Source of the DNA: Tannerella forsythia
GTDB taxonomy: Bacteria > Bacteroidota > Bacteroidia > Bacteroidales > Tannerellaceae
Assembly: GCF_003860135.1 (NCBI RefSeq)
Contig: NZ_RQYN01000012.1
Span: 1-63,845 of the forward strand
DNA length: 63,845 bases
Reading direction: 5' to 3'
A program made the translations under genes and the position numbers. Below are positions 1 to 63,845 of the stretch, one piece after another; position 1 is the first letter of the stretch, and each line of letters opens with the position of its first letter. The notes beneath the pieces were generated by a model. The model was not told the DNA's origin and made no database searches. It worked only from the letters and a program-made list of their open reading frames with translations.

Positions 1-192
1 CCTGCAAGAATATCCAATAATTATTCCATTTATTTTATTGACAAACAGTTTAATGAATATATTTTAAGGAGCAACGAATTAAGGTGCCCTTTCAGGCCCC
101 TGAAAGCATTCAATTGTCAGTCTTCAGCCAACAACTCAACGCCCGAAGGGCTATAAACACCTCAACGACTCAACATTTCAATACCCGAACGG
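1..192. other. left-edge intergenic stretch with a small hairpin
   Basis: No gene is visible. Bases 89-106 form a 7-8 bp perfect inverted repeat (CTTTCAG / CTGAAAG around GCCC) downstream of the minus-strand helicase stop; it lacks a clear T-run, so its role as terminator is doubtful. Bases 134-152 share the words CTCAACGCCCG and AAGGGCT with 7731-7750, suggesting a dispersed extragenic repeat. Confidence 0.4.
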
Positions 193-1632
193 CTAACCAT
201 TAACAACTATTCCCCCTTCTTCTTCAAATTCTTTGGGGAGGTTGACCAGATAGAGCCGATGGGTGGCGCGGGTGAAGGCGGTATAGAGCCACCGGTAGAA
301 ATCTTCGCCCAACATTTCTTTCGTCATGTAGCCGATATCCAGAAAAACATTGCGCCACTGTCCGCCCTGCGCCTTATGACAGGTGACGGCATACGCATAT
401 TTCACCTGCACGGCATTGTAATAAGGATCGACTTTCAGCTTCTTCATCTTCGCGGCTTTCGTGGACTCGTCGGCATAATCATCGAGTACGCTATAAAAGA
501 GCCGATCGCTTTGTTCTTTCGGCAAGGCCGGCGTGTCACTTTGCAACGTGTCGAGCAAGATACGCAGTTCGATCTCCAAATCGTAGTCCTGAAACCGTAA
601 CGACACATCACAAAAACGGAAACCGTACATCTCGATTGTACGGCGCACACGCAAGACCTCGACCATCTCGCCATTGGCAATGAAATCCATCTCTTTATAC
701 GAAGACGTCCAAAAGTAGTTATTGCGTACCACCATCAGCCGGTCGCCCGTCGAAATCTCCTCTTCCCTATACAATATCCGGTTTCTTATACCATTATTAT
801 ATAGAGTAGCCCGTTTGTTGGAGCGACAGATCACGATCGTCTCGTCCGCCCCGTCGCGACTGTAGGCCGATGCCAGTTCTTCGATCAGCTCTTCGCCGCT
901 CACCTTACGGATATCTTGGCACCCCGCGATTCGGAGGATGGGATACCGGTCGATCTGTTGCCGGCGCAGGCTGTCGCGGATCAGCGTCGCATTAAAAAGG
1001 ATGCCAGAGTCTTTATCCTGCCGCACGACCTGTGTAAGCGAACACTCCCGTACATCTAGAGAGTAGCCTCTGAGGTAGTCCGCATTCATGGCAGGACTTT
1101 CGCTTTGCGAGACAGGCGGAAGCTGCGCGCCATCGCCAAGCAGAATCAGCTTGCATCCCCTGCCGCCGTAGACATAGCGAATCAGATCATCAAGGAGCCT
1201 CCCGCTACCAAACGAAGCCATGCCCGCGTCATCGTTCGAGATCATGGACGCTTCGTCGATAATAAACAAGGTGTCTCTATGCAGGTTGGGGGCTAACGAG
1301 AACCCGGCAAACTCGTTCGAAAACGTTTTCTGACGGTAGATTTTCCGGTGGATGGTCAACGCATTGCGTCCCGCGTATTCCGAAAATACTTTCGCCGCCC
1401 GTCCGGTAGGCGCCAATAAAACGACCGACTGCTTCAACGCCGTCAGCGCTTTGACCGTGGCACCGAGCAGCGACGTCTTCCCCGTTCCGGCATACCCCTT
1501 CAGCAAAAGGACATCGTTAGGCGCAGGAGAAGACAGGAAACGCGAGAGCGTATCGATCGCCTCACGTTGCTCAGCTGTCGGTTCGTAAGGAAAAGCGTTA
1601 AGAATCTGTTGAAAAATAAACCGATGAATCAT
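193..1632 (-). CDS. RecD-like ATP-dependent DNA helicase (SF1B)
   Basis: Predicted 479-residue cytoplasmic helicase of the RecD/TraA-like SF1 group, likely acting on DNA ends or stalled forks. Visible motifs in order: Walker A GYAGTGKTS near residue 46, Walker B FIIDEASM near 123, motif III LLGDGAQLPPV near 164, and C-terminal UvrD_C_2-type motifs VTCHKAQGGQW and YTAFTRATHRLYLV near 420-465. The length fits the short stand-alone RecD-like proteins common in Bacteroidales, not RecD2 or RecBCD RecD. The ATG at 1632 is followed directly by a hydrophobic start and a PTAEQREAI Q-motif region, so the start is convincing. The gene stands alone and is divergent from the next gene. The family is sure; the physiological role is inferred. 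Confidence 0.9.
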   Translation of the reverse strand: MIHRFIFQQILNAFPYEPTAEQREAIDTLSRFLSSPAPNDVLLLKGYAGTGKTSLLGATVKALTALKQSVVLLAPTGRAAKVFSEYAGRNALTIHRKIYRQKTFSNEFAGFSLAPNLHRDTLFIIDEASMISNDDAGMASFGSGRLLDDLIRYVYGGRGCKLILLGDGAQLPPVSQSESPAMNADYLRGYSLDVRECSLTQVVRQDKDSGILFNATLIRDSLRRQQIDRYPILRIAGCQDIRKVSGEELIEELASAYSRDGADETIVICRSNKRATLYNNGIRNRILYREEEISTGDRLMVVRNNYFWTSSYKEMDFIANGEMVEVLRVRRTIEMYGFRFCDVSLRFQDYDLEIELRILLDTLQSDTPALPKEQSDRLFYSVLDDYADESTKAAKMKKLKVDPYYNAVQVKYAYAVTCHKAQGGQWRNVFLDIGYMTKEMLGEDFYRWLYTAFTRATHRLYLVNLPKEFEEEGGIVVNG

Positions 1633-1682
1633 GGATGTAAAATTATTTTCGCGATAAAGTTACAGCTTTAAATAATCTTCTT

Positions 1683-1690
1683 TATATTTG
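1683..1690 (+). promoter_or_regulatory. candidate -7 promoter box
   Basis: TATATTTG matches the Bacteroides -7 consensus TAnnTTTG, 34 bases before the ATG of the downstream gene. No good TTTG box lies 19-21 bases upstream, so only half of the consensus is present. Confidence 0.45.
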
Positions 1691-1724
1691 CAGCAACGAA
1701 ATCATAAAAAAACGAATATACGAC

Positions 1725-2411
1725 ATGAAAATTACACTGAAAGTATTATTAGTTGCGGCGGCTTTGCTGCTGGTTTACATGTGCTATCGAAGCGTGATGG
1801 GCCCGATTGAGTTTGATCTTGAACACAAAGCCCGCGAAACGGCTATCCAGCATCGGCTGATCGATATCCGCAAGGCGCAGATCGAGTACAAAAACAGGCA
1901 CGGGCGTCATGCCGCGAATTTTGATGAGTTGGGAAAATTCTTGAAAGAAGAAAAATTGCCGTTTGTCGTGAAAGAAGGTGTTTTGTCTGACGACCAATTG
2001 GAGTCGGGCTTGACGGAAAAGAAAGCGGTGGCGATCATCGAGAGAGCGCGCAAGACCGGAAAGAACGATGAGGTAATTAAAAACGGGCTGGAGAACTTCA
2101 GACGTGACACGATGTGGGTGCTGGCCAAAGATACTTTGTTCGGGGCTAATTATAATGTAGACTCGCTCGCATTTATTCCGGTTGCAGGAGCCAATGCCCG
2201 GTTCGAAATGGATACGGCAACACTCTCTTCTTCGTCGGGATATACGGTAAAAGTGTTCGAATGTCGTGTGCCCTACGAGAGCTATCTGAGCGACTTGAAC
2301 AACCAGCAGCTTGCTAATCTGAAAGACAAGATGCGCAAGATGAAACGGTATGAAGGTCTGAAGGTCGGATCGGTTACGGAGATCAACAACAACGCCGGTA
2401 ACTGGGAGTAA
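1725..2411 (+). CDS. conserved hypothetical, single N-terminal membrane anchor
   Basis: I do not recognise a named family. The 228-residue product starts with a positively charged residue and one hydrophobic segment (about residues 5-23), then a soluble domain. Residues 45-75 (IDIRKAQIEYKNRHGRHA then NFDELGKFL) resemble the pattern seen after the helix in pseudopilin-like proteins, where an alanine/lysine helix precedes a glycine turn, but no prepilin peptidase site is obvious. It ends 8 bases before the DUF3822 gene, so the three genes through rsmD look co-transcribed. An envelope location is likely; function unknown. Confidence 0.7.
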   Translation: MKITLKVLLVAAALLLVYMCYRSVMGPIEFDLEHKARETAIQHRLIDIRKAQIEYKNRHGRHAANFDELGKFLKEEKLPFVVKEGVLSDDQLESGLTEKKAVAIIERARKTGKNDEVIKNGLENFRRDTMWVLAKDTLFGANYNVDSLAFIPVAGANARFEMDTATLSSSSGYTVKVFECRVPYESYLSDLNNQQLANLKDKMRKMKRYEGLKVGSVTEINNNAGNWE

Positions 2412-2419
2412 GTCGCGGT

Positions 2420-3232
2420 ATGAACTTTCGTGTTTCTGACACGTTAACGGCTCATAACTCGGAAAAATATAGAATGTCTATCCGGCTGTCGCCGGGTGGA
2501 CTTTCTTTTGTTGGGCATATCCCTTCTCAACCGAAAAGCTTCCTCTACCAATCTCTCGAATTAGACCGATCCAGATTGTACGCGCGTACGTTACGAGAGG
2601 TGTCCTCCGAACACCCGTTTTTTTCTTATTCGTATAAAGACATATCGGTCGTAAGCACAGGGGGAACCTACACACTTGTGCCCGAAGCCGCTTTTACAGA
2701 AGACCGGACACAGCAATTGATGGCGTTTACGTTCTCCTCGCCCGACGAGAAGGCACTCTTTCAACCCCTGAAGGAGCTCGAAGCCGTACTGCTCTTCGGA
2801 ATCGACCCCGAAATACATTCGCTCTTTCTGCAGTTGCAACCGCAAGCGACGTTCGTGCATAGTATCGCTCCCCTCCTGCTCTACTGGCAGAAACAAAGTC
2901 GCACCGCTTATCCGAAACAGTTATATGCCGTGCTGCAGGAAGACACGATGGACGTAGCGTGTTTCGATAAAGGGGCGTTACGGCTCGTCAACAGATTTCG
3001 TATCGACGACCGGACAGATATTCTGTACTATCTGCTTTATATCTGGAAGCAGTTGGATTTGGATCCGATCCATGATCAGCTCTTCCTTTGGGCTGTGCCG
3101 GCGGTCTTCTCCGACATACGCGACACGCTACGGAGCTACCTGATGCAAGTCGAACCGATGAATCTGCCGGCCGTACCTTCCAACGCACAAATACCGGCCG
3201 ATGTAATGGTGTTGATGGGATGCGAATCATAA
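2420..3232 (+). CDS. DUF3822 family protein
   Basis: 270-residue protein that I recognise as DUF3822, a Bacteroidales family typically encoded immediately before rsmD, as here. The fold is expected to be actin/ASKHA-like from family knowledge; in the sequence one sees a core such as FGIDPEIHSLFLQLQP and a C-terminal LFLWAVPAVF stretch, no signal peptide and no membrane segment. Its last 13 bases overlap rsmD, which starts at 3220 in another frame, indicating translational coupling. Biochemical function is unknown. Confidence 0.8.
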   Translation: MNFRVSDTLTAHNSEKYRMSIRLSPGGLSFVGHIPSQPKSFLYQSLELDRSRLYARTLREVSSEHPFFSYSYKDISVVSTGGTYTLVPEAAFTEDRTQQLMAFTFSSPDEKALFQPLKELEAVLLFGIDPEIHSLFLQLQPQATFVHSIAPLLLYWQKQSRTAYPKQLYAVLQEDTMDVACFDKGALRLVNRFRIDDRTDILYYLLYIWKQLDLDPIHDQLFLWAVPAVFSDIRDTLRSYLMQVEPMNLPAVPSNAQIPADVMVLMGCES

Positions 3233-3774
3233 GAGGAATCTACGGACGCCGCCGGTTTCAGGTGCCCTCGTCGTTCAGTGCTCGCCCGACGACGGATTTT
3301 GCCAAAGAAAACCTGTTTAATGTGCTCGAAAACCTGATCGACTGGGAAGAGATGACTGCCCTCGATCTGTTTGCCGGCACGGGAAGCATCTCGTTCGAGT
3401 TATTGTCGCGAGGCTGCCCGCGTGTGACGGCCGTCGAAGCGAACCGGGCGCATGCGGCATTTATCGCCAAGGTTGCCGGCGAACTCAAGACCAACGCTTT
3501 CGAACTGATTCGCGGTGATGTGTTCCGCTATCTGCCTTCCGCACCGAAACGAACCTTCGACTTCATCTTTGCCGATCCCCCGTATGCCTTGCCGGAGTTA
3601 TCGAAGCTGCCGGAGCTTGTAATGAACGGAAAGCTCCTTTCCGAAGGCGGTATCTTTGTGCTGGAGCATCCCAAAACGTTCGACTTTTCCGCACATCCCT
3701 GCTTCAGCCAGGAGCGTGTCTACGGCTCGGTACATTTCTCCTTCTTCAGAGAAGAGGCGAGAACAGACGCATAA
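3220..3774 (+). CDS. rsmD: 16S rRNA (guanine(966)-N(2))-methyltransferase RsmD
   Basis: 184-residue SAM-dependent methyltransferase that modifies G966 of 16S rRNA. Visible: N-terminal MRIIRGIYGRR, TTDFAKENLFNVL, SAM-binding ALDLFAGTGSISFE and the catalytic FADPPYALPE (DPPY) motif, the standard RsmD signature. A longer open frame reaches upstream to 3088, but the real start is the ATG at 3220, where homology to RsmD begins and which overlaps the DUF3822 stop. The 3' end overlaps the convergent cardiolipin synthase gene by 29 bases. Confidence 0.93.
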   Translation: MRIIRGIYGRRRFQVPSSFSARPTTDFAKENLFNVLENLIDWEEMTALDLFAGTGSISFELLSRGCPRVTAVEANRAHAAFIAKVAGELKTNAFELIRGDVFRYLPSAPKRTFDFIFADPPYALPELSKLPELVMNGKLLSEGGIFVLEHPKTFDFSAHPCFSQERVYGSVHFSFFREEARTDA

Positions 3775-5179
3775 ACGATTCGATCAGTCGTTTGGTCAGC
3801 GGGCGATTCAGCCATTGAGCGGGATAAACGGTCTCGCAGTTTTTCAGATCATCCATAAACAATTGTTTCATCTTCCGCGCAAACGGCTGATGATAAACGA
3901 AGGCATTGACCTCGAAATTATGTTCGAAGCTACGGAAGTCGAAGTTCGCCGAGCCGATACAGGCCAGCTCATCATCGACCAAAAGCAACTTGGAATGGAG
4001 GAAACCGGCCTTATAAAAGTAAACCTTCACACCCGCCCGAAGCATATCGTCCAGAAACGAATGAGCGGCCAGATGCGCGCTCCGCGTATCGGAACGTTCG
4101 GGTAGCATCAGCCGCACGTCGATACCTCCCAGCGCGGCCGTCTGGAGCGCCTGATTCATGCTCTCGGTAGGCAGGAAGTAAGGAGTCTGGATATAGAGGT
4201 ACTTTTTGGCATTCGTGATGCAGAAGATAACCGCCTGAAGCAAGGTACGCCATGGCCCGGTAGGCCCGCTGGCAATGACTTGCAGGATGTTATCGCCGAA
4301 GATGGCTTCGTCGGGGTAGTAGTCTTTGCCTTTGATCAGCTGCTTGCTGACTACGTACCAATCGATCAGAAAGACCGATTGCAGGCCGTGAACGCCTTTC
4401 CCCTCGATCCGGAAATGCGTGTCGCGCCATACGCCCCACGGCACCCCCTTGATGTAGCGATCGGCAATATTCATCCCGCCGATAAAACCGATCTTCCCGT
4501 CAATCACGACGATCTTGCGGTGGTTGCGATAGTTGACCTTGCTCGTAAGCACAGGAAAAGCGACTCGCAGGAACGCATACACCTCGATGCCCGCCGCCTT
4601 CATCTCCCGAAAGAACTTCTCCTTCACATTCCAGCTTCCCACGTCGTCATACAGCACACGCACCTGCACGCCTTCACACGCTTTCGTGATAAGCAGGTCT
4701 TTCACCTGCCGCCCGATTTCATCGTCGGCAAAGATATAATATTGTATATGGATATGATGACGAGCCTCCCGCAACGCCGTCATAAACGCCTCGAATTTAT
4801 CCGTTCCGTTCGTATAAGTCGTAATGGAACTCCCGTAGAGCAGCGGGTTGTGATCGTCGCGATTCAGCAAATTCACCAAAGGCTGATAAGCCGGTGAAAC
4901 GACACACTTATCCTGCTCCGGCAAATCGGAGTGGAGAGGTTTCATGATGCGTTTGTAAGTGCGCCGCGAGATGATGCGTTGCCGGCGGTTATCCTGTCCG
5001 AAGAAAAAGTAAAAAATCAGCCCGATGCCCGGCAACGTCAGTAGGACAATGACCCATGAAATCGTTTTCAGCGGGTTCCGGTTTTCCAACAGCACGACAA
5101 GCACCAACCCCAAAATGGAGATGGCGTACAGCGCAAGCAGCGTCAGGCCGACGACGGTATGTAACGGTATATCGAGCAT
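3746..5179 (-). CDS. cls: cardiolipin synthase
   Basis: About 477 residues from the chosen start. Makes cardiolipin from phosphatidylglycerol in the inner membrane. Two hydrophobic helices lie at the N-terminus (about residues 5-25 and 33-55), followed by two phospholipase D HxKxxxxD motifs: NHRKIVVIDG and, near the C-terminus, LHSKLLLVDD, each followed by the usual G-G/S-x-N pattern (IGGMN, GSANFD). The reading frame is open to 5296, but the N-terminus MLDIPLHTVV starting at 5179 looks native; an ATG at 5200 is an alternative. It shares its upstream region with the divergent surE promoter. Confidence 0.92.
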   Translation of the reverse strand: MLDIPLHTVVGLTLLALYAISILGLVLVVLLENRNPLKTISWVIVLLTLPGIGLIFYFFFGQDNRRQRIISRRTYKRIMKPLHSDLPEQDKCVVSPAYQPLVNLLNRDDHNPLLYGSSITTYTNGTDKFEAFMTALREARHHIHIQYYIFADDEIGRQVKDLLITKACEGVQVRVLYDDVGSWNVKEKFFREMKAAGIEVYAFLRVAFPVLTSKVNYRNHRKIVVIDGKIGFIGGMNIADRYIKGVPWGVWRDTHFRIEGKGVHGLQSVFLIDWYVVSKQLIKGKDYYPDEAIFGDNILQVIASGPTGPWRTLLQAVIFCITNAKKYLYIQTPYFLPTESMNQALQTAALGGIDVRLMLPERSDTRSAHLAAHSFLDDMLRAGVKVYFYKAGFLHSKLLLVDDELACIGSANFDFRSFEHNFEVNAFVYHQPFARKMKQLFMDDLKNCETVYPAQWLNRPLTKRLIESFMRLFSPLL

Positions 5180-5231
5180 AGACCTTCCGGTTGAGGGCAT
5201 AAAGATAGGCCTATGCGGCGTGAAATGCAAA

Positions 5232-5263
5232 TTTGGGGATGATTTAACAATTCCGTATTTTTG
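5232..5263 (+). promoter_or_regulatory. full Bacteroides-type promoter of surE-lpxB
   Basis: TTTG at 5232-5235, 20 bases, then TATTTTTG at 5256-5263: both boxes fit the Bacteroides housekeeping consensus (TTTG, 19-21, TAnnTTTG). The start would be near 5270, giving a leader of roughly 15 bases before the surE ATG at 5285. Confidence 0.75.
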
Positions 5264-5284
5264 CGGGCAACAAAAAAGAAAAGC

Positions 5285-6055
5285 ATGAAGAAACAAGCGT
5301 TGATTTTAGTCACGAACGACGATGGCATCGAAGCGCGAGGCATTCGCGCCCTGACCGACGGTCTGCGCATGCTGGGCGACGTGGTCGTCATGGCGCCGGA
5401 CGGACCCCGATCGGGCATGTCGACAGCCATCACGACGAGCGTCCCTATATCCTATACCTGCATCGAACGTGCCGAAGGGCTGACGGTTTACCGTTGCACG
5501 GGCACACCGGCCGATTGCGTCAAACTGTATCTGAACGAAGTAGCCGATCGCAAGCCCGACCTTGTCGTCTCAGGCATTAACCACGGCGGCAATCAGGCCA
5601 TCAGCGTGCATTACTCGGGAACGATGGGTGCCGTTGTCGAAGGGTGCGCGTTCGACATTCCCTCCATGGGCGTTTCGCTGTATCAATGCAAGCCGGGCGC
5701 CGATTTCTCCGAGTCGGTACGTCTGGCACAGCAGCTTGCGAAAGAGGTGCTGCGCCGGGGATTGCCGCACGGCACATACCTGAACCTGAATGTGCCGAAT
5801 ATTCCGAAGGTCAAAGGCATGGCGATTTGCCGACAGGCCGACGGACGGTGGATCAAGGAGTACCGGCAGACACGCGACGAGAACGGAGAACCCCAATTCT
5901 GGCTCACCGGTGAGTTTCTGAACTACGAACCGACTTTTCCGGACAACGATACGCGGATGCTCGACGAAGGATACGCTTCGCTCGTGCCCTGCAAACTCGA
6001 CGTGACCGATTACGCGTTCATGGAAACGCTGAAAGGCTGGCCAATCGATGATTAA
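5285..6055 (+). CDS. surE: 5'/3'-nucleotidase SurE
   Basis: 256-residue metal-dependent nucleoside monophosphate phosphatase. The N-terminal [13 protein letters not shown] holds the Asp-Asp metal ligands of SurE, followed by [26 protein letters not shown] and [10 protein letters not shown] with a conserved Asn. The ATG at 5285 places MKKQALI directly before the metal motif; the upstream in-frame codons have no homology. Six bases separate it from lpxB, and the pair shares the consensus promoter at 5232. Confidence 0.95.
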
Positions 6056-6061
6056 TCTCCG

Positions 6062-7195
6062 ATGAAATACTATCTTATTGCCGGTGAAGCCTCGGGCGAT
6101 CTGCATGCCTCGAATCTGATGGCCGCGATCAAAACGGAAGATCCGCACGCGGAGTTCCGTTTTTTCGGAGGTGACCTCATGCGAGCCGTCGGCGGTACGC
6201 TCGTGAAGCACTACCGCGAGATGGCCTACATGGGCGTGATTCCCGTGCTGCTGCATGCCCGCACGATTCTGCGGAACATGCGCCTTTGCCGCGACGACAT
6301 CCGCGCGTATCGCCCCGATGTGGTCGTGCTTGTCGACTATCCGGGGTTCAACCTGAAAATCGCCCGGTTTGTCAAAACGACGTTGCCAATCCCTGTCTAT
6401 TATTATATCTCGCCGAAGATCTGGGCGTGGAAGAAATACCGTATCCGATCGTTCCGTCGCTACGTAGACCGTATGTTCTGCATCCTGCCTTTCGAGGTCG
6501 ACTTTTTCAGGTCGCTCGACTATCCGGTCGATTATGTGGGTAATCCTTCGGTCGATGCCGTCGCCGCGTTCCGGGAGGCACAGCGCGAACAACCCGATAC
6601 GTTCCGGCACGATCATGGTCTGACGGATCAACCCGTACTGGCATTGCTCGCCGGCAGTCGCCGCCACGAAATTCGCCGGAATCTTCCGGTGATGCTCGAC
6701 GTCGCCGCACGATTCCCCGATTTTCAAGCCGTTGTGGCAGGTGCTCCCGGACTGACGGCCGACGATTACCGCTCTTGCCTTGGTGAGAGAACGACACCGA
6801 AGATCATCTACGGACAGACGTACCACCTGCTCTCGCACGCAAGCGCCGCGCTGGTCACGTCGGGTACGGCGACACTCGAAGCCGCCCTCTTCCGCGTACC
6901 GCAAGTGGTGTGCTATCATGTCTCGGGCGGACGGCTTGTCAATTTCGTGTTCGACCGTTTCTTCCACGTGCCTTACATCTCGCTCGTCAATCTGATTGCC
7001 GGACGCGAAGTCGTGTCCGAGCTTTTCGGAGCGAAGTTCTCGGCCGAACGTATTCATCACGAACTGAAACGCATCGTCGAAGATCCGCCCTATCGTGCCG
7101 GTATGCAGAAGGGCTACGATCGCGTAATCGCCGCCCTCGGGCAACCCGGTGCCTCACAGCACGCCGCCCGTCTGATCGTCGAGAGCCTGATGTAA
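6062..7195 (+). CDS. lpxB: lipid-A-disaccharide synthase
   Basis: 377-residue GT19 enzyme that joins UDP-2,3-diacylglucosamine and 2,3-diacylglucosamine-1-phosphate at the inner face of the cytoplasmic membrane in lipid A synthesis. N-terminal YYLIAGEASGDLHASNLM is the family signature; DYPGFNLKIA and YYISPKIWAWKKYR follow, then the nucleotide-binding half with LLAGSRRHEIRRNLPV and SGTATLEAALF. Length is normal. It is the second gene after surE, a common Bacteroidales arrangement. Confidence 0.95.
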   Translation: MKYYLIAGEASGDLHASNLMAAIKTEDPHAEFRFFGGDLMRAVGGTLVKHYREMAYMGVIPVLLHARTILRNMRLCRDDIRAYRPDVVVLVDYPGFNLKIARFVKTTLPIPVYYYISPKIWAWKKYRIRSFRRYVDRMFCILPFEVDFFRSLDYPVDYVGNPSVDAVAAFREAQREQPDTFRHDHGLTDQPVLALLAGSRRHEIRRNLPVMLDVAARFPDFQAVVAGAPGLTADDYRSCLGERTTPKIIYGQTYHLLSHASAALVTSGTATLEAALFRVPQVVCYHVSGGRLVNFVFDRFFHVPYISLVNLIAGREVVSELFGAKFSAERIHHELKRIVEDPPYRAGMQKGYDRVIAALGQPGASQHAARLIVESLM

Positions 7196-7265
7196 TAATT
7201 GTCAATGGTTATTCTTTACTACTCTGACTACCTTAACTACTTGACTACTTTGCTACACTTTGCGT

Positions 7266-7575
7266 TGATTCGCGCCATCCGCGTCATTTGCGTTCGGATT
7301 CGGACATCGTATGCCGATGTGCATTTCTTCGCATGGGGCGTGCGACCTGCCTCGCAGGGTGCATGCGAGCCTCCTCGCAGGGTGCATGCGAGCCTCCTCG
7401 CAGGATGTGTGCGAGCCTCCTCGCAGGGTGTATGCGGGCCACCTCGCAGGGTGTGTGCGCACTACCTCTCATGTGTCATGTCCTGAAAAAGGTTGACAAT
7501 TGTTTTTGTTGTTATCGTTTCTTTTTTCTTTCATGATTTGCGCCATTTGTGTTCATTTGCGTTCGGAACATCGTA
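7266..7575. repeat. near-direct repeat flanking the 23-bp array
   Basis: Segment 7266-7311 and segment 7534-7575 share GCGCCAT, ATTTGCGTTCGG and ACATCGTA in the same order with small differences. They bracket the 23-bp array, as if an ancestral extragenic element had been duplicated and the array grown between the copies. Confidence 0.55.
7342..7456. repeat. 23-bp tandem array, five units plus a partial
   Basis: Five consecutive 23-bp units start at 7342, 7365, 7388, 7411 and 7434, with a partial sixth beginning GCGCACTACC. Each unit carries CTCGCAGG and, across unit borders, GCGAG followed by CTCGC, giving a 5-bp hairpin stem repeated in every unit. Units differ at a few positions, so this is not a recent slippage product alone. 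There are no spacers between units, which rules out a CRISPR. Confidence 0.85.
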
Positions 7576-7578
7576 AAT

Positions 7579-7691
7579 CCCCCCTTCGAAGGGATGACAC
7601 CCCCCTTCGCTTCGCTCTTCCCCCCTTCGAAGGGGGGAAAGGGGGGATGTTCATATCCACGCCATCGAAGGGCGAACACACAGGTTCGCCC
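7579..7691. repeat. cluster of extragenic GC-rich palindromes
   Basis: A perfect 18-bp palindrome (six C, TTCGAA, six G) spans 7620-7637; a shortened version lies at 7580-7593. A third hairpin with 8-bp arms GGGCGAAC / GTTCGCCC and a 6-base loop spans 7670-7691. The last resembles extragenic palindromes I have seen widely in environmental genomes, which are often spread by a transposase in trans. No coding potential. Confidence 0.65.
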
Positions 7692-7805
7692 CTACACGGC
7701 AAACAACTCAACAAATCAACAATCAAACACCTCAACGCCCGCAAGGGCTTCACTTTTCGCTCTTCGTTCTTGACATCGTATTGCGTAATTTGAGGTAATA
7801 ATGTT

Positions 7806-7813
7806 TACCTTTG
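7806..7813 (+). promoter_or_regulatory. candidate -7 box for the S41 protease gene
   Basis: TACCTTTG matches TAnnTTTG, 29 bases before the ATG at 7843. The upstream TTTG box is not at the standard distance. Confidence 0.45.
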
Positions 7814-7842
7814 TACACTTCTAAAATTAAATGTAAAAACGT

Positions 7843-10800
7843 ATGAAGAGAAAACAACTATGGAGCCTGATGTGCGCGATGTTCGTCGCAGCGCAACAGG
7901 GACAGGCCGAAGAAGCGCGACTGCTTCGTTTCCCGGCCACGAACGGTAACGACATCGTGTTCTCGTATGCCGGCGATTTGTACAAAGTATCCGCACGAGG
8001 CGGAGAAGCCAAACGGCTGACCTCGCACGTGGGCTATGAAATGTTTCCGCGCTTTTCGCCCGACGGAAAAACGATTGCCTTCACCGGACAGTATGACGGT
8101 AATACGGAAGTGTACACCATTCCGGCCGACGGCGGCGAGCCGCTGCGCGTAACTTACACCGCTACCAACCAACGCGATGATGTGGGCGATCGTATGGGAC
8201 CGAACAACATCGTAACGGCATGGACAGCCGACGGCGAGAAGATCGTTTACCGCAACCGGATCAGCTCCGGATTCAACGGCAAGCTGTACACCGTAGCCAA
8301 AGAAGGAGGACTCTCCGAAGTCATCCCTTTGCCCGAAGGCGGCTTTTGCAGCTTTTCGCCCGACGGAAAAAGGCTGGCCTACAACCGTGTGATGCGCGAA
8401 TTCCGCACATGGAAATACTATCAGGGCGGCATGGCGGACGACGTGTGGATCTATGACGCCGGAAAGAAAACGGTCGAAAACATCACGAACAACCGCGCAC
8501 AAGATATCTTCCCGATGTGGGTCGGCAACGAAATCTATTTCATCTCCGATCGCGACCGCACGATGAACCTCTTCGTCTACGACACAAAAACAAAAACAAC
8601 CTCGAAAGTGACCGACTTCACCGAATACGACATCAAGTTCCCAAGTACGAACGGAAAACTGATCGTCTTCGAAAATGCAGGCTACATCTATCGGTTCGAC
8701 CCTGCCACGAAGAAAGCCGAAAAAGTCAGCGTCACGCTATCGTCCGACCATGTGTACGCCCGCAACGAAATCAAGGATGGCGGACGATACATGCGCAGCG
8801 CCAGCCTCTCGCCCGATGGAAAACGGGTTGTCGTTACCGCACGCGGTGAGGTCTTTAACCTCCCCGTCGAAAAAGGCGTAACGAAAAACATCGTCCGCAC
8901 ACCCGGAGCACACGAACGCAGCGCGACCTGGTCGCCCGACGGCAAACACATCGCCTATATCTCCGACGCAACGGGCGAAACCGAACTTTACATGCAACCG
9001 GCCGAAGGAGGCCAAGCCGTTCAGCTGACGAAAAACAACGATACGTATATCCGTGACTTCGAGTGGAGCCCCGACAGCAAATCGATCGTGTACACCGACC
9101 GCAAAAACCGAATCAACCTGCTGAATGTGGAGACGAAACAGGTAACCGAAGTGCTGCGCGACCCGAAGAAAGAACCGTATGACGTCACCTTCTCGCCCGA
9201 CAGCAAATGGCTGGCCTATACACGCATGGCCGACAATGAATACGACATCATTTACCTCTACCGCATCGCCGACAAGAAAGAAATTCAGGTAACCGATCGG
9301 TGGTACGATTCGGGCTCGCCGACATTCAGCACAGACGGAAAATACCTTGTATTTAGTTCGATGCGCGACTTCAATCCGACCTACGGGTCGAAAGAATGGA
9401 ACCATGTCTACGGCTATTCGAACGGAGTTTACCTCGCGTTGCTGACCCAAGACACGCCTTCCCCCTTCCTGACGAAAGACGACGGCAGCAAAGCCGAACC
9501 GAAGAAAGTAGAAATCAAGGTAGAAGAAGGCAAGAAAAAAGAGACGGACGAGAAGAAGAAACCCGAAGGCGTCACGGTCAAAGTCGATGAAGACGGACTG
9601 AGCGAGCGAATCGTAAAACTCCCCTTGCCGCAAGGCTATCACGGCAGTTTCTATTCCGACGGACAAAAAGTGTATTACAGCCGTAACAACTCCACCTATG
9701 TCTATGATCTGAACAAACAGAAAGAAGAGACCGTGGCCGAAGGCGCTCGCATGTGGGTAGAGCCGGGAGGCAAAAAAGCCGGATTCTTCAAAAACAGGCA
9801 GGTCTTTGTGAAAGATATTCCTTCCGGAAGAATCGATCTGAAAGACCCCGTGAACTTCTCGGATATGAAGATTACGATCGACTATGCCAAGGAGTGGTCG
9901 CAGATCTACGATGAGGCATGGCGTGCCTTCCGCGACGGCTTCTACCTCGAAAACATGCACGGCGTAGATTGGAAAGCGATGAAGCAGAAATATGCCGTAT
10001 TACTGCCTTACGTGAAGAATCGTCAAGACCTCACTTACCTGATCGGCGAGATGATCGGTGAACTCAATTGCGGTCATGCCTATGTGAACACCGGCGAGAT
10101 GGATCGCCCCAAACGCATCAAGACCGGACTGTTGGGCGCGGAGATCTCGCGCGACAAGAGCGGCTTCTTCCGCCTCGAAAAGATTCTCCCGGGCGAGTCG
10201 TGGAGTCCCTCGTTACGTTCTCCGCTCACCGAGCCGGGCATCAAAGCCCAAGTCGGCGATTTCATCGTCGCCATCGACGGAGTACCGACCAACACGGTAA
10301 ACGACTTGTTTGCCCTCCTCGTAGGCAAAGCCGACGTTCCGACGGAATTATCGCTCAACAGCAAAGCACAGCTCAACGGCGCCCGCAAGGTGGTAATCCG
10401 CCCGCTCGAAGAAGAACATTCGCTCTATCATTACCAATGGGTGAAAAATAACATCGCGAAGGTAGACAAGGCTTCCGGCGGCAAAATCGGGTATATCTAC
10501 ATCCCCGACATGGGAGTAGAGGGGCTGAACGAGTTTGCCAAATATTTCTATCCGCAACTCGACAAGGAAGGACTCATCATCGACGACCGCGCAAACGGTG
10601 GCGGTAACGTCTCCCCGATGATCCTCGAACGGCTGGCTCGCGAACCGTACCGCATGACCATGCGCCGCGGCTCGACCCATAACGGTACCGTGCCCAACGC
10701 GGTGCAAGTCGGCCCGAAAGTCTGTCTGATCAATAAATATTCGGCTTCCGACGGCGACCTGTTCCCGTGGGGATTCCGCGCCCTTAAACTCGGTAAACTG

Positions 10801-11085
10801 ATCGGTACCCGCACATGGGGCGGAATTGTCGGCATCACGGCGTCATTGCCGTTCATCGACGGTACCGACGTGCGCGTGCCGTTCTTCACAAGTTACGACA
10901 TGAACGGTAACTGGATGGTAGAGAACGAAGGCGTAGAGCCGGATATTCTCATCGACAACGATCCGGTGAAGGAATGGAACGGCGAAGACGAACAGCTCAA
11001 CCGTGCCATCGAAGAAGTCATGAAAGAACTGAAAAACCGCAAACCGCTGCCCAAAACTCCGGCACCGCGGGTGTGGAATAAATAA
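7843..11085 (+). CDS. periplasmic tricorn-like S41 protease
   Basis: 1080-residue protease of the S41 tricorn-like group with a signal peptide (cleavage probably after GQA near residue 22). The N-terminal half is a PD40/WD40-like beta-propeller: repeated FSPDGK / WSPDSK motifs occur about every 40-45 residues. A linker near residues 550-580 is rich in Lys and Glu. The catalytic half has IGELNCGHAYV (His), a PDZ-like segment LGAEISRDKSGFFRLEKIL followed by VGDFIVAIDGV, the nucleophile in NKYSASDGDLFPW, and a downstream Glu in ENEGVEPDI. It probably degrades peptides in the periplasm. Stand-alone transcription unit, closed by the hairpin at 11095. Confidence 0.9.
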   Translation: MKRKQLWSLMCAMFVAAQQGQAEEARLLRFPATNGNDIVFSYAGDLYKVSARGGEAKRLTSHVGYEMFPRFSPDGKTIAFTGQYDGNTEVYTIPADGGEPLRVTYTATNQRDDVGDRMGPNNIVTAWTADGEKIVYRNRISSGFNGKLYTVAKEGGLSEVIPLPEGGFCSFSPDGKRLAYNRVMREFRTWKYYQGGMADDVWIYDAGKKTVENITNNRAQDIFPMWVGNEIYFISDRDRTMNLFVYDTKTKTTSKVTDFTEYDIKFPSTNGKLIVFENAGYIYRFDPATKKAEKVSVTLSSDHVYARNEIKDGGRYMRSASLSPDGKRVVVTARGEVFNLPVEKGVTKNIVRTPGAHERSATWSPDGKHIAYISDATGETELYMQPAEGGQAVQLTKNNDTYIRDFEWSPDSKSIVYTDRKNRINLLNVETKQVTEVLRDPKKEPYDVTFSPDSKWLAYTRMADNEYDIIYLYRIADKKEIQVTDRWYDSGSPTFSTDGKYLVFSSMRDFNPTYGSKEWNHVYGYSNGVYLALLTQDTPSPFLTKDDGSKAEPKKVEIKVEEGKKKETDEKKKPEGVTVKVDEDGLSERIVKLPLPQGYHGSFYSDGQKVYYSRNNSTYVYDLNKQKEETVAEGARMWVEPGGKKAGFFKNRQVFVKDIPSGRIDLKDPVNFSDMKITIDYAKEWSQIYDEAWRAFRDGFYLENMHGVDWKAMKQKYAVLLPYVKNRQDLTYLIGEMIGELNCGHAYVNTGEMDRPKRIKTGLLGAEISRDKSGFFRLEKILPGESWSPSLRSPLTEPGIKAQVGDFIVAIDGVPTNTVNDLFALLVGKADVPTELSLNSKAQLNGARKVVIRPLEEEHSLYHYQWVKNNIAKVDKASGGKIGYIYIPDMGVEGLNEFAKYFYPQLDKEGLIIDDRANGGGNVSPMILERLAREPYRMTMRRGSTHNGTVPNAVQVGPKVCLINKYSASDGDLFPWGFRALKLGKLIGTRTWGGIVGITASLPFIDGTDVRVPFFTSYDMNGNWMVENEGVEPDILIDNDPVKEWNGEDEQLNRAIEEVMKELKNRKPLPKTPAPRVWNK

Positions 11086-11094
11086 CCTTGATAT

Positions 11095-11146
11095 ATGCCT
11101 TCCGTATCTGTATGGGATGAGATCGTCCGGCAGATGCGGAAGGCAT
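11095..11146. terminator. convergent hairpin between the S41 protease and Rid genes
   Basis: ATGCCTTCCGTATCTG (11095-11110) pairs with CAGATGCGGAAGGCAT (11131-11146): 16 pairs with one G-U wobble on one strand, loop of 20 bases. It sits 9 bases after the protease stop and 42 before the Rid stop, so it can end both converging transcripts, although no long T-run follows. Confidence 0.55.
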
Positions 11147-11188
11147 CGATATTCCTTTTCAACGACCGAAACAAGAAGAGCTTCTCTC

Positions 11189-12340
11189 TCAGAATGCCGG
11201 AAAACGGTCGTCGCCAACGGCCGTGACAGCGATGCACTCGACCTCGACGAGCCATCCCGGACGACAGACCGCGGCGCAAACGATGATACGGGAAATTTGG
11301 GGAAAATAAGCGTCTAACCATGCACCGACCGCAGCGTAATCGCCCGGGTCGCGTACGTAGACAATTATGTGCATGACATCGTGCATGCCGGCCTCCGCCT
11401 CGGCCAACAACGCCTTGATATTCTCGAACAGACGGTCGAGTTGACCGGCAAGGTCGCCGGAATACACGATCTCGCCATCCTTGTTGATGCTTGCCGTACC
11501 GGAGATAAAGATATGCCGCCGATCGCCGTATTGCACCATCGTACCCCGCTCGAACGTCACGCCGTATTCACTCGTTCGATTCAGATGATCAAGCGCATAG
11601 AGATAACGGATCTGCTCCGTTTCCAAGCCGTGTACCGCATACGCATCCATCATCACCAGCGCCTGCGGATCGGTATACCGCCCCTCGATGCCCGTGCTGG
11701 CAATGAAATGGGTCTGCGATGTCAACCCTTCGCGCTCGAAACATGCCCGACGCGCTTTCACCATGCCGGCATAACGCAAGTCGATGTCGCGCACAAAAAG
11801 CCACGTACGGATGCAATGACGGCCTAACGTACATGCTTGCGTCGCCAATAAGGCGGTGTAGCGGTCAAAAATATCGGCGGTCTGCTTCTCCTCGTCGGAA
11901 ACCGATGCGTGAAGCTGCGTATGATAAAAGTGGCGATAAGACGGACGAATCAGCTCCGCAGCCTGTACAGACGTGTTTTTAGCCACACAGGAGTTTTCGG
12001 ATGTCACAAAATAAGCCCAGAGGGCTACCTTCGTCAGACCGGGCGCCTGCTGTACGACTGACAATGCCGCGTCTTCGTTATCATATCCACGCAAGAAATC
12101 GTGTTGATTCATGACATCGCTAAGGAAGTAACGCCTCCAGACGAGCACCGTATGGGGGTATTCGCGCTGCCAACGACTCAAAGCGTCTTCAAGCTGCGCA
12201 AATTGCGTCTTGGCATCCGTCTCCGATGCCGTGATTCGTATCGACAGATGGTATTCGGCAGCCTGCCCGGCCAGAGCAAATTCGCTGCAAGCAACGATCA
12301 CCGACAAATCCGGCCATTCTTTGCGATGTGTGCAGATCAT
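11189..12340 (-). CDS. two-domain Rid (YjgF/YER057c/UK114) family protein
   Basis: 383 residues, about three times a single RidA. The C-terminal third (about residues 250-375) has a RidA-like run: YGDRRHIFISGTASINKDGE, then DLAGQLDRLFENIKALL and MHDVMHIIVYVRDPGDY, and a VEVECIAV end strand. The first 240 residues contain a second, diverged copy of the fold, as in chorismatase-like Rid relatives. Simple RidA proteins hydrolyse reactive enamine/imine intermediates; whether this long form does so is not known to me. Its ATG overlaps the stop of the nitrilase gene (ATGA), so the two are translationally coupled and probably act in one process. Confidence 0.72.
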   Translation of the reverse strand: MICTHRKEWPDLSVIVACSEFALAGQAAEYHLSIRITASETDAKTQFAQLEDALSRWQREYPHTVLVWRRYFLSDVMNQHDFLRGYDNEDAALSVVQQAPGLTKVALWAYFVTSENSCVAKNTSVQAAELIRPSYRHFYHTQLHASVSDEEKQTADIFDRYTALLATQACTLGRHCIRTWLFVRDIDLRYAGMVKARRACFEREGLTSQTHFIASTGIEGRYTDPQALVMMDAYAVHGLETEQIRYLYALDHLNRTSEYGVTFERGTMVQYGDRRHIFISGTASINKDGEIVYSGDLAGQLDRLFENIKALLAEAEAGMHDVMHIIVYVRDPGDYAAVGAWLDAYFPQISRIIVCAAVCRPGWLVEVECIAVTAVGDDRFPAF

Positions 12341-13125
12341 CGGATATCGAACTGATCCGCATCACGCCACACCGGAAACTTCTCCCGAAGCGTATCCAAC
12401 GGTCCCCGCTCCAGCGTACACGTGACGATGGTTTCTTCCTCTTCGCCGGCATCCGCCAGCTTTTCTCCTTTCGGAGTATACGTTCTCGAACTGCCGTGAT
12501 AAGCGAACTCGCGGCCGTCCACACCGACACGGTTCACCCCGCAGACATACGCCATATTCTCGATGGCCCGCGCATGCAACAGGGTCTTCCACACATCCCG
12601 GCGCACGCTCACCCAGTTGGCCACGTAAATCAACACGTCGTATTGGTTATCCACATTACGGCTCCAGACAGGGAAACGCAAATCATAACAAACCATCGGG
12701 CAGATTTTCCAGCCGAGATAATCGACAATCAGCCGCTTATCGCCGGCCGAGAAGCTGCGATCTTCGCCCGCCATACGAAACAGATGACGCTTGTCGTAAT
12801 AAGACTCCTGACCATCGGGAGTAATAAAAAATGCGCGGTTATAAAAACGTCCCTCGTCCGAAGCGATAAAGCTCCCTGTCACGGCAAAGCCGTATTCCTT
12901 CGCCCACTGCTTCACCGAAGCGATTGTCTTGCCGTCGATCGGCTCCGACAAGTCGTGCACACGCATCGATAATCCCGTCGTAAATAACTCCGGCAAGACT
13001 GCCAGATCGGTCTTGCCGGTTAAACCATGCAGCAATTTCCCATAATAATTGAGGTTCTCCGTTCTGTCTTCCCACACAATCGGAGCTTGAATCATACTGA
13101 TACGCAACGAGCTGTTACTATTCAT
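12337..13125 (-). CDS. nitrilase-superfamily omega-amidase-like hydrolase
   Basis: 262-residue cytoplasmic carbon-nitrogen hydrolase. The Glu-Lys-Cys triad is visible: LPELFTTGLS (Glu near residue 45), YDKRHLFRM (Lys near 115) and PMVCYDLRFP (Cys near 148). The pattern ELF-TGLS and YDKRHLF is that of YafV/NIT2-type omega-amidases, which deamidate 2-oxoglutaramate or 2-oxosuccinamate arising from transamination. Start ATG at 13125 lies 24 bases after the acyltransferase stop and the end overlaps the Rid gene. Assignment to the YafV group is from sequence pattern; the substrate is inferred. Confidence 0.82.
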   Translation of the reverse strand: MNSNSSLRISMIQAPIVWEDRTENLNYYGKLLHGLTGKTDLAVLPELFTTGLSMRVHDLSEPIDGKTIASVKQWAKEYGFAVTGSFIASDEGRFYNRAFFITPDGQESYYDKRHLFRMAGEDRSFSAGDKRLIVDYLGWKICPMVCYDLRFPVWSRNVDNQYDVLIYVANWVSVRRDVWKTLLHARAIENMAYVCGVNRVGVDGREFAYHGSSRTYTPKGEKLADAGEEEETIVTCTLERGPLDTLREKFPVWRDADQFDIR

Positions 13126-13149
13126 AGACCTAACTGTTTTCTTATCGTT

Positions 13150-13707
13150 TTATCGTTCTTCCGCGACTTCTCCGAATTTCTCTCCATGATGGCCTCTGAT
13201 CCCATTATAACACGAACGGATGTATCGGATGTCCGCATCGGCATCGCCCGTCGGCCAAAAAGTTGACATGATGCCGACTTCTTTCTTGCCGTAATCGATA
13301 TAGCCGAGCTGAATCGGCACCTGTGCCTTCAACGCGATGTAATAAAAACCGCGCTTCCACTCATCGACTCTCTTACGCGTTCCCTCCGGCGTGATGGCCA
13401 CACGGAAATAATCGTGCGACGCAAATTCGGTCGCCATCTGCTCGGTCATGGACTGGTTGCGGCTCCGGTCGATCGGTACGCCACCCATGCTCCGAAAGAT
13501 TAATCCTAACGGAAAGAAAAACCATTCTTTCTTCATCAGGAATTTAGCCTGTTTCCCGACCGCGTTGTAAAACAACTTGCCGATCAGAAAATCGGTGTTA
13601 CTCGTATGAGGGGCTACACAAATCACACACTTGGGAACATCGTCGCCCGACGGGCCTATGTTCCATCCCATGCACCGAAGAAGCCATCTACAGATCGCCT
13701 TTTTCAT
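13150..13707 (-). CDS. PlsC-like 1-acyl-glycerol-3-phosphate acyltransferase
   Basis: 185-residue acyltransferase. The HxxxxD motif is APHTSNTDF near residues 31-39, followed by GGVPIDRSRN near 77 and ITPEGTRKRV near 108, the classic four-block PlsC pattern. It is short and lacks the N-terminal membrane helix of full-size PlsC, so it belongs to the small soluble-looking acyltransferases common in Bacteroidales. The acceptor is uncertain (lysophosphatidate or another lipid). It overlaps the upstream small gene by 4 bases. Confidence 0.85.
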   Translation of the reverse strand: MKKAICRWLLRCMGWNIGPSGDDVPKCVICVAPHTSNTDFLIGKLFYNAVGKQAKFLMKKEWFFFPLGLIFRSMGGVPIDRSRNQSMTEQMATEFASHDYFRVAITPEGTRKRVDEWKRGFYYIALKAQVPIQLGYIDYGKKEVGIMSTFWPTGDADADIRYIRSCYNGIRGHHGEKFGEVAEER

Positions 13708-14003
13708 GCTTTTTTATCGAGCGCTTCCGTCAATCGGCCGATTTCTTCGGCCAAGGCATTCCATTCGGTCTTCAGATCGGTATATAACTTTTGATAATAT
13801 TTCTTCACCTCCGCCCGGTTGGTACCGGGGGCATGATGCGCGCGGCAAATAAACTCATCGTTCCGCTCGCCAATGCGCGTAGCCAATGATACGACCTTTT
13901 CCTTGTCCGTTTCCGGAAGCAGATAATGACAGATTAACAAATCGGAAAACAACATCCTGAACAGATTGGAAATATGCTTTTTTAATTTTCTTCTTTTTGC
14001 CAT
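13704..14003 (-). CDS. small conserved hypothetical, first gene of the acyltransferase operon
   Basis: 99 residues, basic N-terminus (MAKRRKLKKHI), then a hydrophobic patch around residues 17-28 (FSDLLICHYLL) and a C-terminal half that reads as an amphipathic helix (YYQKLYTDLKTEWNALAEEI). I do not recognise a family. The 4-base overlap with the acyltransferase start argues that it is genuinely translated and coupled. Confidence 0.7.
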   Translation of the reverse strand: MAKRRKLKKHISNLFRMLFSDLLICHYLLPETDKEKVVSLATRIGERNDEFICRAHHAPGTNRAEVKKYYQKLYTDLKTEWNALAEEIGRLTEALDKKA

Positions 14004-14044
14004 ATCAGTTTCTTCTTTTAGAATTAAACATTTTTTTGAACAAT

Positions 14045-14052
14045 CAAAGGTA
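14045..14052 (-). promoter_or_regulatory. candidate -7 box for the hypothetical-acyltransferase-amidase-Rid operon
   Basis: On the minus strand TACCTTTG matches TAnnTTTG; a TTTG (plus-strand CAAA at 14075-14078) lies 22 bases upstream, one base more than the usual spacing. The start codon at 14003 is 42 bases downstream. Confidence 0.5.
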
Positions 14053-14105
14053 TGACAATTCTCCGGGATTCGGACAAAAAAACACGGAAAAAAGAAAAAA
14101 ACATG

Positions 14106-14113
14106 TACCTTTG
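14106..14113 (+). promoter_or_regulatory. candidate -7 box for the glycogen synthase gene
   Basis: TACCTTTG matches TAnnTTTG, 38 bases before the ATG at 14151, and lies back to back with the minus-strand box at 14045. No standard TTTG box upstream. Confidence 0.45.
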
Positions 14114-14150
14114 CCGGCTAAACGACTACACCCTATAAGGTTAGACAACT

Positions 14151-15806
14151 ATGACAAAAAGAACAATGACACAACCGGATTATATTTTTGAATGCAGCTG
14201 GGAAGTCTGCCATAAAGTAGGCGGTATTTATACCGTTCTGTCCACTAAGGCACGCACGCTGCAACAACGTTTTACCGATACGATTATTTTCATCGGCCCG
14301 GACTGCGGAAAGCCGGATGCCGGCTTCCGAGAAGACCCTGCGCTTTATGCCGATTGGGTGAAAGCGGCAGCTTCCGAAGGGCTGTCCGTCCGCACGGGAC
14401 GATGGCAGATACCGGGCACCCCACCCGTGATTTTAGTCGACTATCAGCCTTTCTTCGAGAAGAAAAACGAAGTCTATTACGAGATGTGGGAATCGTTCGG
14501 GGTCGATTCGTCAAAGGCTTACGGCGATTATGACGAGTCGTGCATCTTTGCCTACGCCACCGCAAAAACGATCGAAAGTTTCTACCGTTTTCACGGGTTG
14601 GAACAAAAGAAGGTCATCGCTCATTTCAACGAATGGATGCTGGGCTTCGGCGGGTTGTACCTGCAGAAATACGTACCGCGGATTGCTACGGTGTTCACGA
14701 CACATGCGACCTCCATCGGGCGATCCATCGCCGGAAACGATAAGCCTCTCTACGGCTACATGAATGGATACAACGGCGACCAGATGGCCGGAGAGTTGAA
14801 CATGGAAGCCAAACATTCGGTCGAAAAGCAAGCCGCTCATTTCGCCGACTGCTTCACGACCGTCAGCGATATTACGGCCATCGAATGCCGGCAACTGCTT
14901 GCCAAAGCGCCCGATGTGGTAACGCCCAACGGATTCGAACCGGATTTTGTACCGGACGCAGCATCGTATCCGGCACGACGTGCCGAAGCCCGCAAAAAGT
15001 TACTGAAGGTAGCCGAAACCTTATGCGGTCACCCGATCGACAAAGACGCGTTCCTCATCTCGACGAGCGGACGGTACGAGTATCGTAACAAAGGCATCGA
15101 CGTCTATATCGAGGCTATGAACCGCCTGCGTACGTCCGGTAAACTGGATCGGCAAGTCGTCGCTTTCCTGCTCGTTCCGGCGTGGGTCTTCGCGCCACGG
15201 GCCGACCTGAAAGCAGCTCTGGATAATGATTTCCGCACGCCCGAACCCATGCAGACCGCCTTCCTGACGCACTGGCTGCACAACATGCACGAAGACCGTG
15301 CGACCCGGTTCATGATTCATTCGGGCTGCGTAAATGCAACCGACGACAAGTTGAAGCTGATCTTCGTACCCTGTTATTTAGACGGGAAAGACGGCATTTT
15401 CAACCTGTCGTACTACGACCTGCTGATCGGTATGGATGCAACCGTCTATCCGTCGTATTACGAGCCGTGGGGATACACGCCGCTGGAGAGTGTGGCGTTC
15501 GGCATCCCGACCGTAACGACCGATCTGGCCGGCTTCGGGTTATGGGCCAAGACAAAGATTTCGGGCGATGAGATCGCGGAAGGGGTGGCCGTTATTCACC
15601 GGACGGACGACAACTACTTTCAGGTGGTCGAGGATATCTCCGCCGCATTGCTTTCACTCATCGGAAAAGAGGCAGCCGAACGGGAACGTATTCGCGAAAA
15701 ATGTTTCAAGCTGGCAGCTCAGGCCGAATGGAAGGAATTCATCCGCTATTATTACGAAGCGTTCGATAAGGCATTCGACAAAGCGAAAAAACGCCTTCAC
15801 GCATAG
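14151..15806 (+). CDS. glycogen synthase, eukaryotic-like GT3 type
   Basis: 551-residue glycosyltransferase that probably elongates glycogen from UDP- or ADP-glucose. The N-terminus [22 protein letters not shown] is the GT3-like glycogen synthase entry motif (K-x-G-G-I/L); [18 protein letters not shown] is in the middle, and the retaining GT-B E-x7-E motif reads [10 protein letters not shown] with [10 protein letters not shown] after it. It is not the GlgA (GT5) type. Start may be 14151 or the in-frame ATG at 14166. It lies just upstream of the phosphorylase, so synthesis and breakdown enzymes are adjacent, each with its own promoter box. Confidence 0.88.
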
Positions 15807-15872
15807 GCGTCCATAAACGACAGAAGCATGCAAAAAGCAGTGTAATAGGCTTACATTACGCAAAATTTACAC

Positions 15873-15880
15873 TATCTTTG
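15873..15880 (+). promoter_or_regulatory. candidate -7 box for glgP
   Basis: TATCTTTG matches TAnnTTTG, 34 bases before the chosen ATG at 15914; no good TTTG box at the expected distance. Its position supports the later start, because an upstream in-frame codon at 15878 would lie inside the promoter. Confidence 0.5.
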
Positions 15881-15913
15881 CTGCGTATTCTTATATTTAT
15901 AAAAAACGAAAGT

Positions 15914-18478
15914 ATGAAGATTCAGTCAAGGATTTCAAATGATCCGATTTGGAGAGACATATACTCTCATTCTAAACTTCCGAAACAATTAGAACCGCTT
16001 CACGAAATCGCGACCAACCTGTGGTGGGTTTGGCATTACGAAGGCGCGAAGCTCTTCGGAGAAATTTCGCCCGAGCTGTGGAAATCGACCGAAGGGAACC
16101 CCGTTTTGTTGCTTCAGAAGTTACCGCAGGAACGGATCGAAGCGATTCTGGCCGATCAGGAATTGATGGCCAAAATCAACGACGTATATAAACAATTCAA
16201 GAGCTATGTGCAAGTCAAGCCCGATACAAGTAAGCCGTCGGTGGCCTATTTCAGCATGGAATACGGACTGACGAACGTACTGAAAATCTATTCGGGCGGA
16301 TTGGGCGTACTGGCGGGCGACTACCTGAAAGAAGCCAGTGACAGTAACATCGATCTGGCAGCCGTCGGGTTTCTGTACCGGTACGGTTATTTCACCCAAA
16401 GTCTGGCGATGGACGGCCAGCAGATTGCCAACTACGAAGCCCAGAACTTCGCGACATTGCCGCTCACGCAGGTGATGACCGACGATGGCCGCCCGATGGT
16501 GCTCGAAGTGCCGTATCCCGAACGGATCGTCTACGCGCACGTCTGGAAAGTAAGCGTCGGACGCGTGCCCCTTTACCTGATGGATACGGACATCCCCGAA
16601 AACAGCGAATGGGATCGCTCGATCACCCACCAGCTTTACGGCGGCGACTGGGAAAACCGCATGAAGCAGGAATATATGCTCGGCATCGGCGGTATTCTGC
16701 TCTTGAACAAGTTGGGACTGAAGAAACAGGTCTACCATTGCAACGAAGGCCATGCCGCGCTCATCAACGTACAACGGCTCGTCGACTATATTCAGAACGA
16801 AAAGTTAGACTTCAATCAGGCGCTCGAAGTCGTTCGCGCCTCGTCGCTCTACACGGTGCATACGCCCGTGCCGGCCGGCCACGACTATTTCGAGGAGTCG
16901 CTTTTCGGCAAATACATGGGCGGATTCGCGGAAAAGCTCGGTATCAGCTGGCAGGATTTCATCGACATGGGACGCACGAACCCGGGCAGTCAGGAAAAAT
17001 TCTGCATGAGTACATTCGCGCTCAACACCTGTCAGGAAGCCAACGGCGTGAGTTACCTCCACGGCATCGTATCGCGTCAGATGTTCGCTCCGGTATGGAA
17101 AGGATATTTCCCCGAAGAGTTGCACGTAGGCTACGTGACCAACGGCGTACACCTGCCCACCTGGATGGCTACCGAATGGAAGAAATACTGCGCTAAGAAT
17201 TTCGACAAAAGCTTCTTCAAAGACCAGTCGAACAAAGCGATCTGGGAAGCCATCCAGCATGTTCCGGACAGTGACATTTGGGAAATCCGCAAGGCGCTCA
17301 AGCATAAATTGATCGAATACATCAAAGACCAGTATCGCGACAACTGGCTGAAGAATCAGGGCGATCCGTCCAAGGTCGTTACGCTGATGGAGAAAATCAA
17401 TACGAACGCGTTGTTGATCGGTTTCGGACGCCGTTTTGCCACGTATAAACGCGCGCACCTCCTGTTCACCGATTTGGACAGGCTCGCCAAGATCGTCAAC
17501 AACGAGAAGTGTCCGATCCAGTTCGTCTTCACCGGAAAGGCGCACCCGGCCGACGGCGGCGGACAGGGACTGATCAAGCACATCGTGGAGATTTCGCGTC
17601 GTCCGGAGTTTTTGGGCAAGATCCTCTTCCTCGAAAACTACGACATGCGTCTGGCGCGCCGCCTCATTTCGGGCGTCGACATCTGGCTGAACACCCCTAC
17701 CCGACCGCTCGAAGCGTCGGGAACATCGGGCGAAAAGGCCGAGATGAACGGGGTACTCAATTTCTCCGTGCTCGACGGATGGTGGTACGAAGGTTATAAG
17801 GAAGGCGCCGGCTGGGCGCTGACCGCACAACGCACGTACGACAATCAGCAGTATCAGGATCAGCTCGATGCCGCCACGATTTACCATCTGCTCGAAGACG
17901 AGATTATCCCGCTCTACTTTGCCAAGAACAGCAAAGGCTATTCGCCCGAGTGGATTCAATACATCAAAAACTCCATCTCGCAAATCGCGCCGGACTATAC
18001 GATGAAACGGATGCTCGACGATTACATCGAACGGTTCTACAGCAAGCTGGCCACGCGTTCGACTTCGCTCACGCGGAACGACTACGCCGAAGCTCGAAAC
18101 ATCGCCGCGTGGAAGAAAGACGTTGCCGAGCATTGGAACGACTTTGAAATCGAATCGTTCGAGTATGGCGAAGATGCCGCGCATCCGACGGTGGGCGACG
18201 AATACGTCGTCCGGATTGTCATCGACCGCAAGAGCCTCAAGAGCATGCTCGGCGTCGAAATCGTCTACACGCGCGAAAACCCCGAAGATCATACGACCGA
18301 ATTCGTTTCGGCCACTCCGTTCCAACTGAAAAAGGAAGATGGAACGAAGCTCCATTTCGAGCTGAAAAAGAAGACGAAAGTCTACGGTCATCTGCGTGTC
18401 GGATTCCGCGTTTACCCGGTAAACGAGCAGTTGCCTCACCGGATGGATTTCGCGTATATCCGCTGGATTCAGCCGTAA
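15914..18478 (+). CDS. glgP: alpha-glucan phosphorylase (GT35)
   Basis: 854 residues from the chosen start [10 protein letters not shown]. Releases glucose-1-phosphate from glycogen or maltodextrin, PLP-dependent. N-terminal DUF3417-like part (residues about 20-120, [16 protein letters not shown]) marks the Thermus/Thermotoga-like short phosphorylases. The PLP-lysine region reads [20 protein letters not shown] then VLDGWW, matching the EASGTSGxK-NG-N-S-LDGWW pattern. [11 protein letters not shown] and [13 protein letters not shown] are further conserved blocks. C-terminal 120 residues form an extra beta-rich domain (residues about 740-854). Followed by a clear terminator. Confidence 0.93.
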
Positions 18479-18500
18479 ACCTACGGTCATACGTCATAGA

Positions 18501-18527
18501 AAAACCGGGCTTATGTCCGGTTTTTTT
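18501..18527 (+). terminator. intrinsic terminator after glgP
   Basis: AAAACCGG (18501-18508) and CCGGTTTT (18517-18524) form a perfect 8-bp stem with an 8-base loop, followed by more T residues. It lies 23 bases after the glgP stop. Confidence 0.85.
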
Positions 18528-18560
18528 GTGCCCTGCCGTTTCCGTTTTCAAAATATATCG

Positions 18561-18568
18561 TACATTTG
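18561..18568 (+). promoter_or_regulatory. candidate -7 box for the membrane protein and possibly the hexonate gene set
   Basis: TACATTTG matches TAnnTTTG, 28 bases before the ATG at 18596, just after the glgP terminator. It could drive 18596 through the LarA gene, because gaps between those genes are only 14-43 bases. Confidence 0.45.
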
Positions 18569-18595
18569 TGTATCGTTTTAAAAAAACAAGACACC

Positions 18596-19222
18596 ATGGA
18601 CAAACCAATCATTATCTCCGACCTCTTCCGCAAATCGTGGAAAAGTCTGTGGGCACAAATTTGGGTGCTGAGCGGACTGTTGATCGGCTACGCAATCATC
18701 AGCATGTTGCTTCAAGCCTTTATCCCGATACCTGTCAAGGGAACTTTCAGTATCACCGCGGTAGTCATTACACTAATCGGTCTGCTCATCTCGCTGATCT
18801 TCGAATTGGGATATGTGAAAAACCTTTTTCAGACGATCGACGGTGAAGAGCCGCAGTTCTCGGCCTACGGACAGATGAGCCGCAAAATCTTTGTGTATTT
18901 CGCGGCCCGATTCATTTACGGCCTCATCGTTTGCGTGGGACTGTTGCTGCTCCTCGTGCCGGGCATTTATTTAGCCATCCGCCTCCAGTTTTATTACATG
19001 GCGATCGTAGAAGAAGACGCGGGTATCCTCGACTCGCTCAGGCGAAGTTGGGAGATCACACGCGGTTCGACACCGAAACTTCTTCTGCTCATGCTCCTCC
19101 AGATCGGCATCATACTGGCCGGATTCGCCTTGTTGCTGATCGGCATCTTCGTAGCGCTGCCGCTGTGCGGACTGATGAGCTGCTACGCGTTTCGGCGGCT
19201 GACGGTATCGACCACTTCATAA
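18596..19222 (+). CDS. multi-pass membrane protein, unknown function
   Basis: 208 residues from the ATG MDKPIIISDL. Hydrophobic segments lie at about residues 22-45, 55-78, 110-135 and 170-200. The pattern of a C-terminal RSWEITRG motif followed by LLLLMLLQIGIILAG resembles the membrane domain seen in DUF975- and GDPD-like bacterial membrane proteins. The longer open frame from 18566 runs through the promoter box and was not used. It ends 14 bases before the SDR gene and may be co-transcribed. No specific function can be given. Confidence 0.7.
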   Translation: MDKPIIISDLFRKSWKSLWAQIWVLSGLLIGYAIISMLLQAFIPIPVKGTFSITAVVITLIGLLISLIFELGYVKNLFQTIDGEEPQFSAYGQMSRKIFVYFAARFIYGLIVCVGLLLLLVPGIYLAIRLQFYYMAIVEEDAGILDSLRRSWEITRGSTPKLLLLMLLQIGIILAGFALLLIGIFVALPLCGLMSCYAFRRLTVSTTS

Positions 19223-19236
19223 AATCAAAATACACG

Positions 19237-20049
19237 ATGAATCATTTATTCAGTATAAAAGACAAAGTCATCGTCCTGACAGGAGGCTACGGCGTGCTGG
19301 GACGTTGCATCGCCAAACATTTGGCGCGCGAAGGAGCGAAGGTCGCCATCCTCGGACGGAACGCCGAGAAGGGCGAACGGTTGAAAGAAGAGTTGCGCAA
19401 GCTCGGAGGCATGGCCATGTTTCACGCGGCCGACGTCATGCGGCGCGAACAGCTCGAAGAGAGCCGGCAAGCCATCGTGCAAACATTCGGAAGCATCGAC
19501 GTGCTGATCAATCTGGCGGGAGGCAACATGCCGGGCGCCACGATCGCGCCGGATCGGACGTTCTTCGATCTCGACCTCGACGCTTTCAGGCAAGTCATCG
19601 ACCTGAACCTGTTCGGAACGGTACTCCCGACGATGGTATTTGCCGAGACGATGGTCGGGCAAAAGAAAGGAAGCATCATCAACATCTCGTCCGAATCGTC
19701 CCTGCGACCCTTGACTCGCGTCATCGGTTACGGGTGTGCCAAGGCGGCCGTCAATAACTTCACACAGTATCTGGCCGCCGAGCTGGCCGCGAAATTCGGC
19801 GAAGGGCTGCGGGTGAACGCCATCGCGCCGGGATTCTTCCTGACCGAACAGAACCGCACGCTGATGACGAACGCCGACGGCACACCGACCGACCGCTGCA
19901 ACCGGATCGTCGAACATACGCCGTTCGGGAGATTAGGCCGCCCCGAAGAGCTGCTGGGCACGGTGCAGTGGCTGGCAGCCGACGCGTCGGCTTTCGTGAC
20001 GGGCACGGTGATACCCGTCGACGGCGGATTCAACGCCTTTTCGATTTAA
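19237..20049 (+). CDS. SDR oxidoreductase, probably mannonate/fructuronate type
   Basis: 270 residues, classical short-chain dehydrogenase: cofactor motif TGGYGVLGR (about 15-23), NLAGG in place of NNAG at 92-96, catalytic Ser151/152 in NISSESS, and Tyr165-x3-Lys169 in YGCAK, ending with VDGGFNAFSI. The insert after NLAGGNMPGAT (residues 97-118) resembles the SDR form of D-mannonate oxidoreductase (Bacillus YjmF/UxuB type), which interconverts D-fructuronate and D-mannonate with NAD(P)H. It is followed after 33 bases by a PfkB kinase and a LarA homologue, which supports a hexonate role. Other SDR substrates remain possible. The real start is ATG 19237; the frame is open much further upstream without meaning. 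Confidence 0.72.
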   Translation: MNHLFSIKDKVIVLTGGYGVLGRCIAKHLAREGAKVAILGRNAEKGERLKEELRKLGGMAMFHAADVMRREQLEESRQAIVQTFGSIDVLINLAGGNMPGATIAPDRTFFDLDLDAFRQVIDLNLFGTVLPTMVFAETMVGQKKGSIINISSESSLRPLTRVIGYGCAKAAVNNFTQYLAAELAAKFGEGLRVNAIAPGFFLTEQNRTLMTNADGTPTDRCNRIVEHTPFGRLGRPEELLGTVQWLAADASAFVTGTVIPVDGGFNAFSI

Positions 20050-20082
20050 TCGCACGCATGAACATATAAACGACATACCATC

Positions 20083-21150
20083 ATGACGAAGAAACAATGG
20101 TCGCTCGTCGTACCGACGAGCATGGGGGTGCGGTTGACGCCCGCCGCGCAGGGACAGCCGTTTCATACGAGCCGTTCCCTATTGATGCAGGCCACGAGCG
20201 CCGAAACGAATGTGGCGACGGTGGCGGCATCGCTCGGACTGCCGGTCAAAGCGCTGACGACGTTCGTCAAGGGCAGTCCCGTGGCGCAATTTATCCAAGC
20301 CGATCTGCGCAGCCGCGGCATCGCCTGCGAGGGGCGCGAAGTGCCACAGGGCGGGCCGTGGGGCTTGCGTCATCAGATCAATATGGCCGACAGCGGTTTC
20401 GGCGCGCGAGGGCCGCGCGTGTGGAACGACCGCAGCGGCGAAGTAGGTCGCACGCTGAACGTGCGCGATTTCGACCTCGACCGTCTTTTCGGGCGCGAAG
20501 GCGTGGAGATGCTCCACCTTTCGGGGCTGATCGCGGCACTCTCGGACGAAACGGGCGAGTTTTGCCTCGAGCTGGCGTACGCGGCCAAACGGCACGGTAC
20601 GCGGGTCTCGTTCGACCTGAACTACCGCGCCTCGTTCTGGGAAGGACGCGAGGGCGCGTTGCGCGACGTCTTCGCCCGGATCGCCTCCGTGGCCGACATC
20701 CTCGTAGGCAACGAAGAAGACTTCCAACTCTGCCTCGGCATCGACGGGCCGGAGGCCGGCGGGAAAAACGTCGGCGCCCAAACGGAGCGTTTCAAAGAAA
20801 TGATCCGGAACGTGAAACGCACGTTCTCCGGCGCATCGGTTTTCGCCACGACCTTGCGCGAAGTGTCGGACGCGAACCATCATCTGTGGGGCGCCATCAT
20901 GCTCGCGGGCGATGAGTGGCACTGCGTCGAGCCGCGTCCGATCCGGGTGCTCGACCGCATCGGCGGAGGCGACGGCTTTGTAGGAGGTCTGCTCTACGGC
21001 ATCCTCCGGGGATGGGAGCCGCAAGAGTGGATACGCTTCGGATGGGCTACCGGCGCGCTGGCCGTAACCTCGCTCACCGACTATGCTCAACCGGCCGACG
21101 AAGCGCAGGTATGGAGCATCTGGGAAGGAAACGCGCGGGTGATGCGATAA
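20083..21150 (+). CDS. PfkB-family sugar (hexonate?) kinase
   Basis: 355-residue ribokinase/PfkB-family kinase. The N-terminal half has the AETNVATVAASLGLPVKALT substrate-side region, the middle DLNYRASFWE and VGNEEDFQL, and the C-terminal ATP/anion-hole motif DRIGGGDGFVGGLLYG with the catalytic Asp; the usual GAGD is GGGD here. The DLNYR and NEEDF blocks match 2-keto-3-deoxygluconate kinases, and the protein parallels KdgK at 50635 in the same window. Together with the SDR and LarA neighbours it may phosphorylate KDG, gluconate or a related acid. A hand count of one 60-base line gives about 67% GC, above the rest of the window. Confidence 0.78.
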   Translation: MTKKQWSLVVPTSMGVRLTPAAQGQPFHTSRSLLMQATSAETNVATVAASLGLPVKALTTFVKGSPVAQFIQADLRSRGIACEGREVPQGGPWGLRHQINMADSGFGARGPRVWNDRSGEVGRTLNVRDFDLDRLFGREGVEMLHLSGLIAALSDETGEFCLELAYAAKRHGTRVSFDLNYRASFWEGREGALRDVFARIASVADILVGNEEDFQLCLGIDGPEAGGKNVGAQTERFKEMIRNVKRTFSGASVFATTLREVSDANHHLWGAIMLAGDEWHCVEPRPIRVLDRIGGGDGFVGGLLYGILRGWEPQEWIRFGWATGALAVTSLTDYAQPADEAQVWSIWEGNARVMR

Positions 21151-21193
21151 GCAGGCCCGCGGCCGCGACACTTTTTTCAAAACGACACGAACA

Positions 21194-22465
21194 ATGATCT
21201 ACTACGAACAGGGAGCGCCGGATAAAGCATTCGGCCATGACGAACTGAAGCAGGCCGTGTTTTCGATCCTCGACCGGCTGGGCGAGCGACGCAAAGTATT
21301 GGCCATCCCGCCCGACTTTACCCGCTTCCACTCGCGGGCGGGCGAACTGACACGCTACATTTACGCGTATTACGGCGAACGCCTGACGGATATTCTTCCC
21401 GCCATCGGCACGCATTTTCCGATGACCGACGGGGAGATCGCGAAAATGTTCCCCGGCATTCCCCGCTCGCTCTTTCGCGTGCATGACTGGCGCAACGACG
21501 TGGTGCACGTCGGTACCGTGCCGGCCGAGTACGTCGGCGAGGTATCGGGCGGCGTAGCGCGCTATCCCATGCCCATGCAGGTGAACCGCATGCTCCTCGA
21601 AGGGGGGTACGACCTGATCCTCTCCATCGGGCAGGTGGTGCCGCACGAAGTGATCGGGATGGCGAACTATAACAAGAACCTGCTCGTCGGCACAGGAGGC
21701 GCCGAAGGCATCCACAAGAGCCACTTTATCGGCGCGGCATACGGCATGGAGCGGATCATGGGACGCGCCGACACGCCCGTGCGCCGCGTGCTCAACTACG
21801 CCTCCGAACATTTCATCCGCCACCTGCCGGTCGTCTATCTGCAAACCGTTATTTCGGCCGGGAACGACGGTCTGCAAATGCGCGGCCTCTTCGCGGGCGA
21901 CGATGCCGAATGCTTTGAAAAAGCCGCCGCCCTCTCGTTACGGACCAACTTCATCATGCTCGACCGCGAGATACGCAAAGCTGTCGTCTACCTCGATCCC
22001 GAAGAGTTTCGCAGCACGTGGGTCGGCAACAAAAGCATCTATCGCACGCGCATGGCCATGGCCGACGGCGGCGAACTGATCATCCTCGCCCCCGGCGTTC
22101 GACAGTTCGGCGAAGACGCGCAGAACGATACGCTGATCCGCCGATACGGCTACGTCCCTACGCCGCAAGTACTGCGGTATGTCGAAGAAAACGAAGAACT
22201 GCGACAGGCGCTCGGCGTGGCCGCCCATCTGATTCATGGCACATCGGAAGGACGATTCCGCATCACCTACTGCCCGGGGCATCTGACGCGTCACGAAATC
22301 GAAAGCGTGGGCTTCGGGTATGCCGACCTCGACGCCATGACGCGGAAATATCGCCCGCACACCCTGCGCGACGGCTGGAACACCGTCGACGGCGAAGAAA
22401 TCTACTACATCTCCAACCCCGCGCTCGGTCTTTGGGCCTATCGCAAAAGGTTTGAAGAGACCTGA
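21194..22465 (+). CDS. LarA-family nickel-pincer racemase/epimerase homologue
   Basis: 423 residues, typical LarA length. Landmarks: IPPDFTRFHS (Asp41, Thr43, Arg44) matching the LarA D-x-T-R motif; His97 in RVHDWR; His151 in VVPHEVIG; Lys161 in ANYNKNLL; His174 and His177 in GIHKSHF. These align with lactate racemase residues that hold the nickel pincer nucleotide (a Lys tethers it, His residues bind nickel and act as acid/base). LarA homologues act on various 2-hydroxy acids, and some epimerise hexonates at C2. Next to a mannonate-type SDR and a sugar-acid kinase, D-gluconate/D-mannonate is the likely substrate pair, but lactate is not excluded. LarB, LarC and LarE for cofactor synthesis are not in the window. 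Confidence 0.8.
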   Translation: MIYYEQGAPDKAFGHDELKQAVFSILDRLGERRKVLAIPPDFTRFHSRAGELTRYIYAYYGERLTDILPAIGTHFPMTDGEIAKMFPGIPRSLFRVHDWRNDVVHVGTVPAEYVGEVSGGVARYPMPMQVNRMLLEGGYDLILSIGQVVPHEVIGMANYNKNLLVGTGGAEGIHKSHFIGAAYGMERIMGRADTPVRRVLNYASEHFIRHLPVVYLQTVISAGNDGLQMRGLFAGDDAECFEKAAALSLRTNFIMLDREIRKAVVYLDPEEFRSTWVGNKSIYRTRMAMADGGELIILAPGVRQFGEDAQNDTLIRRYGYVPTPQVLRYVEENEELRQALGVAAHLIHGTSEGRFRITYCPGHLTRHEIESVGFGYADLDAMTRKYRPHTLRDGWNTVDGEEIYYISNPALGLWAYRKRFEET

Positions 22466-22474
22466 TTTTTTTTT
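22448..22474 (+). terminator. weak terminator at the LarA gene end
   Basis: AGGT (22448-22451) and ACCT (22460-22463) form a short stem overlapping the stop codon, directly followed by GA and a run of ten T. The stem is weak, so read-through into the 41-bp array is plausible. Confidence 0.35.
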
Positions 22475-22509
22475 CGGCGGAAATGAGGTAGATTCAAAAA
22501 ACTTTTTAT

Positions 22510-22517
22510 TAATTTTG
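22510..22517 (+). promoter_or_regulatory. candidate -7 box upstream of the 41-bp array
   Basis: TAATTTTG matches TAnnTTTG and lies 74 bases before the array. If used, the array becomes a roughly 425-base transcribed leader of the DUF6261 gene. No TTTG box at standard spacing. Confidence 0.35.
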
Positions 22518-22590
22518 TGAACAAATTTCGAACCATATCGATTCGAGTCGTTTAGCCGAGGGCTGGCGTGCCCCGCGCGAAGAAAAAAAA

Positions 22591-22892
22591 GTTTTGCATG
22601 ATGCTTGCGGCAGCCACGCAAGGGCCATACAGTTTTGCATGATGCTTGCGGCAGCCACGCAAGGGCCATACAGTTTTGTATGATGCTTGCAGCAGCCACG
22701 CAAGAGCCATACAGTTTTGTATGACGCTTGCAGCAGCCACGCAAGGGCCATACAGTTTTGTATGATGCTTGCAGCAGCCACGCAAGAGCCATACAGTTTT
22801 GCATGACGCTTGCAGCAGCCACGCAAGAGCCATACAGTTTTGTATGACGCTTGCAGTCCCCACATAAGAGCCATACGGTTTTGTATGAAACA
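22591..22892. repeat. 41-bp tandem array, seven units plus a partial
   Basis: Units begin with GTTTTG at 22591, 22632, 22673, 22714, 22755, 22796 and 22837, with a partial eighth from 22878. The period is exactly 41 bp throughout. Each unit carries CTTGC, eight bases, then GCAAG, a 5-bp stem hairpin, and ends with CCATACA. A few positions alternate (C/T in ATGAYGC, A/G in GCAAGRGCC). Because 41 is not a multiple of three and the minus strand of the unit has no stop, long spurious frames appear there. It occupies most of the 484-base gap between the LarA and DUF6261 genes. Confidence 0.92.
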
Positions 22893-22949
22893 TACGAACG
22901 AAAACACAGAAAGCAACCTGATTGACAACATATATAAATAGATATTGCC

Positions 22950-23666
22950 ATGAATAAAGAAATTAACAGCATCGACTTAGGACGCATGAATAACGGCGCC
23001 CATTTTTTGTACATCACGAATATGGCCACTCGCTCTATGGCCGATGTAACCGTGTTTAACAAATGTACTCCGCTGGTACAGGCCTTGCAAAAGGCCGCAG
23101 CTCATGAGGACGAATGCCTGCAATTGACACAGAAAAGCATGCTGACCGACGAAATCATCGAAGCCGACTCGTTACGCGATCGCCTCTACGCGGGTTACCG
23201 CAAAAGCGTGAAAGGATTTGCCGACTTCCCCGTGCCCGAGCACGCGCAAGCCGCCAAAGTACTGCTCCAACACATGAAAGATTACAAAATCGATCCACGT
23301 ATGCAACTCGACCGTCAGACCGGGTTGATGATCAATTTCATCGACGATCTGGGAGCGAAATACGCCGATCAGATCGATTTGCTTTCGCTCAAACCTTTCG
23401 TCGAACAGCTGAGAGCCGCCAACGAAAAAGTACGCTCACTCACGAACGAACGGACGGACGAGCGCGCCGGCCGGACGTTGGGAGCCCTGCGCGAAGCACG
23501 CCAAGCAAGCGACAAGGTCTACCGCGATCTGGTGAAGAGGGTCAACGCGCTGGCGCTTATCGAAGGAGATACGGACTATGCCGCGTTCATCGATTACGTG
23601 AATGCCGAAATCGAACATTACAAACAGGAAGTGCTTTCGAAAGCTAAAAAAACGTCGGACTCCTGA
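22950..23666 (+). CDS. DUF6261-like hypothetical protein
   Basis: 238 residues, no signal peptide or membrane helix. The N-terminus INSIDLGRMNNGAHFLYIT resembles the Bacteroidales DUF6261 pattern (a short strand, then LRNGEHFQF-like). Most of the protein reads as long helices (for example residues 150-190 and 205-235, rich in Arg, Glu and Lys), suggesting an alpha-helical bundle. In Bacteroidales this family tends to be multicopy, with no known function. It follows the 41-bp array by 58 bases and ends before a strong bidirectional terminator, so it is an independent unit. Confidence 0.68.
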   Translation: MNKEINSIDLGRMNNGAHFLYITNMATRSMADVTVFNKCTPLVQALQKAAAHEDECLQLTQKSMLTDEIIEADSLRDRLYAGYRKSVKGFADFPVPEHAQAAKVLLQHMKDYKIDPRMQLDRQTGLMINFIDDLGAKYADQIDLLSLKPFVEQLRAANEKVRSLTNERTDERAGRTLGALREARQASDKVYRDLVKRVNALALIEGDTDYAAFIDYVNAEIEHYKQEVLSKAKKTSDS

Positions 23667-23720
23667 CGTAACCACGTAACCGCCCCGCTCCCCGAGGGCA
23701 GGGTATTTACACACGAAAAA

Positions 23721-23765
23721 AGGGTGTGCCCAAACATCTCGTTTTGGACACACCCTCTTGTTTTT
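23721..23765. terminator. strong bidirectional terminator
   Basis: AGGGTGTG (23721-23728) pairs with CACACCCT (23749-23756), and after one mismatch CCAAA pairs with TTTGG, giving a long hairpin. It has an A-run before and a T-run after it, so it can terminate both the plus-strand DUF6261 gene and the convergent outer-membrane protein gene. Confidence 0.88.
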
Positions 23766-23829
23766 TGTTGACTCGCCGGCCCTTTCGTTTGCCGGAGCCG
23801 GCGGATACAACGTTTTTAAAACATGTTGC

Positions 23830-24378
23830 TTATTTCATTTTTTTGATCTTCGAGAGCGGAAGGTAAATCTGGAATCCCACGTTGAGTGAAAGTCCGTGTA
23901 CGCTGCCGGAGCCGAACTGTCCGTTATAAAGCGCCAAGGCTTCTACCGCCACATGCTCGTTGAGGAAATACGCGTAACCCGGTCCGAAGTTGAGATTGAA
24001 CCCGGGATCGGCACCCTTAATACCGGAGAATCCTGCACCGGCTTCGGCAAACCAGCGTCCCTGCTTCAGCAGCGTATCGAATTCTTTCGGCCCGAAATAA
24101 TAACGTCCGAAACCGTTCACACCGTAATTATACGTCGTATTGCCTCCTTTTTGAGTGACAAAGCCGGCGTCCACCTTGGCACCGATTGCCAGATTGTCCT
24201 GAATAAAATATCCTGCGCGAGGCGTGATTCCCATACTGAAAACACTTGCGTCGCCCAGTCCGAAACTGATGTTTCCGATCGAACCGCCTACCAGCACGCT
24301 ACCTTTTTGAAGCTGTGCCGTTGCCGCTCCTAACGAGCAGGCCAAAATAAATAATGTACTGAATAAAATCTTTTTCAT
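23830..24378 (-). CDS. outer-membrane beta-barrel protein
   Basis: 182 residues with a clear signal peptide (MKKILFSTLFILACSLGAATAQ, cleavage near residue 22). The mature part alternates hydrophobic and polar residues in strands with glycines (VLVGGSIGNISFGLG, GITPRAGYFIQDNLAIGAKV, GFGRYYFGPKEF), as in small eight-stranded porin-like barrels of the PF13505 type, and it ends with FQIYLPL. Likely outer membrane; function unknown. Two copies of a candidate -7 box precede it. Confidence 0.8.
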   Translation of the reverse strand: MKKILFSTLFILACSLGAATAQLQKGSVLVGGSIGNISFGLGDASVFSMGITPRAGYFIQDNLAIGAKVDAGFVTQKGGNTTYNYGVNGFGRYYFGPKEFDTLLKQGRWFAEAGAGFSGIKGADPGFNLNFGPGYAYFLNEHVAVEALALYNGQFGSGSVHGLSLNVGFQIYLPLSKIKKMK

Positions 24379-24444
24379 CTGTCAAATAATGTTTTGTTTT
24401 TATACTTCTCCTACTCTGTTTTCTGAATGGCTTTTCGGAATCCG

Positions 24445-24500
24445 CCGGCACAAAAATAGAAGAAGTGTGCAAAATTCACTTACAGACCGGCACAAAAATA
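24445..24500 (-). promoter_or_regulatory. duplicated candidate -7 boxes of the barrel-protein gene
   Basis: The 14-base word CCGGCACAAAAATA occurs at 24445-24458 and 24487-24500. On the minus strand each reads TATTTTTG, matching TAnnTTTG, 42 bases apart. Neither has a TTTG box at standard spacing. Confidence 0.45.
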
Positions 24501-24556
24501 CCTTTTTTTATTGATTTCTTTCATTTTTTTAGAAGGGAGTTTCGCCTCTAAATCAT

Positions 24557-25171
24557 TCAAAGTTCGATGATTCCCACGCCCTGACGGATCATGGAGAACG
24601 GCTCCCGCGTACAGTCTACCACGGTCGATCCTTCGGTGCGACCGTAGCCCCCGTCGATCACCAAGTCTACCTGACCGGCATATTTTTCCTCTATCAGTTC
24701 AGGATCGGTAAGGTATTCCGGCTCGTCGTCGCTCTCGCGATCATAGACCGACATCGAAAGCAACGGATTACCGAGCGCGTCGGCCAGCTCGCGCACAATC
24801 GGATTGTCGGGGATGCGAATGCCCACCTCTTTGCGGCTTTTGTAAATCTTGGGCAACTCGCCGCTTGTGGGCAGGATGAACGTAAAAGGGCCGGGCAAGC
24901 AACGCTTCATCAGTTTGAAAGCATCGTTGCTGATGCGCGCGTACTGACTGGCGGACGATAAATCGGAGCAGATAATCGAGAGGTTACTCTTCTGCGGATT
25001 GACGCCCTTGATACGGCAAATCTTTTCTACCGCGCGCACGTCGAACGCGTCGCAGCCCATCGCGTAGAGCGTATCGGTAGGATAAATCACCAATCCGCCG
25101 TCGCGCAACACATCTATCACCTTATCGATCTCTTTCCGGTTCGGATGATCGGGATAAATCTTCAGCAGCAT
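24557..25171 (-). CDS. YciO/YrdC/Sua5-family protein
   Basis: 204 residues from ATG 25171 (MLLKIYPDHPN). The YrdC-type nucleotide pocket is visible in GGLVIYPTDTLYAMGCDAFD and in FTFILPTSGELPKIYK then VGIRIPDNPIVREL. The KSNLSIICSDL stretch, where YrdC has KRxxxPL, and the overall length match E. coli YciO better than TsaC/YrdC. Annotation pipelines would call it L-threonylcarbamoyladenylate synthase (tRNA t6A), but YciO is a less active relative, so that role is uncertain. It is the last gene of the tpiA-SPOR-folE run, 57 bases after folE. Confidence 0.85.
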   Translation of the reverse strand: MLLKIYPDHPNRKEIDKVIDVLRDGGLVIYPTDTLYAMGCDAFDVRAVEKICRIKGVNPQKSNLSIICSDLSSASQYARISNDAFKLMKRCLPGPFTFILPTSGELPKIYKSRKEVGIRIPDNPIVRELADALGNPLLSMSVYDRESDDEPEYLTDPELIEEKYAGQVDLVIDGGYGRTEGSTVVDCTREPFSMIRQGVGIIEL

Positions 25172-25228
25172 AAAAAAACAGGTTATTTCAGGTATAGAGC
25201 ATATCGACTTCATACAGCCGACGAAACA

Positions 25229-25810
25229 TTATTTTTTGATCAGGTTCATAAATTCTTCGCGCGTTCGGGCCTGCTGAAACGAGCCGGTGAAGTCGGACGT
25301 CGTGGTCAGCGAGTTCTGCTTTTCCACGCCGCGCATCTGCATGCACATGTGCTGCGCCTCGATAACGACCATCACGCCGAGCGGGTTCAACGTTTTCTGA
25401 ATACATTCCTTGATCTGAAGCGTCATGCGCTCCTGAATCTGCAAACGGTGAGCGAAAATATCGACTACGCGCGGGATCTTGCTCAGCCCCGTGATGTAAT
25501 GATTCGGAATGTAGGCCACATGTACCTTACCGAAGAAAGGCAACATGTGATGCTCGCAGAGCGAAAAAAAATCGATGTCCTTGACGATGACCATCTGCTT
25601 GTAGTCTTCTTCCTCAAACATGGCCGAAGCCAGCACCGCCTCAGGGTCTTCATCATATCCTTTCAGCAGAAACTGCATGGCCTTAGCCACTCGCATGGGC
25701 GTTTTCTTCAGTCCCTCACGGGCTGTATCTTCGCCCAACAGTTCAATGATTCGGCGATAATGCTCGCTCAGTTGCTGACGTACTTCCAGCAACGTCTCAG
25801 TATCTTTCAT
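25229..25810 (-). CDS. folE: GTP cyclohydrolase I
   Basis: 193 residues from ATG 25810; a GTG at 25816 overlaps the stop of the preceding gene and is the alternative start. It converts GTP to dihydroneopterin triphosphate, the first step of folate and pterin synthesis. Zinc ligands are visible in [15 protein letters not shown] (Cys and His) and in [11 protein letters not shown] (second Cys). [19 protein letters not shown] is the conserved active-site strand. Close coupling to the SPOR gene argues for co-transcription. Confidence 0.95.
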
Positions 25811-25812
25811 TT

Positions 25813-26289
25813 TCACGGAACAAGAATACGTACCTCTTCCTTGGTAATAAACATCTCTTTTCTGAACGAAGGAAATGCTCCGATCAGTTTTTGCATCATA
25901 CCGTATGCCTCCTCGTACGACAGGTAATCACCTACGCGCAGCCTCCAGAACGGCGCGGTGTACGACACATACGTCGGCACGTCCGAAAACTGATTCCTGA
26001 TCTGCTGTTCCTTGCCGAAGGCTTCCCCCTTCGAGCTGCGCTGATCGTTGCCGGAGAAAATCTGAATGCGGTAACCCGGCGATAACAGGTACCGCCGTCC
26101 GTTTACTTCCTCGGTACGGTCCGAAGCCGAGGGCCGCCCGATCATCTGGCGGATGGCCGGCGACTGGTGAATCGTCACCGTGCCCCGACCCGGAACATTC
26201 CGCGTCAGGGCATCGACGATGGAGTCCTGCGCCGTCAGCATACTGCCGCCGCACCCCAGAAGCCCCAGTATAAACACATAACGTTTCAT
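25813..26289 (-). CDS. SPOR-domain periplasmic protein
   Basis: 158 residues from ATG 26289 ([15 protein letters not shown]), which begins a signal peptide ending near LTA-QD; the upstream extension of the frame is unlikely. The C-terminal 75 residues ([12 protein letters not shown], then [28 protein letters not shown]) form a SPOR fold that binds denuded peptidoglycan, often at division sites. It lies between tpiA (34-base gap) and folE, a recurrent Bacteroidales order. Confidence 0.87.
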
Positions 26290-26323
26290 AAGCCTTGTTG
26301 AAAAGCAAACCGGGCTTGTGCCG

Positions 26324-27085
26324 TTATCCTTCAAACGCCTCGATGATCGGCATGAATTTCTCGACTTCGAGCGATGCTCCGCCAATCAATCCGCCATCTA
26401 CGTCGGGGTTGGCAAATAGTTCTTTGGCATTGCCCGCGTTGCAGCTTCCGCCATACAGGATGGACGTGCTGTCGGCCACCTCCTGACCATATTGCTGCGC
26501 GATGGTGCGGCGAATGTGCGCATGAATCTCCTGTGCCTGCGCGGCCGTCGCCGTTTTGCCCGTTCCGATAGCCCATACCGGCTCGTAAGCCAGCACCAGC
26601 TTGCCGAAATCTTCGGCCGAAAAATCGAACAGGGACTCGCGAATCTGTGCATCGACCACCTCGAAATGCTTACCGGCTTCGCGTTCTTCCAGCACCTCGC
26701 CGATGCAGAAAATCGGCGTCAGATTGTTCGCCAGCGCCAACTTCACTTTCTCTTTCAGAATCTCAGGGGTCTCGTGATAATACGCGCGACGCTCCGAATG
26801 ACCGAGAATCACGTATTTTGCACCGGTCGAAGCGACCATCGCGGCCGACACTTCGCCCGTGAAAGCTCCCTTTTCCTTGTCGGCGCAGTTCTCTGCCGCC
26901 ACCCCGATCTTCATCGTGTCGATGGCCGAAACGATACTTGCCAAGTGCGTGAACGGTACGCCTACAATCACGTCGCAGTGTACGGTTTTCCCCTTCAGGG
27001 CAGTATTCAAACCTTTGGCCAGCGCCAATCCTTCGGGCAGGGTGGTATTCATCTTCCAGTTCCCTGCTACAATATTCTTCCTCAT
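26324..27085 (-). CDS. tpiA: triose-phosphate isomerase
   Basis: 253 residues, normal length. GNWKMN (catalytic Lys11), ILGHSERR (His) and [12 protein letters not shown] (Glu) are the catalytic elements, with the phosphate-binding LYGGSCN and [10 protein letters not shown] near the end. Interconverts dihydroxyacetone phosphate and glyceraldehyde-3-phosphate. Twelve bases separate it from the upstream DoxX-type gene, so it is inside an operon. Confidence 0.97.
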
Positions 27086-27097
27086 TTGTTCAGTCTG

Positions 27098-28369
27098 TTA
27101 ATTATATGTATTCTTTATTCCTCGATATCTACGGTTTCGGAAATAATCGTATATCCAAACCAGCAGCAAAGGTAATACAAAAGCTGCAATTACCGTCAAC
27201 CAACGTTCCTTCTCCGTCTGTTTCTCTCGGCGATCACCTTCTACATAACTGCTTAGCACCTTATTTAGTTCCTCTTCGCCGGGGATGTCGTTGTGATGCC
27301 ATTTGGCCAGAATCGTACCTTCGCGAAGCAATACCAATCCCGGGTTCGATCGGATGATGGTCTTGAGCAACACCTCGTCGGCCGTCAAAAAAGGATAATC
27401 GGCGCCCGTATGCTTCACCCACTCGGCGATGTGTCCGTCGGACGAGCCTGTTACGCCGTAGAAAGCCAGCTTATGCTCCATGGCATAATCATACGCATGG
27501 TTGATCTCGTCGATATGTTCGTCGCTTGCCTCTTCCGTCCGGTGAGCGACAAGCAGCATGACGATACCCGGTCGGGTAAAAAGCTCGTCGGCCACGTTCT
27601 CTCCGTGCTCGTTAAACAGTGCGAATGAGCTGACCTTCGGCACGAATCCCTGCTTCACAAGTCGCGCATCGACGTACGTCCACGTGGAATCACCGGCCGG
27701 AGCCTCTTCGAGTTTAAATTCTTTCGTTTGTCCGTTCTTCTCATAAACAAAAACGTATTCATCTTGCGGCGCATCGGGCGGAATCTCCATCAGTTTCGGA
27801 ATATTCGCTCCGACTTTGTACGGACGAAAATCGGTAATCGGCAAATGGTTGTAATTCCAATAACAGAAACCGAGACAGAAGAGGTACGAAAAAAGCCCCA
27901 CAAACCAATACGATCGGTACGTATAGAACGATGTCAATTGCTTGTAGTACATCCATGCGAAGACGGCGGCCGCAAGCAACACGAGGTTTTTATAGAATGT
28001 CTGCCAGTTCGTTATGATCCATGCGTCGCCGAAACATCCGCAATCGGGTACGGGATTGAAAACTGCGAGATACAGTGTGAGGGGAGTCATGAAACTCATA
28101 AAGATCAACACACCGAGTGTGGCCAGTTTACGGTAGACAGCCGTCAACATACACACACCGAGCATAAACTCGAGAGCAATCATATTGAACGACAAGAGGA
28201 CTTCGAACCACCGGCCGTATTCCATGCCAAACGAGGCGAGATACTCCCCAATCTTGATCGCAGTACCCATCGGGTCTATCGCCTTGACCGTACCGGAAAA
28301 GATAAATGTCACGCCCAATAAAACGCGACAGCATTCGGCGATCATTTTTATGACAAATCGCTTAGGCAT
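27098..28369 (-). CDS. DoxX/MauE-like membrane protein with thioredoxin-like C-terminus
   Basis: 423 residues. The first 145 carry four or five membrane helices of the DoxX/MauE type, including LGVTFIFSGTVKAIDPMGT and the MauE-like PVPDCGCFGD cysteine pair, then another helix near 165-185. After about residue 280 a thioredoxin-like domain is suggested by GIVMLLVAHRTEEASDEH, LAFYGVTGSSD and PGLVLLREGTILAKW, but no CxxC is present, and a final helix lies near 395-410. This is the BT_3928-like Bacteroidales family; a role in envelope redox chemistry is inferred only. It overlaps the DUF1599 gene by 8 bases and precedes tpiA. Confidence 0.8.
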   Translation of the reverse strand: MPKRFVIKMIAECCRVLLGVTFIFSGTVKAIDPMGTAIKIGEYLASFGMEYGRWFEVLLSFNMIALEFMLGVCMLTAVYRKLATLGVLIFMSFMTPLTLYLAVFNPVPDCGCFGDAWIITNWQTFYKNLVLLAAAVFAWMYYKQLTSFYTYRSYWFVGLFSYLFCLGFCYWNYNHLPITDFRPYKVGANIPKLMEIPPDAPQDEYVFVYEKNGQTKEFKLEEAPAGDSTWTYVDARLVKQGFVPKVSSFALFNEHGENVADELFTRPGIVMLLVAHRTEEASDEHIDEINHAYDYAMEHKLAFYGVTGSSDGHIAEWVKHTGADYPFLTADEVLLKTIIRSNPGLVLLREGTILAKWHHNDIPGEEELNKVLSSYVEGDRREKQTEKERWLTVIAAFVLPLLLVWIYDYFRNRRYRGIKNTYN

Positions 28370-28910
28370 CTTCTCCGAAAGTCAGTTTGATCAATCCGAA
28401 CAAGGCGTAATTCACCATATCCATATAATTGGAAGCAATCCCTTCCGAAGCGATCACCTTACCGTCGTTGTCTTCGATCTCTTTCACGCGGTTGAGCTTC
28501 GTGAGAATAAAATCAGTGTACGAAGTGATCCGCATACCCCGCCACGCCTCGTCATAATCGTGGTTCTTGGCATACATCAGCGTTTGAATCTCTTGCATGT
28601 GCGTATCATAAAGCTCTAAAGCCCGGCGCGCATCGATATCGCACGTGTCGACAGCACCCAGCTCAAGCTGTATCAACCCGATCACACCGTAATTCACAAT
28701 CGCGATAAATTCGGGCCGGATGCCTTCGCCCACCTTACTTACTTTCTTCATCTCAAGACTCCGAATCCGCTTGGCCTTGATGAAAAGCTGATCGGTAATC
28801 GACTCGGGACGCATGATACGCCACGAGGGACTGTAATCCGACAACTTGGCCAGAAAAACATCCCGGCATTCTTTGATTACCGCTTCAAATTGTTGTTTGG
28901 TATCTGCCAT
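28362..28910 (-). CDS. DUF1599 domain protein
   Basis: 182 residues with two similar halves: KLSDYSPSWRIMRPESITDQLFIKAKRIRSLE and NHDYDEAWRGMRITSYTDFILTKLNRVKEIE each follow a short helix, then VNYGVIGLIQL / VNYALFGLIKL. This internal duplication is the DUF1599 signature; distant similarity to MazG-like all-alpha NTP pyrophosphohydrolases has been suggested for such folds. First gene of the run to tpiA, overlapping the next gene by 8 bases. Function unknown. Confidence 0.85.
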   Translation of the reverse strand: MADTKQQFEAVIKECRDVFLAKLSDYSPSWRIMRPESITDQLFIKAKRIRSLEMKKVSKVGEGIRPEFIAIVNYGVIGLIQLELGAVDTCDIDARRALELYDTHMQEIQTLMYAKNHDYDEAWRGMRITSYTDFILTKLNRVKEIEDNDGKVIASEGIASNYMDMVNYALFGLIKLTFGEDA

Positions 28911-28934
28911 ATCCCTACTTTATATAACGTCAAC

Positions 28935-28975
28935 GTGCCAATTACGGAAGATATTGCATCGTCAGTAATTGGCAC
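28935..28975. terminator. 11-bp perfect hairpin after the M23 peptidase gene
   Basis: GTGCCAATTAC (28935-28945) and GTAATTGGCAC (28965-28975) are exact inverted repeats with a 19-base loop, in the gap between the peptidase stop and the DUF1599 start. No T-run follows, so termination or an RNA-processing role is inferred. Confidence 0.5.
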
Positions 28976-29003
28976 ATTGTGCTCAAACCATTTTATATTC
29001 TCT

Positions 29004-30548
29004 TCATGAACAACGCAGCGAACGTCCGATCTTCAGTACAGTCGTTTTTTGTATGTTGTTCAATGTGCATAATTGTTCTACACTCACCCCGTGACGCCGT
29101 GCAATAGCGCCTAACGTATCGCCTTTCCTCACCCGATGGTAAACCGGTGTTTTCCGACGTGTGGAGGAGCTGTTTGGCTTTTTCGCGGCAGCTACATTGG
29201 CCTGAGCAAGCGAATTGCCTTTCTCTGCTACGTTTTTCGCTTCCGGCTTATCATCTTCCGATACCTGATCTTGGGTATGCTCTGCCACAACAATCTCTTC
29301 TTTTTCTTCTTTAACAACATGCTTTGTACCGGACTTTGCCACCCGGTAACAAATCTCCTGTCCCTCATGCAGCGAACTCGTTGAGCGGATATTATTCAAC
29401 TTGCAAAGCGCATCGACAGTAGTGCCATGTTGACACGCAATCGAATAAAGACTCTCTCCCTGTTGTACACGATGATAGGCAGCTTTTTCCTCCATTGCAA
29501 CAACTGTTTCAGCATCTACCGTTTGTTGCGCCGGTTCCAGCCGCGTTGCTTTTTTCGAAACCTTTGTCGATGTTTTACCACAACGAAGTGTCTGTCCGAT
29601 ACGCAACACAGACGTTTTTTTCAATCCGTTCAGCCGACACAACTCCGCCACGGAAAGACCATGCTTCCGTGCAATGACTCCTAAAGACTCACCTTTCCTT
29701 ACGCGATGATAAACGATATGTTCAGATGTAGAAGTATAGAGATTATGTCGGTTACGATGGGAGTTTTTATGAAAAACGTAGAAATCTTGATGAGGGACAC
29801 CATTTTCGAAGTCGATGATGTGGCTGGGGTCAATGGCTTCGCCGAGGAAGCGTGTTTCAAAGTGTAGATGAGGACCTGTAGAGCGGCCTGTATTTCCACC
29901 GAGCGCAATGGGTTGCCCCGCTTTAACAATCTCATTTTCCGAAACCAGAAACTTTGACAAATGACCGTAAATGGTTTCAAGGCCGTTCGGATGTCGAATC
30001 ACCAGATACTTTCCATACCCCCGACGTTCATAGCTCTTTATTCGTATCTTCCCGCTGAATGCACTGCGAATCGTATCGCCAACACAGACTTTCAAGTCGA
30101 TTCCGCGGTGCATTCGGCGACGGCGTGGGCCGTATTTAGAAGTAACTTTCAATTCATTGTCAATGGGTATTACAAAGGTAGAACAATCGATCCTGAACGA
30201 ATCCGGCATGGCAATGTCTCTAGTGCGAAAAGGATTGACCCAACACGTATCCCAATTGGATTGATATAATTCATCGGCCGGAAAAAGAAGATTTTCGGCT
30301 TCGAGTAATTCCTCTTGCGTTGCAAATGTAACAGGTTCCAATTCTCCCGTTACGATCTTTTTCTTTGTTACATCCACCCGATCAGCAATAAGTTCCGTAA
30401 CTTTTCGCTCTATCGCGGGAGTCTTCAATGCCGAAGGAGACTCCTGTTTTTGTTCTTGCTGTTTCTTCTTCCACGTAATTTGACCGTAAACACCGGTCGA
30501 GAAGAAAGCAAAGCCACATAACACAGTCACATATCGTAGTATAGTCAT
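29004..30548 (-). CDS. M23 endopeptidase with three LysM domains
   Basis: 514 residues. A signal peptide (MTILRYVTVLCGFAFFSTGVYG) is followed by the M23 domain at about residues 140-245: HRGIDLKVCVGDTI, GLETIYGHLSKF and GPHLHFETRF give the zinc and catalytic His residues. Three LysM repeats follow at about 280-323, 355-400 and 471-514, each starting YHRV-(R/Q)-(K/Q)-G. It should cleave peptidoglycan cross-bridges or act as a NlpD-like amidase activator; both H-x-D and H-x-H are present, so an active enzyme is likely. The linker between LysM2 and LysM3 is Lys/Glu/Ala-rich. Confidence 0.92.
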   Translation of the reverse strand: MTILRYVTVLCGFAFFSTGVYGQITWKKKQQEQKQESPSALKTPAIERKVTELIADRVDVTKKKIVTGELEPVTFATQEELLEAENLLFPADELYQSNWDTCWVNPFRTRDIAMPDSFRIDCSTFVIPIDNELKVTSKYGPRRRRMHRGIDLKVCVGDTIRSAFSGKIRIKSYERRGYGKYLVIRHPNGLETIYGHLSKFLVSENEIVKAGQPIALGGNTGRSTGPHLHFETRFLGEAIDPSHIIDFENGVPHQDFYVFHKNSHRNRHNLYTSTSEHIVYHRVRKGESLGVIARKHGLSVAELCRLNGLKKTSVLRIGQTLRCGKTSTKVSKKATRLEPAQQTVDAETVVAMEEKAAYHRVQQGESLYSIACQHGTTVDALCKLNNIRSTSSLHEGQEICYRVAKSGTKHVVKEEKEEIVVAEHTQDQVSEDDKPEAKNVAEKGNSLAQANVAAAKKPNSSSTRRKTPVYHRVRKGDTLGAIARRHGVSVEQLCTLNNIQKTTVLKIGRSLRCS

Positions 30549-30837
30549 AGTTTATTCGCTTCGTTTTTCAACAAAAATTGTCCAAAGGTCTGTATTTTCA
30601 ATCTACCGACCAAAAAAAATTATCCCAAAGCCATGACAAACAGAGAAAAGTATATTTTTATTCCAACTCAACACTCTTGCTTCCAACACCATACAACACA
30701 AACATGTTTTATAACATATCTCAAAACTTGCATGAATTAAGTTCAAAGTTTCGCATTTACCTGAAGAATTCTTTTTCTTTGCATGCTATATATATAATGT
30801 ATACAAATCAAGACACGCGACATTAAAAATAAACACG

Positions 30838-31830
30838 ATGATACTCTATACGAAAATCGATATCCCTCGGTCTGCTATCCGTTTTGCATACGAGCACCGG
30901 ACAATGTTCTTCGGTTCCTGCTTTGCCGAATCGATCGGACGACGTTTATCCGACAGTCTGTTTCGCACAGAGATCAATCCTTTCGGAACACTTTATAACC
31001 CGGCTTCGGTCGCCATGGCTATCGAGCGACTGATAGACGGAACACCTTTCACCTCCGACGATCTGTTTCAGTATGAAGGCTTATACCATAGTTTCTTTCA
31101 TCACAGCTCTTTTTCGTCCACATCGGCCGATGAGTGCCTGCGTCAGATAAACGAACGGTTGCAACAAGCCTCTGCCATGTTATCGTCGGCCGACCGTATC
31201 ATCATAACGTTTGGGACGGCATACGTCTATCGTTTAAAAAAGACAGGGCAGGTGGTGGCCAACTGCCACAAGCTTCCGGAAAAATATTTCGAACGGACCC
31301 GTCTTTCGGTCGAGGAGATCGTTTCACTATGGGAACCTCTGATAGCGAAGTTACAGAAGGAACATCCATCGTTGCAATGGCTGTTTACGGTCAGTCCGAT
31401 TCGACACTGGCGAGACGGAGCACATGCGAACCAGTTAAGTAAATCGACCTTACACCTTGCCGTCGAAGCATTGCAAGAACGTTTCCCGACACAGACCGCT
31501 TATTTCCCCGCCTACGAACTGATGATGGATGAGTTACGGGACTATCGGTTTTATGCAGACGACATGTGTCATCCGTCACCAACCGCGATTCAATACATTT
31601 GGGAACGTTTTGTCGAAGTATGCATGGATGAGCCTACACGTCGTCTGCTAAAGGAAGCAGAAGAAATTCGCAGAGCACTCCATCATCGGCCGTTTAATCC
31701 GCAAAGCGAAGCATATCGGCGATTCCTAACACAAACTTTGTTAAAAATAGACCGTTTCAATGAGAAAATGCCCTACCTTTGTTTCAAGCAAGAACGAAAA
31801 GATATAGAACGACTACAAACCGAAGAATAA
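30838..31830 (+). CDS. GSCFA domain protein
   Basis: 330 residues. FFGSCFAESIGRRL near residue 24 gives the family its name and corresponds to the SGNH-type nucleophile block; ITFGTAYVYR and FTVSPIRHWRDGAHANQLSK follow, with FYADDMCHPSP holding the likely Asp/His pair. An esterase or lipase-like hydrolase role, perhaps in cell-wall metabolism, is inferred. Its stop overlaps the next start in TAATG, so translation is coupled to murF-alr. Confidence 0.88.
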   Translation: MILYTKIDIPRSAIRFAYEHRTMFFGSCFAESIGRRLSDSLFRTEINPFGTLYNPASVAMAIERLIDGTPFTSDDLFQYEGLYHSFFHHSSFSSTSADECLRQINERLQQASAMLSSADRIIITFGTAYVYRLKKTGQVVANCHKLPEKYFERTRLSVEEIVSLWEPLIAKLQKEHPSLQWLFTVSPIRHWRDGAHANQLSKSTLHLAVEALQERFPTQTAYFPAYELMMDELRDYRFYADDMCHPSPTAIQYIWERFVEVCMDEPTRRLLKEAEEIRRALHHRPFNPQSEAYRRFLTQTLLKIDRFNEKMPYLCFKQERKDIERLQTEE

Positions 31831-34307
31831 TGATGAAGTATAAGATCCAAGAAATCGCCCAAATAATTGGCGCCACAAACCGCACCCTGAACGATAGTAT
31901 GATCGATCGACTGCTGATCGACAGCCGTATGTTGTCGTTCCCTGAATCAACCTTATTCTTTGCGCTGAAAACGCAGACGAATGACGGACACCGATATATC
32001 CCCGAGCTATACCGGCTGGGCGTGCGTAGTTTTGTCGTCAATCATGAGCCGCCGGAAACACGGATGATGCCTGATGCGAACTTCCTGATCGTACCTCATG
32101 TACTGACGGCTATGCAAACGCTGGCAGCGCATCACCGCAAGCAATTTGAAATCCCCGTTATCGGTATCACCGGCAGCAATGGGAAAACCATCGTCAAGGA
32201 ATTACTTTATCAATTGCTTCATGCAGACTTCAACATTGTCCGTTCACCTCGCAGCTATAACTCGCAGATCGGCGTTCCTCTCTCCGTGTGGCAGATGGAC
32301 GATAAGCATACGTTGGGTATCTTCGAGGCGGGTATCTCACAGCCGGACGAGATGGAGAAGCTGCAACGCATCATTCGTCCGACCATCGGCATGATCACGA
32401 ATATTGGAGAGGCCCATCAGGAAAATTTTGCTTCATCCACGCAGAAATGTATGGAAAAACTCTCATTGTTCAGCGATTGCGATATCGTGATCTATAATGC
32501 CGACGATGAGTTTATCGCCCACACGCTCGACAAGGCGTGCCTCTCTCATAAAGCTGTAGGCTGGAGCCGCAAAGATTCGGATGCGCCGTTATACATTGAG
32601 AAGATAGACAAGAAGCAGACTTCGACCGAAATCCACTGTGTGATGCTGAATCTGGAACAAACGTATGAAATACCGTTTACCGACGATGCTTCGATCGAAG
32701 ACGTGATTCACTGCATCGCCTTGATGCTGTATCTGAAACCGACGTCACTCAGGAACAGAAAAGTTTTTGCGGGATTGGAGCCGGTGGCCATGCGGCTGGA
32801 AGTAAAAGAAGGCATCAACGGATGTCAGCTGATTAACGACACATACAATTCCGATATTAATTCGCTGGATATCGCGCTCGATTTTCAACAGAGCCGCCGC
32901 GCGGAAAAAGACCTGAAAACGACCGTGATTCTTTCGGACATCTTGCAATCGGGCATGCTGCCCAAATCGTTATACAAGAAAGTCGCAGAGCTGTTCCGCC
33001 GTAAGAAAGTAGACCGTATTATCGGGATCGGCCGTGATATGAAGGAATACGGCTCCGCATTCGAGATGCGCGAAAGCGAGTTCTACCTGACAACCGACGA
33101 ATTTATTCATTCTCCTTCGATGAAAACCTTCCGAGACGAGTTGATTCTGCTGAAAGGTTCACGTGCCTTCCATTTCGAGCGCATCACGGAGCTGTTAGAG
33201 AAAAAGGTGCATGAAACGGTGCTTGAAGTGAATTTGGATGCCGTAGTGCATAACTTCAACCATTTCCGTTCAAAGCTACATCGCGACACAAAAATGGTTT
33301 GCATGGTCAAAGCCTTCGGATATGGAGCCGGTTCGTATGAAGTAGCGAAGACATTGCAGGAACATCGTTGCGACTATCTGGCCGTGGCGGTGGCCGACGA
33401 GGGCGAGGCACTGCGCAAAGAAGGAATCTCCATTCCGATCATGGTGATGGATCCGGAATTCAGCAGTTTTAATATTCTGTTCGAGCGTCAATTGGAACCG
33501 GAAGTGTACAGCTTCCGCCTGCTGGATGCCCTGATGAAAGAAGCCGGACGCCGGGGGATCACCTCCTACCCTATTCACATTAAAATCGATACGGGCATGC
33601 ACCGGTTGGGCTTTCGTCCGTCGGATGTGCCGGAGATTTGCCAACGGCTGGAGCAACAAAGTTCACTCGTGGTGCGCTCTGTTTTTTCACATCTGGTCGG
33701 AAGCGATTCGCCCGAGCACGATGAATTTACGCGTGGACAAATCCGCCTTTTCACACAATCGGCCGAGGCTTTGGAAGCAGGATTAGGCTATCCGGTACTC
33801 AAACATATTCTCAATTCGGCCGGTATCGAACGTTTCACCGGACATCAGATGGATATGGTACGCCTCGGCATCTCGCTTTACGGCATCAGTGCATCGGTCA
33901 GTGAGGCGAAGAAGTTACAACCGGTCAGTTCACTCAAAACTACGATTCTGCAAATCCGTGACGTACCGGCAGGCGATTCGATCGGTTACAGCCGCAAGAC
34001 ATACGCCCAACGCGATTTACGGGTGGCGATTCTCCCCATCGGCTACGCCGACGGTCTCGACCGTCATCTGAGCAACGGTGTGGGCGAAGTCGTTATCAAC
34101 GGGATGCGCTGCCCGATTGTCGGAAATATCTGTATGGATATTTGCATGGTCGACGTTACGGACACTAACGCGCAGGAAGGCGACACGGCGATTATCTTCG
34201 GCCCTCAACTTCCGGTAACCGAAATCGCCGACAAGCTGGACACGATTCCTTACGAGATTCTGACATCCATCTCGCCGCGCGTCAAGAGAATTTACTATCG
34301 CGAATGA
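31830..34307 (+). CDS. bifunctional MurF / alanine racemase
   Basis: 825 residues from ATG 31830 (a second ATG follows at 31833). The N-terminal half is UDP-N-acetylmuramoyl-tripeptide:D-Ala-D-Ala ligase with the ATP loop GITGSNGKTIVKELL near residue 108 and NDTYNSDINSLD. The C-terminal half, from about residue 465, is a PLP alanine racemase: VNLDAVVHNFNHF, then MVKAFGYGAGSYEVA with the PLP Lys, IDTGMHRLGF and GYADGLDRHLSNG near the catalytic Tyr end. The fusion couples D-Ala supply to peptidoglycan precursor ligation and is typical of Bacteroidota. Its 3' end overlaps the convergent permease gene by 13 bases. Confidence 0.95.
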   Translation: MMKYKIQEIAQIIGATNRTLNDSMIDRLLIDSRMLSFPESTLFFALKTQTNDGHRYIPELYRLGVRSFVVNHEPPETRMMPDANFLIVPHVLTAMQTLAAHHRKQFEIPVIGITGSNGKTIVKELLYQLLHADFNIVRSPRSYNSQIGVPLSVWQMDDKHTLGIFEAGISQPDEMEKLQRIIRPTIGMITNIGEAHQENFASSTQKCMEKLSLFSDCDIVIYNADDEFIAHTLDKACLSHKAVGWSRKDSDAPLYIEKIDKKQTSTEIHCVMLNLEQTYEIPFTDDASIEDVIHCIALMLYLKPTSLRNRKVFAGLEPVAMRLEVKEGINGCQLINDTYNSDINSLDIALDFQQSRRAEKDLKTTVILSDILQSGMLPKSLYKKVAELFRRKKVDRIIGIGRDMKEYGSAFEMRESEFYLTTDEFIHSPSMKTFRDELILLKGSRAFHFERITELLEKKVHETVLEVNLDAVVHNFNHFRSKLHRDTKMVCMVKAFGYGAGSYEVAKTLQEHRCDYLAVAVADEGEALRKEGISIPIMVMDPEFSSFNILFERQLEPEVYSFRLLDALMKEAGRRGITSYPIHIKIDTGMHRLGFRPSDVPEICQRLEQQSSLVVRSVFSHLVGSDSPEHDEFTRGQIRLFTQSAEALEAGLGYPVLKHILNSAGIERFTGHQMDMVRLGISLYGISASVSEAKKLQPVSSLKTTILQIRDVPAGDSIGYSRKTYAQRDLRVAILPIGYADGLDRHLSNGVGEVVINGMRCPIVGNICMDICMVDVTDTNAQEGDTAIIFGPQLPVTEIADKLDTIPYEILTSISPRVKRIYYRE

Positions 34308-34933
34308 CGGTTCGTCGGGCTTTCCGTCGCAGCAGAAGTCATCATCTTCTGCCATTGGCGGTAACCGAAGACAGGAACAATAGAATAGACGAGGTATATG
34401 ACGGCTGTCGGGATCATTCCTTTCCAGAAATAAAGGGTGGCGGAGACAGCATTCACGATGAGCCAAAACCACCATTGTTCAATATATTTCTGCGCGAGCA
34501 TCCACATGGCTACGATGCTAAGAGCCGTCGTGAACGCATCGCCGAAAGGCACAGGGCTGTCGGTAAACCGAATCAGCACCCATGCGATCAGGGCGAATAG
34601 CGCACAGAAAACAGCCAACAGCTTCGGCCAGTAAGTCTTGGGTGTATACCGTATGGTCACTCCCAAGACTGCCGTCTCACCCGACTCAAGGCGTTCCTGT
34701 TTGAGGAGAGATTCGCTTTTCCACCACCGGAACCAGCCGTAAGCACTTGCCACGAGGTAGTACATGTTGATTCCCATGTCGGCATAGAACTTATTGACAA
34801 AATAGATATAGATATAGAAAAGAGGGATCACGACCCCTACCGGCCACAGCCAGATGCTGGCTTTATATTCGAGCCACAGGTATATCAGCATGATGGCGGC
34901 TGCGACGATTTCAATCATCAGTTCGTATCCCAT
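34295..34933 (-). CDS. PnuC-family permease, probably thiamine transporter (PnuT)
   Basis: 212 residues, six to seven hydrophobic segments. The pattern YLWLEYKASIWLWPVGVVIPLFY then YLVASAYGWFRWWKS and QKYIEQWWFWLIVNAVSATLY is that of PnuC vitamin transporters, which facilitate uptake of nicotinamide riboside or, in the PnuT branch, thiamine. The gene is second after a TonB-dependent receptor that sits behind a TPP riboswitch, so thiamine is the most likely substrate. The 72-base gap to the receptor gene contains no obvious terminator. Confidence 0.85.
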   Translation of the reverse strand: MGYELMIEIVAAAIMLIYLWLEYKASIWLWPVGVVIPLFYIYIYFVNKFYADMGINMYYLVASAYGWFRWWKSESLLKQERLESGETAVLGVTIRYTPKTYWPKLLAVFCALFALIAWVLIRFTDSPVPFGDAFTTALSIVAMWMLAQKYIEQWWFWLIVNAVSATLYFWKGMIPTAVIYLVYSIVPVFGYRQWQKMMTSAATESPTNRHSR

Positions 34934-35005
34934 GTTGTTACGTTAAATAAGTTTCTATGTTCTTAGCCATGCGGCGTCCGGATGGTGGAAAAGCAGGTTA
35001 TTCGC

Positions 35006-37216
35006 TTAAAATTTCAGCGTTACACGCGCCATCATATTCGTTCCGGCCTGTGCGAAGTATCCGGAATCTGTCATACGTTTCCCATCGAGGATATAACTGT
35101 ATGTCCAGCCGTTCGTTTCGTACATTTCGTTAAAGAGGTTGCGGATATTCAAGTCGAGTCCGATCTCTTTCATGAAACGGGGACGGAACGTGTACCCGAT
35201 GCGCAAATCATTGACAAAATACGGATCCAAACTGCGCAAACGCGACGAGGTGTTGTCGAGATACTGGCGACCGACGTACGACGACATGAAGGCTGCCGAA
35301 AAGCCCTTCCAATGGAAGGCAAAGGTGCTTCCAAACGTGAGGTTCGGAGAAAAAGCGATATCGGTCGTGCCGAGATTTTTCGAAGTTTGAGGCAAGTCAT
35401 TCCAGTTCGCATCGTACGTATCGACATACTCCGTAAAATTGCGGATTTTATTACTGCTCAACGTCAAGTGTCCGTTCCAATCGAGCCACGATGCGACCTT
35501 TACGCCTCCACTCAGCTCGGCACCCATCCGGTAGCTGTCTTTGATGTTCGAGGTCAGCTGCTCTCCGATTTCACTGATTTTGCCGGTAAGAATTAACTGA
35601 TTGTCATAATCCATATAGTATAAGTTGAGACCGGCACGGAAGATGCTTCCCGTGTACTGATAGCCGGCTTCGTAGTCGTAAAGCGTTTCGTACGTAGGCT
35701 GTGCCGAAGGACCGTTTTCGGTGAAGTTATCGCGGTTCGGCTCGCGGTGTGCCACAGCGAACGAAGCATAAGCATGATGTCCGTTTCGCTCGAACGAAAG
35801 ACCGGCTTTCGGGTTGAAGAACGAGAAGGTTTTCTTTACATGCACATTATCGCCGGCTTTATCATCGCTTCCGTCGATTTGGTAATTGATGCCGCGATAT
35901 TGCAGGTCGGCGTAGGCACTCAGCGAAGGCAAGAAACGATACGTAGCTTTCACGTAAGCGTTATAATCGAGTTTTTCGCCACGGTTGCGGTAATACTCGT
36001 AGTTGGGTTTCGGCAGTCCGGCCGATGTCTTAACCCACATCACACGTCCGAAGTGATCGCCGATGTAATTATTGGCCGATGCGCCGAAAGAAGCCTGCAA
36101 CCGATCGTGCGTATAATTCATCCGGAACAAGGCGCCGTAGAAGTCGTTTCTCAACCATTTGCGACGCACGAGGTCAGTTTTCTTGTGAATCTTACCCTTG
36201 TTGTCCACATAATTGTCCAATTTATATGATGCGTACTTCGCACCGGCCTTGTAGTCTTCGTAATATCCTTTCCCATCGGTATAGTGCAGCGTTACGTTCA
36301 GGTTCAGCCGGTCGCTGAGACGTTGTGTAGCGAGTAAATGATAATGATGCTGCCAATAGTTATCCGTCTGGTTATCGTAGAATTTTGTTTCGCCGTTCTC
36401 CTTATAAGCTCCGCAACTGTTATAGCGACGGTTTGTTTTGAGTTTGGCCGAATCAACCCCGTTCCATGCCTGATAAGTTACTTCGCTGCTTCCGAAAGTC
36501 TGGAACTTGATCATTGTTCCGCCGTTGTAATAAGCAGCCGAGCCGTAATACGAATTCATGTCCGCCCGGGCACGTTCGATATACCCATCCGTCTGCACGT
36601 TCGAATAGCGCGCATCGAACACGAAATGATCCCAAAGCAGTCCTGTCCCGCCACGGAACGTGTTCGTGAATGTACCGAAACTACCGGCCGACGAAACGAC
36701 TTCGAGGTACGGTTTGAGCGATGGACGTTGAGTCTGCATCGAGACAGTCGCTCCGAAAGCGGCCGCACCGTTGGTCGAAGTCCCTGCCCCGCGTTGAATC
36801 TGAATATTTTCGACCGACGAAGCGAAATCGGGCATATTGACCCAAAAAACACCATGACTCTCCGAATCGTTGACAGGTACACCGTCGACCGTAAAATTGA
36901 TCCGGTTCGCATCCGTACCACGCACGCGCATGGATGCGTAGCCTATGCCATTTCCACCGTCGGAAGTGACAACGACCGATGGTGTTTGCATAAATAAATA
37001 GGGCAAAGACTGCCCCATATTGTTAGCCTTCAGTTCTGCCGCCGATACGTTACGAAACGCGACAGGCGTCTCTCTCCGCGCCTGCACGGCCGAAACAACC
37101 ACCTCGTTGAGTTCATACACACTTGTCGAATCGACCCTTTCCTGAGCCATCACCGATACGCCGGACAGCAATAAGCCGGCCACTCCATAAAAAATCTTCC
37201 TCATTTTCTTTATCAT
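35006..37216 (-). CDS. TonB-dependent receptor, probable thiamine transporter
   Basis: 736 residues with a signal peptide (MRKIFYGVAGLLLSGVSVMA; an in-frame ATG at 37204 may be the real start). The plug domain begins ELNEVVVSAVQAR, includes GYASMRVRGTDANRINFTVDGVP and IQIQRGAGTSTNGAAAFGATV (written here in pieces of the same plug), and a 22-strand barrel follows, ending ARVTLKF with the terminal Phe required for assembly. No N-terminal carboxypeptidase-like domain is present, unlike the SusC proteins of this window. The TPP riboswitch in its leader makes thiamine or its phosphates the expected ligand. Confidence 0.9.
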   Translation of the reverse strand: MIKKMRKIFYGVAGLLLSGVSVMAQERVDSTSVYELNEVVVSAVQARRETPVAFRNVSAAELKANNMGQSLPYLFMQTPSVVVTSDGGNGIGYASMRVRGTDANRINFTVDGVPVNDSESHGVFWVNMPDFASSVENIQIQRGAGTSTNGAAAFGATVSMQTQRPSLKPYLEVVSSAGSFGTFTNTFRGGTGLLWDHFVFDARYSNVQTDGYIERARADMNSYYGSAAYYNGGTMIKFQTFGSSEVTYQAWNGVDSAKLKTNRRYNSCGAYKENGETKFYDNQTDNYWQHHYHLLATQRLSDRLNLNVTLHYTDGKGYYEDYKAGAKYASYKLDNYVDNKGKIHKKTDLVRRKWLRNDFYGALFRMNYTHDRLQASFGASANNYIGDHFGRVMWVKTSAGLPKPNYEYYRNRGEKLDYNAYVKATYRFLPSLSAYADLQYRGINYQIDGSDDKAGDNVHVKKTFSFFNPKAGLSFERNGHHAYASFAVAHREPNRDNFTENGPSAQPTYETLYDYEAGYQYTGSIFRAGLNLYYMDYDNQLILTGKISEIGEQLTSNIKDSYRMGAELSGGVKVASWLDWNGHLTLSSNKIRNFTEYVDTYDANWNDLPQTSKNLGTTDIAFSPNLTFGSTFAFHWKGFSAAFMSSYVGRQYLDNTSSRLRSLDPYFVNDLRIGYTFRPRFMKEIGLDLNIRNLFNEMYETNGWTYSYILDGKRMTDSGYFAQAGTNMMARVTLKF

Positions 37217-37269
37217 TATTAAATAAAATGGGGAGCTACGAAATATACAGTAAAAAAAGAGACAAAAAA

Positions 37270-37350
37270 CCTACATCTTCCTACGCCGGCATTACCCGGA
37301 TCAGGTGTAAGGGTATGATCTCAGCCTGTAAAAGTAAGGCACCCCTGTTA
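37270..37350 (-). promoter_or_regulatory. TPP riboswitch (THI box)
   Basis: Read on the minus strand the aptamer shows GGGGTGCC, then GGCTGAGA, then ACCC, CCTGATCCGGGTAATGCC and GGCGTAGG, the conserved order of the thiamine pyrophosphate riboswitch. T-runs follow at once on the minus strand (37253-37268), consistent with control by transcription termination, and the receptor ATG is 54 bases further on. A candidate promoter box lies just upstream at 37365. Confidence 0.95.
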
Positions 37351-37364
37351 TATAAATTCGGGGG

Positions 37365-37372
37365 CAAAGGTA
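37365..37372 (-). promoter_or_regulatory. candidate -7 box upstream of the TPP riboswitch
   Basis: Minus-strand TACCTTTG matches TAnnTTTG and ends 15 bases before the aptamer, as expected for a riboswitch leader. The TTTG further up has 14-base spacing, shorter than usual. Confidence 0.5.
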
Positions 37373-37476
37373 ATTATTTTTATCATCAAACTTTCATCTA
37401 ACCCGGATTTTTCGGGAGCTGACGCATCAAAACCCAATTGAGGACGGTATAATGAGAGCTACCCCTGATGCGTCGC

Positions 37477-37870
37477 GGAGACTTCCGGCATCGGCGGATA
37501 TCATAATAAACCTTATGGAGATTTCCCGGCATCGGCAGAGATCATAATAAACCTTACGGAAACTTTCCAGCATCAACGGAGAGCCTAATAAACTCTACGG
37601 AGATTTCCCGGCATCGGAAGAGATCATAATAAATCCTACGGAGACTTCCCGGCATCAGCAGAGAGCCTAATAAACTCTATGGAGATTTTCCGGCATCGGC
37701 GGAGAGCCTAATAAACTCTACGGAGATTTCCCGGCATCGGCAGAGAGCGTAATAAACCTTACGGAGACTTCCCTGCATCAGTGGAGAGCCTAATAAACTC
37801 TACGGAGACTTCCCGGCATCGGAAGAGAGCGTAATAAATCGTACGGAAACTTCCCGGAGGCGTCAAAGGC
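37477..37870. repeat. second 41-bp tandem array, nine units plus a partial
   Basis: Units begin GGA(G/A)A at 37477, 37517, 37558, 37599, 37640, 37681, 37722, 37763 and 37804, with a partial tenth at 37845. Apart from the first step (40 bp), every step is exactly 41 bp. Unit landmarks are TTCCCGGCATC, then GAGAGCC or GAGATCA, TAATAAA and CTCTAC. Units are more diverged than in the array at 22591 and the two consensus sequences are unrelated. The array fills the gap between the TPP riboswitch promoter and the stop of the PD40 lipoprotein gene. Confidence 0.92.
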
Positions 37871-37896
37871 GCTATTTCTCTCTATTTTCAGCCATC

Positions 37897-39357
37897 TCAA
37901 CGAGTCGTTCGGAGCGCTGTCCGACCGATAGCTTCCAAAAAGTCTTTGTTATTCTCTACCGGTGCTTTAATCAATTCCGGGACATTATACGTGTACGTAA
38001 ACGAATCGTAAAACTCCGGATCTTTCTGCGGAAGCAGAAAAGGCTTTCCGGCACGTCCGGTACGACGGTCGAAAGCGGCCAGATAAGGACGTGCCCAAAG
38101 TCCGTCCATACGTTTACTGCTAAAGACAAACCAATCACCCGACGAAGCCCACGTATGATAACTGTCCACATCGTTGCTGTTCACTTCGTCAAGCACACGA
38201 ATCGTTCCGCTTTGCAAATCCATCAGATACAAGTCACTTTCAGGATGCCAGATCGAGAAGTTCCCATAATCGAACTGCGTAAACATCAAATATCGTCCGT
38301 CGGGCGAGACACGCGGGAAAGAAACGGATCGACCGACTGCAGACGCCTGATAGACGCATTCAAGATCATGCAGACGTTCCTCTTTTTCGTCGAAACGAAT
38401 ACGATACAAGTCGTACCGGATGCTGTCGAGCGGCATTCCGGGTGCATAAGCTTCCGCACGACAAAAATAAAGCGTCGTTCCGTCGGGCGACCATGCGGGA
38501 AAAGTCTCCATATAGTCTCGTGTATAAACGAGCGAGTCGGTGAACATCTTTCGAGTTTGCGTATCATAAATCACAAGGTCGGCATCGAGGTCGGAGACTT
38601 CGATCGGTTTCTTGCCCGAAGCGTGAAAGAACTGCTGGATCTCATTCATCGAAAAAGCGATGTAACGTCCTTGCGGATGCCAAGCCGGATACGTCGCACC
38701 GTTTTTATATTCTTCCGGTTTGAGATTCACTTTCTCCGTCTGCCCGTTGCGACGGATCAGTGTTCCTCCCTGCTTTCCACGGATATGCAGCATCATGGTC
38801 TCCGGTGAGTTGAGAGTAAACGAATGGCAGTTCACACACTGTTTGCCGAAGTCGCGGTTTTCCAGCAGCGGAGTCTCCTCATACGACGTCAAATCTCGCT
38901 GATAGATTCCCATTTCGTTCCACAATTCATACCCGGGATACAGCAGGCGATAAACGAGATAAGGGTCTATGGGACGCTCGGAAACCGTGTTGATAATATC
39001 CGCATAACGTATCCACTTTTCTTCTTTCAGCAAACTGATACGAAAGAAAATGTCCTTTCCCTGTGCCTCTTTCAGCAAAGTATTCCATTTCTTTTCGGGG
39101 ATATGCACCGTCCGATCTTTGCTACGAATGAGGATCGCCACGGTTTCCGCATAACCAATCTCTGTCTGATAAGCCTCCGCCGTATCACGGATGATGAAAT
39201 TGGGCGGAGCTATATTGATGGGAAAAGTAACGCCGGCATAATCGGGATATATTCGGGGTTGTGCTTCACAATGTGCTTCGGGAGCACGATAGGAAACGCA
39301 TCCGACAAACATGAAGGCGGTTAGCAACAGAAAGTATGGAATAGATCGAGTGTTCAT
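37897..39357 (-). CDS. PD40 beta-propeller lipoprotein with a c-type haem motif
   Basis: 486 residues from ATG 39357, which gives a lipoprotein signal (YFLLLTAFMFVGC, Cys20); the frame is open upstream to 39390. One CxxCH motif, FGKQCVNCHSF, lies near residue 170, so covalent haem attachment is possible. After it come PD40/TolB-like blades: YPAWHPQGRYIAFS, FPAWSPDGTTLYF, FPRVSPDGRYLMF and WASSGDWFVFSSKR. I recognise this as a Bacteroidales TolB-like family found beside DUF6057 genes. Function unknown; a sensing or electron-transfer role at the envelope would be speculation. Last gene of the minus-strand unit, 26 bases after DUF6057. Confidence 0.75.
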   Translation of the reverse strand: MNTRSIPYFLLLTAFMFVGCVSYRAPEAHCEAQPRIYPDYAGVTFPINIAPPNFIIRDTAEAYQTEIGYAETVAILIRSKDRTVHIPEKKWNTLLKEAQGKDIFFRISLLKEEKWIRYADIINTVSERPIDPYLVYRLLYPGYELWNEMGIYQRDLTSYEETPLLENRDFGKQCVNCHSFTLNSPETMMLHIRGKQGGTLIRRNGQTEKVNLKPEEYKNGATYPAWHPQGRYIAFSMNEIQQFFHASGKKPIEVSDLDADLVIYDTQTRKMFTDSLVYTRDYMETFPAWSPDGTTLYFCRAEAYAPGMPLDSIRYDLYRIRFDEKEERLHDLECVYQASAVGRSVSFPRVSPDGRYLMFTQFDYGNFSIWHPESDLYLMDLQSGTIRVLDEVNSNDVDSYHTWASSGDWFVFSSKRMDGLWARPYLAAFDRRTGRAGKPFLLPQKDPEFYDSFTYTYNVPELIKAPVENNKDFLEAIGRTALRTTR

Positions 39358-39382
39358 ATCGATTGTTTTTAAATTTGTTTTT

Positions 39383-40852
39383 TTAATCACGGATCACTTT
39401 AGGACCATAAGGACTGATATAATTGAGGTAAAACCAGTACGTTTTCCCGAACTCGGCTTGTAAAGTCTCCATCTGCCGGGCTTCTGCCAGACGATAGTAA
39501 CGTTCGAAACGGCGTTTCGTATCTTCACTGACGGTAAGGCCGGTCATCTCAAACACCTTCTCCCGACCTACGCCCAATTCGTAAATATAAAGAGCTTCCT
39601 CGTAAGCCTGTGGTAAGCGAGGATAAGCAAAACGGCGCATGAGTGGGAGATTTCGAGCAAACCGCTCCACGTGATTACTCAGCAGTAAATGGCTCATCAG
39701 ATATTCGAAGGCCATACGATTGGTAGAATCTTTTTCGCACAAATATTGCAGTTCGGGGCCGAGATTCAGTACATTCGCAAAACGTGCCGGTACATCTTCC
39801 GTATTTCTCAGCGCATTTCGGGGCAGCGCATGATCGGGATTCCCTGTCTGCTGTTCAAGTCGGAGTGCTTCGTCGCGGTAGAAGAGCGATTGCTTAAGCA
39901 GATTGATAAAACGCTGCGCGACGCGCGGACGACCGTTCGAGAGGTTATAACGCGCCAGATTAAGCAGGTGCGGAGCCGTCTCTCCCCACACGACCATCGC
40001 CTCGAACTCCCAGCGATGCGCCTCGTTGAGGTAGCCCAATTTCTCATAAAGCAAGTATCCGTATTCACTCTCACGACTATTCCCATCCCATGGAAAATAC
40101 AGGCTCTTGACTCCCAATGCCTGCGGATAGTCGAACAAGCGATCAGGCAATGTGCCGGTATGGTATAATGCCAGATTGTGAAAATAAGCGATCAGTTGAT
40201 TGCTCCTTCCCCGACCGAGATAATTTCCGGTATATTCCAGTACCTTCTCCCAATCTCCGGCCTTGGCTGCCTGCTCGGCCTTGAGCATGATACGCTCACC
40301 TACGGAATACGATTTCAAAAAGAACACATAGCCAGCTGCCGCGTATACGGTTAGGAGAATTACAGTCAGCCAAATGCGTCCGTGACGGCCGAACGGCTGC
40401 GGCCAACGGACGATTTTTCGTTTTGGTTTCACAAATAGCAGCAGTAGATTGATCACGAACAAAAGTAGGAACACACCCACGACCGTTTTGAGGGAATGAT
40501 CGACAGGCATGGTATAAAAGAAAAGGCAAAGCGAAGGCACAACGGCCAGTTGCAACGGATCCTCCCCTGCTACGAATCTTCGGATGATGCGGTCTGTTAA
40601 AAAATAAACGGAAGCAAGCATAAATGCCAATACAGCGCTTCCTGCTACCGGATAGTAAAAGAATTGGATGACAAAGTTCGTGACATATTCCAGCCAGCCT
40701 TCGGAGGCAAGGGTCTGCCGCCAATACGAGGCGGAGAAAAGAAACAGGTGATGTTGCTCATGATACGTAATCACGTGTGACAACGCGCCCCGATATACCG
40801 TAAAATAAACGAGGAAAAGCAGGCCGAACAGAACGTATTTCAAATATTTCAT
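39383..40852 (-). CDS. DUF6057 family membrane protein
   Basis: 489 residues. Hydrophobic segments lie at about residues 5-22, 60-85, 105-122, 124-140 and 160-180, followed by a soluble C-terminal 300 residues rich in helices that look like TPR-type repeats (for example EQAAKAGDWEKVLEYTGNYL and LLNLARYNLSNGRPRVAQRF). The N-terminal YHEQHHLFLFSASYW matches the DUF6057 pattern. It precedes the PD40-haem lipoprotein and follows SusD, from which a hairpin separates it. Function unknown. Confidence 0.68.
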   Translation of the reverse strand: MKYLKYVLFGLLFLVYFTVYRGALSHVITYHEQHHLFLFSASYWRQTLASEGWLEYVTNFVIQFFYYPVAGSAVLAFMLASVYFLTDRIIRRFVAGEDPLQLAVVPSLCLFFYTMPVDHSLKTVVGVFLLLFVINLLLLFVKPKRKIVRWPQPFGRHGRIWLTVILLTVYAAAGYVFFLKSYSVGERIMLKAEQAAKAGDWEKVLEYTGNYLGRGRSNQLIAYFHNLALYHTGTLPDRLFDYPQALGVKSLYFPWDGNSRESEYGYLLYEKLGYLNEAHRWEFEAMVVWGETAPHLLNLARYNLSNGRPRVAQRFINLLKQSLFYRDEALRLEQQTGNPDHALPRNALRNTEDVPARFANVLNLGPELQYLCEKDSTNRMAFEYLMSHLLLSNHVERFARNLPLMRRFAYPRLPQAYEEALYIYELGVGREKVFEMTGLTVSEDTKRRFERYYRLAEARQMETLQAEFGKTYWFYLNYISPYGPKVIRD

Positions 40853-40872
40853 TGCATGATAAAAAAGTGAAT

Positions 40873-40915
40873 AAGGCTGCCCTACAAAAAAAATTGAAGG
40901 ACAGCCTTTTTATAT
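40873..40915 (-). terminator. hairpin between SusD and the DUF6057 gene
   Basis: AAGGCTG and CAGCCTT with further pairing (GTCCT / AGGGC) form an 11-position imperfect stem around an A/T loop; on the minus strand it is followed by ATTCACTTTTTT. It can end or attenuate the SusC-SusD transcript before DUF6057. Confidence 0.6.
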
Positions 40916-40928
40916 GGGCTCGAACGCT

Positions 40929-42563
40929 TTAATTCGGGTAGCCCGGATTTTGCGTCAAAGCCTTGTTCAAATCACGCTCTTCCTGCGGAACCGGATAGAG
41001 ATAGTTATGATCTTCGTACTTGCTGCCGGTCAATTTGACATTCTCTCCTTCGTAGAGAATACAAATCTTTCCTCCGTCTTCCTTTTTCGCATCGGGCGAA
41101 TCGACCAACTTGTACTTCAGCCCCAAGAACGGTTCGTTGAGCACTTTCTTGGCAATGCCCCAGCGACGAATGTCCCATTGACGTTTGCCTCCTTCGAGCG
41201 CAAACTCCACACGCCATTCATTACGGATACGTTGGCGCAAATCGTCCTGTGTCGCACAATACGTCGGTTTACCGGCATCGGTCTTTTGCAGTTCGGGCAT
41301 GCCCACACGTTTACGTACGGCGTTCACTGCCTTGAAGGCTTCATCGTCCAACGGCGACAACTCATTCTTAGCCTCAGCATACGTCAGCAACACTTCTGCG
41401 TAACGAATCACCACGGCGTCTTTCCCCATATCCCAGCCTTTCGATGAAGGATCGATAGACGGATCAAGCCATTTCTGCTGATAATAACCGGTAGCCGTAG
41501 CATCTCCGTGCTGACCGATACCGGTCGGAGCTGCCGATTTCAACGGAGCCACGTTAATCGTAACGCCGTACATGGTTTCCCCATGATGCAACACATTTAC
41601 TTCCAAGCGCGGGTCACGATTTTCGAACGGTTTTTTCGGATCGTAGAGCTTCGACTTGGCAATCGGAGCGCCCTCGATATCTTCAAAAGCATCGACCAAG
41701 CTCTGTGTCGGGTTGATACCGCCCCATCCTTTCGTCGGGAATGCTTCCCAACCGATCAGATACCACGAATTTTCGGCCTCCTTGAATTGTTTAACCAGAA
41801 TAAACTCCTTGCATCCGTCGGCTTTCTCCCAAAACAGTTCCTGATACTTTCCGGTATTCTCCTCATCATACAACGAGTATTCATTCAGCTCCATAACCTT
41901 CTTCGCACTCTCGGCAGCCACATCCCACTTGCCGTAATACAATGCCGCACGAGCTTTCATGGCCAGCGCCGCACCTTTGGTTACTCGGCCATATTCCGAC
42001 GCTTTCCACGATTTCGGCAAATATTCAATGGCTTTGTCGAAGTCTTGCATCACCTTTCCATACACCTCTTCGCGGGGAGTACGCACGATACCTTCCTGAT
42101 CGCTTAACGATAACGGCTTGTCGATATAAGGCACATCGCCAAAACTGCGTATCAGATCGAAATACTGGAATCCGCGGAAGAAATAAGCCTGTCCGAGCAC
42201 ACGATTTTTCTTTTCCGCTTCATAGTTGGGAATAAGGTCTATCTTGCTCAACACCACATTAGCCTTACGAATCACTTCGTAATTTCCTTTCCATCCGAAA
42301 TCCTGCGGATCATACACCCCTTTCGAGATATTGCCGGCCGCCCATTTGATACCGTGCACCGCATCGTCCGAATTAATCGCACCGTCCACGTCCCAGTAAG
42401 GAAGTGAAGTATACAGGTTCGAGACCGCTTTTTCGGCATCATCGGGACTCTTCCAGAAACTATTGTCCGACAGCTCTTCGAGCGGATAACGATCCAGATC
42501 TACACAAGAAGTCATACCCAACACGGCCATCGTAACGACCATATATATATGTTTTATTTTCAT
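40929..42563 (-). CDS. SusD-like nutrient-binding lipoprotein (second pair)
   Basis: 544 residues. Lipoprotein signal MKIKHIYMVVTMAVLGMTSC with Cys20 at the mature end, then the SusD/RagB start DLDRYPLEELSDNSFWKSPDDAEKA. TPR-like helices follow, and the C-terminal RagB/SusD part shows VIRYAEVLLTYAEAKNEL, AVNAVRKRVGMPEL and YLYPVPQEERDLN. It caps the SusC barrel at 42583 and binds glycan at the cell surface. It lies 19 bases after SusC. Ligand unknown. Confidence 0.93.
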   Translation of the reverse strand: MKIKHIYMVVTMAVLGMTSCVDLDRYPLEELSDNSFWKSPDDAEKAVSNLYTSLPYWDVDGAINSDDAVHGIKWAAGNISKGVYDPQDFGWKGNYEVIRKANVVLSKIDLIPNYEAEKKNRVLGQAYFFRGFQYFDLIRSFGDVPYIDKPLSLSDQEGIVRTPREEVYGKVMQDFDKAIEYLPKSWKASEYGRVTKGAALAMKARAALYYGKWDVAAESAKKVMELNEYSLYDEENTGKYQELFWEKADGCKEFILVKQFKEAENSWYLIGWEAFPTKGWGGINPTQSLVDAFEDIEGAPIAKSKLYDPKKPFENRDPRLEVNVLHHGETMYGVTINVAPLKSAAPTGIGQHGDATATGYYQQKWLDPSIDPSSKGWDMGKDAVVIRYAEVLLTYAEAKNELSPLDDEAFKAVNAVRKRVGMPELQKTDAGKPTYCATQDDLRQRIRNEWRVEFALEGGKRQWDIRRWGIAKKVLNEPFLGLKYKLVDSPDAKKEDGGKICILYEGENVKLTGSKYEDHNYLYPVPQEERDLNKALTQNPGYPN

Positions 42564-42582
42564 TATTTTATCGTTTTTTTAA

Positions 42583-45500
42583 TTAGAATGTCATTTTCAG
42601 TCCCAGTGAAACTTTTTTCACGTTCGAATAAAAAGCGCCTCGCGTATCGGAGGGTGATTCGGGGTCTAATCCGTCCAGTCCGGAGAAAGTCAGCAAATTC
42701 TCACCCGACACAAAAACTTTCAATCTGTCGATACCTGCTTTGCTAAGCAACTGCTTGGGAAGCGTATATCCGAATGAGATATTTTTCAGACGGACATACG
42801 AAGCGTCTTGCAGCCAGAATGACGACACAGCATAGTTCGTCTGTGAGTTTCTGGTGATACGCGGATACGAAGCATTGTGATTCTCCGGTGTCCAGCGGTC
42901 GAGGTGTCTTTTGAGTACTTTTCCACTGTTGAAAAAAGAATAGGCTGCTTCCATCGTATAATACGCATCGACGTCGAATGCCCCTTGCCAAAGCATCGAG
43001 AAGTCAAAATCTTTATAATAGAGGCCCACGTTTAATCCGCCGGTCCAGCTCGGGAAGTTTTTACCGATCACCCTGCGGTCGTCACCGGCCGTGATTTTTC
43101 CGTCTCTATTCAGGTCTTCGTATTTAATGTCTCCGAGCTTTTCACGTCCCAAACGTTTAGGATGATTCTTCAACTCTTCTTCGGTATTGAAATAGCCGTC
43201 GGCCACGAATCCGTAGAACGAGCCGATGGGATGTCCTTCCAGACGCCAGATCTTTTTGTTATCCGGGTCTTCACCTTCGGTACCGAACATATCGGTAATC
43301 TCGTTCTTCACGTAAGCCACATTGAAATTAACGGTATATCTAAAATCTTTGTTAATCCGATTGTTGTGGAAAATGCTCAAATCGAATCCGGTGTTCTCCA
43401 CATTTCCGGCATTCTGTGCCGGAGGATTCATCCCAACTACTCCCTGAATAGGCAGATAAAGCAACATGTCGTTCGTACGTTTTTTGTAAAGCGACAGTTC
43501 GAAACCGATCATGTTGTTAAGGAATGCGGCTTCAAGTCCCAACTCGTAGTTGGTTACGGTCGCCCATTTCAGGTTCGGATTCACGTAGCGTGACTCATGC
43601 ACCGTCGAGTAAAGCGTATTGCCGAACATTGTCAAGTGATCCTTATCATTATAAGCATACGTGGGAACAGCCGGATAGATATCGTTATTTTTCAATTCTT
43701 CGTTACCGGTTCTACCCCATCCCAGACGCAACTTAAGGTTGCTCAGCCAATCCAAGCGGTCTTTGATAAATGCTTCTTCTGACAGTCTCCATCCGGCCGA
43801 GAAAGCAGGGAATAGCCCCCAACGATTGTCCTTCGGGAAGCGCGACGAAGCGTCGGCACGCATATTGGCTTCGAACAGGTATTTGTTCTCGTAGTCATAC
43901 TGAACGCGTCCGAAATACGAAAGACGTGCCGTTTCATATCCGCCATCGAGATTTTTCTGTGACGAAGCATCGAGCGTGTTAAGCGATTCGGGAAGATCAT
44001 CGCTTCCGCCGCCGGAGCGGCTCGTTTCGGTGTATCGATACGTATATTCCACCTGTTCGGCACCTGCCAAAAGGCCAATCGTATGCTTGCCGAACGTTTT
44101 ATTATAGTTGGCCAGCAACTGCGACGTGTACCAGTTCCAATTATAATAGTTGTGATGTCCTTCACGCTTGCCCGAATCGAATGTTCCGTAACTCCAGTGT
44201 CTCTTGAATTTGCGTTGATCGCGAGCGTCGTGACGCAACGAGAAAAGTCCTTTGATACTCAAGCCTCCGATCGGAGTCAGCGTAAGGTAAGCCGTTGCAT
44301 TCAGTTGTTGATCTATCTGACGGTAAAGCCCTGTTCGTCCCTGATGAGCAACCGGATTATTCAGGTTGTTATAACTGAATTTCCCGTCTTTGTCATAAAT
44401 CCCTAACGTGGGGGGAATACGGTTCACGTATTGCAGTAACGACGCGAATCCTTCAAATTCGTCCTGATCGGTTCCGCGATAGGCCGAAGCATTCATTCCT
44501 ACGCTTACCCACTTGTTGATCTTCGAATCGAGATTGATACGTCCGTTATACCGGTCGTAGCTTTTTTCCTGCGACAATCCGTCCTGAAAGAGATAAGCCA
44601 ACGAGGCCATATACGTCGTACTTTCGGATCCGCCGCTGATGGATACGTTATGTTGAGTTTCCATCGCACTCTTTTTCATCACCGCATTGTACCAGTCGGT
44701 ATCGGGATGACCGATCGGATCGGAACCATCGCGGAATTTCCGGATATCATCGTCCGAGAACGGAAGCGGAGCGTTCGGATTTTCGTTGCGTGTGGCTTCG
44801 TTGTACAAGACGGCATAGTCGGCCGCTCCGAGGAAATTGAGACGGGCCGTAGGACTTGCCCACGACACCAACCCGGAGTAATTCACACGTGCTCGCTCTC
44901 CGGTCTTTCCCTTCTTGGTGGTGATCAAGATGACCCCATTGGCTGCCTGCACACCATAGATAGCCGATGAAGCCGCATCTTTCAAAACAGAAATCGACTC
45001 GATATCCTGCGGATCGATTGAGTTCATGCTTCCCGGCACACCGTCGACAATCACCAGCGGACTGGCCGCATTAATCGAGTTCTTACCGCGGATGGTGATC
45101 GTTCCCGTCTGGGCTCCCGGCGCACCGGAATTCTGAATCGTCGTTACTCCGGGCATCGTTCCGGCCAATGCGGCAGAAACACTCGCCACCGGACGCGCTT
45201 CAAGCGCTTCGGCCTGAAGCGAGGCAACGGAACCCGTTAAGTTCGCCTTCTTCTGTACACCATACCCTACGACTACGACTTCGTCCAGCACCTTGTCGTC
45301 AGACTTCATCGTCACGTCGATCGTTGTCCGTCCGGCCACCGCCACAGTTTGGGTTTGCATCCCCATATAGCTGAACGTAAGTTTGCCTTGGGAAGGCACA
45401 TTCTCCAATACATACTTCCCGTCGATATCGGTAATCGTACCGATCGTGCGGTTATTCTCTACCACAACGGATGCTCCGATAACGGTTAAACCCGTATCGT

Positions 45501-45612
45501 CCATCACCGTACCACGTACGGTAATGGTCTGAGCAAACGCACCCAACGATACTGTCCACAGCAAGGCAAACAGTATTCCTTTCCATTTACAAATTGAATG
45601 TTTACGTTTCAT
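42583..45612 (-). CDS. SusC/RagA-type TonB-dependent transporter (second pair)
   Basis: 1009 residues from ATG 45612. Signal peptide to GAFA-Q, then the N-terminal carboxypeptidase-D-like domain (TVRGTVMDDTGLTVIGASVV), the TonB-box region DEVVVVGYGVQKKANLTGSV, plug motif YGVQAANGVILITTKKG, and a barrel ending KKVSLGLKMTF. It imports oligosaccharides together with the SusD at 40929. Its leader contains a 20-bp palindrome and a C10 tract. The frame is open upstream to 45651 but that part lacks signal-peptide logic. Confidence 0.94.
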   Translation of the reverse strand: MKRKHSICKWKGILFALLWTVSLGAFAQTITVRGTVMDDTGLTVIGASVVVENNRTIGTITDIDGKYVLENVPSQGKLTFSYMGMQTQTVAVAGRTTIDVTMKSDDKVLDEVVVVGYGVQKKANLTGSVASLQAEALEARPVASVSAALAGTMPGVTTIQNSGAPGAQTGTITIRGKNSINAASPLVIVDGVPGSMNSIDPQDIESISVLKDAASSAIYGVQAANGVILITTKKGKTGERARVNYSGLVSWASPTARLNFLGAADYAVLYNEATRNENPNAPLPFSDDDIRKFRDGSDPIGHPDTDWYNAVMKKSAMETQHNVSISGGSESTTYMASLAYLFQDGLSQEKSYDRYNGRINLDSKINKWVSVGMNASAYRGTDQDEFEGFASLLQYVNRIPPTLGIYDKDGKFSYNNLNNPVAHQGRTGLYRQIDQQLNATAYLTLTPIGGLSIKGLFSLRHDARDQRKFKRHWSYGTFDSGKREGHHNYYNWNWYTSQLLANYNKTFGKHTIGLLAGAEQVEYTYRYTETSRSGGGSDDLPESLNTLDASSQKNLDGGYETARLSYFGRVQYDYENKYLFEANMRADASSRFPKDNRWGLFPAFSAGWRLSEEAFIKDRLDWLSNLKLRLGWGRTGNEELKNNDIYPAVPTYAYNDKDHLTMFGNTLYSTVHESRYVNPNLKWATVTNYELGLEAAFLNNMIGFELSLYKKRTNDMLLYLPIQGVVGMNPPAQNAGNVENTGFDLSIFHNNRINKDFRYTVNFNVAYVKNEITDMFGTEGEDPDNKKIWRLEGHPIGSFYGFVADGYFNTEEELKNHPKRLGREKLGDIKYEDLNRDGKITAGDDRRVIGKNFPSWTGGLNVGLYYKDFDFSMLWQGAFDVDAYYTMEAAYSFFNSGKVLKRHLDRWTPENHNASYPRITRNSQTNYAVSSFWLQDASYVRLKNISFGYTLPKQLLSKAGIDRLKVFVSGENLLTFSGLDGLDPESPSDTRGAFYSNVKKVSLGLKMTF

Positions 45613-45857
45613 TCTTTCATTGTTTTTAATAAATACTATGTTGTTGTTCAAATAATATGACAGGTAAATTCGATGTTTGGCGCATCAACCGGCCTCTCCT
45701 TTCTCGACCAAACAAAAAAGAAGGGACTATCGCATCAGACAGTACAGAAAAATTCGGTCTGCGCGATATCAGAAAAAAGAAATTCGGTTCAGAAAATAAA
45801 GCGGAAACGTCGGTTGAAAAACCGACCAAAAGGTTAAATAAGGTTACCCCCCCCCCG

Positions 45858-45877
45858 TTAATATTTGCAAATATTAA
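45858..45877. promoter_or_regulatory. perfect 20-bp palindrome in the SusC leader
   Basis: TTAATATTTGCAAATATTAA is its own exact reverse complement, 246 bases before the SusC start and next to a run of ten C. It could be an operator for a dimeric regulator or, since it lies downstream of the candidate promoter box, an RNA hairpin. Confidence 0.5.
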
Positions 45878-45914
45878 TTGAGATGAAGACTTCGTGAAGC
45901 ACTTCCATGATGTG

Positions 45915-45922
45915 CAAAAGTA
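45915..45922 (-). promoter_or_regulatory. candidate -7 box for the second SusC-SusD operon
   Basis: Minus-strand TACTTTTG matches TAnnTTTG. It would give a leader of about 300 bases containing the palindrome and the poly-G (minus-strand) tract. No TTTG box at standard spacing. Confidence 0.4.
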
Positions 45923-46388
45923 TCTATTTCTACGTATCAGCATCGTCTCTTACTTCGTACGATTCACTTTTATTTCAAGCTGTTTTTTTTAGAGTCGACA
46001 AAGATATTCATTTCTTTTTAAAAATAAAATAACAACCACACATGCTATATAACATGTTTTCGACTGGAGTCAGAGAATTGAAAAGAGAATTTATGTTGTA
46101 TTCCTTATTACAATATATAATCTTGCTCTTTGTTCACCCAACGACTTACCCAGCCTCTTGTTTTTTTACAAAAAACATCACGTGATGCAATGTTGTCCTA
46201 AATAAATTATGAGCGAGGGGTACCCCGTTAAGGTATAAAGCCCAACGAAAAAAATAAGAGTTTTAATCCCCCTTGGCTCTTAATTGTTGTCATCCGGAGG
46301 CGGTGTGAAAGGTTCGTTAAGCCACTTTTCAAGATTAATTTTGGCAAAACATTGTCAAATTTATATAACACTACCATCTTTACTAAAA

Positions 46389-46878
46389 AAACTATCGATT
46401 GTCCAAGATGTGGAAGCATAAATCATCGTAAAGATTGCATTGAGGGTTGCTTTACCACAAAAAGAGGAGCCCGTTTCAGTTATTGAATTAGATGAGATGC
46501 ACACATATATCGGTTCAAAAAAAACTACTGCCGGGTATGAATTGCTGTTGATCGATTTGGAAAACGATTTATCTCTTTTGTCTGTGGAGACAGAAGCACA
46601 GATACGGGAGTAAAGCTTTGGAAGAAGATAAAAAACATTCCTGCATTAGTGTATTATTCTGACAATTGAACTAGTTATAAAGATTTCTCCCTCATGCAAA
46701 ACATATTCGAACAAAGACAGAAACTTATACAGTCGAAGATTACAATAGTAGAATAAGGCATTATTTAGCAAGGTTCAAACGAAAAGGAAAGTGTTATAGC
46801 AAAGCGAAACACATAATAGAAATATCCCTAAAACTTCTTTTTCTAAAGCTAAACAATGAAATAACTATATATGTTTAA
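46389..46878 (+). pseudogene. decayed IS1-family transposase
   Basis: Translating by eye across frames gives an IS1-like transposase. First comes an InsA-like zinc-finger start, TIDCPRCGSINHRKDC (from 46391). After a frame change come ELDEMHTYIGSKK (first catalytic Asp region of InsB), an in-frame TAA near 46611, PALVYYSDN with a TGA, and, after a second frame change, LPHAKHIRTKTETY then SRIRHYLARFKRKGKCYSK, matching the IS1 C-terminus. At least two stops and two frameshifts make it dead. I could not identify terminal inverted repeats or a target duplication. Composition is strongly AT-rich. Confidence 0.82.
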
Positions 46879-46935
46879 CAACGCCAATAAAACTATAGAA
46901 ACCTACCCCCCCCAAAAAAAGCTTAAGTACATTTA

Positions 46936-47442
46936 TCAACTTTCACAAATAAGCTTATTTCTTTCTATTTCATTATACAAAGCTTCTATGTCTTCCTTTC
47001 TTATATGATCAAAACGATGTAAGCATTTGCCTTTTTGTGATGATAATAACAATGTACGTTTTTCTTTATCAATGCTCCATGCTTCAATATTTTCCCAACT
47101 AAGTTTCCAACGAAATGGACAAACAATTTCATTCGTTTTAAATACAAGCATATTCGTTTTAAAAAACAGTATATCTATCCATAATAACATACCCATCCAC
47201 AAAATAGATAAAGCAATGATTAGAATCGCATTTTCCACATATTTTATAACAAAATACAACCCCAAGAAACAAACTATTCCCATGGATGTTTCCAAAAATG
47301 ATTTCATCTCACTTTTTTCAGCAACAAAGCATTTGAACCTCTTAAAACCCTTATATACAATAAAGTGGATTGCTATAAGCAAAAACAATGCACAAAAAAC
47401 ATAATAAATAGAAGTTCCCATAATAATCGATATTAAAATCAT
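46936..47442 (-). CDS. AT-rich hypothetical membrane protein
   Basis: 168 residues. Hydrophobic segments at about 1-30 (MILISIIMGTSIYYVFCALF), 55-72 and 74-95, then a C-terminal soluble part (FKTNEIVCPFRWKLSWENIEAWSIDKEKRTL) reminiscent of YcxB/PH-like domains. A hand-counted 60-base line is about 30% GC, far below its neighbours, and the gene borders the IS1 remnant, so recent acquisition is likely. Lacks good family evidence; could be a genuine small envelope protein. Confidence 0.6.
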   Translation of the reverse strand: MILISIIMGTSIYYVFCALFLLIAIHFIVYKGFKRFKCFVAEKSEMKSFLETSMGIVCFLGLYFVIKYVENAILIIALSILWMGMLLWIDILFFKTNMLVFKTNEIVCPFRWKLSWENIEAWSIDKEKRTLLLSSQKGKCLHRFDHIRKEDIEALYNEIERNKLICES

Positions 47443-47640
47443 ATTTTATCGCACGAAAGATAAGAAAAAAAGAGAAATAACTCTATCTTACACTCTAATT
47501 TTTAACTCGTAACGCTTATTATTATCAAAAACTCACAACACACATTATTAAATTAGTATATGTTGTGAATTTTTGATTTAAAATATTTCCACTCATTACG
47601 AATCTATCGATATCGTAATTTTGATGTTTCTGCGATTTCT

Positions 47641-49068
47641 CTACAGTTTTTCAATCGGTCGATATTTCGGTACAAGGCTTTTCATCACCACCCAACCAAT
47701 CAGATAGGCTACGGCGCAAACACAGAAGATGATAAAATAACCGGCCGGTTTACCTTCGAAGCCGAAGCATTGCAGATTCGTCTCACCGGCATACACGAAA
47801 AGTTTACCGGCCGACTTCTGAAGGATCAGCGAGCCGATGCCTCCTGCCATACCACCGATACCAGTCACGGATGCGATGGCCGACTTGGGAAACATATCGC
47901 CGATGGTCGAAAAAATATTGGCCGACCACGATTGATGTGCCGCCCCTCCAAGTCCGATCAAGATAACGGGGAACCATGGGGAGATCGTACCTAACGGTTG
48001 TGCCATCAGCACAATCAGAGGTATGAAGGCAAAGATAAGCATGGCCTGCATTCTCGCGGCATACGGATTCTTCCCGGTCTTGTCGATAATGATAGTCGGC
48101 AGTTTACCCCCATAAACCGAGAGCATCGTAATAGCATAGAGCGTAAAGATAAGCGCCATACCGAGTCCGTCGGTCGTTTTGATACCGAATTGCGTGTTCA
48201 GATAAGACGGAATCCAGAAGAGGAAGAACCACCACACGCCATCGGTCATAAACTTACCGAACGCGAAAGCCCACGTCTGTCGGTGCATAAAACAACGGGC
48301 AAACGAGCTTTTCTCTTCCGACACATCGGCGGACTGACTGTCCGTTTCTTTATCCGAAAGAATATAGTCGAGTTCGGCCTGATTGACACGCGCGTTCTTC
48401 TCCGGTTTTTCATACATAAAAACCCAGAATCCCATCCATACGAACCCCAATGCTCCGATGATGATAAAAGCCATTTCCCAGCCGAACGCTTTGGCCAGAG
48501 GAGGAATAGACAGCGGAGCGATCAACGCGCCGATCGACGCACCGGCGTTAAAGATGCTCGTGGCATAGGCGCGGTCTTTCTTCGGAAAATATTCGGCCGT
48601 CACTTTGATGGCTGCGGGGAAGTTGCCGGCCTCACCGATCGCCAACACACAACGTGCGATGATAAAAGCGTACATGCTCACCGTAGCGATAACGACAGCG
48701 ATATCGCCTGTAGCCTGTGCCAATTCGGCTGCTGAGGCGAGTCCGGTGTATTGCTCGGTAACGATGCCGCACAACGCATGAATACACGCTCCTGCCGACC
48801 AGACGCCAATAGCCCACAAGAAGCCTTTCTTACTTCCCAGCCAGTCGACAAACCGGCCGGCAAAAAGCATCGAGACGGCATAGACGAGCGAGAACAGCCC
48901 TGTGATCGTTCCGTAATGATCTTCGTTCCAATGAAATTCGGGCTTGATAAATTCATCCCATGTGAGCGACAACACTTGCCGGTCTAAGTAATTGATCGTC
49001 GTTGCAAAGAAAAGCAACGCGCAGATCACCCACCTGTAATTTGTCTTTTGTTCGTTTCTCATGTTCAT
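47641..49068 (-). CDS. MFS hexuronate-type transporter (ACS family)
   Basis: 475 residues, twelve membrane segments. The start NYRWVICALLFFATTINYLDRQVLS and the loop AGRFVDWLGSKKGF are the ACS-family (ExuT/GudP-like) signature; the second half has FMTDGVWWFFLFWIPSYL. It should import hexuronates or their unsaturated/keto forms across the inner membrane by proton symport. Last gene of the large operon, 48 bases after KDPG aldolase, so it is the inner-membrane step between periplasmic depolymerisation and cytoplasmic catabolism. Confidence 0.9.
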   Translation of the reverse strand: MNMRNEQKTNYRWVICALLFFATTINYLDRQVLSLTWDEFIKPEFHWNEDHYGTITGLFSLVYAVSMLFAGRFVDWLGSKKGFLWAIGVWSAGACIHALCGIVTEQYTGLASAAELAQATGDIAVVIATVSMYAFIIARCVLAIGEAGNFPAAIKVTAEYFPKKDRAYATSIFNAGASIGALIAPLSIPPLAKAFGWEMAFIIIGALGFVWMGFWVFMYEKPEKNARVNQAELDYILSDKETDSQSADVSEEKSSFARCFMHRQTWAFAFGKFMTDGVWWFFLFWIPSYLNTQFGIKTTDGLGMALIFTLYAITMLSVYGGKLPTIIIDKTGKNPYAARMQAMLIFAFIPLIVLMAQPLGTISPWFPVILIGLGGAAHQSWSANIFSTIGDMFPKSAIASVTGIGGMAGGIGSLILQKSAGKLFVYAGETNLQCFGFEGKPAGYFIIFCVCAVAYLIGWVVMKSLVPKYRPIEKL

Positions 49069-49116
49069 ATTCTACTCCTTTACTACCTTTTACTACTTTA
49101 ACTATCCTACTCTTTT

Positions 49117-49809
<693 letters not shown>

Positions 49810-49813
49810 TTAC

Positions 49814-50605
49814 TTAAGGCTGCTTGCCGATGTAAGCAAGGATGCCTCCGTCGACATAGAGGATGTGGCCGTTCACGAAGTCCGAAGCGTTGGAAGCCAA
49901 AAAGACAGCAGGCCCGGCCAAATCGTCGGGTGTTCCCCATCGTGCGGCCGGCGTCTTGGCAATGATGAAAGAATCGAACGGATGGCGCGAACCGTCGGGC
50001 TGTAGTTCACGCAGCGGCGCCGTTTGCGGTGTGGCGATGTAGCCCGGCCCGATGCCGTTACATTGAATATTATACTGTCCATATTCCGAGGCAATATTCC
50101 GTGTCAGCATTTTCAGTCCTCCTTTGGCGGCAGCATAAGCCGATACGGTTTCACGTCCCAATTCACTCATCATCGAGCAGATATTGATAATCTTTCCGTG
50201 TCCTTTTTTGATCATGGCCGGAATAACCGCCTTGGCCACAATAAACGGAGCATTCAGATCGATGTCGATCACTTGTCGAAACTCTTCGGCGCTCATCTCA
50301 TGCATCGGGATGCGTTTGATGATACCGGCGTTGTTGACCAGGATGTCGATCGTTCCCACTTCCTTCTCTATTTGTGCCACCATCGCGTTGACCGCCTTTT
50401 CGTCGGTCACATCGCAGATGTATCCTTTAGCCTCTATCCCGGCTTCTTGATACGCTTTTAATCCTTTGTCGACAAACTCCTGTTTCAGATCGTTAAAGAC
50501 GATGGTCGCTCCCGCTCCGGCTAATGCCGACGCTATCGCGAAACCGATACCGTAAGATGCTCCTGTTACGAGCGCAACCTTACCTTCTAATGTAAACTGT
50601 TCCAT
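49814..50605 (-). CDS. kduD: 2-dehydro-3-deoxy-D-gluconate 5-dehydrogenase
   Basis: 263-residue SDR. TGASYGIGFAIA (cofactor), NNAGIIKRIPMHEM, Ser144 in NICSMMSELG and Tyr157-x3-Lys161 (YAAAK) are present, then GPGYIATPQTAPLREL and VDGGILAYIGKQP at the end. The IIKRIP and TAPLRE words are typical of KduD/gluconate 5-dehydrogenases. It reduces 2,5-diketo-3-deoxygluconate, the product of KduI, to KDG. Only 30 bases separate it from the kinase gene. Confidence 0.92.
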   Translation of the reverse strand: MEQFTLEGKVALVTGASYGIGFAIASALAGAGATIVFNDLKQEFVDKGLKAYQEAGIEAKGYICDVTDEKAVNAMVAQIEKEVGTIDILVNNAGIIKRIPMHEMSAEEFRQVIDIDLNAPFIVAKAVIPAMIKKGHGKIINICSMMSELGRETVSAYAAAKGGLKMLTRNIASEYGQYNIQCNGIGPGYIATPQTAPLRELQPDGSRHPFDSFIIAKTPAARWGTPDDLAGPAVFLASNASDFVNGHILYVDGGILAYIGKQP

Positions 50606-50634
50606 ATCGTTTTATTTTTTGTTATTTGGATATA

Positions 50635-51675
50635 TTATCTTATGACTCTGCCCGAACCGTCACCTTTCATCAACTGCTCCACCTCAGCGACCGACACGAG
50701 GTTAAAATCTCCGTAAACGGTATGCTTCAGACACGACGCCGCCACGGCAAAATCGAGCGCCTGCTGATCGTCGTTCGGGTAGGTGATCAAGCCGTAGATC
50801 AGTCCGCCCATAAAAGAGTCGCCCCCTCCTACTCGATCTACGATATGCGTAATGTCGTATCGACGCGATGCATACAGTTTGTCCGAATATAAACATCCTC
50901 CCCACGTATTGTGGTTGGCGTTGATCGATCCGCGCAGAGTGATAATGACCTTCCGGGCACGCGGAAATCTCCGCATCAACTGCCGACAGACGGACTCGAA
51001 CTCTCCGGCCTCCAGTTGACCTCCGGTATACTCGGCCTGAAAACCGTCCGGCTGGATGCCGAAAACTTTCTCGGCATCTTCCTCGTTTCCGAGAATGACA
51101 TCACAGCCTTCCACAAGCGCGGGCATGACTTCTGAAGCTTTTTTCCCGTATTTCCATAAATTCTTCCGGTAATTCAAGTCACACGAAACGGTAACGCCCA
51201 TCTCATTGGCCGTCCGTATCGCTTCGAGGCATGCGTCGGCCGCGCCCTGCGAGAGGGCCGGCGTAATACCTGTCCAATGAAACCACTGTGCATCCTTCAG
51301 CACTTCTTTCCAGTCGATCATTCCCGGCGTAATCTCGGCCATGGCAGATCCGGCACGGTCGTACACGACTTTCGAAGGCCGTGCTACCGCTCCCGTTTCC
51401 AGAAAATAGATACCTACGCGATTACCCCCTCGAAGGATGTGCCGTACCCCCACATTGCATTTTCGCAGTTCGGAGATGCACCATTCGGCAATCTCATTTT
51501 GAGGTAGACGTGTAATGAACTCAACGGGGATGCCGTAATTAGCGAGTGACACGGCGACATTGGCTTCGCCTCCACCGAATGTGGCCCCGAGAGCGGTAGA
51601 CTGGATAAACCGCAAATAATTCGGAGTCGCTAAACGAAGCATGATTTCTCCGAAGGTGATGACTTTCTTTTGCAT
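50635..51675 (-). CDS. kdgK: 2-dehydro-3-deoxygluconokinase
   Basis: 346-residue PfkB kinase phosphorylating KDG to KDPG. MLRLATPNYLRFIQS near the N-terminus, FGGGEANVAVSLANYGIP, DLNYRKNLWKYGKKA, LGNEEDAEKVFGI and the ATP/anion-hole motif DRVGGGDSFMGGLIYG (Asp base) are all KdgK-like. It is a paralogue of the kinase at 20083, which keeps the DLNYR and GGGD blocks. Lies between the lyase and KduD genes. Confidence 0.93.
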   Translation of the reverse strand: MQKKVITFGEIMLRLATPNYLRFIQSTALGATFGGGEANVAVSLANYGIPVEFITRLPQNEIAEWCISELRKCNVGVRHILRGGNRVGIYFLETGAVARPSKVVYDRAGSAMAEITPGMIDWKEVLKDAQWFHWTGITPALSQGAADACLEAIRTANEMGVTVSCDLNYRKNLWKYGKKASEVMPALVEGCDVILGNEEDAEKVFGIQPDGFQAEYTGGQLEAGEFESVCRQLMRRFPRARKVIITLRGSINANHNTWGGCLYSDKLYASRRYDITHIVDRVGGGDSFMGGLIYGLITYPNDDQQALDFAVAASCLKHTVYGDFNLVSVAEVEQLMKGDGSGRVIR

Positions 51676-51714
51676 ACTGAATATATCTATCTTGTATTGT
51701 GACGAATGAAAAAA

Positions 51715-53643
51715 TTATTTCCTCGATATGACGATACGATAATGACCGCTTAGAGGCGTCTCTTTAGCTTCAAGCGTAATCCTGTACAACTCTTTCCCCC
51801 ACACATTCGACAAACGCGGATCAGTTAACGTAACCGTCTCGACAGAAGCGGCAAACACATTCTTATCGTACGACAGACGCGCTTTTTTCCCCTGTACTTC
51901 GATATCGATCTGTCCATCCATACTCCGATCCACTTTCCCCCATGTCAGGAAATGAAGTCTGTTCCTTTTTTCGGGCGATCTAAGCGAAAAACGGTCATCT
52001 ATTTCGAGTCGTTTATCCCGTAGCCGGTAAACTCTGTTCCATGAATGTATGGAGGAGGTTTCCTGAGGATAGGCCTGTTTCAGTTCGAGCGATAAGGTCC
52101 GGCTTGCCGGTGTGAACTCCATCTGCTCCGCTTTATATTTCGCCCCGAATGCCTGCTGGGTTCCGTTGATTTCCGGCAGATTGTGGTAAAGACTTTGCAT
52201 CGTCCAGATGGTATATCGTTCATTGCTGAATGTCTGCCGAGTATAAGTACCTACGCCTGCATCGATCAGTACGGGGGTCTCATCGATATACAACGAAAAG
52301 GTACCCACATCGTTGTGATTATGGCTTTCGTTGTTATGCCCGCCCTTACCGGCAAAGAAGAGTCCGCCACGCGTTCTCATGTAACAGAACTGGGTTTCGG
52401 GATACCACGTAGTAGACGGGGTAGAATAAGGTAGCGTCACCATGCTCAGCGCATGACGATAGCGTAGTGTTTCGAATGTCCGATATACGTCCCGGCGGTT
52501 ATTCGGAGCTTGCGGTGCCTGCACATTCTTTCTGAGAAAGGCGGCAAAAGCCATCATCTCGGTGCTGTTTACCGCTTTTCCGTACCGATAGATCAGATCG
52601 GCATCGGGATCAAGTCGGGCCGTAGCATCGGCGAAATTGACAACCCAGCCGTTGCCAACGTACGAGCGAGAGATATATTCGCCCATGCGGCGGATCAAAG
52701 GATCGTCGAAGAGGGAAAGTTGTCCACCGGTAGCATCGCTAAGAAGCTGTAAGTAATCGTACAGTTTCCCTGCTGCGTGTCCCCAATAGGATGGTCCCTC
52801 CTCGCAGGCTCCGTCGGCATTGCTGTAGTTGATGAAATGATCGACCGATCGTATCGTTTTGTAGACCGCTTCGGCCAGTCTGTCGGTATCTTTTTCGAGC
52901 AGCATGAAACACTGGAGCACGCTAAAGTTACACCACGGATTCCAGTTGTTCACCATATCTCCCGGCTTATAATTTATGGCCATCCACCAGAAATGATCGC
53001 TGTCGAGATACGTTTTCAGGATTCGTTTCTCGATCTCATCACGCAACCGCTCGGATATGAGGGGATTGATTTTATCCAGTTCCTTACCGAAAAAGTAATG
53101 AATCCACGAAAGTTCGGCACCGATTTCGCCCGAGGCAAGGGCAATCACATGCTCCTTATGGCTCGGAAGCGTCCGTTTGTCGTGTTGCATCCGCACATGA
53201 GCCGAGAGAGTCCATGAGGTCATCTCGCAGAAATAAAAGACACCGTTAGCCAAAGGTTCAATGAAGCGTCCTTTCCCTTCGGCAAGTTCAGCCAGAAAAA
53301 GATCGGTCAGGGTCTGGGCGTTTTCGTTATACGGATTTTCCATGATCTTCCGTGATCCGCTTCGTTCGTATTCCAGATAGTCCGTTGCTTGAATAACCTG
53401 CCAGCGATAATCCAACGCTTTTTCTCCACGTTGGATATAGAAATCTTTGAATTCGCCGAACAAATCATCCCACCCTTTGCGATCCGTATAATCAGGGTAA
53501 ACGACCCATTGTTGACGCAAGACGAGCCAATCCTTTAGCTTCTCCTCCGAAATTTTCCGTTGCAACAAGTTCTTTTCGGTATAGGCAAACAGCATGCCAG
53601 CCGACGAGACGAATATGATAAGAAAAAGAACTAATTTCTTCAT
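51715..53643 (-). CDS. heparinase II/III-like polysaccharide lyase
   Basis: 642 residues with a signal peptide (cleavage after LFA near residue 20). The N-terminal (alpha/alpha) toroid spans to about residue 370 and the C-terminal anti-parallel beta part contains the heparinase II/III core GGHNNESHNHNDVGTF then DETPVLIDAGVGTY. Candidate catalytic residues, by analogy with PL12 heparinase III, are Asn in VNNWNPWCN, Tyr in GPSYWGHAAG and His in SHNHND. It should cut uronic-acid glycosidic bonds by beta-elimination, leaving the unsaturated uronate that GH88 removes. Exact PL family (12, 21, 33 or other) and glycan are not decidable here. Confidence 0.88.
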   Translation of the reverse strand: MKKLVLFLIIFVSSAGMLFAYTEKNLLQRKISEEKLKDWLVLRQQWVVYPDYTDRKGWDDLFGEFKDFYIQRGEKALDYRWQVIQATDYLEYERSGSRKIMENPYNENAQTLTDLFLAELAEGKGRFIEPLANGVFYFCEMTSWTLSAHVRMQHDKRTLPSHKEHVIALASGEIGAELSWIHYFFGKELDKINPLISERLRDEIEKRILKTYLDSDHFWWMAINYKPGDMVNNWNPWCNFSVLQCFMLLEKDTDRLAEAVYKTIRSVDHFINYSNADGACEEGPSYWGHAAGKLYDYLQLLSDATGGQLSLFDDPLIRRMGEYISRSYVGNGWVVNFADATARLDPDADLIYRYGKAVNSTEMMAFAAFLRKNVQAPQAPNNRRDVYRTFETLRYRHALSMVTLPYSTPSTTWYPETQFCYMRTRGGLFFAGKGGHNNESHNHNDVGTFSLYIDETPVLIDAGVGTYTRQTFSNERYTIWTMQSLYHNLPEINGTQQAFGAKYKAEQMEFTPASRTLSLELKQAYPQETSSIHSWNRVYRLRDKRLEIDDRFSLRSPEKRNRLHFLTWGKVDRSMDGQIDIEVQGKKARLSYDKNVFAASVETVTLTDPRLSNVWGKELYRITLEAKETPLSGHYRIVISRK

Positions 53644-53678
53644 TTTTATATCTTCATTATTTAGGGAATGACGTGTAT

Positions 53679-55229
53679 TTATTCATACGTAATCAAATCT
53701 TTCAGAATACCATCTTTATACCACGGATCATCGTGTTTTTTGAGTAACTGTCCCAACTGCTTCAATAATTGTCGTTTCAGCTCAGGCCGGGTATTCCAAT
53801 CGATGTGATGCATCTGATACGGATCATCGAGATCATCAAACAACAGGACTTCTTTCAGTTGCTTATTCTCCTTATCGATTGTAAGCGAGAGCGTGTAACG
53901 ATGCGTTTTAATACCACGCGCTACCGGGACATACGTTCTCACCTTACCGTCCTGATCTGGAGGACCATCCATATTGCGGATATATAACGCACCATCGGGC
54001 AACGACTTGTCAGGTTGATTGGTCAACATCGCTTGTGAGAAGTCGGTACCTTGTACCTCATTCGGAATCTGTTGGCTCAAATTACTCAGTCCAAGAAGGG
54101 TTGGCATAATATCCGGACTGGAGAGCAAATAGTCGACGATGCGCGGTTTGAGTCGATCGGGGTAACGTACCAGCAAGGGAACATTCATCGATTCAAAGTA
54201 AGGAGAGTTTTTGGCGTCTTGCAAGCCATGGCTGCACATCGTTTCACCGTGATCGGACGAAAAGACGACGATGGTATTCTTCGACAATCCTAATTCATCC
54301 AGCGTATCGAGCAAACGGCCGAACTCCCGGTCTACTCCGCTGATCTGGGCAAAATAATATGCGGCTGAAGAAGCCTTCTCCATCATTGTGTCGACATTGA
54401 GACGTAGCAGGAGCTGACTCAACGGTCGATCTTTATACAAATTGTAATCATCCTCCATACAGTCGTCTAACGAGTGATACGGGTGATGCGGCGGGTTCAT
54501 GCTGATCATCAGAAAGAACGGCTTGGATGCGTCACGCCGCCCGGATTCATTTTTCAAGTAGCTGATGGCCATATCGGTTTCGTGCGAAGGCGACCATTGG
54601 TTAATGTCATGGCGTTTACCGTCCGTATCCCAGTAATGCGGATTCTTATGTACATCGAATGTGCCGTACGAATACCAGAAGTTGAAACCATGTCGTTTTT
54701 CGGGAGGAGTGTAAGCATCCCAAACGGGATCGCGGTGCTCAACGTAGCTTCCCGGATTTTCCGGATCATTCGGCATAGGGGTATCCAGATGGTACTTACC
54801 GATATAAGCACAGTCGTAACCGTTCCGGCTAAAGACGTCGCTTACTGTTGTGGCATCGTCGCGCAGTGAGCTGAAAGGGCGCCTGCTGTTTACGTTGAGC
54901 GGCACGCCGCTCCGGTGAGGATACATGCCCGTAAGCAGCGACGCACGATGCGGACTGCTTAAGGGACAGTTGCTCATGGCCGAAGAGAAAACGACCGACT
55001 CTTTGGCAAAACGGTTGAGATTCGGCGTTTCGACCGGATCTGCCTGACCTTGCAGATGCGGAGCAAAAGCCGGATCATTCCAGAAGCCCATCGCGCTGTT
55101 GCGCATCTGGTCGGGGAAAACATAGACAACGTTGGGACGTAAGGTGTCGCCGGCACGATATTCCTGTGCATGCATGCAAGCCGGAATGACCCCCATAAGT
55201 CCCAAACAAGACAGCTTAGAGGCTTTCAT
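53679..55229 (-). CDS. serine-type S1 sulfatase
   Basis: 516 residues, signal peptide to about residue 22 (PACMHA-Q). Metal site NVVYVFPDQMRNSAMG, then the formylglycine region SNCPLSSPHRASLLTGMYP: the residue before x-P-x-R is Ser, so maturation needs an anaerobic sulfatase-maturating enzyme (anSME), not in the window. The fourth position is His instead of the usual Ser or Ala. Further conserved pieces: YIGKYHLDTP, NPPHHPYH and FSSDHGETMCSHG. Removes sulfate esters from the polysaccharide or its oligosaccharides in the periplasm. Overlaps the DUF4861 gene by 4 bases. Confidence 0.92.
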   Translation of the reverse strand: MKASKLSCLGLMGVIPACMHAQEYRAGDTLRPNVVYVFPDQMRNSAMGFWNDPAFAPHLQGQADPVETPNLNRFAKESVVFSSAMSNCPLSSPHRASLLTGMYPHRSGVPLNVNSRRPFSSLRDDATTVSDVFSRNGYDCAYIGKYHLDTPMPNDPENPGSYVEHRDPVWDAYTPPEKRHGFNFWYSYGTFDVHKNPHYWDTDGKRHDINQWSPSHETDMAISYLKNESGRRDASKPFFLMISMNPPHHPYHSLDDCMEDDYNLYKDRPLSQLLLRLNVDTMMEKASSAAYYFAQISGVDREFGRLLDTLDELGLSKNTIVVFSSDHGETMCSHGLQDAKNSPYFESMNVPLLVRYPDRLKPRIVDYLLSSPDIMPTLLGLSNLSQQIPNEVQGTDFSQAMLTNQPDKSLPDGALYIRNMDGPPDQDGKVRTYVPVARGIKTHRYTLSLTIDKENKQLKEVLLFDDLDDPYQMHHIDWNTRPELKRQLLKQLGQLLKKHDDPWYKDGILKDLITYE

Positions 55230-56368
55230 TCAACGTTTATTTTGAGAGGTTGTTTGATTTTCAAGGCTTCCTGTTGCAGGAAATCGATCCACGCGGCAAA
55301 ATGTTCGAACCCTGCCTTACTCCATCCGGCACCGACATAATATACATAATTCGTTTTTGTGCGATAAGGAGCGATACCTAACAAATGACCGGCGTCGGTT
55401 TTGATTTCACGGAACGGTTCCGGGCGGATTACGCCGGCGTAGATCGTTCCGTTAAGCGAGTCGGTAGGCGTTTTACAAGCCATGATCCCCCCTTCCGCAT
55501 CAGAAAGAACATCTTCAGTCGTTTGTGCATGCAACACGATCCCGGTAGCCAGTGTCATCTCGGCCGTATCGGCCTCGAATAACTGCTCAATCCGGTTGAA
55601 ATAGCTATACGCATCGAGTGAGATTCGACGCGTCTCATTCACTTCCGTGCCCTGCACGTTATACGGTTTGTAACGAAGCTCGAATGCTATGCGTAAAGGC
55701 CCTTGATCAAGCATCCTGTATTCCGTAAAATTATTTCCGAGCCACAAACTGTCGTCGACGTAAGGAGCCGTCATTCCCAGCCCAAGCGTACGTCCTACTT
55801 TATAGAAATCCAACCCCTCGCCATGATCTTCGTGATAAGAGCGAACACCGGACAGATCGTCCTTATACCACCGGTCGATAACAAGCGCCTCGGTACGTTT
55901 AGCCCAGAAATCCATTCCGTTACTGATTTCGCCGGTAGCTTCTAATGCCGGTCCGTACACCCGGAAAGCGCTACGGTTGTTCTCCCATGTAAAGTCATCT
56001 TTCCGTTCAGGTACAAAACGGCCGTACGTCATCGGCTCCACATGGGCCGGTTCACCGGCAGTTATGCGGTATTCGGCTTTCCCGTTTCCGGAAAGGCTTA
56101 CAGGGAAGATAAGGCTCACAGGAATTTCGTTTCCTCCGGTGATAAGCTGGCTGGGGATTTCTTCCGAAGCGTTATTATACACCACGACGGTTTGTCCATC
56201 GTGCAACGAGAGTTTCTCGCAAACAGTAGCCCACGCTATTTCGACCATTTCGTGGTTACGATCGAATGTCGCAGGATTCTCGACCGTTACCCGTATCGTT
56301 TCCTGCGTCTTTGTACAGGCTACTACGGCAAACAGGCCACAGAAGGCAAGGAAAAAGGAATATTTCAT
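55226..56368 (-). CDS. DUF4861 family lipoprotein
   Basis: 380 residues from ATG 56368 (MKYSFFLAFCGLFAVVAC, lipoprotein Cys18). Beta-rich protein with RVTVENPATFDRNHEMVEI, then YHEDHGEGLDFYKVGRTLGLG and YVYYVGAGWSKAGFEHFAAW, which I recognise as DUF4861. The fold recalls the super-sandwich of carbohydrate-active enzymes and the conserved His/Glu/Tyr suggest an enzyme, but no activity is known to me. It is coupled by a 4-base overlap to the sulfatase and is 13 bases after KduI, so it belongs to this degradation pathway. Confidence 0.8.
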   Translation of the reverse strand: MKYSFFLAFCGLFAVVACTKTQETIRVTVENPATFDRNHEMVEIAWATVCEKLSLHDGQTVVVYNNASEEIPSQLITGGNEIPVSLIFPVSLSGNGKAEYRITAGEPAHVEPMTYGRFVPERKDDFTWENNRSAFRVYGPALEATGEISNGMDFWAKRTEALVIDRWYKDDLSGVRSYHEDHGEGLDFYKVGRTLGLGMTAPYVDDSLWLGNNFTEYRMLDQGPLRIAFELRYKPYNVQGTEVNETRRISLDAYSYFNRIEQLFEADTAEMTLATGIVLHAQTTEDVLSDAEGGIMACKTPTDSLNGTIYAGVIRPEPFREIKTDAGHLLGIAPYRTKTNYVYYVGAGWSKAGFEHFAAWIDFLQQEALKIKQPLKINVE

Positions 56369-56381
56369 CTTCGACCTGTCA

Positions 56382-57224
56382 TTATTGAAGTTCGGTAATT
56401 TTTGAAAAATCCTGATCGCTGTAATCAAGATTTTCTCCGGCCATTCCCCAGATAAACGTATAATTGCTTGTTGCGGCGCCCGAATGGATAGACCACTCGG
56501 GTGAAAGCACGGCCTGATCTCCTCTCATCCAAATGTGTCTCGTTTCGTTCGGTTCACCCATGAAATGGCAGACAGCCTGATCTTCCGGTACCTCGAAATA
56601 GAAATACGCTTCCATACGACGGCTGTGCACATGCGCGGGCATCGTGTTCCATACGCTTCCCACGGCAAGCTCCGTCATCCCCATCTGCAACTGACAGGTA
56701 GGCAACACTTCATTGACAATCATTTTATTAATCTTACGATGGTTCGAGGACTCAAGCGAGCCAAGTTCCATCACGATCGCATTCGCTTTCGTCACCTTCT
56801 TGTCCGGATAGTTTCGGTGTGCCGTGGCCGAGTTGAAATAAAATTTAGCCGGCCGACTCTCGTCCAAGCTCTCGAAATACACTTCCCGATCACCTGAACC
56901 TAAATAGAGTGCTTCTTTATAGTCGAGTTCAAAAACATCATCACCGACTTTCACAGATCCTTTGCCTCCGACATTGTAAATCCCCAACTCACGTCTCATC
57001 AGAAACACCGGCTGTTTCAACGGGTCGATCGCCTCGAGTCGAAGGGTTTCCCCTACGGGCATCGCTCCGCCTACGACCATCCGGTCATACATCGAATATA
57101 CCATATTCACCTCGTTGGGAACAAATAACGTTTCTATCAAAAAATCTCTTCTCAGTCGTTGCGTATCATACGCCTTCGCATCTTCGGGATGCGCTGCATA
57201 ACGCAGCTCATAATTTGTCTTCAT
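56382..57224 (-). CDS. kduI: 5-dehydro-4-deoxy-D-glucuronate isomerase
   Basis: 280 residues from ATG 57224 (MKTNYELRYAAHPEDAKAY), normal for KduI; the open frame extends to 57254 without homology. Cupin metal site: MPAHVHSRRMEAYFYFEVPE (two His, Glu) with the later His in VCHFMGEP. VGGKGSVKVGD and YLGSGDREVYF are also typical. It isomerises the spontaneously opened unsaturated uronate (4-deoxy-5-keto-uronate) to 2,5-diketo-3-deoxygluconate for KduD. First enzyme gene after the hairpin that separates it from SusD. Confidence 0.95.
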   Translation of the reverse strand: MKTNYELRYAAHPEDAKAYDTQRLRRDFLIETLFVPNEVNMVYSMYDRMVVGGAMPVGETLRLEAIDPLKQPVFLMRRELGIYNVGGKGSVKVGDDVFELDYKEALYLGSGDREVYFESLDESRPAKFYFNSATAHRNYPDKKVTKANAIVMELGSLESSNHRKINKMIVNEVLPTCQLQMGMTELAVGSVWNTMPAHVHSRRMEAYFYFEVPEDQAVCHFMGEPNETRHIWMRGDQAVLSPEWSIHSGAATSNYTFIWGMAGENLDYSDQDFSKITELQ

Positions 57225-57331
57225 TTTGTTCGATTGGTTTTGTTTTGCACACAAATATAAGAAATAAATCGCATCTTCTCTTCGGTCGGAAGAGATTCAT
57301 TACCGACGTTCTACGCTGTCGGGAAAGTTGC

Positions 57332-57397
57332 GGCCTTATCTGCCGCAGAACAGGCTTTCCTGTAACGGGTAAGCACTGTCTTGCGGCAGAATAGGCC
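57332..57397 (-). promoter_or_regulatory. long hairpin between SusD and kduI
   Basis: Bases 57332-57347 and 57382-57397 form a 16-position stem with a two-base mismatch in the middle (arms begin GGCCTTATC and end GAATAGGCC); the loop holds a smaller ACAGG/CCTGT hairpin. The words GCTGTC-GGGAA flank it on both sides. It lies in a 199-base gap, the largest in this operon, and may terminate, attenuate or process the mRNA. Confidence 0.6.
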
Positions 57398-57423
57398 TGA
57401 TATGGCTGTCCGGGAAGATAGAA

Positions 57424-59130
57424 TTACCATCCGGGGTTCTGTATCAACTTGTCGTTCTTGTCGATTTCTTCTATCGGGATCGGCCAGAGGAAGTCACGAT
57501 CACGTACGACACGTTTATAGTATTTAGCGCCTGTGAAGCCAGTTTCCCATTTTCCGTCGAGCAGTTGCTTCAGTAAATCCCACCGGCGCAGGTCACTGAA
57601 ACGCACCCCTTCACCGGCCATCTCCACAGCACGTTCGTGCATGATACGCTTGAACACTTCTTCTTTTGTCGAAGCCTTCAGCCAATCCGGTCCGCTGTTC
57701 AATCCGGGCATCTCCACACGCGCTCTGACCTGATTGATCAACTCAACGGCACGCGCTTGGTTACCGACTTCGTTGTGACATTCGGCACACATCAGCAACA
57801 CGTCCGCATAACGGATGATCGGGAAATTAATCGGCGTATGTTCACGCTTTGTGATGGAGCCGTCCATGTCATATTCGGGAACGAATTTACGCCACGGATA
57901 GGAGTCGGACATACTTCCGTTGATACGGATAAAACCGTTTTTCTCATTGACGCCTTTGGCGACAACATATTCACAATCTTTACGAGCGTTAGATACCCAT
58001 CCGTTGTATCGGGAGTAAGGCAGGATGATCGAAGCCGCCATGCGGGGATCGCGTTGAGCATACATTTCGAGCAATTTTTCTTTCATTGCAGGGTATTTCT
58101 CCACCTTCGTTTTATTGGCGGTTAACGTAGCCCGGAACGTTTTGTCCTTTATTTTATCGTCGCCCTTAAAGCCGGGAACGACTTCATCCCAGTCGAACGG
58201 CCGACCGTCTTTCCATTCATACGAATCGACGAAGGAGGTAGCGGCCATCACGTTGTTCCAACAACTACCGTAAGTAGCACGCGTTCCCATAAACTTGGCC
58301 AGCGGCATACCGAATTCGGTACCCACACCGCTCATATTCTGCACGGCAAAAATCATTTCGGTACTTTCATCGCCTCCGGGCTTAAACAAAGCAGAATAAT
58401 CCGGATAAAGAACAATGCCCGAGGTTTTGATTACTTCTTCGAAAACATCGGCTGCTTCTTTATATTTTTTCGCATAGAGCAGCGTTTTGCCTTTCAGCGA
58501 AAGAGCAGCCCAGCGGGTTGCCCGTCCGCGGTTCGGTTTATCCCACTGCGCGGGCAGTGTCTGAGCCGCTTCATCCAAGTCTTTGAGAATAAATTCATGC
58601 ACAGCCTCTTTCGTATCTCTCGGTTTGAGCATATTCGCAAAATCCTTGGCTACAACGGTCGTTTCGTCGTAGAGCGGTATGCCTCCATAGAAGTCGCACA
58701 ATGTAAAATAATACAACGCTCTCATAAATCGTGCTTCGCCTTTGTAACGGGCTTTCAACTCATCGCTCATCGTAATTTTATCGACATTCTGCAACACGAT
58801 ATTCGCTCGTGCGACGCCTTCGTAAAGATTGGCGAATTTATTCGCGCAATAATCTTCCGAACTGTTATAGGTTCCGCGCGAAATGCGGAAGTACGCCGGG
58901 TTATCGTAACCGGTTCCAATATCGGAAAGACAGTCGAAGCCGTACTGAATCCCGAACACATGGTCGTTCTGCATCTGGGCATAAACGCCCATCATGGCCT
59001 GGTCGGCATGGCTTTGGGTTTTCCAGAAGGAATTTTCGCCCAATTCGTCGGCCGGTTCTCTATCGAGGTCGTAGCAAGAGAAGAACAGAGCGGCCTGTAT
59101 CATTGATAAAAGAATATATTTATATTTCAT
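57424..59130 (-). CDS. SusD-like nutrient-binding lipoprotein (first pair)
   Basis: 568 residues; lipoprotein signal MKYKYILLSMIQAALFFSC (Cys19) then DLDREPADELGENSFWKTQSHADQA. TPR helices include YKGEARFMRALYYFTLCDFY and GRATRWAALSLKGKTLLYAKKY; the C-terminal RagB domain has IIRYADVLLMCAECHNE and FLWPIPIEEIDKNDKL. It is 11 bases after its SusC partner. Expected to bind the sulfated uronate polymer at the outer surface. Confidence 0.94.
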   Translation of the reverse strand: MKYKYILLSMIQAALFFSCYDLDREPADELGENSFWKTQSHADQAMMGVYAQMQNDHVFGIQYGFDCLSDIGTGYDNPAYFRISRGTYNSSEDYCANKFANLYEGVARANIVLQNVDKITMSDELKARYKGEARFMRALYYFTLCDFYGGIPLYDETTVVAKDFANMLKPRDTKEAVHEFILKDLDEAAQTLPAQWDKPNRGRATRWAALSLKGKTLLYAKKYKEAADVFEEVIKTSGIVLYPDYSALFKPGGDESTEMIFAVQNMSGVGTEFGMPLAKFMGTRATYGSCWNNVMAATSFVDSYEWKDGRPFDWDEVVPGFKGDDKIKDKTFRATLTANKTKVEKYPAMKEKLLEMYAQRDPRMAASIILPYSRYNGWVSNARKDCEYVVAKGVNEKNGFIRINGSMSDSYPWRKFVPEYDMDGSITKREHTPINFPIIRYADVLLMCAECHNEVGNQARAVELINQVRARVEMPGLNSGPDWLKASTKEEVFKRIMHERAVEMAGEGVRFSDLRRWDLLKQLLDGKWETGFTGAKYYKRVVRDRDFLWPIPIEEIDKNDKLIQNPGW

Positions 59131-59141
59131 GATGGTATGGA

Positions 59142-62100
59142 TTAAAATGAAAGATTAATACCGGCTACAGCTTGTTTCATCGAAGGATAGTCCAGGCCGG
59201 ACACCTCCGGATCGAATCCCCGGTAACCGGTAAATGTAAAGAAGTTTTCCAAACTGCCATAGAGACGTATACGCTCAATACGAATCTTTTGTGTCAGTGA
59301 TTTAGGAAGCGTATATCCGAGCTGGATATTTCGTATTTTGAGGAACGCTTTATCTTCAAGATAAAAATCACTGGCAATGATATTGCGTCGGTCGGAATAG
59401 TCGAGCAAACGCGGATAAGTAGCGTCCGTACGACCTTCGTACCAGCGTCCGTCGGTCACGGCTTTGTTGAGCTGATAACCGGTACGTACCGTCGGTGTGT
59501 TGTAAGGCGAATGCTGCCAGTACACTTTCACACCGGCTTGTCCCTGCAACAGCATGGAAAAGTCGATCCCTTTGTAAGATGCTCCGAGATTCAGCCCGAA
59601 GAAATATTTCGGGTTAGGCCCGTCACTAACGATCGTACGGTCATTCTCGTCGATTACTCCATCCTGATTGATGTCCCGATATAGGAGATCGCCTTTTTCC
59701 GGCCGGCCGAAAGAAGCGAACGGATTCACTTTTTTACCATTGACTACCGGCGCTTCATCGATCATTTTCTGCACAATGGCAAGATCGGCGTCCGTCTGGA
59801 TAATCCGATCTACCCGGAGCATATACTGCGAATTGATAGGCAAGCCTTCCCGGATCATGTTCACCTCCCCGTTTAATGAATATTCTTTTCCCTTAAACTT
59901 ATCCACATTGTTCGTAACATGCGTAAAATTCACTTCGGCCGAGTAAGAGAAGTCGCCAATCTGATCACGCCATCCGAGTGTGATCTCGATTCCTCTGTTC
60001 GTTACCTGCGCGCTATTCTGTTTCGGGATGGAAGCCGTTCCGTGTACTGCCGGTGCCGGCAAATTGATCAAAATATTTTTCGTCTTTTTATCGAAATAAT
60101 CAATTGTACCCGTTAACCGATTGCCGGCCAAACCGAAATCGATTCCGAAATCGGTCACGTAGGTCGATTCCCATGAGAGATCAAAGTTGGCAATTGCCGT
60201 TTGTGCTAACGCAATCACCGCCGCATTATCGAGTACATAACCGAACTTGTATTCATTTTTCTTTCCTCTGTTCATAATGTTAGAATAAGCAGCTATGGCA
60301 TCGTAATTACCCACCGCATTATTTCCGAGTGAACCGTATGAAGCACGCAACTTCAGGTTCGACAAGCCTTTTTCCGTCAGAGGTGCCATAAAAGCCTCCT
60401 GATCAATTCGCCATGCCCCCGAAACGGAAGGGAAGTACCCCCGACGTTTATTTTTGGCAAAGCGTGACGAAGCGTCGCTGCGCAGGTTCACTTCCAACAG
60501 ATATTTGTTATCCCAGTCTACGTTCACCCTGCCGAAGTGCGAATGCATCGCCCATTCGGTGCGTGTACCCGACGAAGACGATTCACCGATGGCGCCGTCG
60601 AGCACGTCAAGGCTCGGGTCGATCTGATTGAAGCGGCGAACGGAAAACCTCCTGTTCCGGTACAATTCCTGACTTGCTCCCAGCATCACTTTCAATCCAA
60701 GCCGGTTGTCTGCCAGATTCGTTTCGTACCGTGCCACCACATCGTTGAAGAAACGTTCGATTTTGTCGTTCCGATTGAAAATACTTGTTTTTCCTTTACC
60801 CGGAAGCGTAACCGTATTGTCTGCAAAGTTCCAGCCATCGTGGAATACGGGTTTATTTTCGCCTTGCGTATCGACGAATTCGTACGAGTATGATCCGGTA
60901 ATGGTAAAGCCCTTGAATGGTGCGAACTCACCGAAGAAGCGCGAACGCAGATTATTCTTCCGCGTATGACCTGCAATCGAGTTCAGTCTCCGGATCGGAT
61001 TGTTATTAGCCGACTGCGAAGCATCTTCGAGATTATTCATCGCTCCGTAACGACCGTCGGGCGCACGGAATACCATACCCGGCGTCGTAGCGGAGGTGTA
61101 CGTAAAGACATCCTGAACAACGGAACCTGCCGCCGGCTCCATATCCGAGACATAACCACTCAGTTGAGCGCCTATTTTCAACCAAGGTTTAAGATGAGCG
61201 TCCAGATTCAAACGCGCGTTGTAACGGGTGTAACCGGTATTTTCCATCACCCCCGGATTATCCAGATAGCCGAAGGAGCCATAATAGCGGATATTCTTAG
61301 ATCCACCGCTTACAGACAAGGTATGATTCGTAGAGACAGACGGACGAAACGTTTCGTCTACCCAGTCTGTGTTCGGATATTTCAGCGGGTCACGTCCCGC
61401 ATTGTCGCGCCATGCTTTAATCGACTCGTCGGAGAAGACACGCGGTTTACCCGAATTCTTCCAACCTTCGTTAATCAGTTCCATATAGTCTGCGTAATTC
61501 GACACAGGCGTCAGGGTTTTGCGGATCGACTCGGACGAGATATACCCGTTGTAATCGATCTTCACAACCCCTTCCTTTCCTTGCTTGGTTGTGATCAATA
61601 CGACGCCATTGGCCGCCCGTGATCCGTAGATCGATGCCGAAGCGGCATCTTTCAGCACCGACATGGTTTCGATATCCTGCGGGTTAACGGTGTTGATACC
61701 CGCTTCCACTCCGTCGATAATGATCAGCGGTGCCGAGGAGTTGAGCGTTCCTTGTCCGCGTACTAAAATGCTGGCGTTGTCATCGCCCGGCTGATTTTTT
61801 CCGGAACGTACCGATACCCCGGCTACCATACCGGCCAGCGCATGAGAGGTGTTTGTGATCGGACGGCTTTCGGTCAATTCGTTCATATTGATGGACGCCA
61901 CTGATCCGGTCAGGTTGACTTTCTTCTGCGTGCCGTAGCCAACGACGACCACCTCGTCCAATAACCGGTCGTCTTCCGAGAGTGTGACATCGATGGTCGA
62001 TCGTCCTTCGACCGCGATTTCCTGTGTCTTCGTACCGATGTAGCTAAATACCAATGTGGCGTCGGACGGTACATCTTTCAATTCGTATTTACCGTCCATA

Positions 62101-62285
62101 TCGGTTATCGTTCCCTGCGCCGTATTACCTTTGACGATAATCGTCGCACCGATGACGGGTTCCTTCCGTGTATCGGAAACCGAACCGCGCACGGTAAGTC
62201 CGCTTTGTGCGAGAACATACATGGGTAAGAGCCCGATACATGTAAGGATACATCTTTTCCAAAAATCGTTAACTGTTTTCTTCAT
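59142..62285 (-). CDS. SusC/RagA-type TonB-dependent transporter (first pair)
   Basis: 1047 residues. Signal peptide to VLA-Q (about residue 27), N-terminal carboxypeptidase-D-like domain (TVRGSVSDTRKEPVIGATII), TonB-box region LDEVVVVGYGTQKKVNLTGSV, plug motif YGSRAANGVVLITTKQGK, and barrel ending MKQAVAGINLSF. Imports oligosaccharides produced at the surface into the periplasm. Starts 40 bases after GH88 and is followed by SusD. Confidence 0.95.
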   Translation of the reverse strand: MKKTVNDFWKRCILTCIGLLPMYVLAQSGLTVRGSVSDTRKEPVIGATIIVKGNTAQGTITDMDGKYELKDVPSDATLVFSYIGTKTQEIAVEGRSTIDVTLSEDDRLLDEVVVVGYGTQKKVNLTGSVASINMNELTESRPITNTSHALAGMVAGVSVRSGKNQPGDDNASILVRGQGTLNSSAPLIIIDGVEAGINTVNPQDIETMSVLKDAASASIYGSRAANGVVLITTKQGKEGVVKIDYNGYISSESIRKTLTPVSNYADYMELINEGWKNSGKPRVFSDESIKAWRDNAGRDPLKYPNTDWVDETFRPSVSTNHTLSVSGGSKNIRYYGSFGYLDNPGVMENTGYTRYNARLNLDAHLKPWLKIGAQLSGYVSDMEPAAGSVVQDVFTYTSATTPGMVFRAPDGRYGAMNNLEDASQSANNNPIRRLNSIAGHTRKNNLRSRFFGEFAPFKGFTITGSYSYEFVDTQGENKPVFHDGWNFADNTVTLPGKGKTSIFNRNDKIERFFNDVVARYETNLADNRLGLKVMLGASQELYRNRRFSVRRFNQIDPSLDVLDGAIGESSSSGTRTEWAMHSHFGRVNVDWDNKYLLEVNLRSDASSRFAKNKRRGYFPSVSGAWRIDQEAFMAPLTEKGLSNLKLRASYGSLGNNAVGNYDAIAAYSNIMNRGKKNEYKFGYVLDNAAVIALAQTAIANFDLSWESTYVTDFGIDFGLAGNRLTGTIDYFDKKTKNILINLPAPAVHGTASIPKQNSAQVTNRGIEITLGWRDQIGDFSYSAEVNFTHVTNNVDKFKGKEYSLNGEVNMIREGLPINSQYMLRVDRIIQTDADLAIVQKMIDEAPVVNGKKVNPFASFGRPEKGDLLYRDINQDGVIDENDRTIVSDGPNPKYFFGLNLGASYKGIDFSMLLQGQAGVKVYWQHSPYNTPTVRTGYQLNKAVTDGRWYEGRTDATYPRLLDYSDRRNIIASDFYLEDKAFLKIRNIQLGYTLPKSLTQKIRIERIRLYGSLENFFTFTGYRGFDPEVSGLDYPSMKQAVAGINLSF

Positions 62286-62325
62286 GATTCATTTGAATGT
62301 TTTGTAATAAGGTGTTTGATATATC

Positions 62326-63540
62326 TTAATTCATTTTCGTTTTTCTTGTCAGCGCCTCCAGAAAATAATAATCGGCGTAATTCAAGGGGACATCGATTTC
62401 GTTGTCGTGCGGGATGCTCCCGACCGAGTGCATCAGCAGAAAGTTTCCGTTCGTACCCACGATGGCTTGGTAAGCAGGACCGGCGAGCGTATGAATGATT
62501 TTGTCGGCTGTTTCCCTGTACTCCGTTTTTCCGAACGATGCCAGTTCGTAAAGTGCCGAAGCCGTGATGGCGGCTGCCGATGCGTCACGCGGCTCGTTAG
62601 GGATACGAGGAGCATCGTAGTCCCAGTAAGGAATATAATCTTCGGGCAAGTTCTTATGTTGGAAGATAAAACGATAGATTCTATCGGCCATATCAAGGTA
62701 ACGCGGGTCTTTCGTATAACGGTAACAAATGGCATAACCGTAAATGGCCCAAGCCTGACCGCGTGCCCACGACGACTCGTCGGCGTATCCCTGTGCGGTA
62801 TATTTGCCGCGCACGCCTCCTTGCTTCTTGTCGTAGTCTACTACATGATAACAGCTTCCGTCTGCTCTGAAATGATTGTTCATCGTTACATCGGCATGCG
62901 ACACCGCTATGTTATGATAGATCGAATCGCCGGACAGTTCCGTAGCCTTAAAAAGCAATTCGAGGTTCATCATATTATCGATGATGACCGGGCACATCCA
63001 ACCGCGCCGACCTTGCCAGCCCCGGTCTTCATCCCAGCTCTGAATCACGCCTGCCGCCGGACGAAACCTTGTGGCCAACGATTGGGCCGCTTTGACCAGC
63101 ACCTCTTTATAAGCGTCATTACCGGTGACCCGTAGCGCGTTGCCGAAACTGCAATTGCTCATAAAACCTACGTCATGATGCCATGTGAGATATTTCACCG
63201 AATCCAGATCCTCCGTATACTTTACTCCTGCTTCTTTCCAGCGCTCCTCTCCCGTCAGATCGTACAGATAGAACAAAGTACCGGAGAAAAATCCGCTTGT
63301 CCAATCGTCTTTGGGAATATACTGCACTTTTCCGTTATGAACGGTTCTGGGATTGAGGATTCGTCCGGATTCCTCAATCAACTGTACCTGAAAGCCGATT
63401 TGTCGTACGGCCGTCTGTATGACCGACGAAAGAAAAGTGTCTTTCGGGGAGGTCTCCATATTTCGCTGAGGCTCTTTAGGGCTACAACCGAAAAGGCCGA
63501 GAAGCAGAAGCACCGAAATCAAAAAACTGTTTTTTTTCAT
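62326..63540 (-). CDS. GH88 unsaturated glucuronyl hydrolase
   Basis: 404 residues; lipoprotein signal with Cys19 (LLLGLFGC-SPKE). The (alpha/alpha)6 GH88 barrel shows DDWTSGFFSGTLFYLYD, HHDVGFMSNCSFGNALR with the first catalytic Asp, PVIIDNMMNLELLF with the second Asp, then GYADESSWARGQAWAIYGYA and DYDAPRIPNEPRDASAAAI. It removes the 4,5-unsaturated uronate from lyase-made oligosaccharides by hydration. First gene of the operon, followed by SusC. Confidence 0.95.
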   Translation of the reverse strand: MKKNSFLISVLLLLGLFGCSPKEPQRNMETSPKDTFLSSVIQTAVRQIGFQVQLIEESGRILNPRTVHNGKVQYIPKDDWTSGFFSGTLFYLYDLTGEERWKEAGVKYTEDLDSVKYLTWHHDVGFMSNCSFGNALRVTGNDAYKEVLVKAAQSLATRFRPAAGVIQSWDEDRGWQGRRGWMCPVIIDNMMNLELLFKATELSGDSIYHNIAVSHADVTMNNHFRADGSCYHVVDYDKKQGGVRGKYTAQGYADESSWARGQAWAIYGYAICYRYTKDPRYLDMADRIYRFIFQHKNLPEDYIPYWDYDAPRIPNEPRDASAAAITASALYELASFGKTEYRETADKIIHTLAGPAYQAIVGTNGNFLLMHSVGSIPHDNEIDVPLNYADYYFLEALTRKTKMN

Positions 63541-63589
63541 GAGGTATTTTTATTAATGTGTTCTTAAAACTTTATCATGATTTGCGGGG

Positions 63590-63597
63590 CAAATGTA
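63590..63597 (-). promoter_or_regulatory. candidate -7 box of the GH88-to-MFS operon
   Basis: Minus-strand TACATTTG matches TAnnTTTG, 49 bases before the GH88 start. No TTTG box at standard distance, as is frequent for activator-dependent PUL promoters. Confidence 0.5.
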
Positions 63598-63790
63598 GAA
63601 GTCGAAAAGCATGCAGAGGGGATAAAATCGTACATTAGACACCTCTTTTCGTACAGAAATGCTTTCAAACAGAGAAGTACACTTCAGGCTTCAAAAGATT
63701 ATTTTTCTTTTTTAACCCAAATTACGCGATACATTGTTCGGCGTTTACTATTATTTAATTGTCAATGGTCAATGGTCGTACATTTGTGCG

Positions 63791-63821
63791 TTTGTTAATA
63801 ATTCAATAATTACTAACTTTG
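63791..63821 (+). promoter_or_regulatory. full Bacteroides-type promoter at the right edge
   Basis: TTTG (63791-63794), 19 bases, TAACTTTG (63814-63821): both boxes and spacing fit the consensus. It points out of the window to the right. Confidence 0.7.
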
Positions 63822-63829
63822 ATATCAGC

Positions 63830-63845
63830 ATGGACAAAGACCGAT
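63830..63845 (+). CDS. possible 5' end of a plus-strand gene
   Basis: An ATG at 63830 begins MDKDR before the window ends. It is only 8 bases after the promoter -7 box, so the mRNA would be almost leaderless if this is the true start; a start further right is equally possible. Nothing can be said about the product. Confidence 0.3.

Follow-up and report, generated by a model that had tools for sequence, protein, structure and literature searches.

The question raised by this locus is what a LarA homologue does beside an SDR oxidoreductase and a PfkB-family kinase, in a genome where we found none of the cofactor genes larB, larC and larE. The window, that is, the whole stretch of DNA that was analysed, comprises 63,845 nucleotides from Tannerella forsythia (contig NZ_RQYN01000012.1). 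An earlier note, made from the sequence alone, had proposed that the three genes carry fructuronate to mannonate, gluconate and a phosphorylated acid in place of mannonate dehydratase. All three genes are open on the + strand and adjoin with gaps of 33 and 43 bases, as that note had described (Table 1). The SDR frame is also open from an earlier TTG at 18931, and the start was read at the ATG. A gene similar to this YciC-like one also precedes the cluster in relatives, at locus L127 and in 8 of 80 loci. A promoter and terminator scan gave counts no higher than in shuffles.

Table 1. Positions of the genes, the repeat array and the LarA residues in the window
Feature	Positions	Strand	Evidence or remark
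YciC/UPF0259-like membrane protein gene, upstream of SDR	18566..19222	+	PF06790, 36.5 bits
SDR oxidoreductase, D-mannonate oxidoreductase family	19237..20049	+	NF006132; putative fructuronate <-> mannonate
PfkB-family kinase, LarA18 companion subfamily	20083..21150	+	PF00294; putative gluconate (or mannonate) kinase
LarA homologue group 18, putative nickel-pincer nucleotide (NPN)-dependent hexonate 2-epimerase	21194..22465	+	NF052594
D41-F-T43-R44, cofactor-site motif (LarA D72/R75)	21314..21325	+	D, T and R invariant in 81/81
His74, putative LarA His108 equivalent (general acid/base)	21413..21415	+	G-T-H invariant in 81/81; aligns with GTH of 4NAR
His151-Glu152-Val153, LarA His174 equivalent and GntE-type specificity loop	21644..21652	+	aligns with 4NAR H154-E155-S156
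Lys161, LarA Lys184 equivalent, cofactor tether	21674..21676	+	aligns with 4NAR K164; invariant
His177, LarA His200 equivalent, nickel ligand	21722..21724	+	aligns with 4NAR H180; invariant
41-bp tandem repeat array, 7.3 copies	22590..22888	+	repeat detection

The LarA protein was classified over its full length by NF052594 (NPN_18_hexonate, "putative hexonate epimerase") with 654.6 bits against a cut-off of 500, and the Pfam model Lar_N placed it in the LarA superfamily (30.3 bits, cut-off 23.3). A lactate or malate racemase identity was rejected by score, as NF033504, NF052593 and NF052595 gave 11.7, 31 and 22 bits against cut-offs of 460, 500 and 462. The nearest PDB entry is 4NAR, GntE2 of Thermotoga maritima (E 4.8e-37; by profile E 1.1e-47), which is a D-gluconate 2-epimerase of LarAH group 20 according to the accessible part of PMC7583248. 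The two proteins share, judged by sequence, the LarA family, and likewise the cofactor and catalytic residues, a Glu after the catalytic His, a hexuronate context and a predicted exit to 6-phosphogluconate. However, the window's protein belongs to group 18 and is distant from 4NAR, at 131 bits, compared with 957 bits to its 98% identical relative at locus L030. A hexonate epimerisation function for group 18 was already hypothesised in 2020, in the available text of PMC7583248, so that the idea is not new and the earlier note largely repeats it.

The residues agree with this assignment, since the cofactor and catalytic positions D41, R44, K161, H177, H74 and H151 are all present. D41, T43, R44, H151, K161 and H177 show no variation among 12 sequences found by HMM, an alignment that holds 12 of the 13 proteins over the cut-off, G002 being left out as it had no locus. 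These sequences are free of the selection that affects the 80 fetched loci, where the conservation of H151, E152, V153 and K161 is partly by construction because the scan demanded GQVVPHEV or GMA[NS]YNKN. The D-x-T-R motif, Lys161 and His151 stand as the earlier note had read them. Its listing of His97 needs correction: the likeliest counterpart of LarA His108 is His74, which belongs to the G-T-H motif, because the distance from D41 is 33 residues to H74 and 56 to H97, against 36 between D72 and H108 in LarA. H97 is nonetheless conserved in 80 of the 81 proteins aligned. The LarA spacings from H174 to K184 (10) and from K184 to H200 (16) are exactly preserved in H151, K161 and H177. From its pair His174/177, His177 corresponds to the LarA nickel ligand, whereas position 174 is His in the window's protein and Asn in the other 11 of the 12 HMM-found sequences.

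The GntE signature described in PMC11770544, with E, V, A and H at LarA F175, F176, W358 and T359, is reproduced by E152, V153, A344 and H345 when aligned via 4NAR, the last two being placed by sequence alignment and not by structure. Membership in the hexonate C2-epimerase family, as the earlier note proposed, is supported by its score, and the signature agrees with it. The His-to-Asn LarA subfamily (LarASp and LarABw), which is suspected of a role in carbohydrate metabolism in the accessible part of PMC12611868, was considered and rejected, as the window's protein retains both catalytic His, H74 and H151.

The SDR was classified as a D-mannonate oxidoreductase by NF006132 with 385.5 bits (cut-off 281), which agrees with the mannonate/fructuronate type predicted for it, and SDR relatives adjoin LarA18 in other genomes too. 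The kinase was recognised by PF00294 with 87 bits (cut-off 25.8), and no NCBIfam model exceeded its cut-off. Its best NCBIfam match, to the kinase portion of fused KHG/KDPG aldolase/kinase proteins (trifunc_aldol), reached 164 bits of 700, while NF041332 gave 98.5 of 440 and NF052444 gave 32 of 400. The KDG kinase 2AFB is among its PDB matches, and by sequence it is nearest to KDG kinases.

These matches, together with the presence of UxuA near LarA18 in some genomes, would suit a PfkB that is itself a KDG kinase, with KDG supplied by another dehydratase and LarA18 merely connecting the gluconate and mannonate pools. We consider this rather unlikely. The window encodes a far better KDG kinase at 50635-51675, one gene from the KDPG aldolase Eda and 29% identical to the companion PfkB; it scored 495 bits with trifunc_aldol, and because this presumed true KDG kinase also falls under 700, the cut-off is a weak test. 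In addition, the companion PfkB occurs with Gnd (6-phosphogluconate dehydrogenase) at 19 of its 22 full-flank loci and with UxuA at 2 of 22, and at three loci (L048, L087 and L096) the companion PfkB is accompanied by Eda and by another, distant PfkB. As the window has its own KDG kinase and KDPG aldolase apart from the three genes, the companion PfkB is probably a hexonate kinase.

The same kinase could also act first. In that case PfkB would be a mannonate kinase and LarA18 the missing 6-phosphomannonate 2-epimerase, yielding 6-phosphogluconate for Gnd. Both activities were described in Lactobacillus suebicus extracts with genes unassigned (Valk 2020, PMC6978723, in the portion available), and the order SDR-PfkB-LarA-Gnd and the Gnd association are compatible with either sequence of steps. 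That hybrid isomerase/phosphoketolase route resembles ours in UxaC, UxaE and UxuB, the first two known here from other LarA18 loci, in its exit via 6-phosphogluconate dehydrogenase and in the lack of a mannonate dehydratase detected in the proteome; it differs in its reverse order of epimerisation and phosphorylation and in having two linking activities without assigned genes. Against a kinase-first order, the characterised relatives GntE1, GntE2 and LarAH15 use unphosphorylated D-mannonate and D-gluconate (PMC11770544 and the accessible part of PMC7583248), and no residues pointing to a phosphate pocket were identified; we regard it as unlikely. We prefer epimerisation before phosphorylation. 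Among the closest known systems is the GntE/GntK route of Rodionova 2012, as cited in the text available of PMC6978723 and PMC7583248; the window differs from it in that its kinase is a PfkB.

The gene neighbourhood leads towards Gnd. In genome G011, the order is YciC-like, LacI, SDR, PfkB, LarA, PdxB-like, MATE and Gnd. The window leaves the relative's order at the 41-bp repeat array, and PdxB-like, MATE and Gnd stay together on contig C2 of the window's genome, G000 (Gnd at G000:C2:3639-5033, TIGR00873, 775 bits). Gnd lies at most 7 kb from LarA18 at 33 of 45 full-flank loci, 14 of which have no companion PfkB, and at nine further full-flank loci companion PfkB, UxuA and Gnd are all absent from the surroundings of LarA18. 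Clustering of the neighbours at 80 LarA18 loci, with one representative named per cluster and 74 LarA genes entered (six were displaced by a longer frame), gave Gnd at 45, UxaC at 24 and UxaE at 22. Chance clustering was rejected, as the neighbourhood recurs in other phyla. A neighbourhood ending in Gnd is what the proposed route needs and therefore supports it.

With respect to mannonate dehydratase, a search of G000 with TIGR00695, the one UxuA model used, returned no match, so the proposed replacement of this enzyme fits this genome. It is not general: UxuA adjoins LarA18 in some other genomes, and in the order sample it occurs in 14 of 42 LarA18 genomes against 42 of 253 without LarA18 (p 0.018), a positive association that rules out replacement as a rule.

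We therefore consider it likely that a shunt from hexuronates into the pentose-phosphate pathway has these three genes at its core. In it, the SDR would reduce D-fructuronate to D-mannonate, LarA18 would turn this into D-gluconate by inverting C2, with a hydride passing to tethered NPN and back, the companion PfkB would convert the hexonate to 6-phosphogluconate, and Gnd, from its other contig, would yield ribulose 5-phosphate, dispensing with mannonate dehydratase. The earlier interpretation is partly supported: the epimerase family, the GntE signature, the SDR family and the Gnd-ending context speak for it, and the search for larBCE speaks against it.

Profile searches of G000 for larB, larC and larE resulted in no match over the curated cut-offs, an outcome that the earlier note had named beforehand as refuting. 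We do not take it to refute the enzyme chemistry, because the cofactor-binding residues are intact and constrained; genes for making NPN usually accompany LarA proteins but do not define the family. The genomes in which LarB, LarC and LarE exceeded their cut-offs were identical, 6 out of 21 (LarE was searched in these 21, LarB in 21 and in 80 genomes, the two sets overlapping), and in T. maritima, used as a control, the LarC model matched over its cut-off. Of the 42 LarA18 genomes in the order sample (43 matches, from which the 19-bit match of G015 was dropped; G166 and G274 are partial), 18 have neither LarB nor LarC, and the same holds for 25 of 50 in a second, named set; the two sets are not independent samples because they overlap, G330/G282 and G313/G008, for example, giving identical match places. 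In the accessible literature surveyed, we found no statement on such orphans, defined here as LarA18 genomes with neither gene.

Assembly gaps or strong divergence might have hidden larBCE, given an assembly in 226 contigs, mostly fragmentary examined genomes and a named set without completeness figures. Moreover, G155, G349, G355 and G356 hold a divergent LarB (174-186 bits) and a short LarC-like protein (71-90 bits), and the family therefore has distant forms. We find such an oversight improbable: G000 is 99.98% complete, its sub-threshold matches are PurE, GuaA, an ArgG-like protein, QueC and NAD synthase, and the joint occurrence of the three genes argues against it. Both LarB and LarC are also lacking in L030 (G307), a close relative from a different record, in 12 of the 28 LarA18 genomes with a completeness of 95% or more, and in G335 and G350, whose records are not titled MAG.

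The orphans could instead use another cofactor or serve another function, keeping the NPN residues for a different reason, which the frequency of orphans and the strong constraint measured in orphan pairs would permit (dN/dS 0.058 between the window's LarA18 and that of L030, both orphans). However, in the order sample 23 of 42 genomes with LarA18 also have LarC, whereas 11 of the 253 that lack LarA18 do (odds ratio 27, p 6e-15); this strong co-occurrence speaks for a dependence of LarA18 on NPN. D41, R44, H74, K161, H177 and K280 do not vary across the 26 orphan and 19 producer sequences, and no alignment column fully separating the two was found. In the tree, orphan L031 is placed as sister to producer L035 (SH-aLRT 91, not starred). 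As orphans and producers are interleaved without a separating column, a cofactor switch would have recurred without trace, and we give it little credence. The orphan label nonetheless clusters phylogenetically, with 10 changes where shuffling gave a mean of 17, so the orphan counts are not independent events.

LarA18 is most likely an NPN-dependent hexonate 2-epimerase with a scavenged cofactor. Because larB, larC and larE were not found in the genome, NPN or a late precursor would most likely be imported, and the holoenzyme assembled with a cofactor from outside the cell; granted the shunt, we lean towards this source. We know of no NPN importer, and none was identified here. For the whole statement, the shunt together with an outside supply of NPN or a late precursor, we estimate a probability of about 0.4.

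More tentatively, NPN may be shared between organisms in the manner of a vitamin: many Bacteroidota would retain an intact, constrained LarA18 hexonate epimerase without larBCE, which they may have lost or never gained, and would depend on NPN or a late precursor that other members of the community release. Genomes with larBCE and no larA make up about 15% of those analysed in the accessible part of PMC11796402; if this reading is true, they would be a possible supply side of NPN.

The earlier note had described an SDR, a PfkB kinase and a LarA homologue separated by gaps of 33 and 43 bases, and this set was borne out by the reading frames and family models (see table). The window is the entire contig C14 of its genome (G000; assembly of 3.3 Mb, 226 contigs, 99.98% complete), and its LarA protein, a member of LarA group 18 (LarA18), is the sole Lar_N match of that genome. 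The closest named relative (L030, titled Tannerella sp.) is 98% identical, followed by relatives at 74-79%, titled Tannerella for the most part, and the organism is accordingly referred to as Tannerella.

Features of the hexonate gene set, its repeats and the uronate locus
Feature	Location	Strand	Description
SDR	window 19237-20049	+	over curated cut-off of D-mannonate oxidoreductase family
PfkB kinase (companion PfkB)	window 20083-21150	+	matches Pfam PfkB; no NCBIfam model at cut-off
LarA homologue	window 21194-22465	+	over curated cut-off of NCBIfam NPN_18_hexonate ('nickel-dependent putative hexonate epimerase')
41-bp tandem repeat array	window 22590-22888		downstream of LarA
Similar 41-bp tandem repeats	L124 1-170 (start of contig C2 of G000)		ahead of PdxB-MATE-Gnd
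Glycosaminoglycan-type utilisation locus, first part	window 47641-63540	-	MFS transporter, KDPG aldolase, gluconate 5-dehydrogenase/KduD-like SDR, KDG kinase, heparinase II/III-like lyase
Same locus, rest	window 47641-63540	-	sulfatase, BT3233-family protein, KduI, SusD, SusC, GH88-like hydrolase
Second kinase	window 50635-51675		within the utilisation locus
PdxB-like gene	L127 5139-6314		4-phosphoerythronate dehydrogenase-like

The proposed chemistry, from fructuronate through mannonate and gluconate to a phosphorylated acid, is already a known hypothesis for LarA group 18, as PMC7583248 and PMC6978723 show. PMC7583248 demonstrates D-gluconate 2-epimerase activity in proteins from groups 19 and 20, proposes a hexonate as the substrate of group 18, and regards GntE2 as the probable entry of D-mannonate into the pentose-phosphate pathway. 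PMC6978723 relays the GntE/GntK proposal of Rodionova 2012 and itself demonstrates a kinase-first variant in L. suebicus, as activities without assigned genes.

In the alignment, H151, E152, K161 and H177 of the window protein pair with H154, E155, K164 and H180 of T. maritima GntE2 (4NAR), for which PMC7583248 names E155, S156, K164 and H180. E152, V153, A344 and H345 match the E, V, A, H signature that PMC11770544 gives for GntE. His97, listed in the earlier note, is probably not the equivalent of the catalytic LarA His108; judged by spacing, His74 of the G-T-H motif probably is. These residues (H151, E152, K161, H177, His74, V153, A344, H345) were all invariant among 12 HMM-found proteins. 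Among 81 proteins, 80 of them fetched by a scan that demanded either of two motifs, near H151 or near K161, D41, T43, R44, H74, H151, E152, V153, K161, H177, K280 and H345 were invariant; A344 was seen in the sets of 12 and 40 sequences.

For the neighbourhood, we took the best 80 of a larger number of LarA18 loci from named genomes, clustered the neighbours within 9 kb and identified one representative per cluster. Among these best 80, 6-phosphogluconate dehydrogenase (Gnd) occurred at 45 loci, a LacI-type regulator at 28, UxaC at 24 and UxaE at 22. A PdxB-like cluster was present at 24 of the 80, and in several Bacteroidota (e.g. L127) this gene lies between LarA18 and Gnd. Forty-five of the best 80 had full flanks (upstream sequence of 4.5 kb or more, downstream sequence of 3 kb or more), and 33 of them carried Gnd within 7 kb of LarA18. 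The companion PfkB subfamily (at least 480 bits to the window kinase) was found in 22/45, 19 with Gnd and 2 with UxuA; 14/45 had Gnd without it, and 9/45 lacked companion PfkB, UxuA and Gnd. Six loci without the companion PfkB (L074, L083, L090, L091, L092, L102) have PPi-phosphofructokinase-like and HAD-family proteins near LarA18 and Gnd.

By sequence, the companion PfkB is closest to KDG kinases. The second window kinase, 29% identical to it, scores 495 bits to a model giving the companion 164 bits, and shares one gene run with KDPG aldolase, KduD-like SDR, KduI, heparinase-like lyase, sulfatase and SusC/D. At L048, L087 and L096 a distant second PfkB (115-122 bits) adjoins Eda and the companion adjoins LarA. 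We infer that the companion PfkB is probably a kinase of hexonates that supplies Gnd; its step may precede or follow that of the epimerase. Uronates for the route may come from the utilisation locus.

In a same-genus genome (G011), a single contig carries YciC-like, LacI, SDR, PfkB, LarA, PdxB-like, MATE and Gnd genes in order, and in G000 the last three are grouped at the beginning of contig C2. The similar 41-bp repeats after the window LarA and at the C2 start suggest either that an ancestral cluster was split at the repeats or that the assembly is wrongly joined there. The L030 contig likewise stops about 200 bases past LarA.

The suggestion that the route replaces mannonate dehydratase agrees with the lack of a UxuA (TIGR00695) match in G000, but it does not hold generally: in the order sample, UxuA was present in 14 of 42 LarA18 genomes versus 42 of 253 others, which rules out LarA18 as a general UxuA substitute. 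All three sampled genomes from other genera of the family carry UxuA and lack LarA18.

LarA18 and LarC are strongly associated and the cofactor residues are unbroken, which argues that LarA18 needs the nickel-pincer nucleotide (NPN); the repeated absence of larBCE (LarE searched in 21 genomes) argues that NPN is not made in many hosts. Both would be reconciled most simply if orphan hosts, those without LarB and LarC, take up NPN or a precursor. Alternatively, their larBCE genes may have been missed, NPN may be made by another synthesis route, or orphan LarA18 may use a different cofactor. Four genomes (G155; G349, L072; G355, L087 Carboxylicivirga linearis; G356, L096 Geofilum rubicundum) carry a divergent LarB (174-186 bits) and, on the same contig in 4/4, a LarC-like protein that is short (268-284 aa) and scores 71-90 bits, with the genes about 1 kb or less apart in G155, G349 and G356; this is possibly a variant NPN synthesis set. 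Three genomes titled Planctomycetales, Phycisphaerales and Planctomycetota (L068, L070, L075) have LarA18, a LarB over cut-off and no LarC match, and the same-genus G004 (93% complete) has LarB, LarC and LarE and no LarA18. PMC11796402 describes the converse case, larBCE without larA, in ~15% of genomes; no mention of larA without larBCE was found in the main texts, mainly open-access, that were searched in part.

The cofactor residues were unbroken in 26/26 orphan sequences, no alignment column fully separated orphans from producers, and no sign of decay appeared in residues, columns or dN/dS. Simple counting put dN/dS at 0.058 (window/L030), 0.085 (L043/L044) and 0.039 (L054/L056) between orphans, and at 0.051 where an orphan is paired with a producer (L031/L035); four further pairs gave no estimate because of saturated or nearly saturated synonymous change, except L054/L066 (0.053). 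In a quickly built tree of 51 proteins the orphan label needs 10 changes, at least five of them forced by starred branches; shuffled labels need 17 on average, so the label is also clustered. Therefore, NPN synthesis and the LarA18 epimerase seem to have been gained or lost separately, several times.
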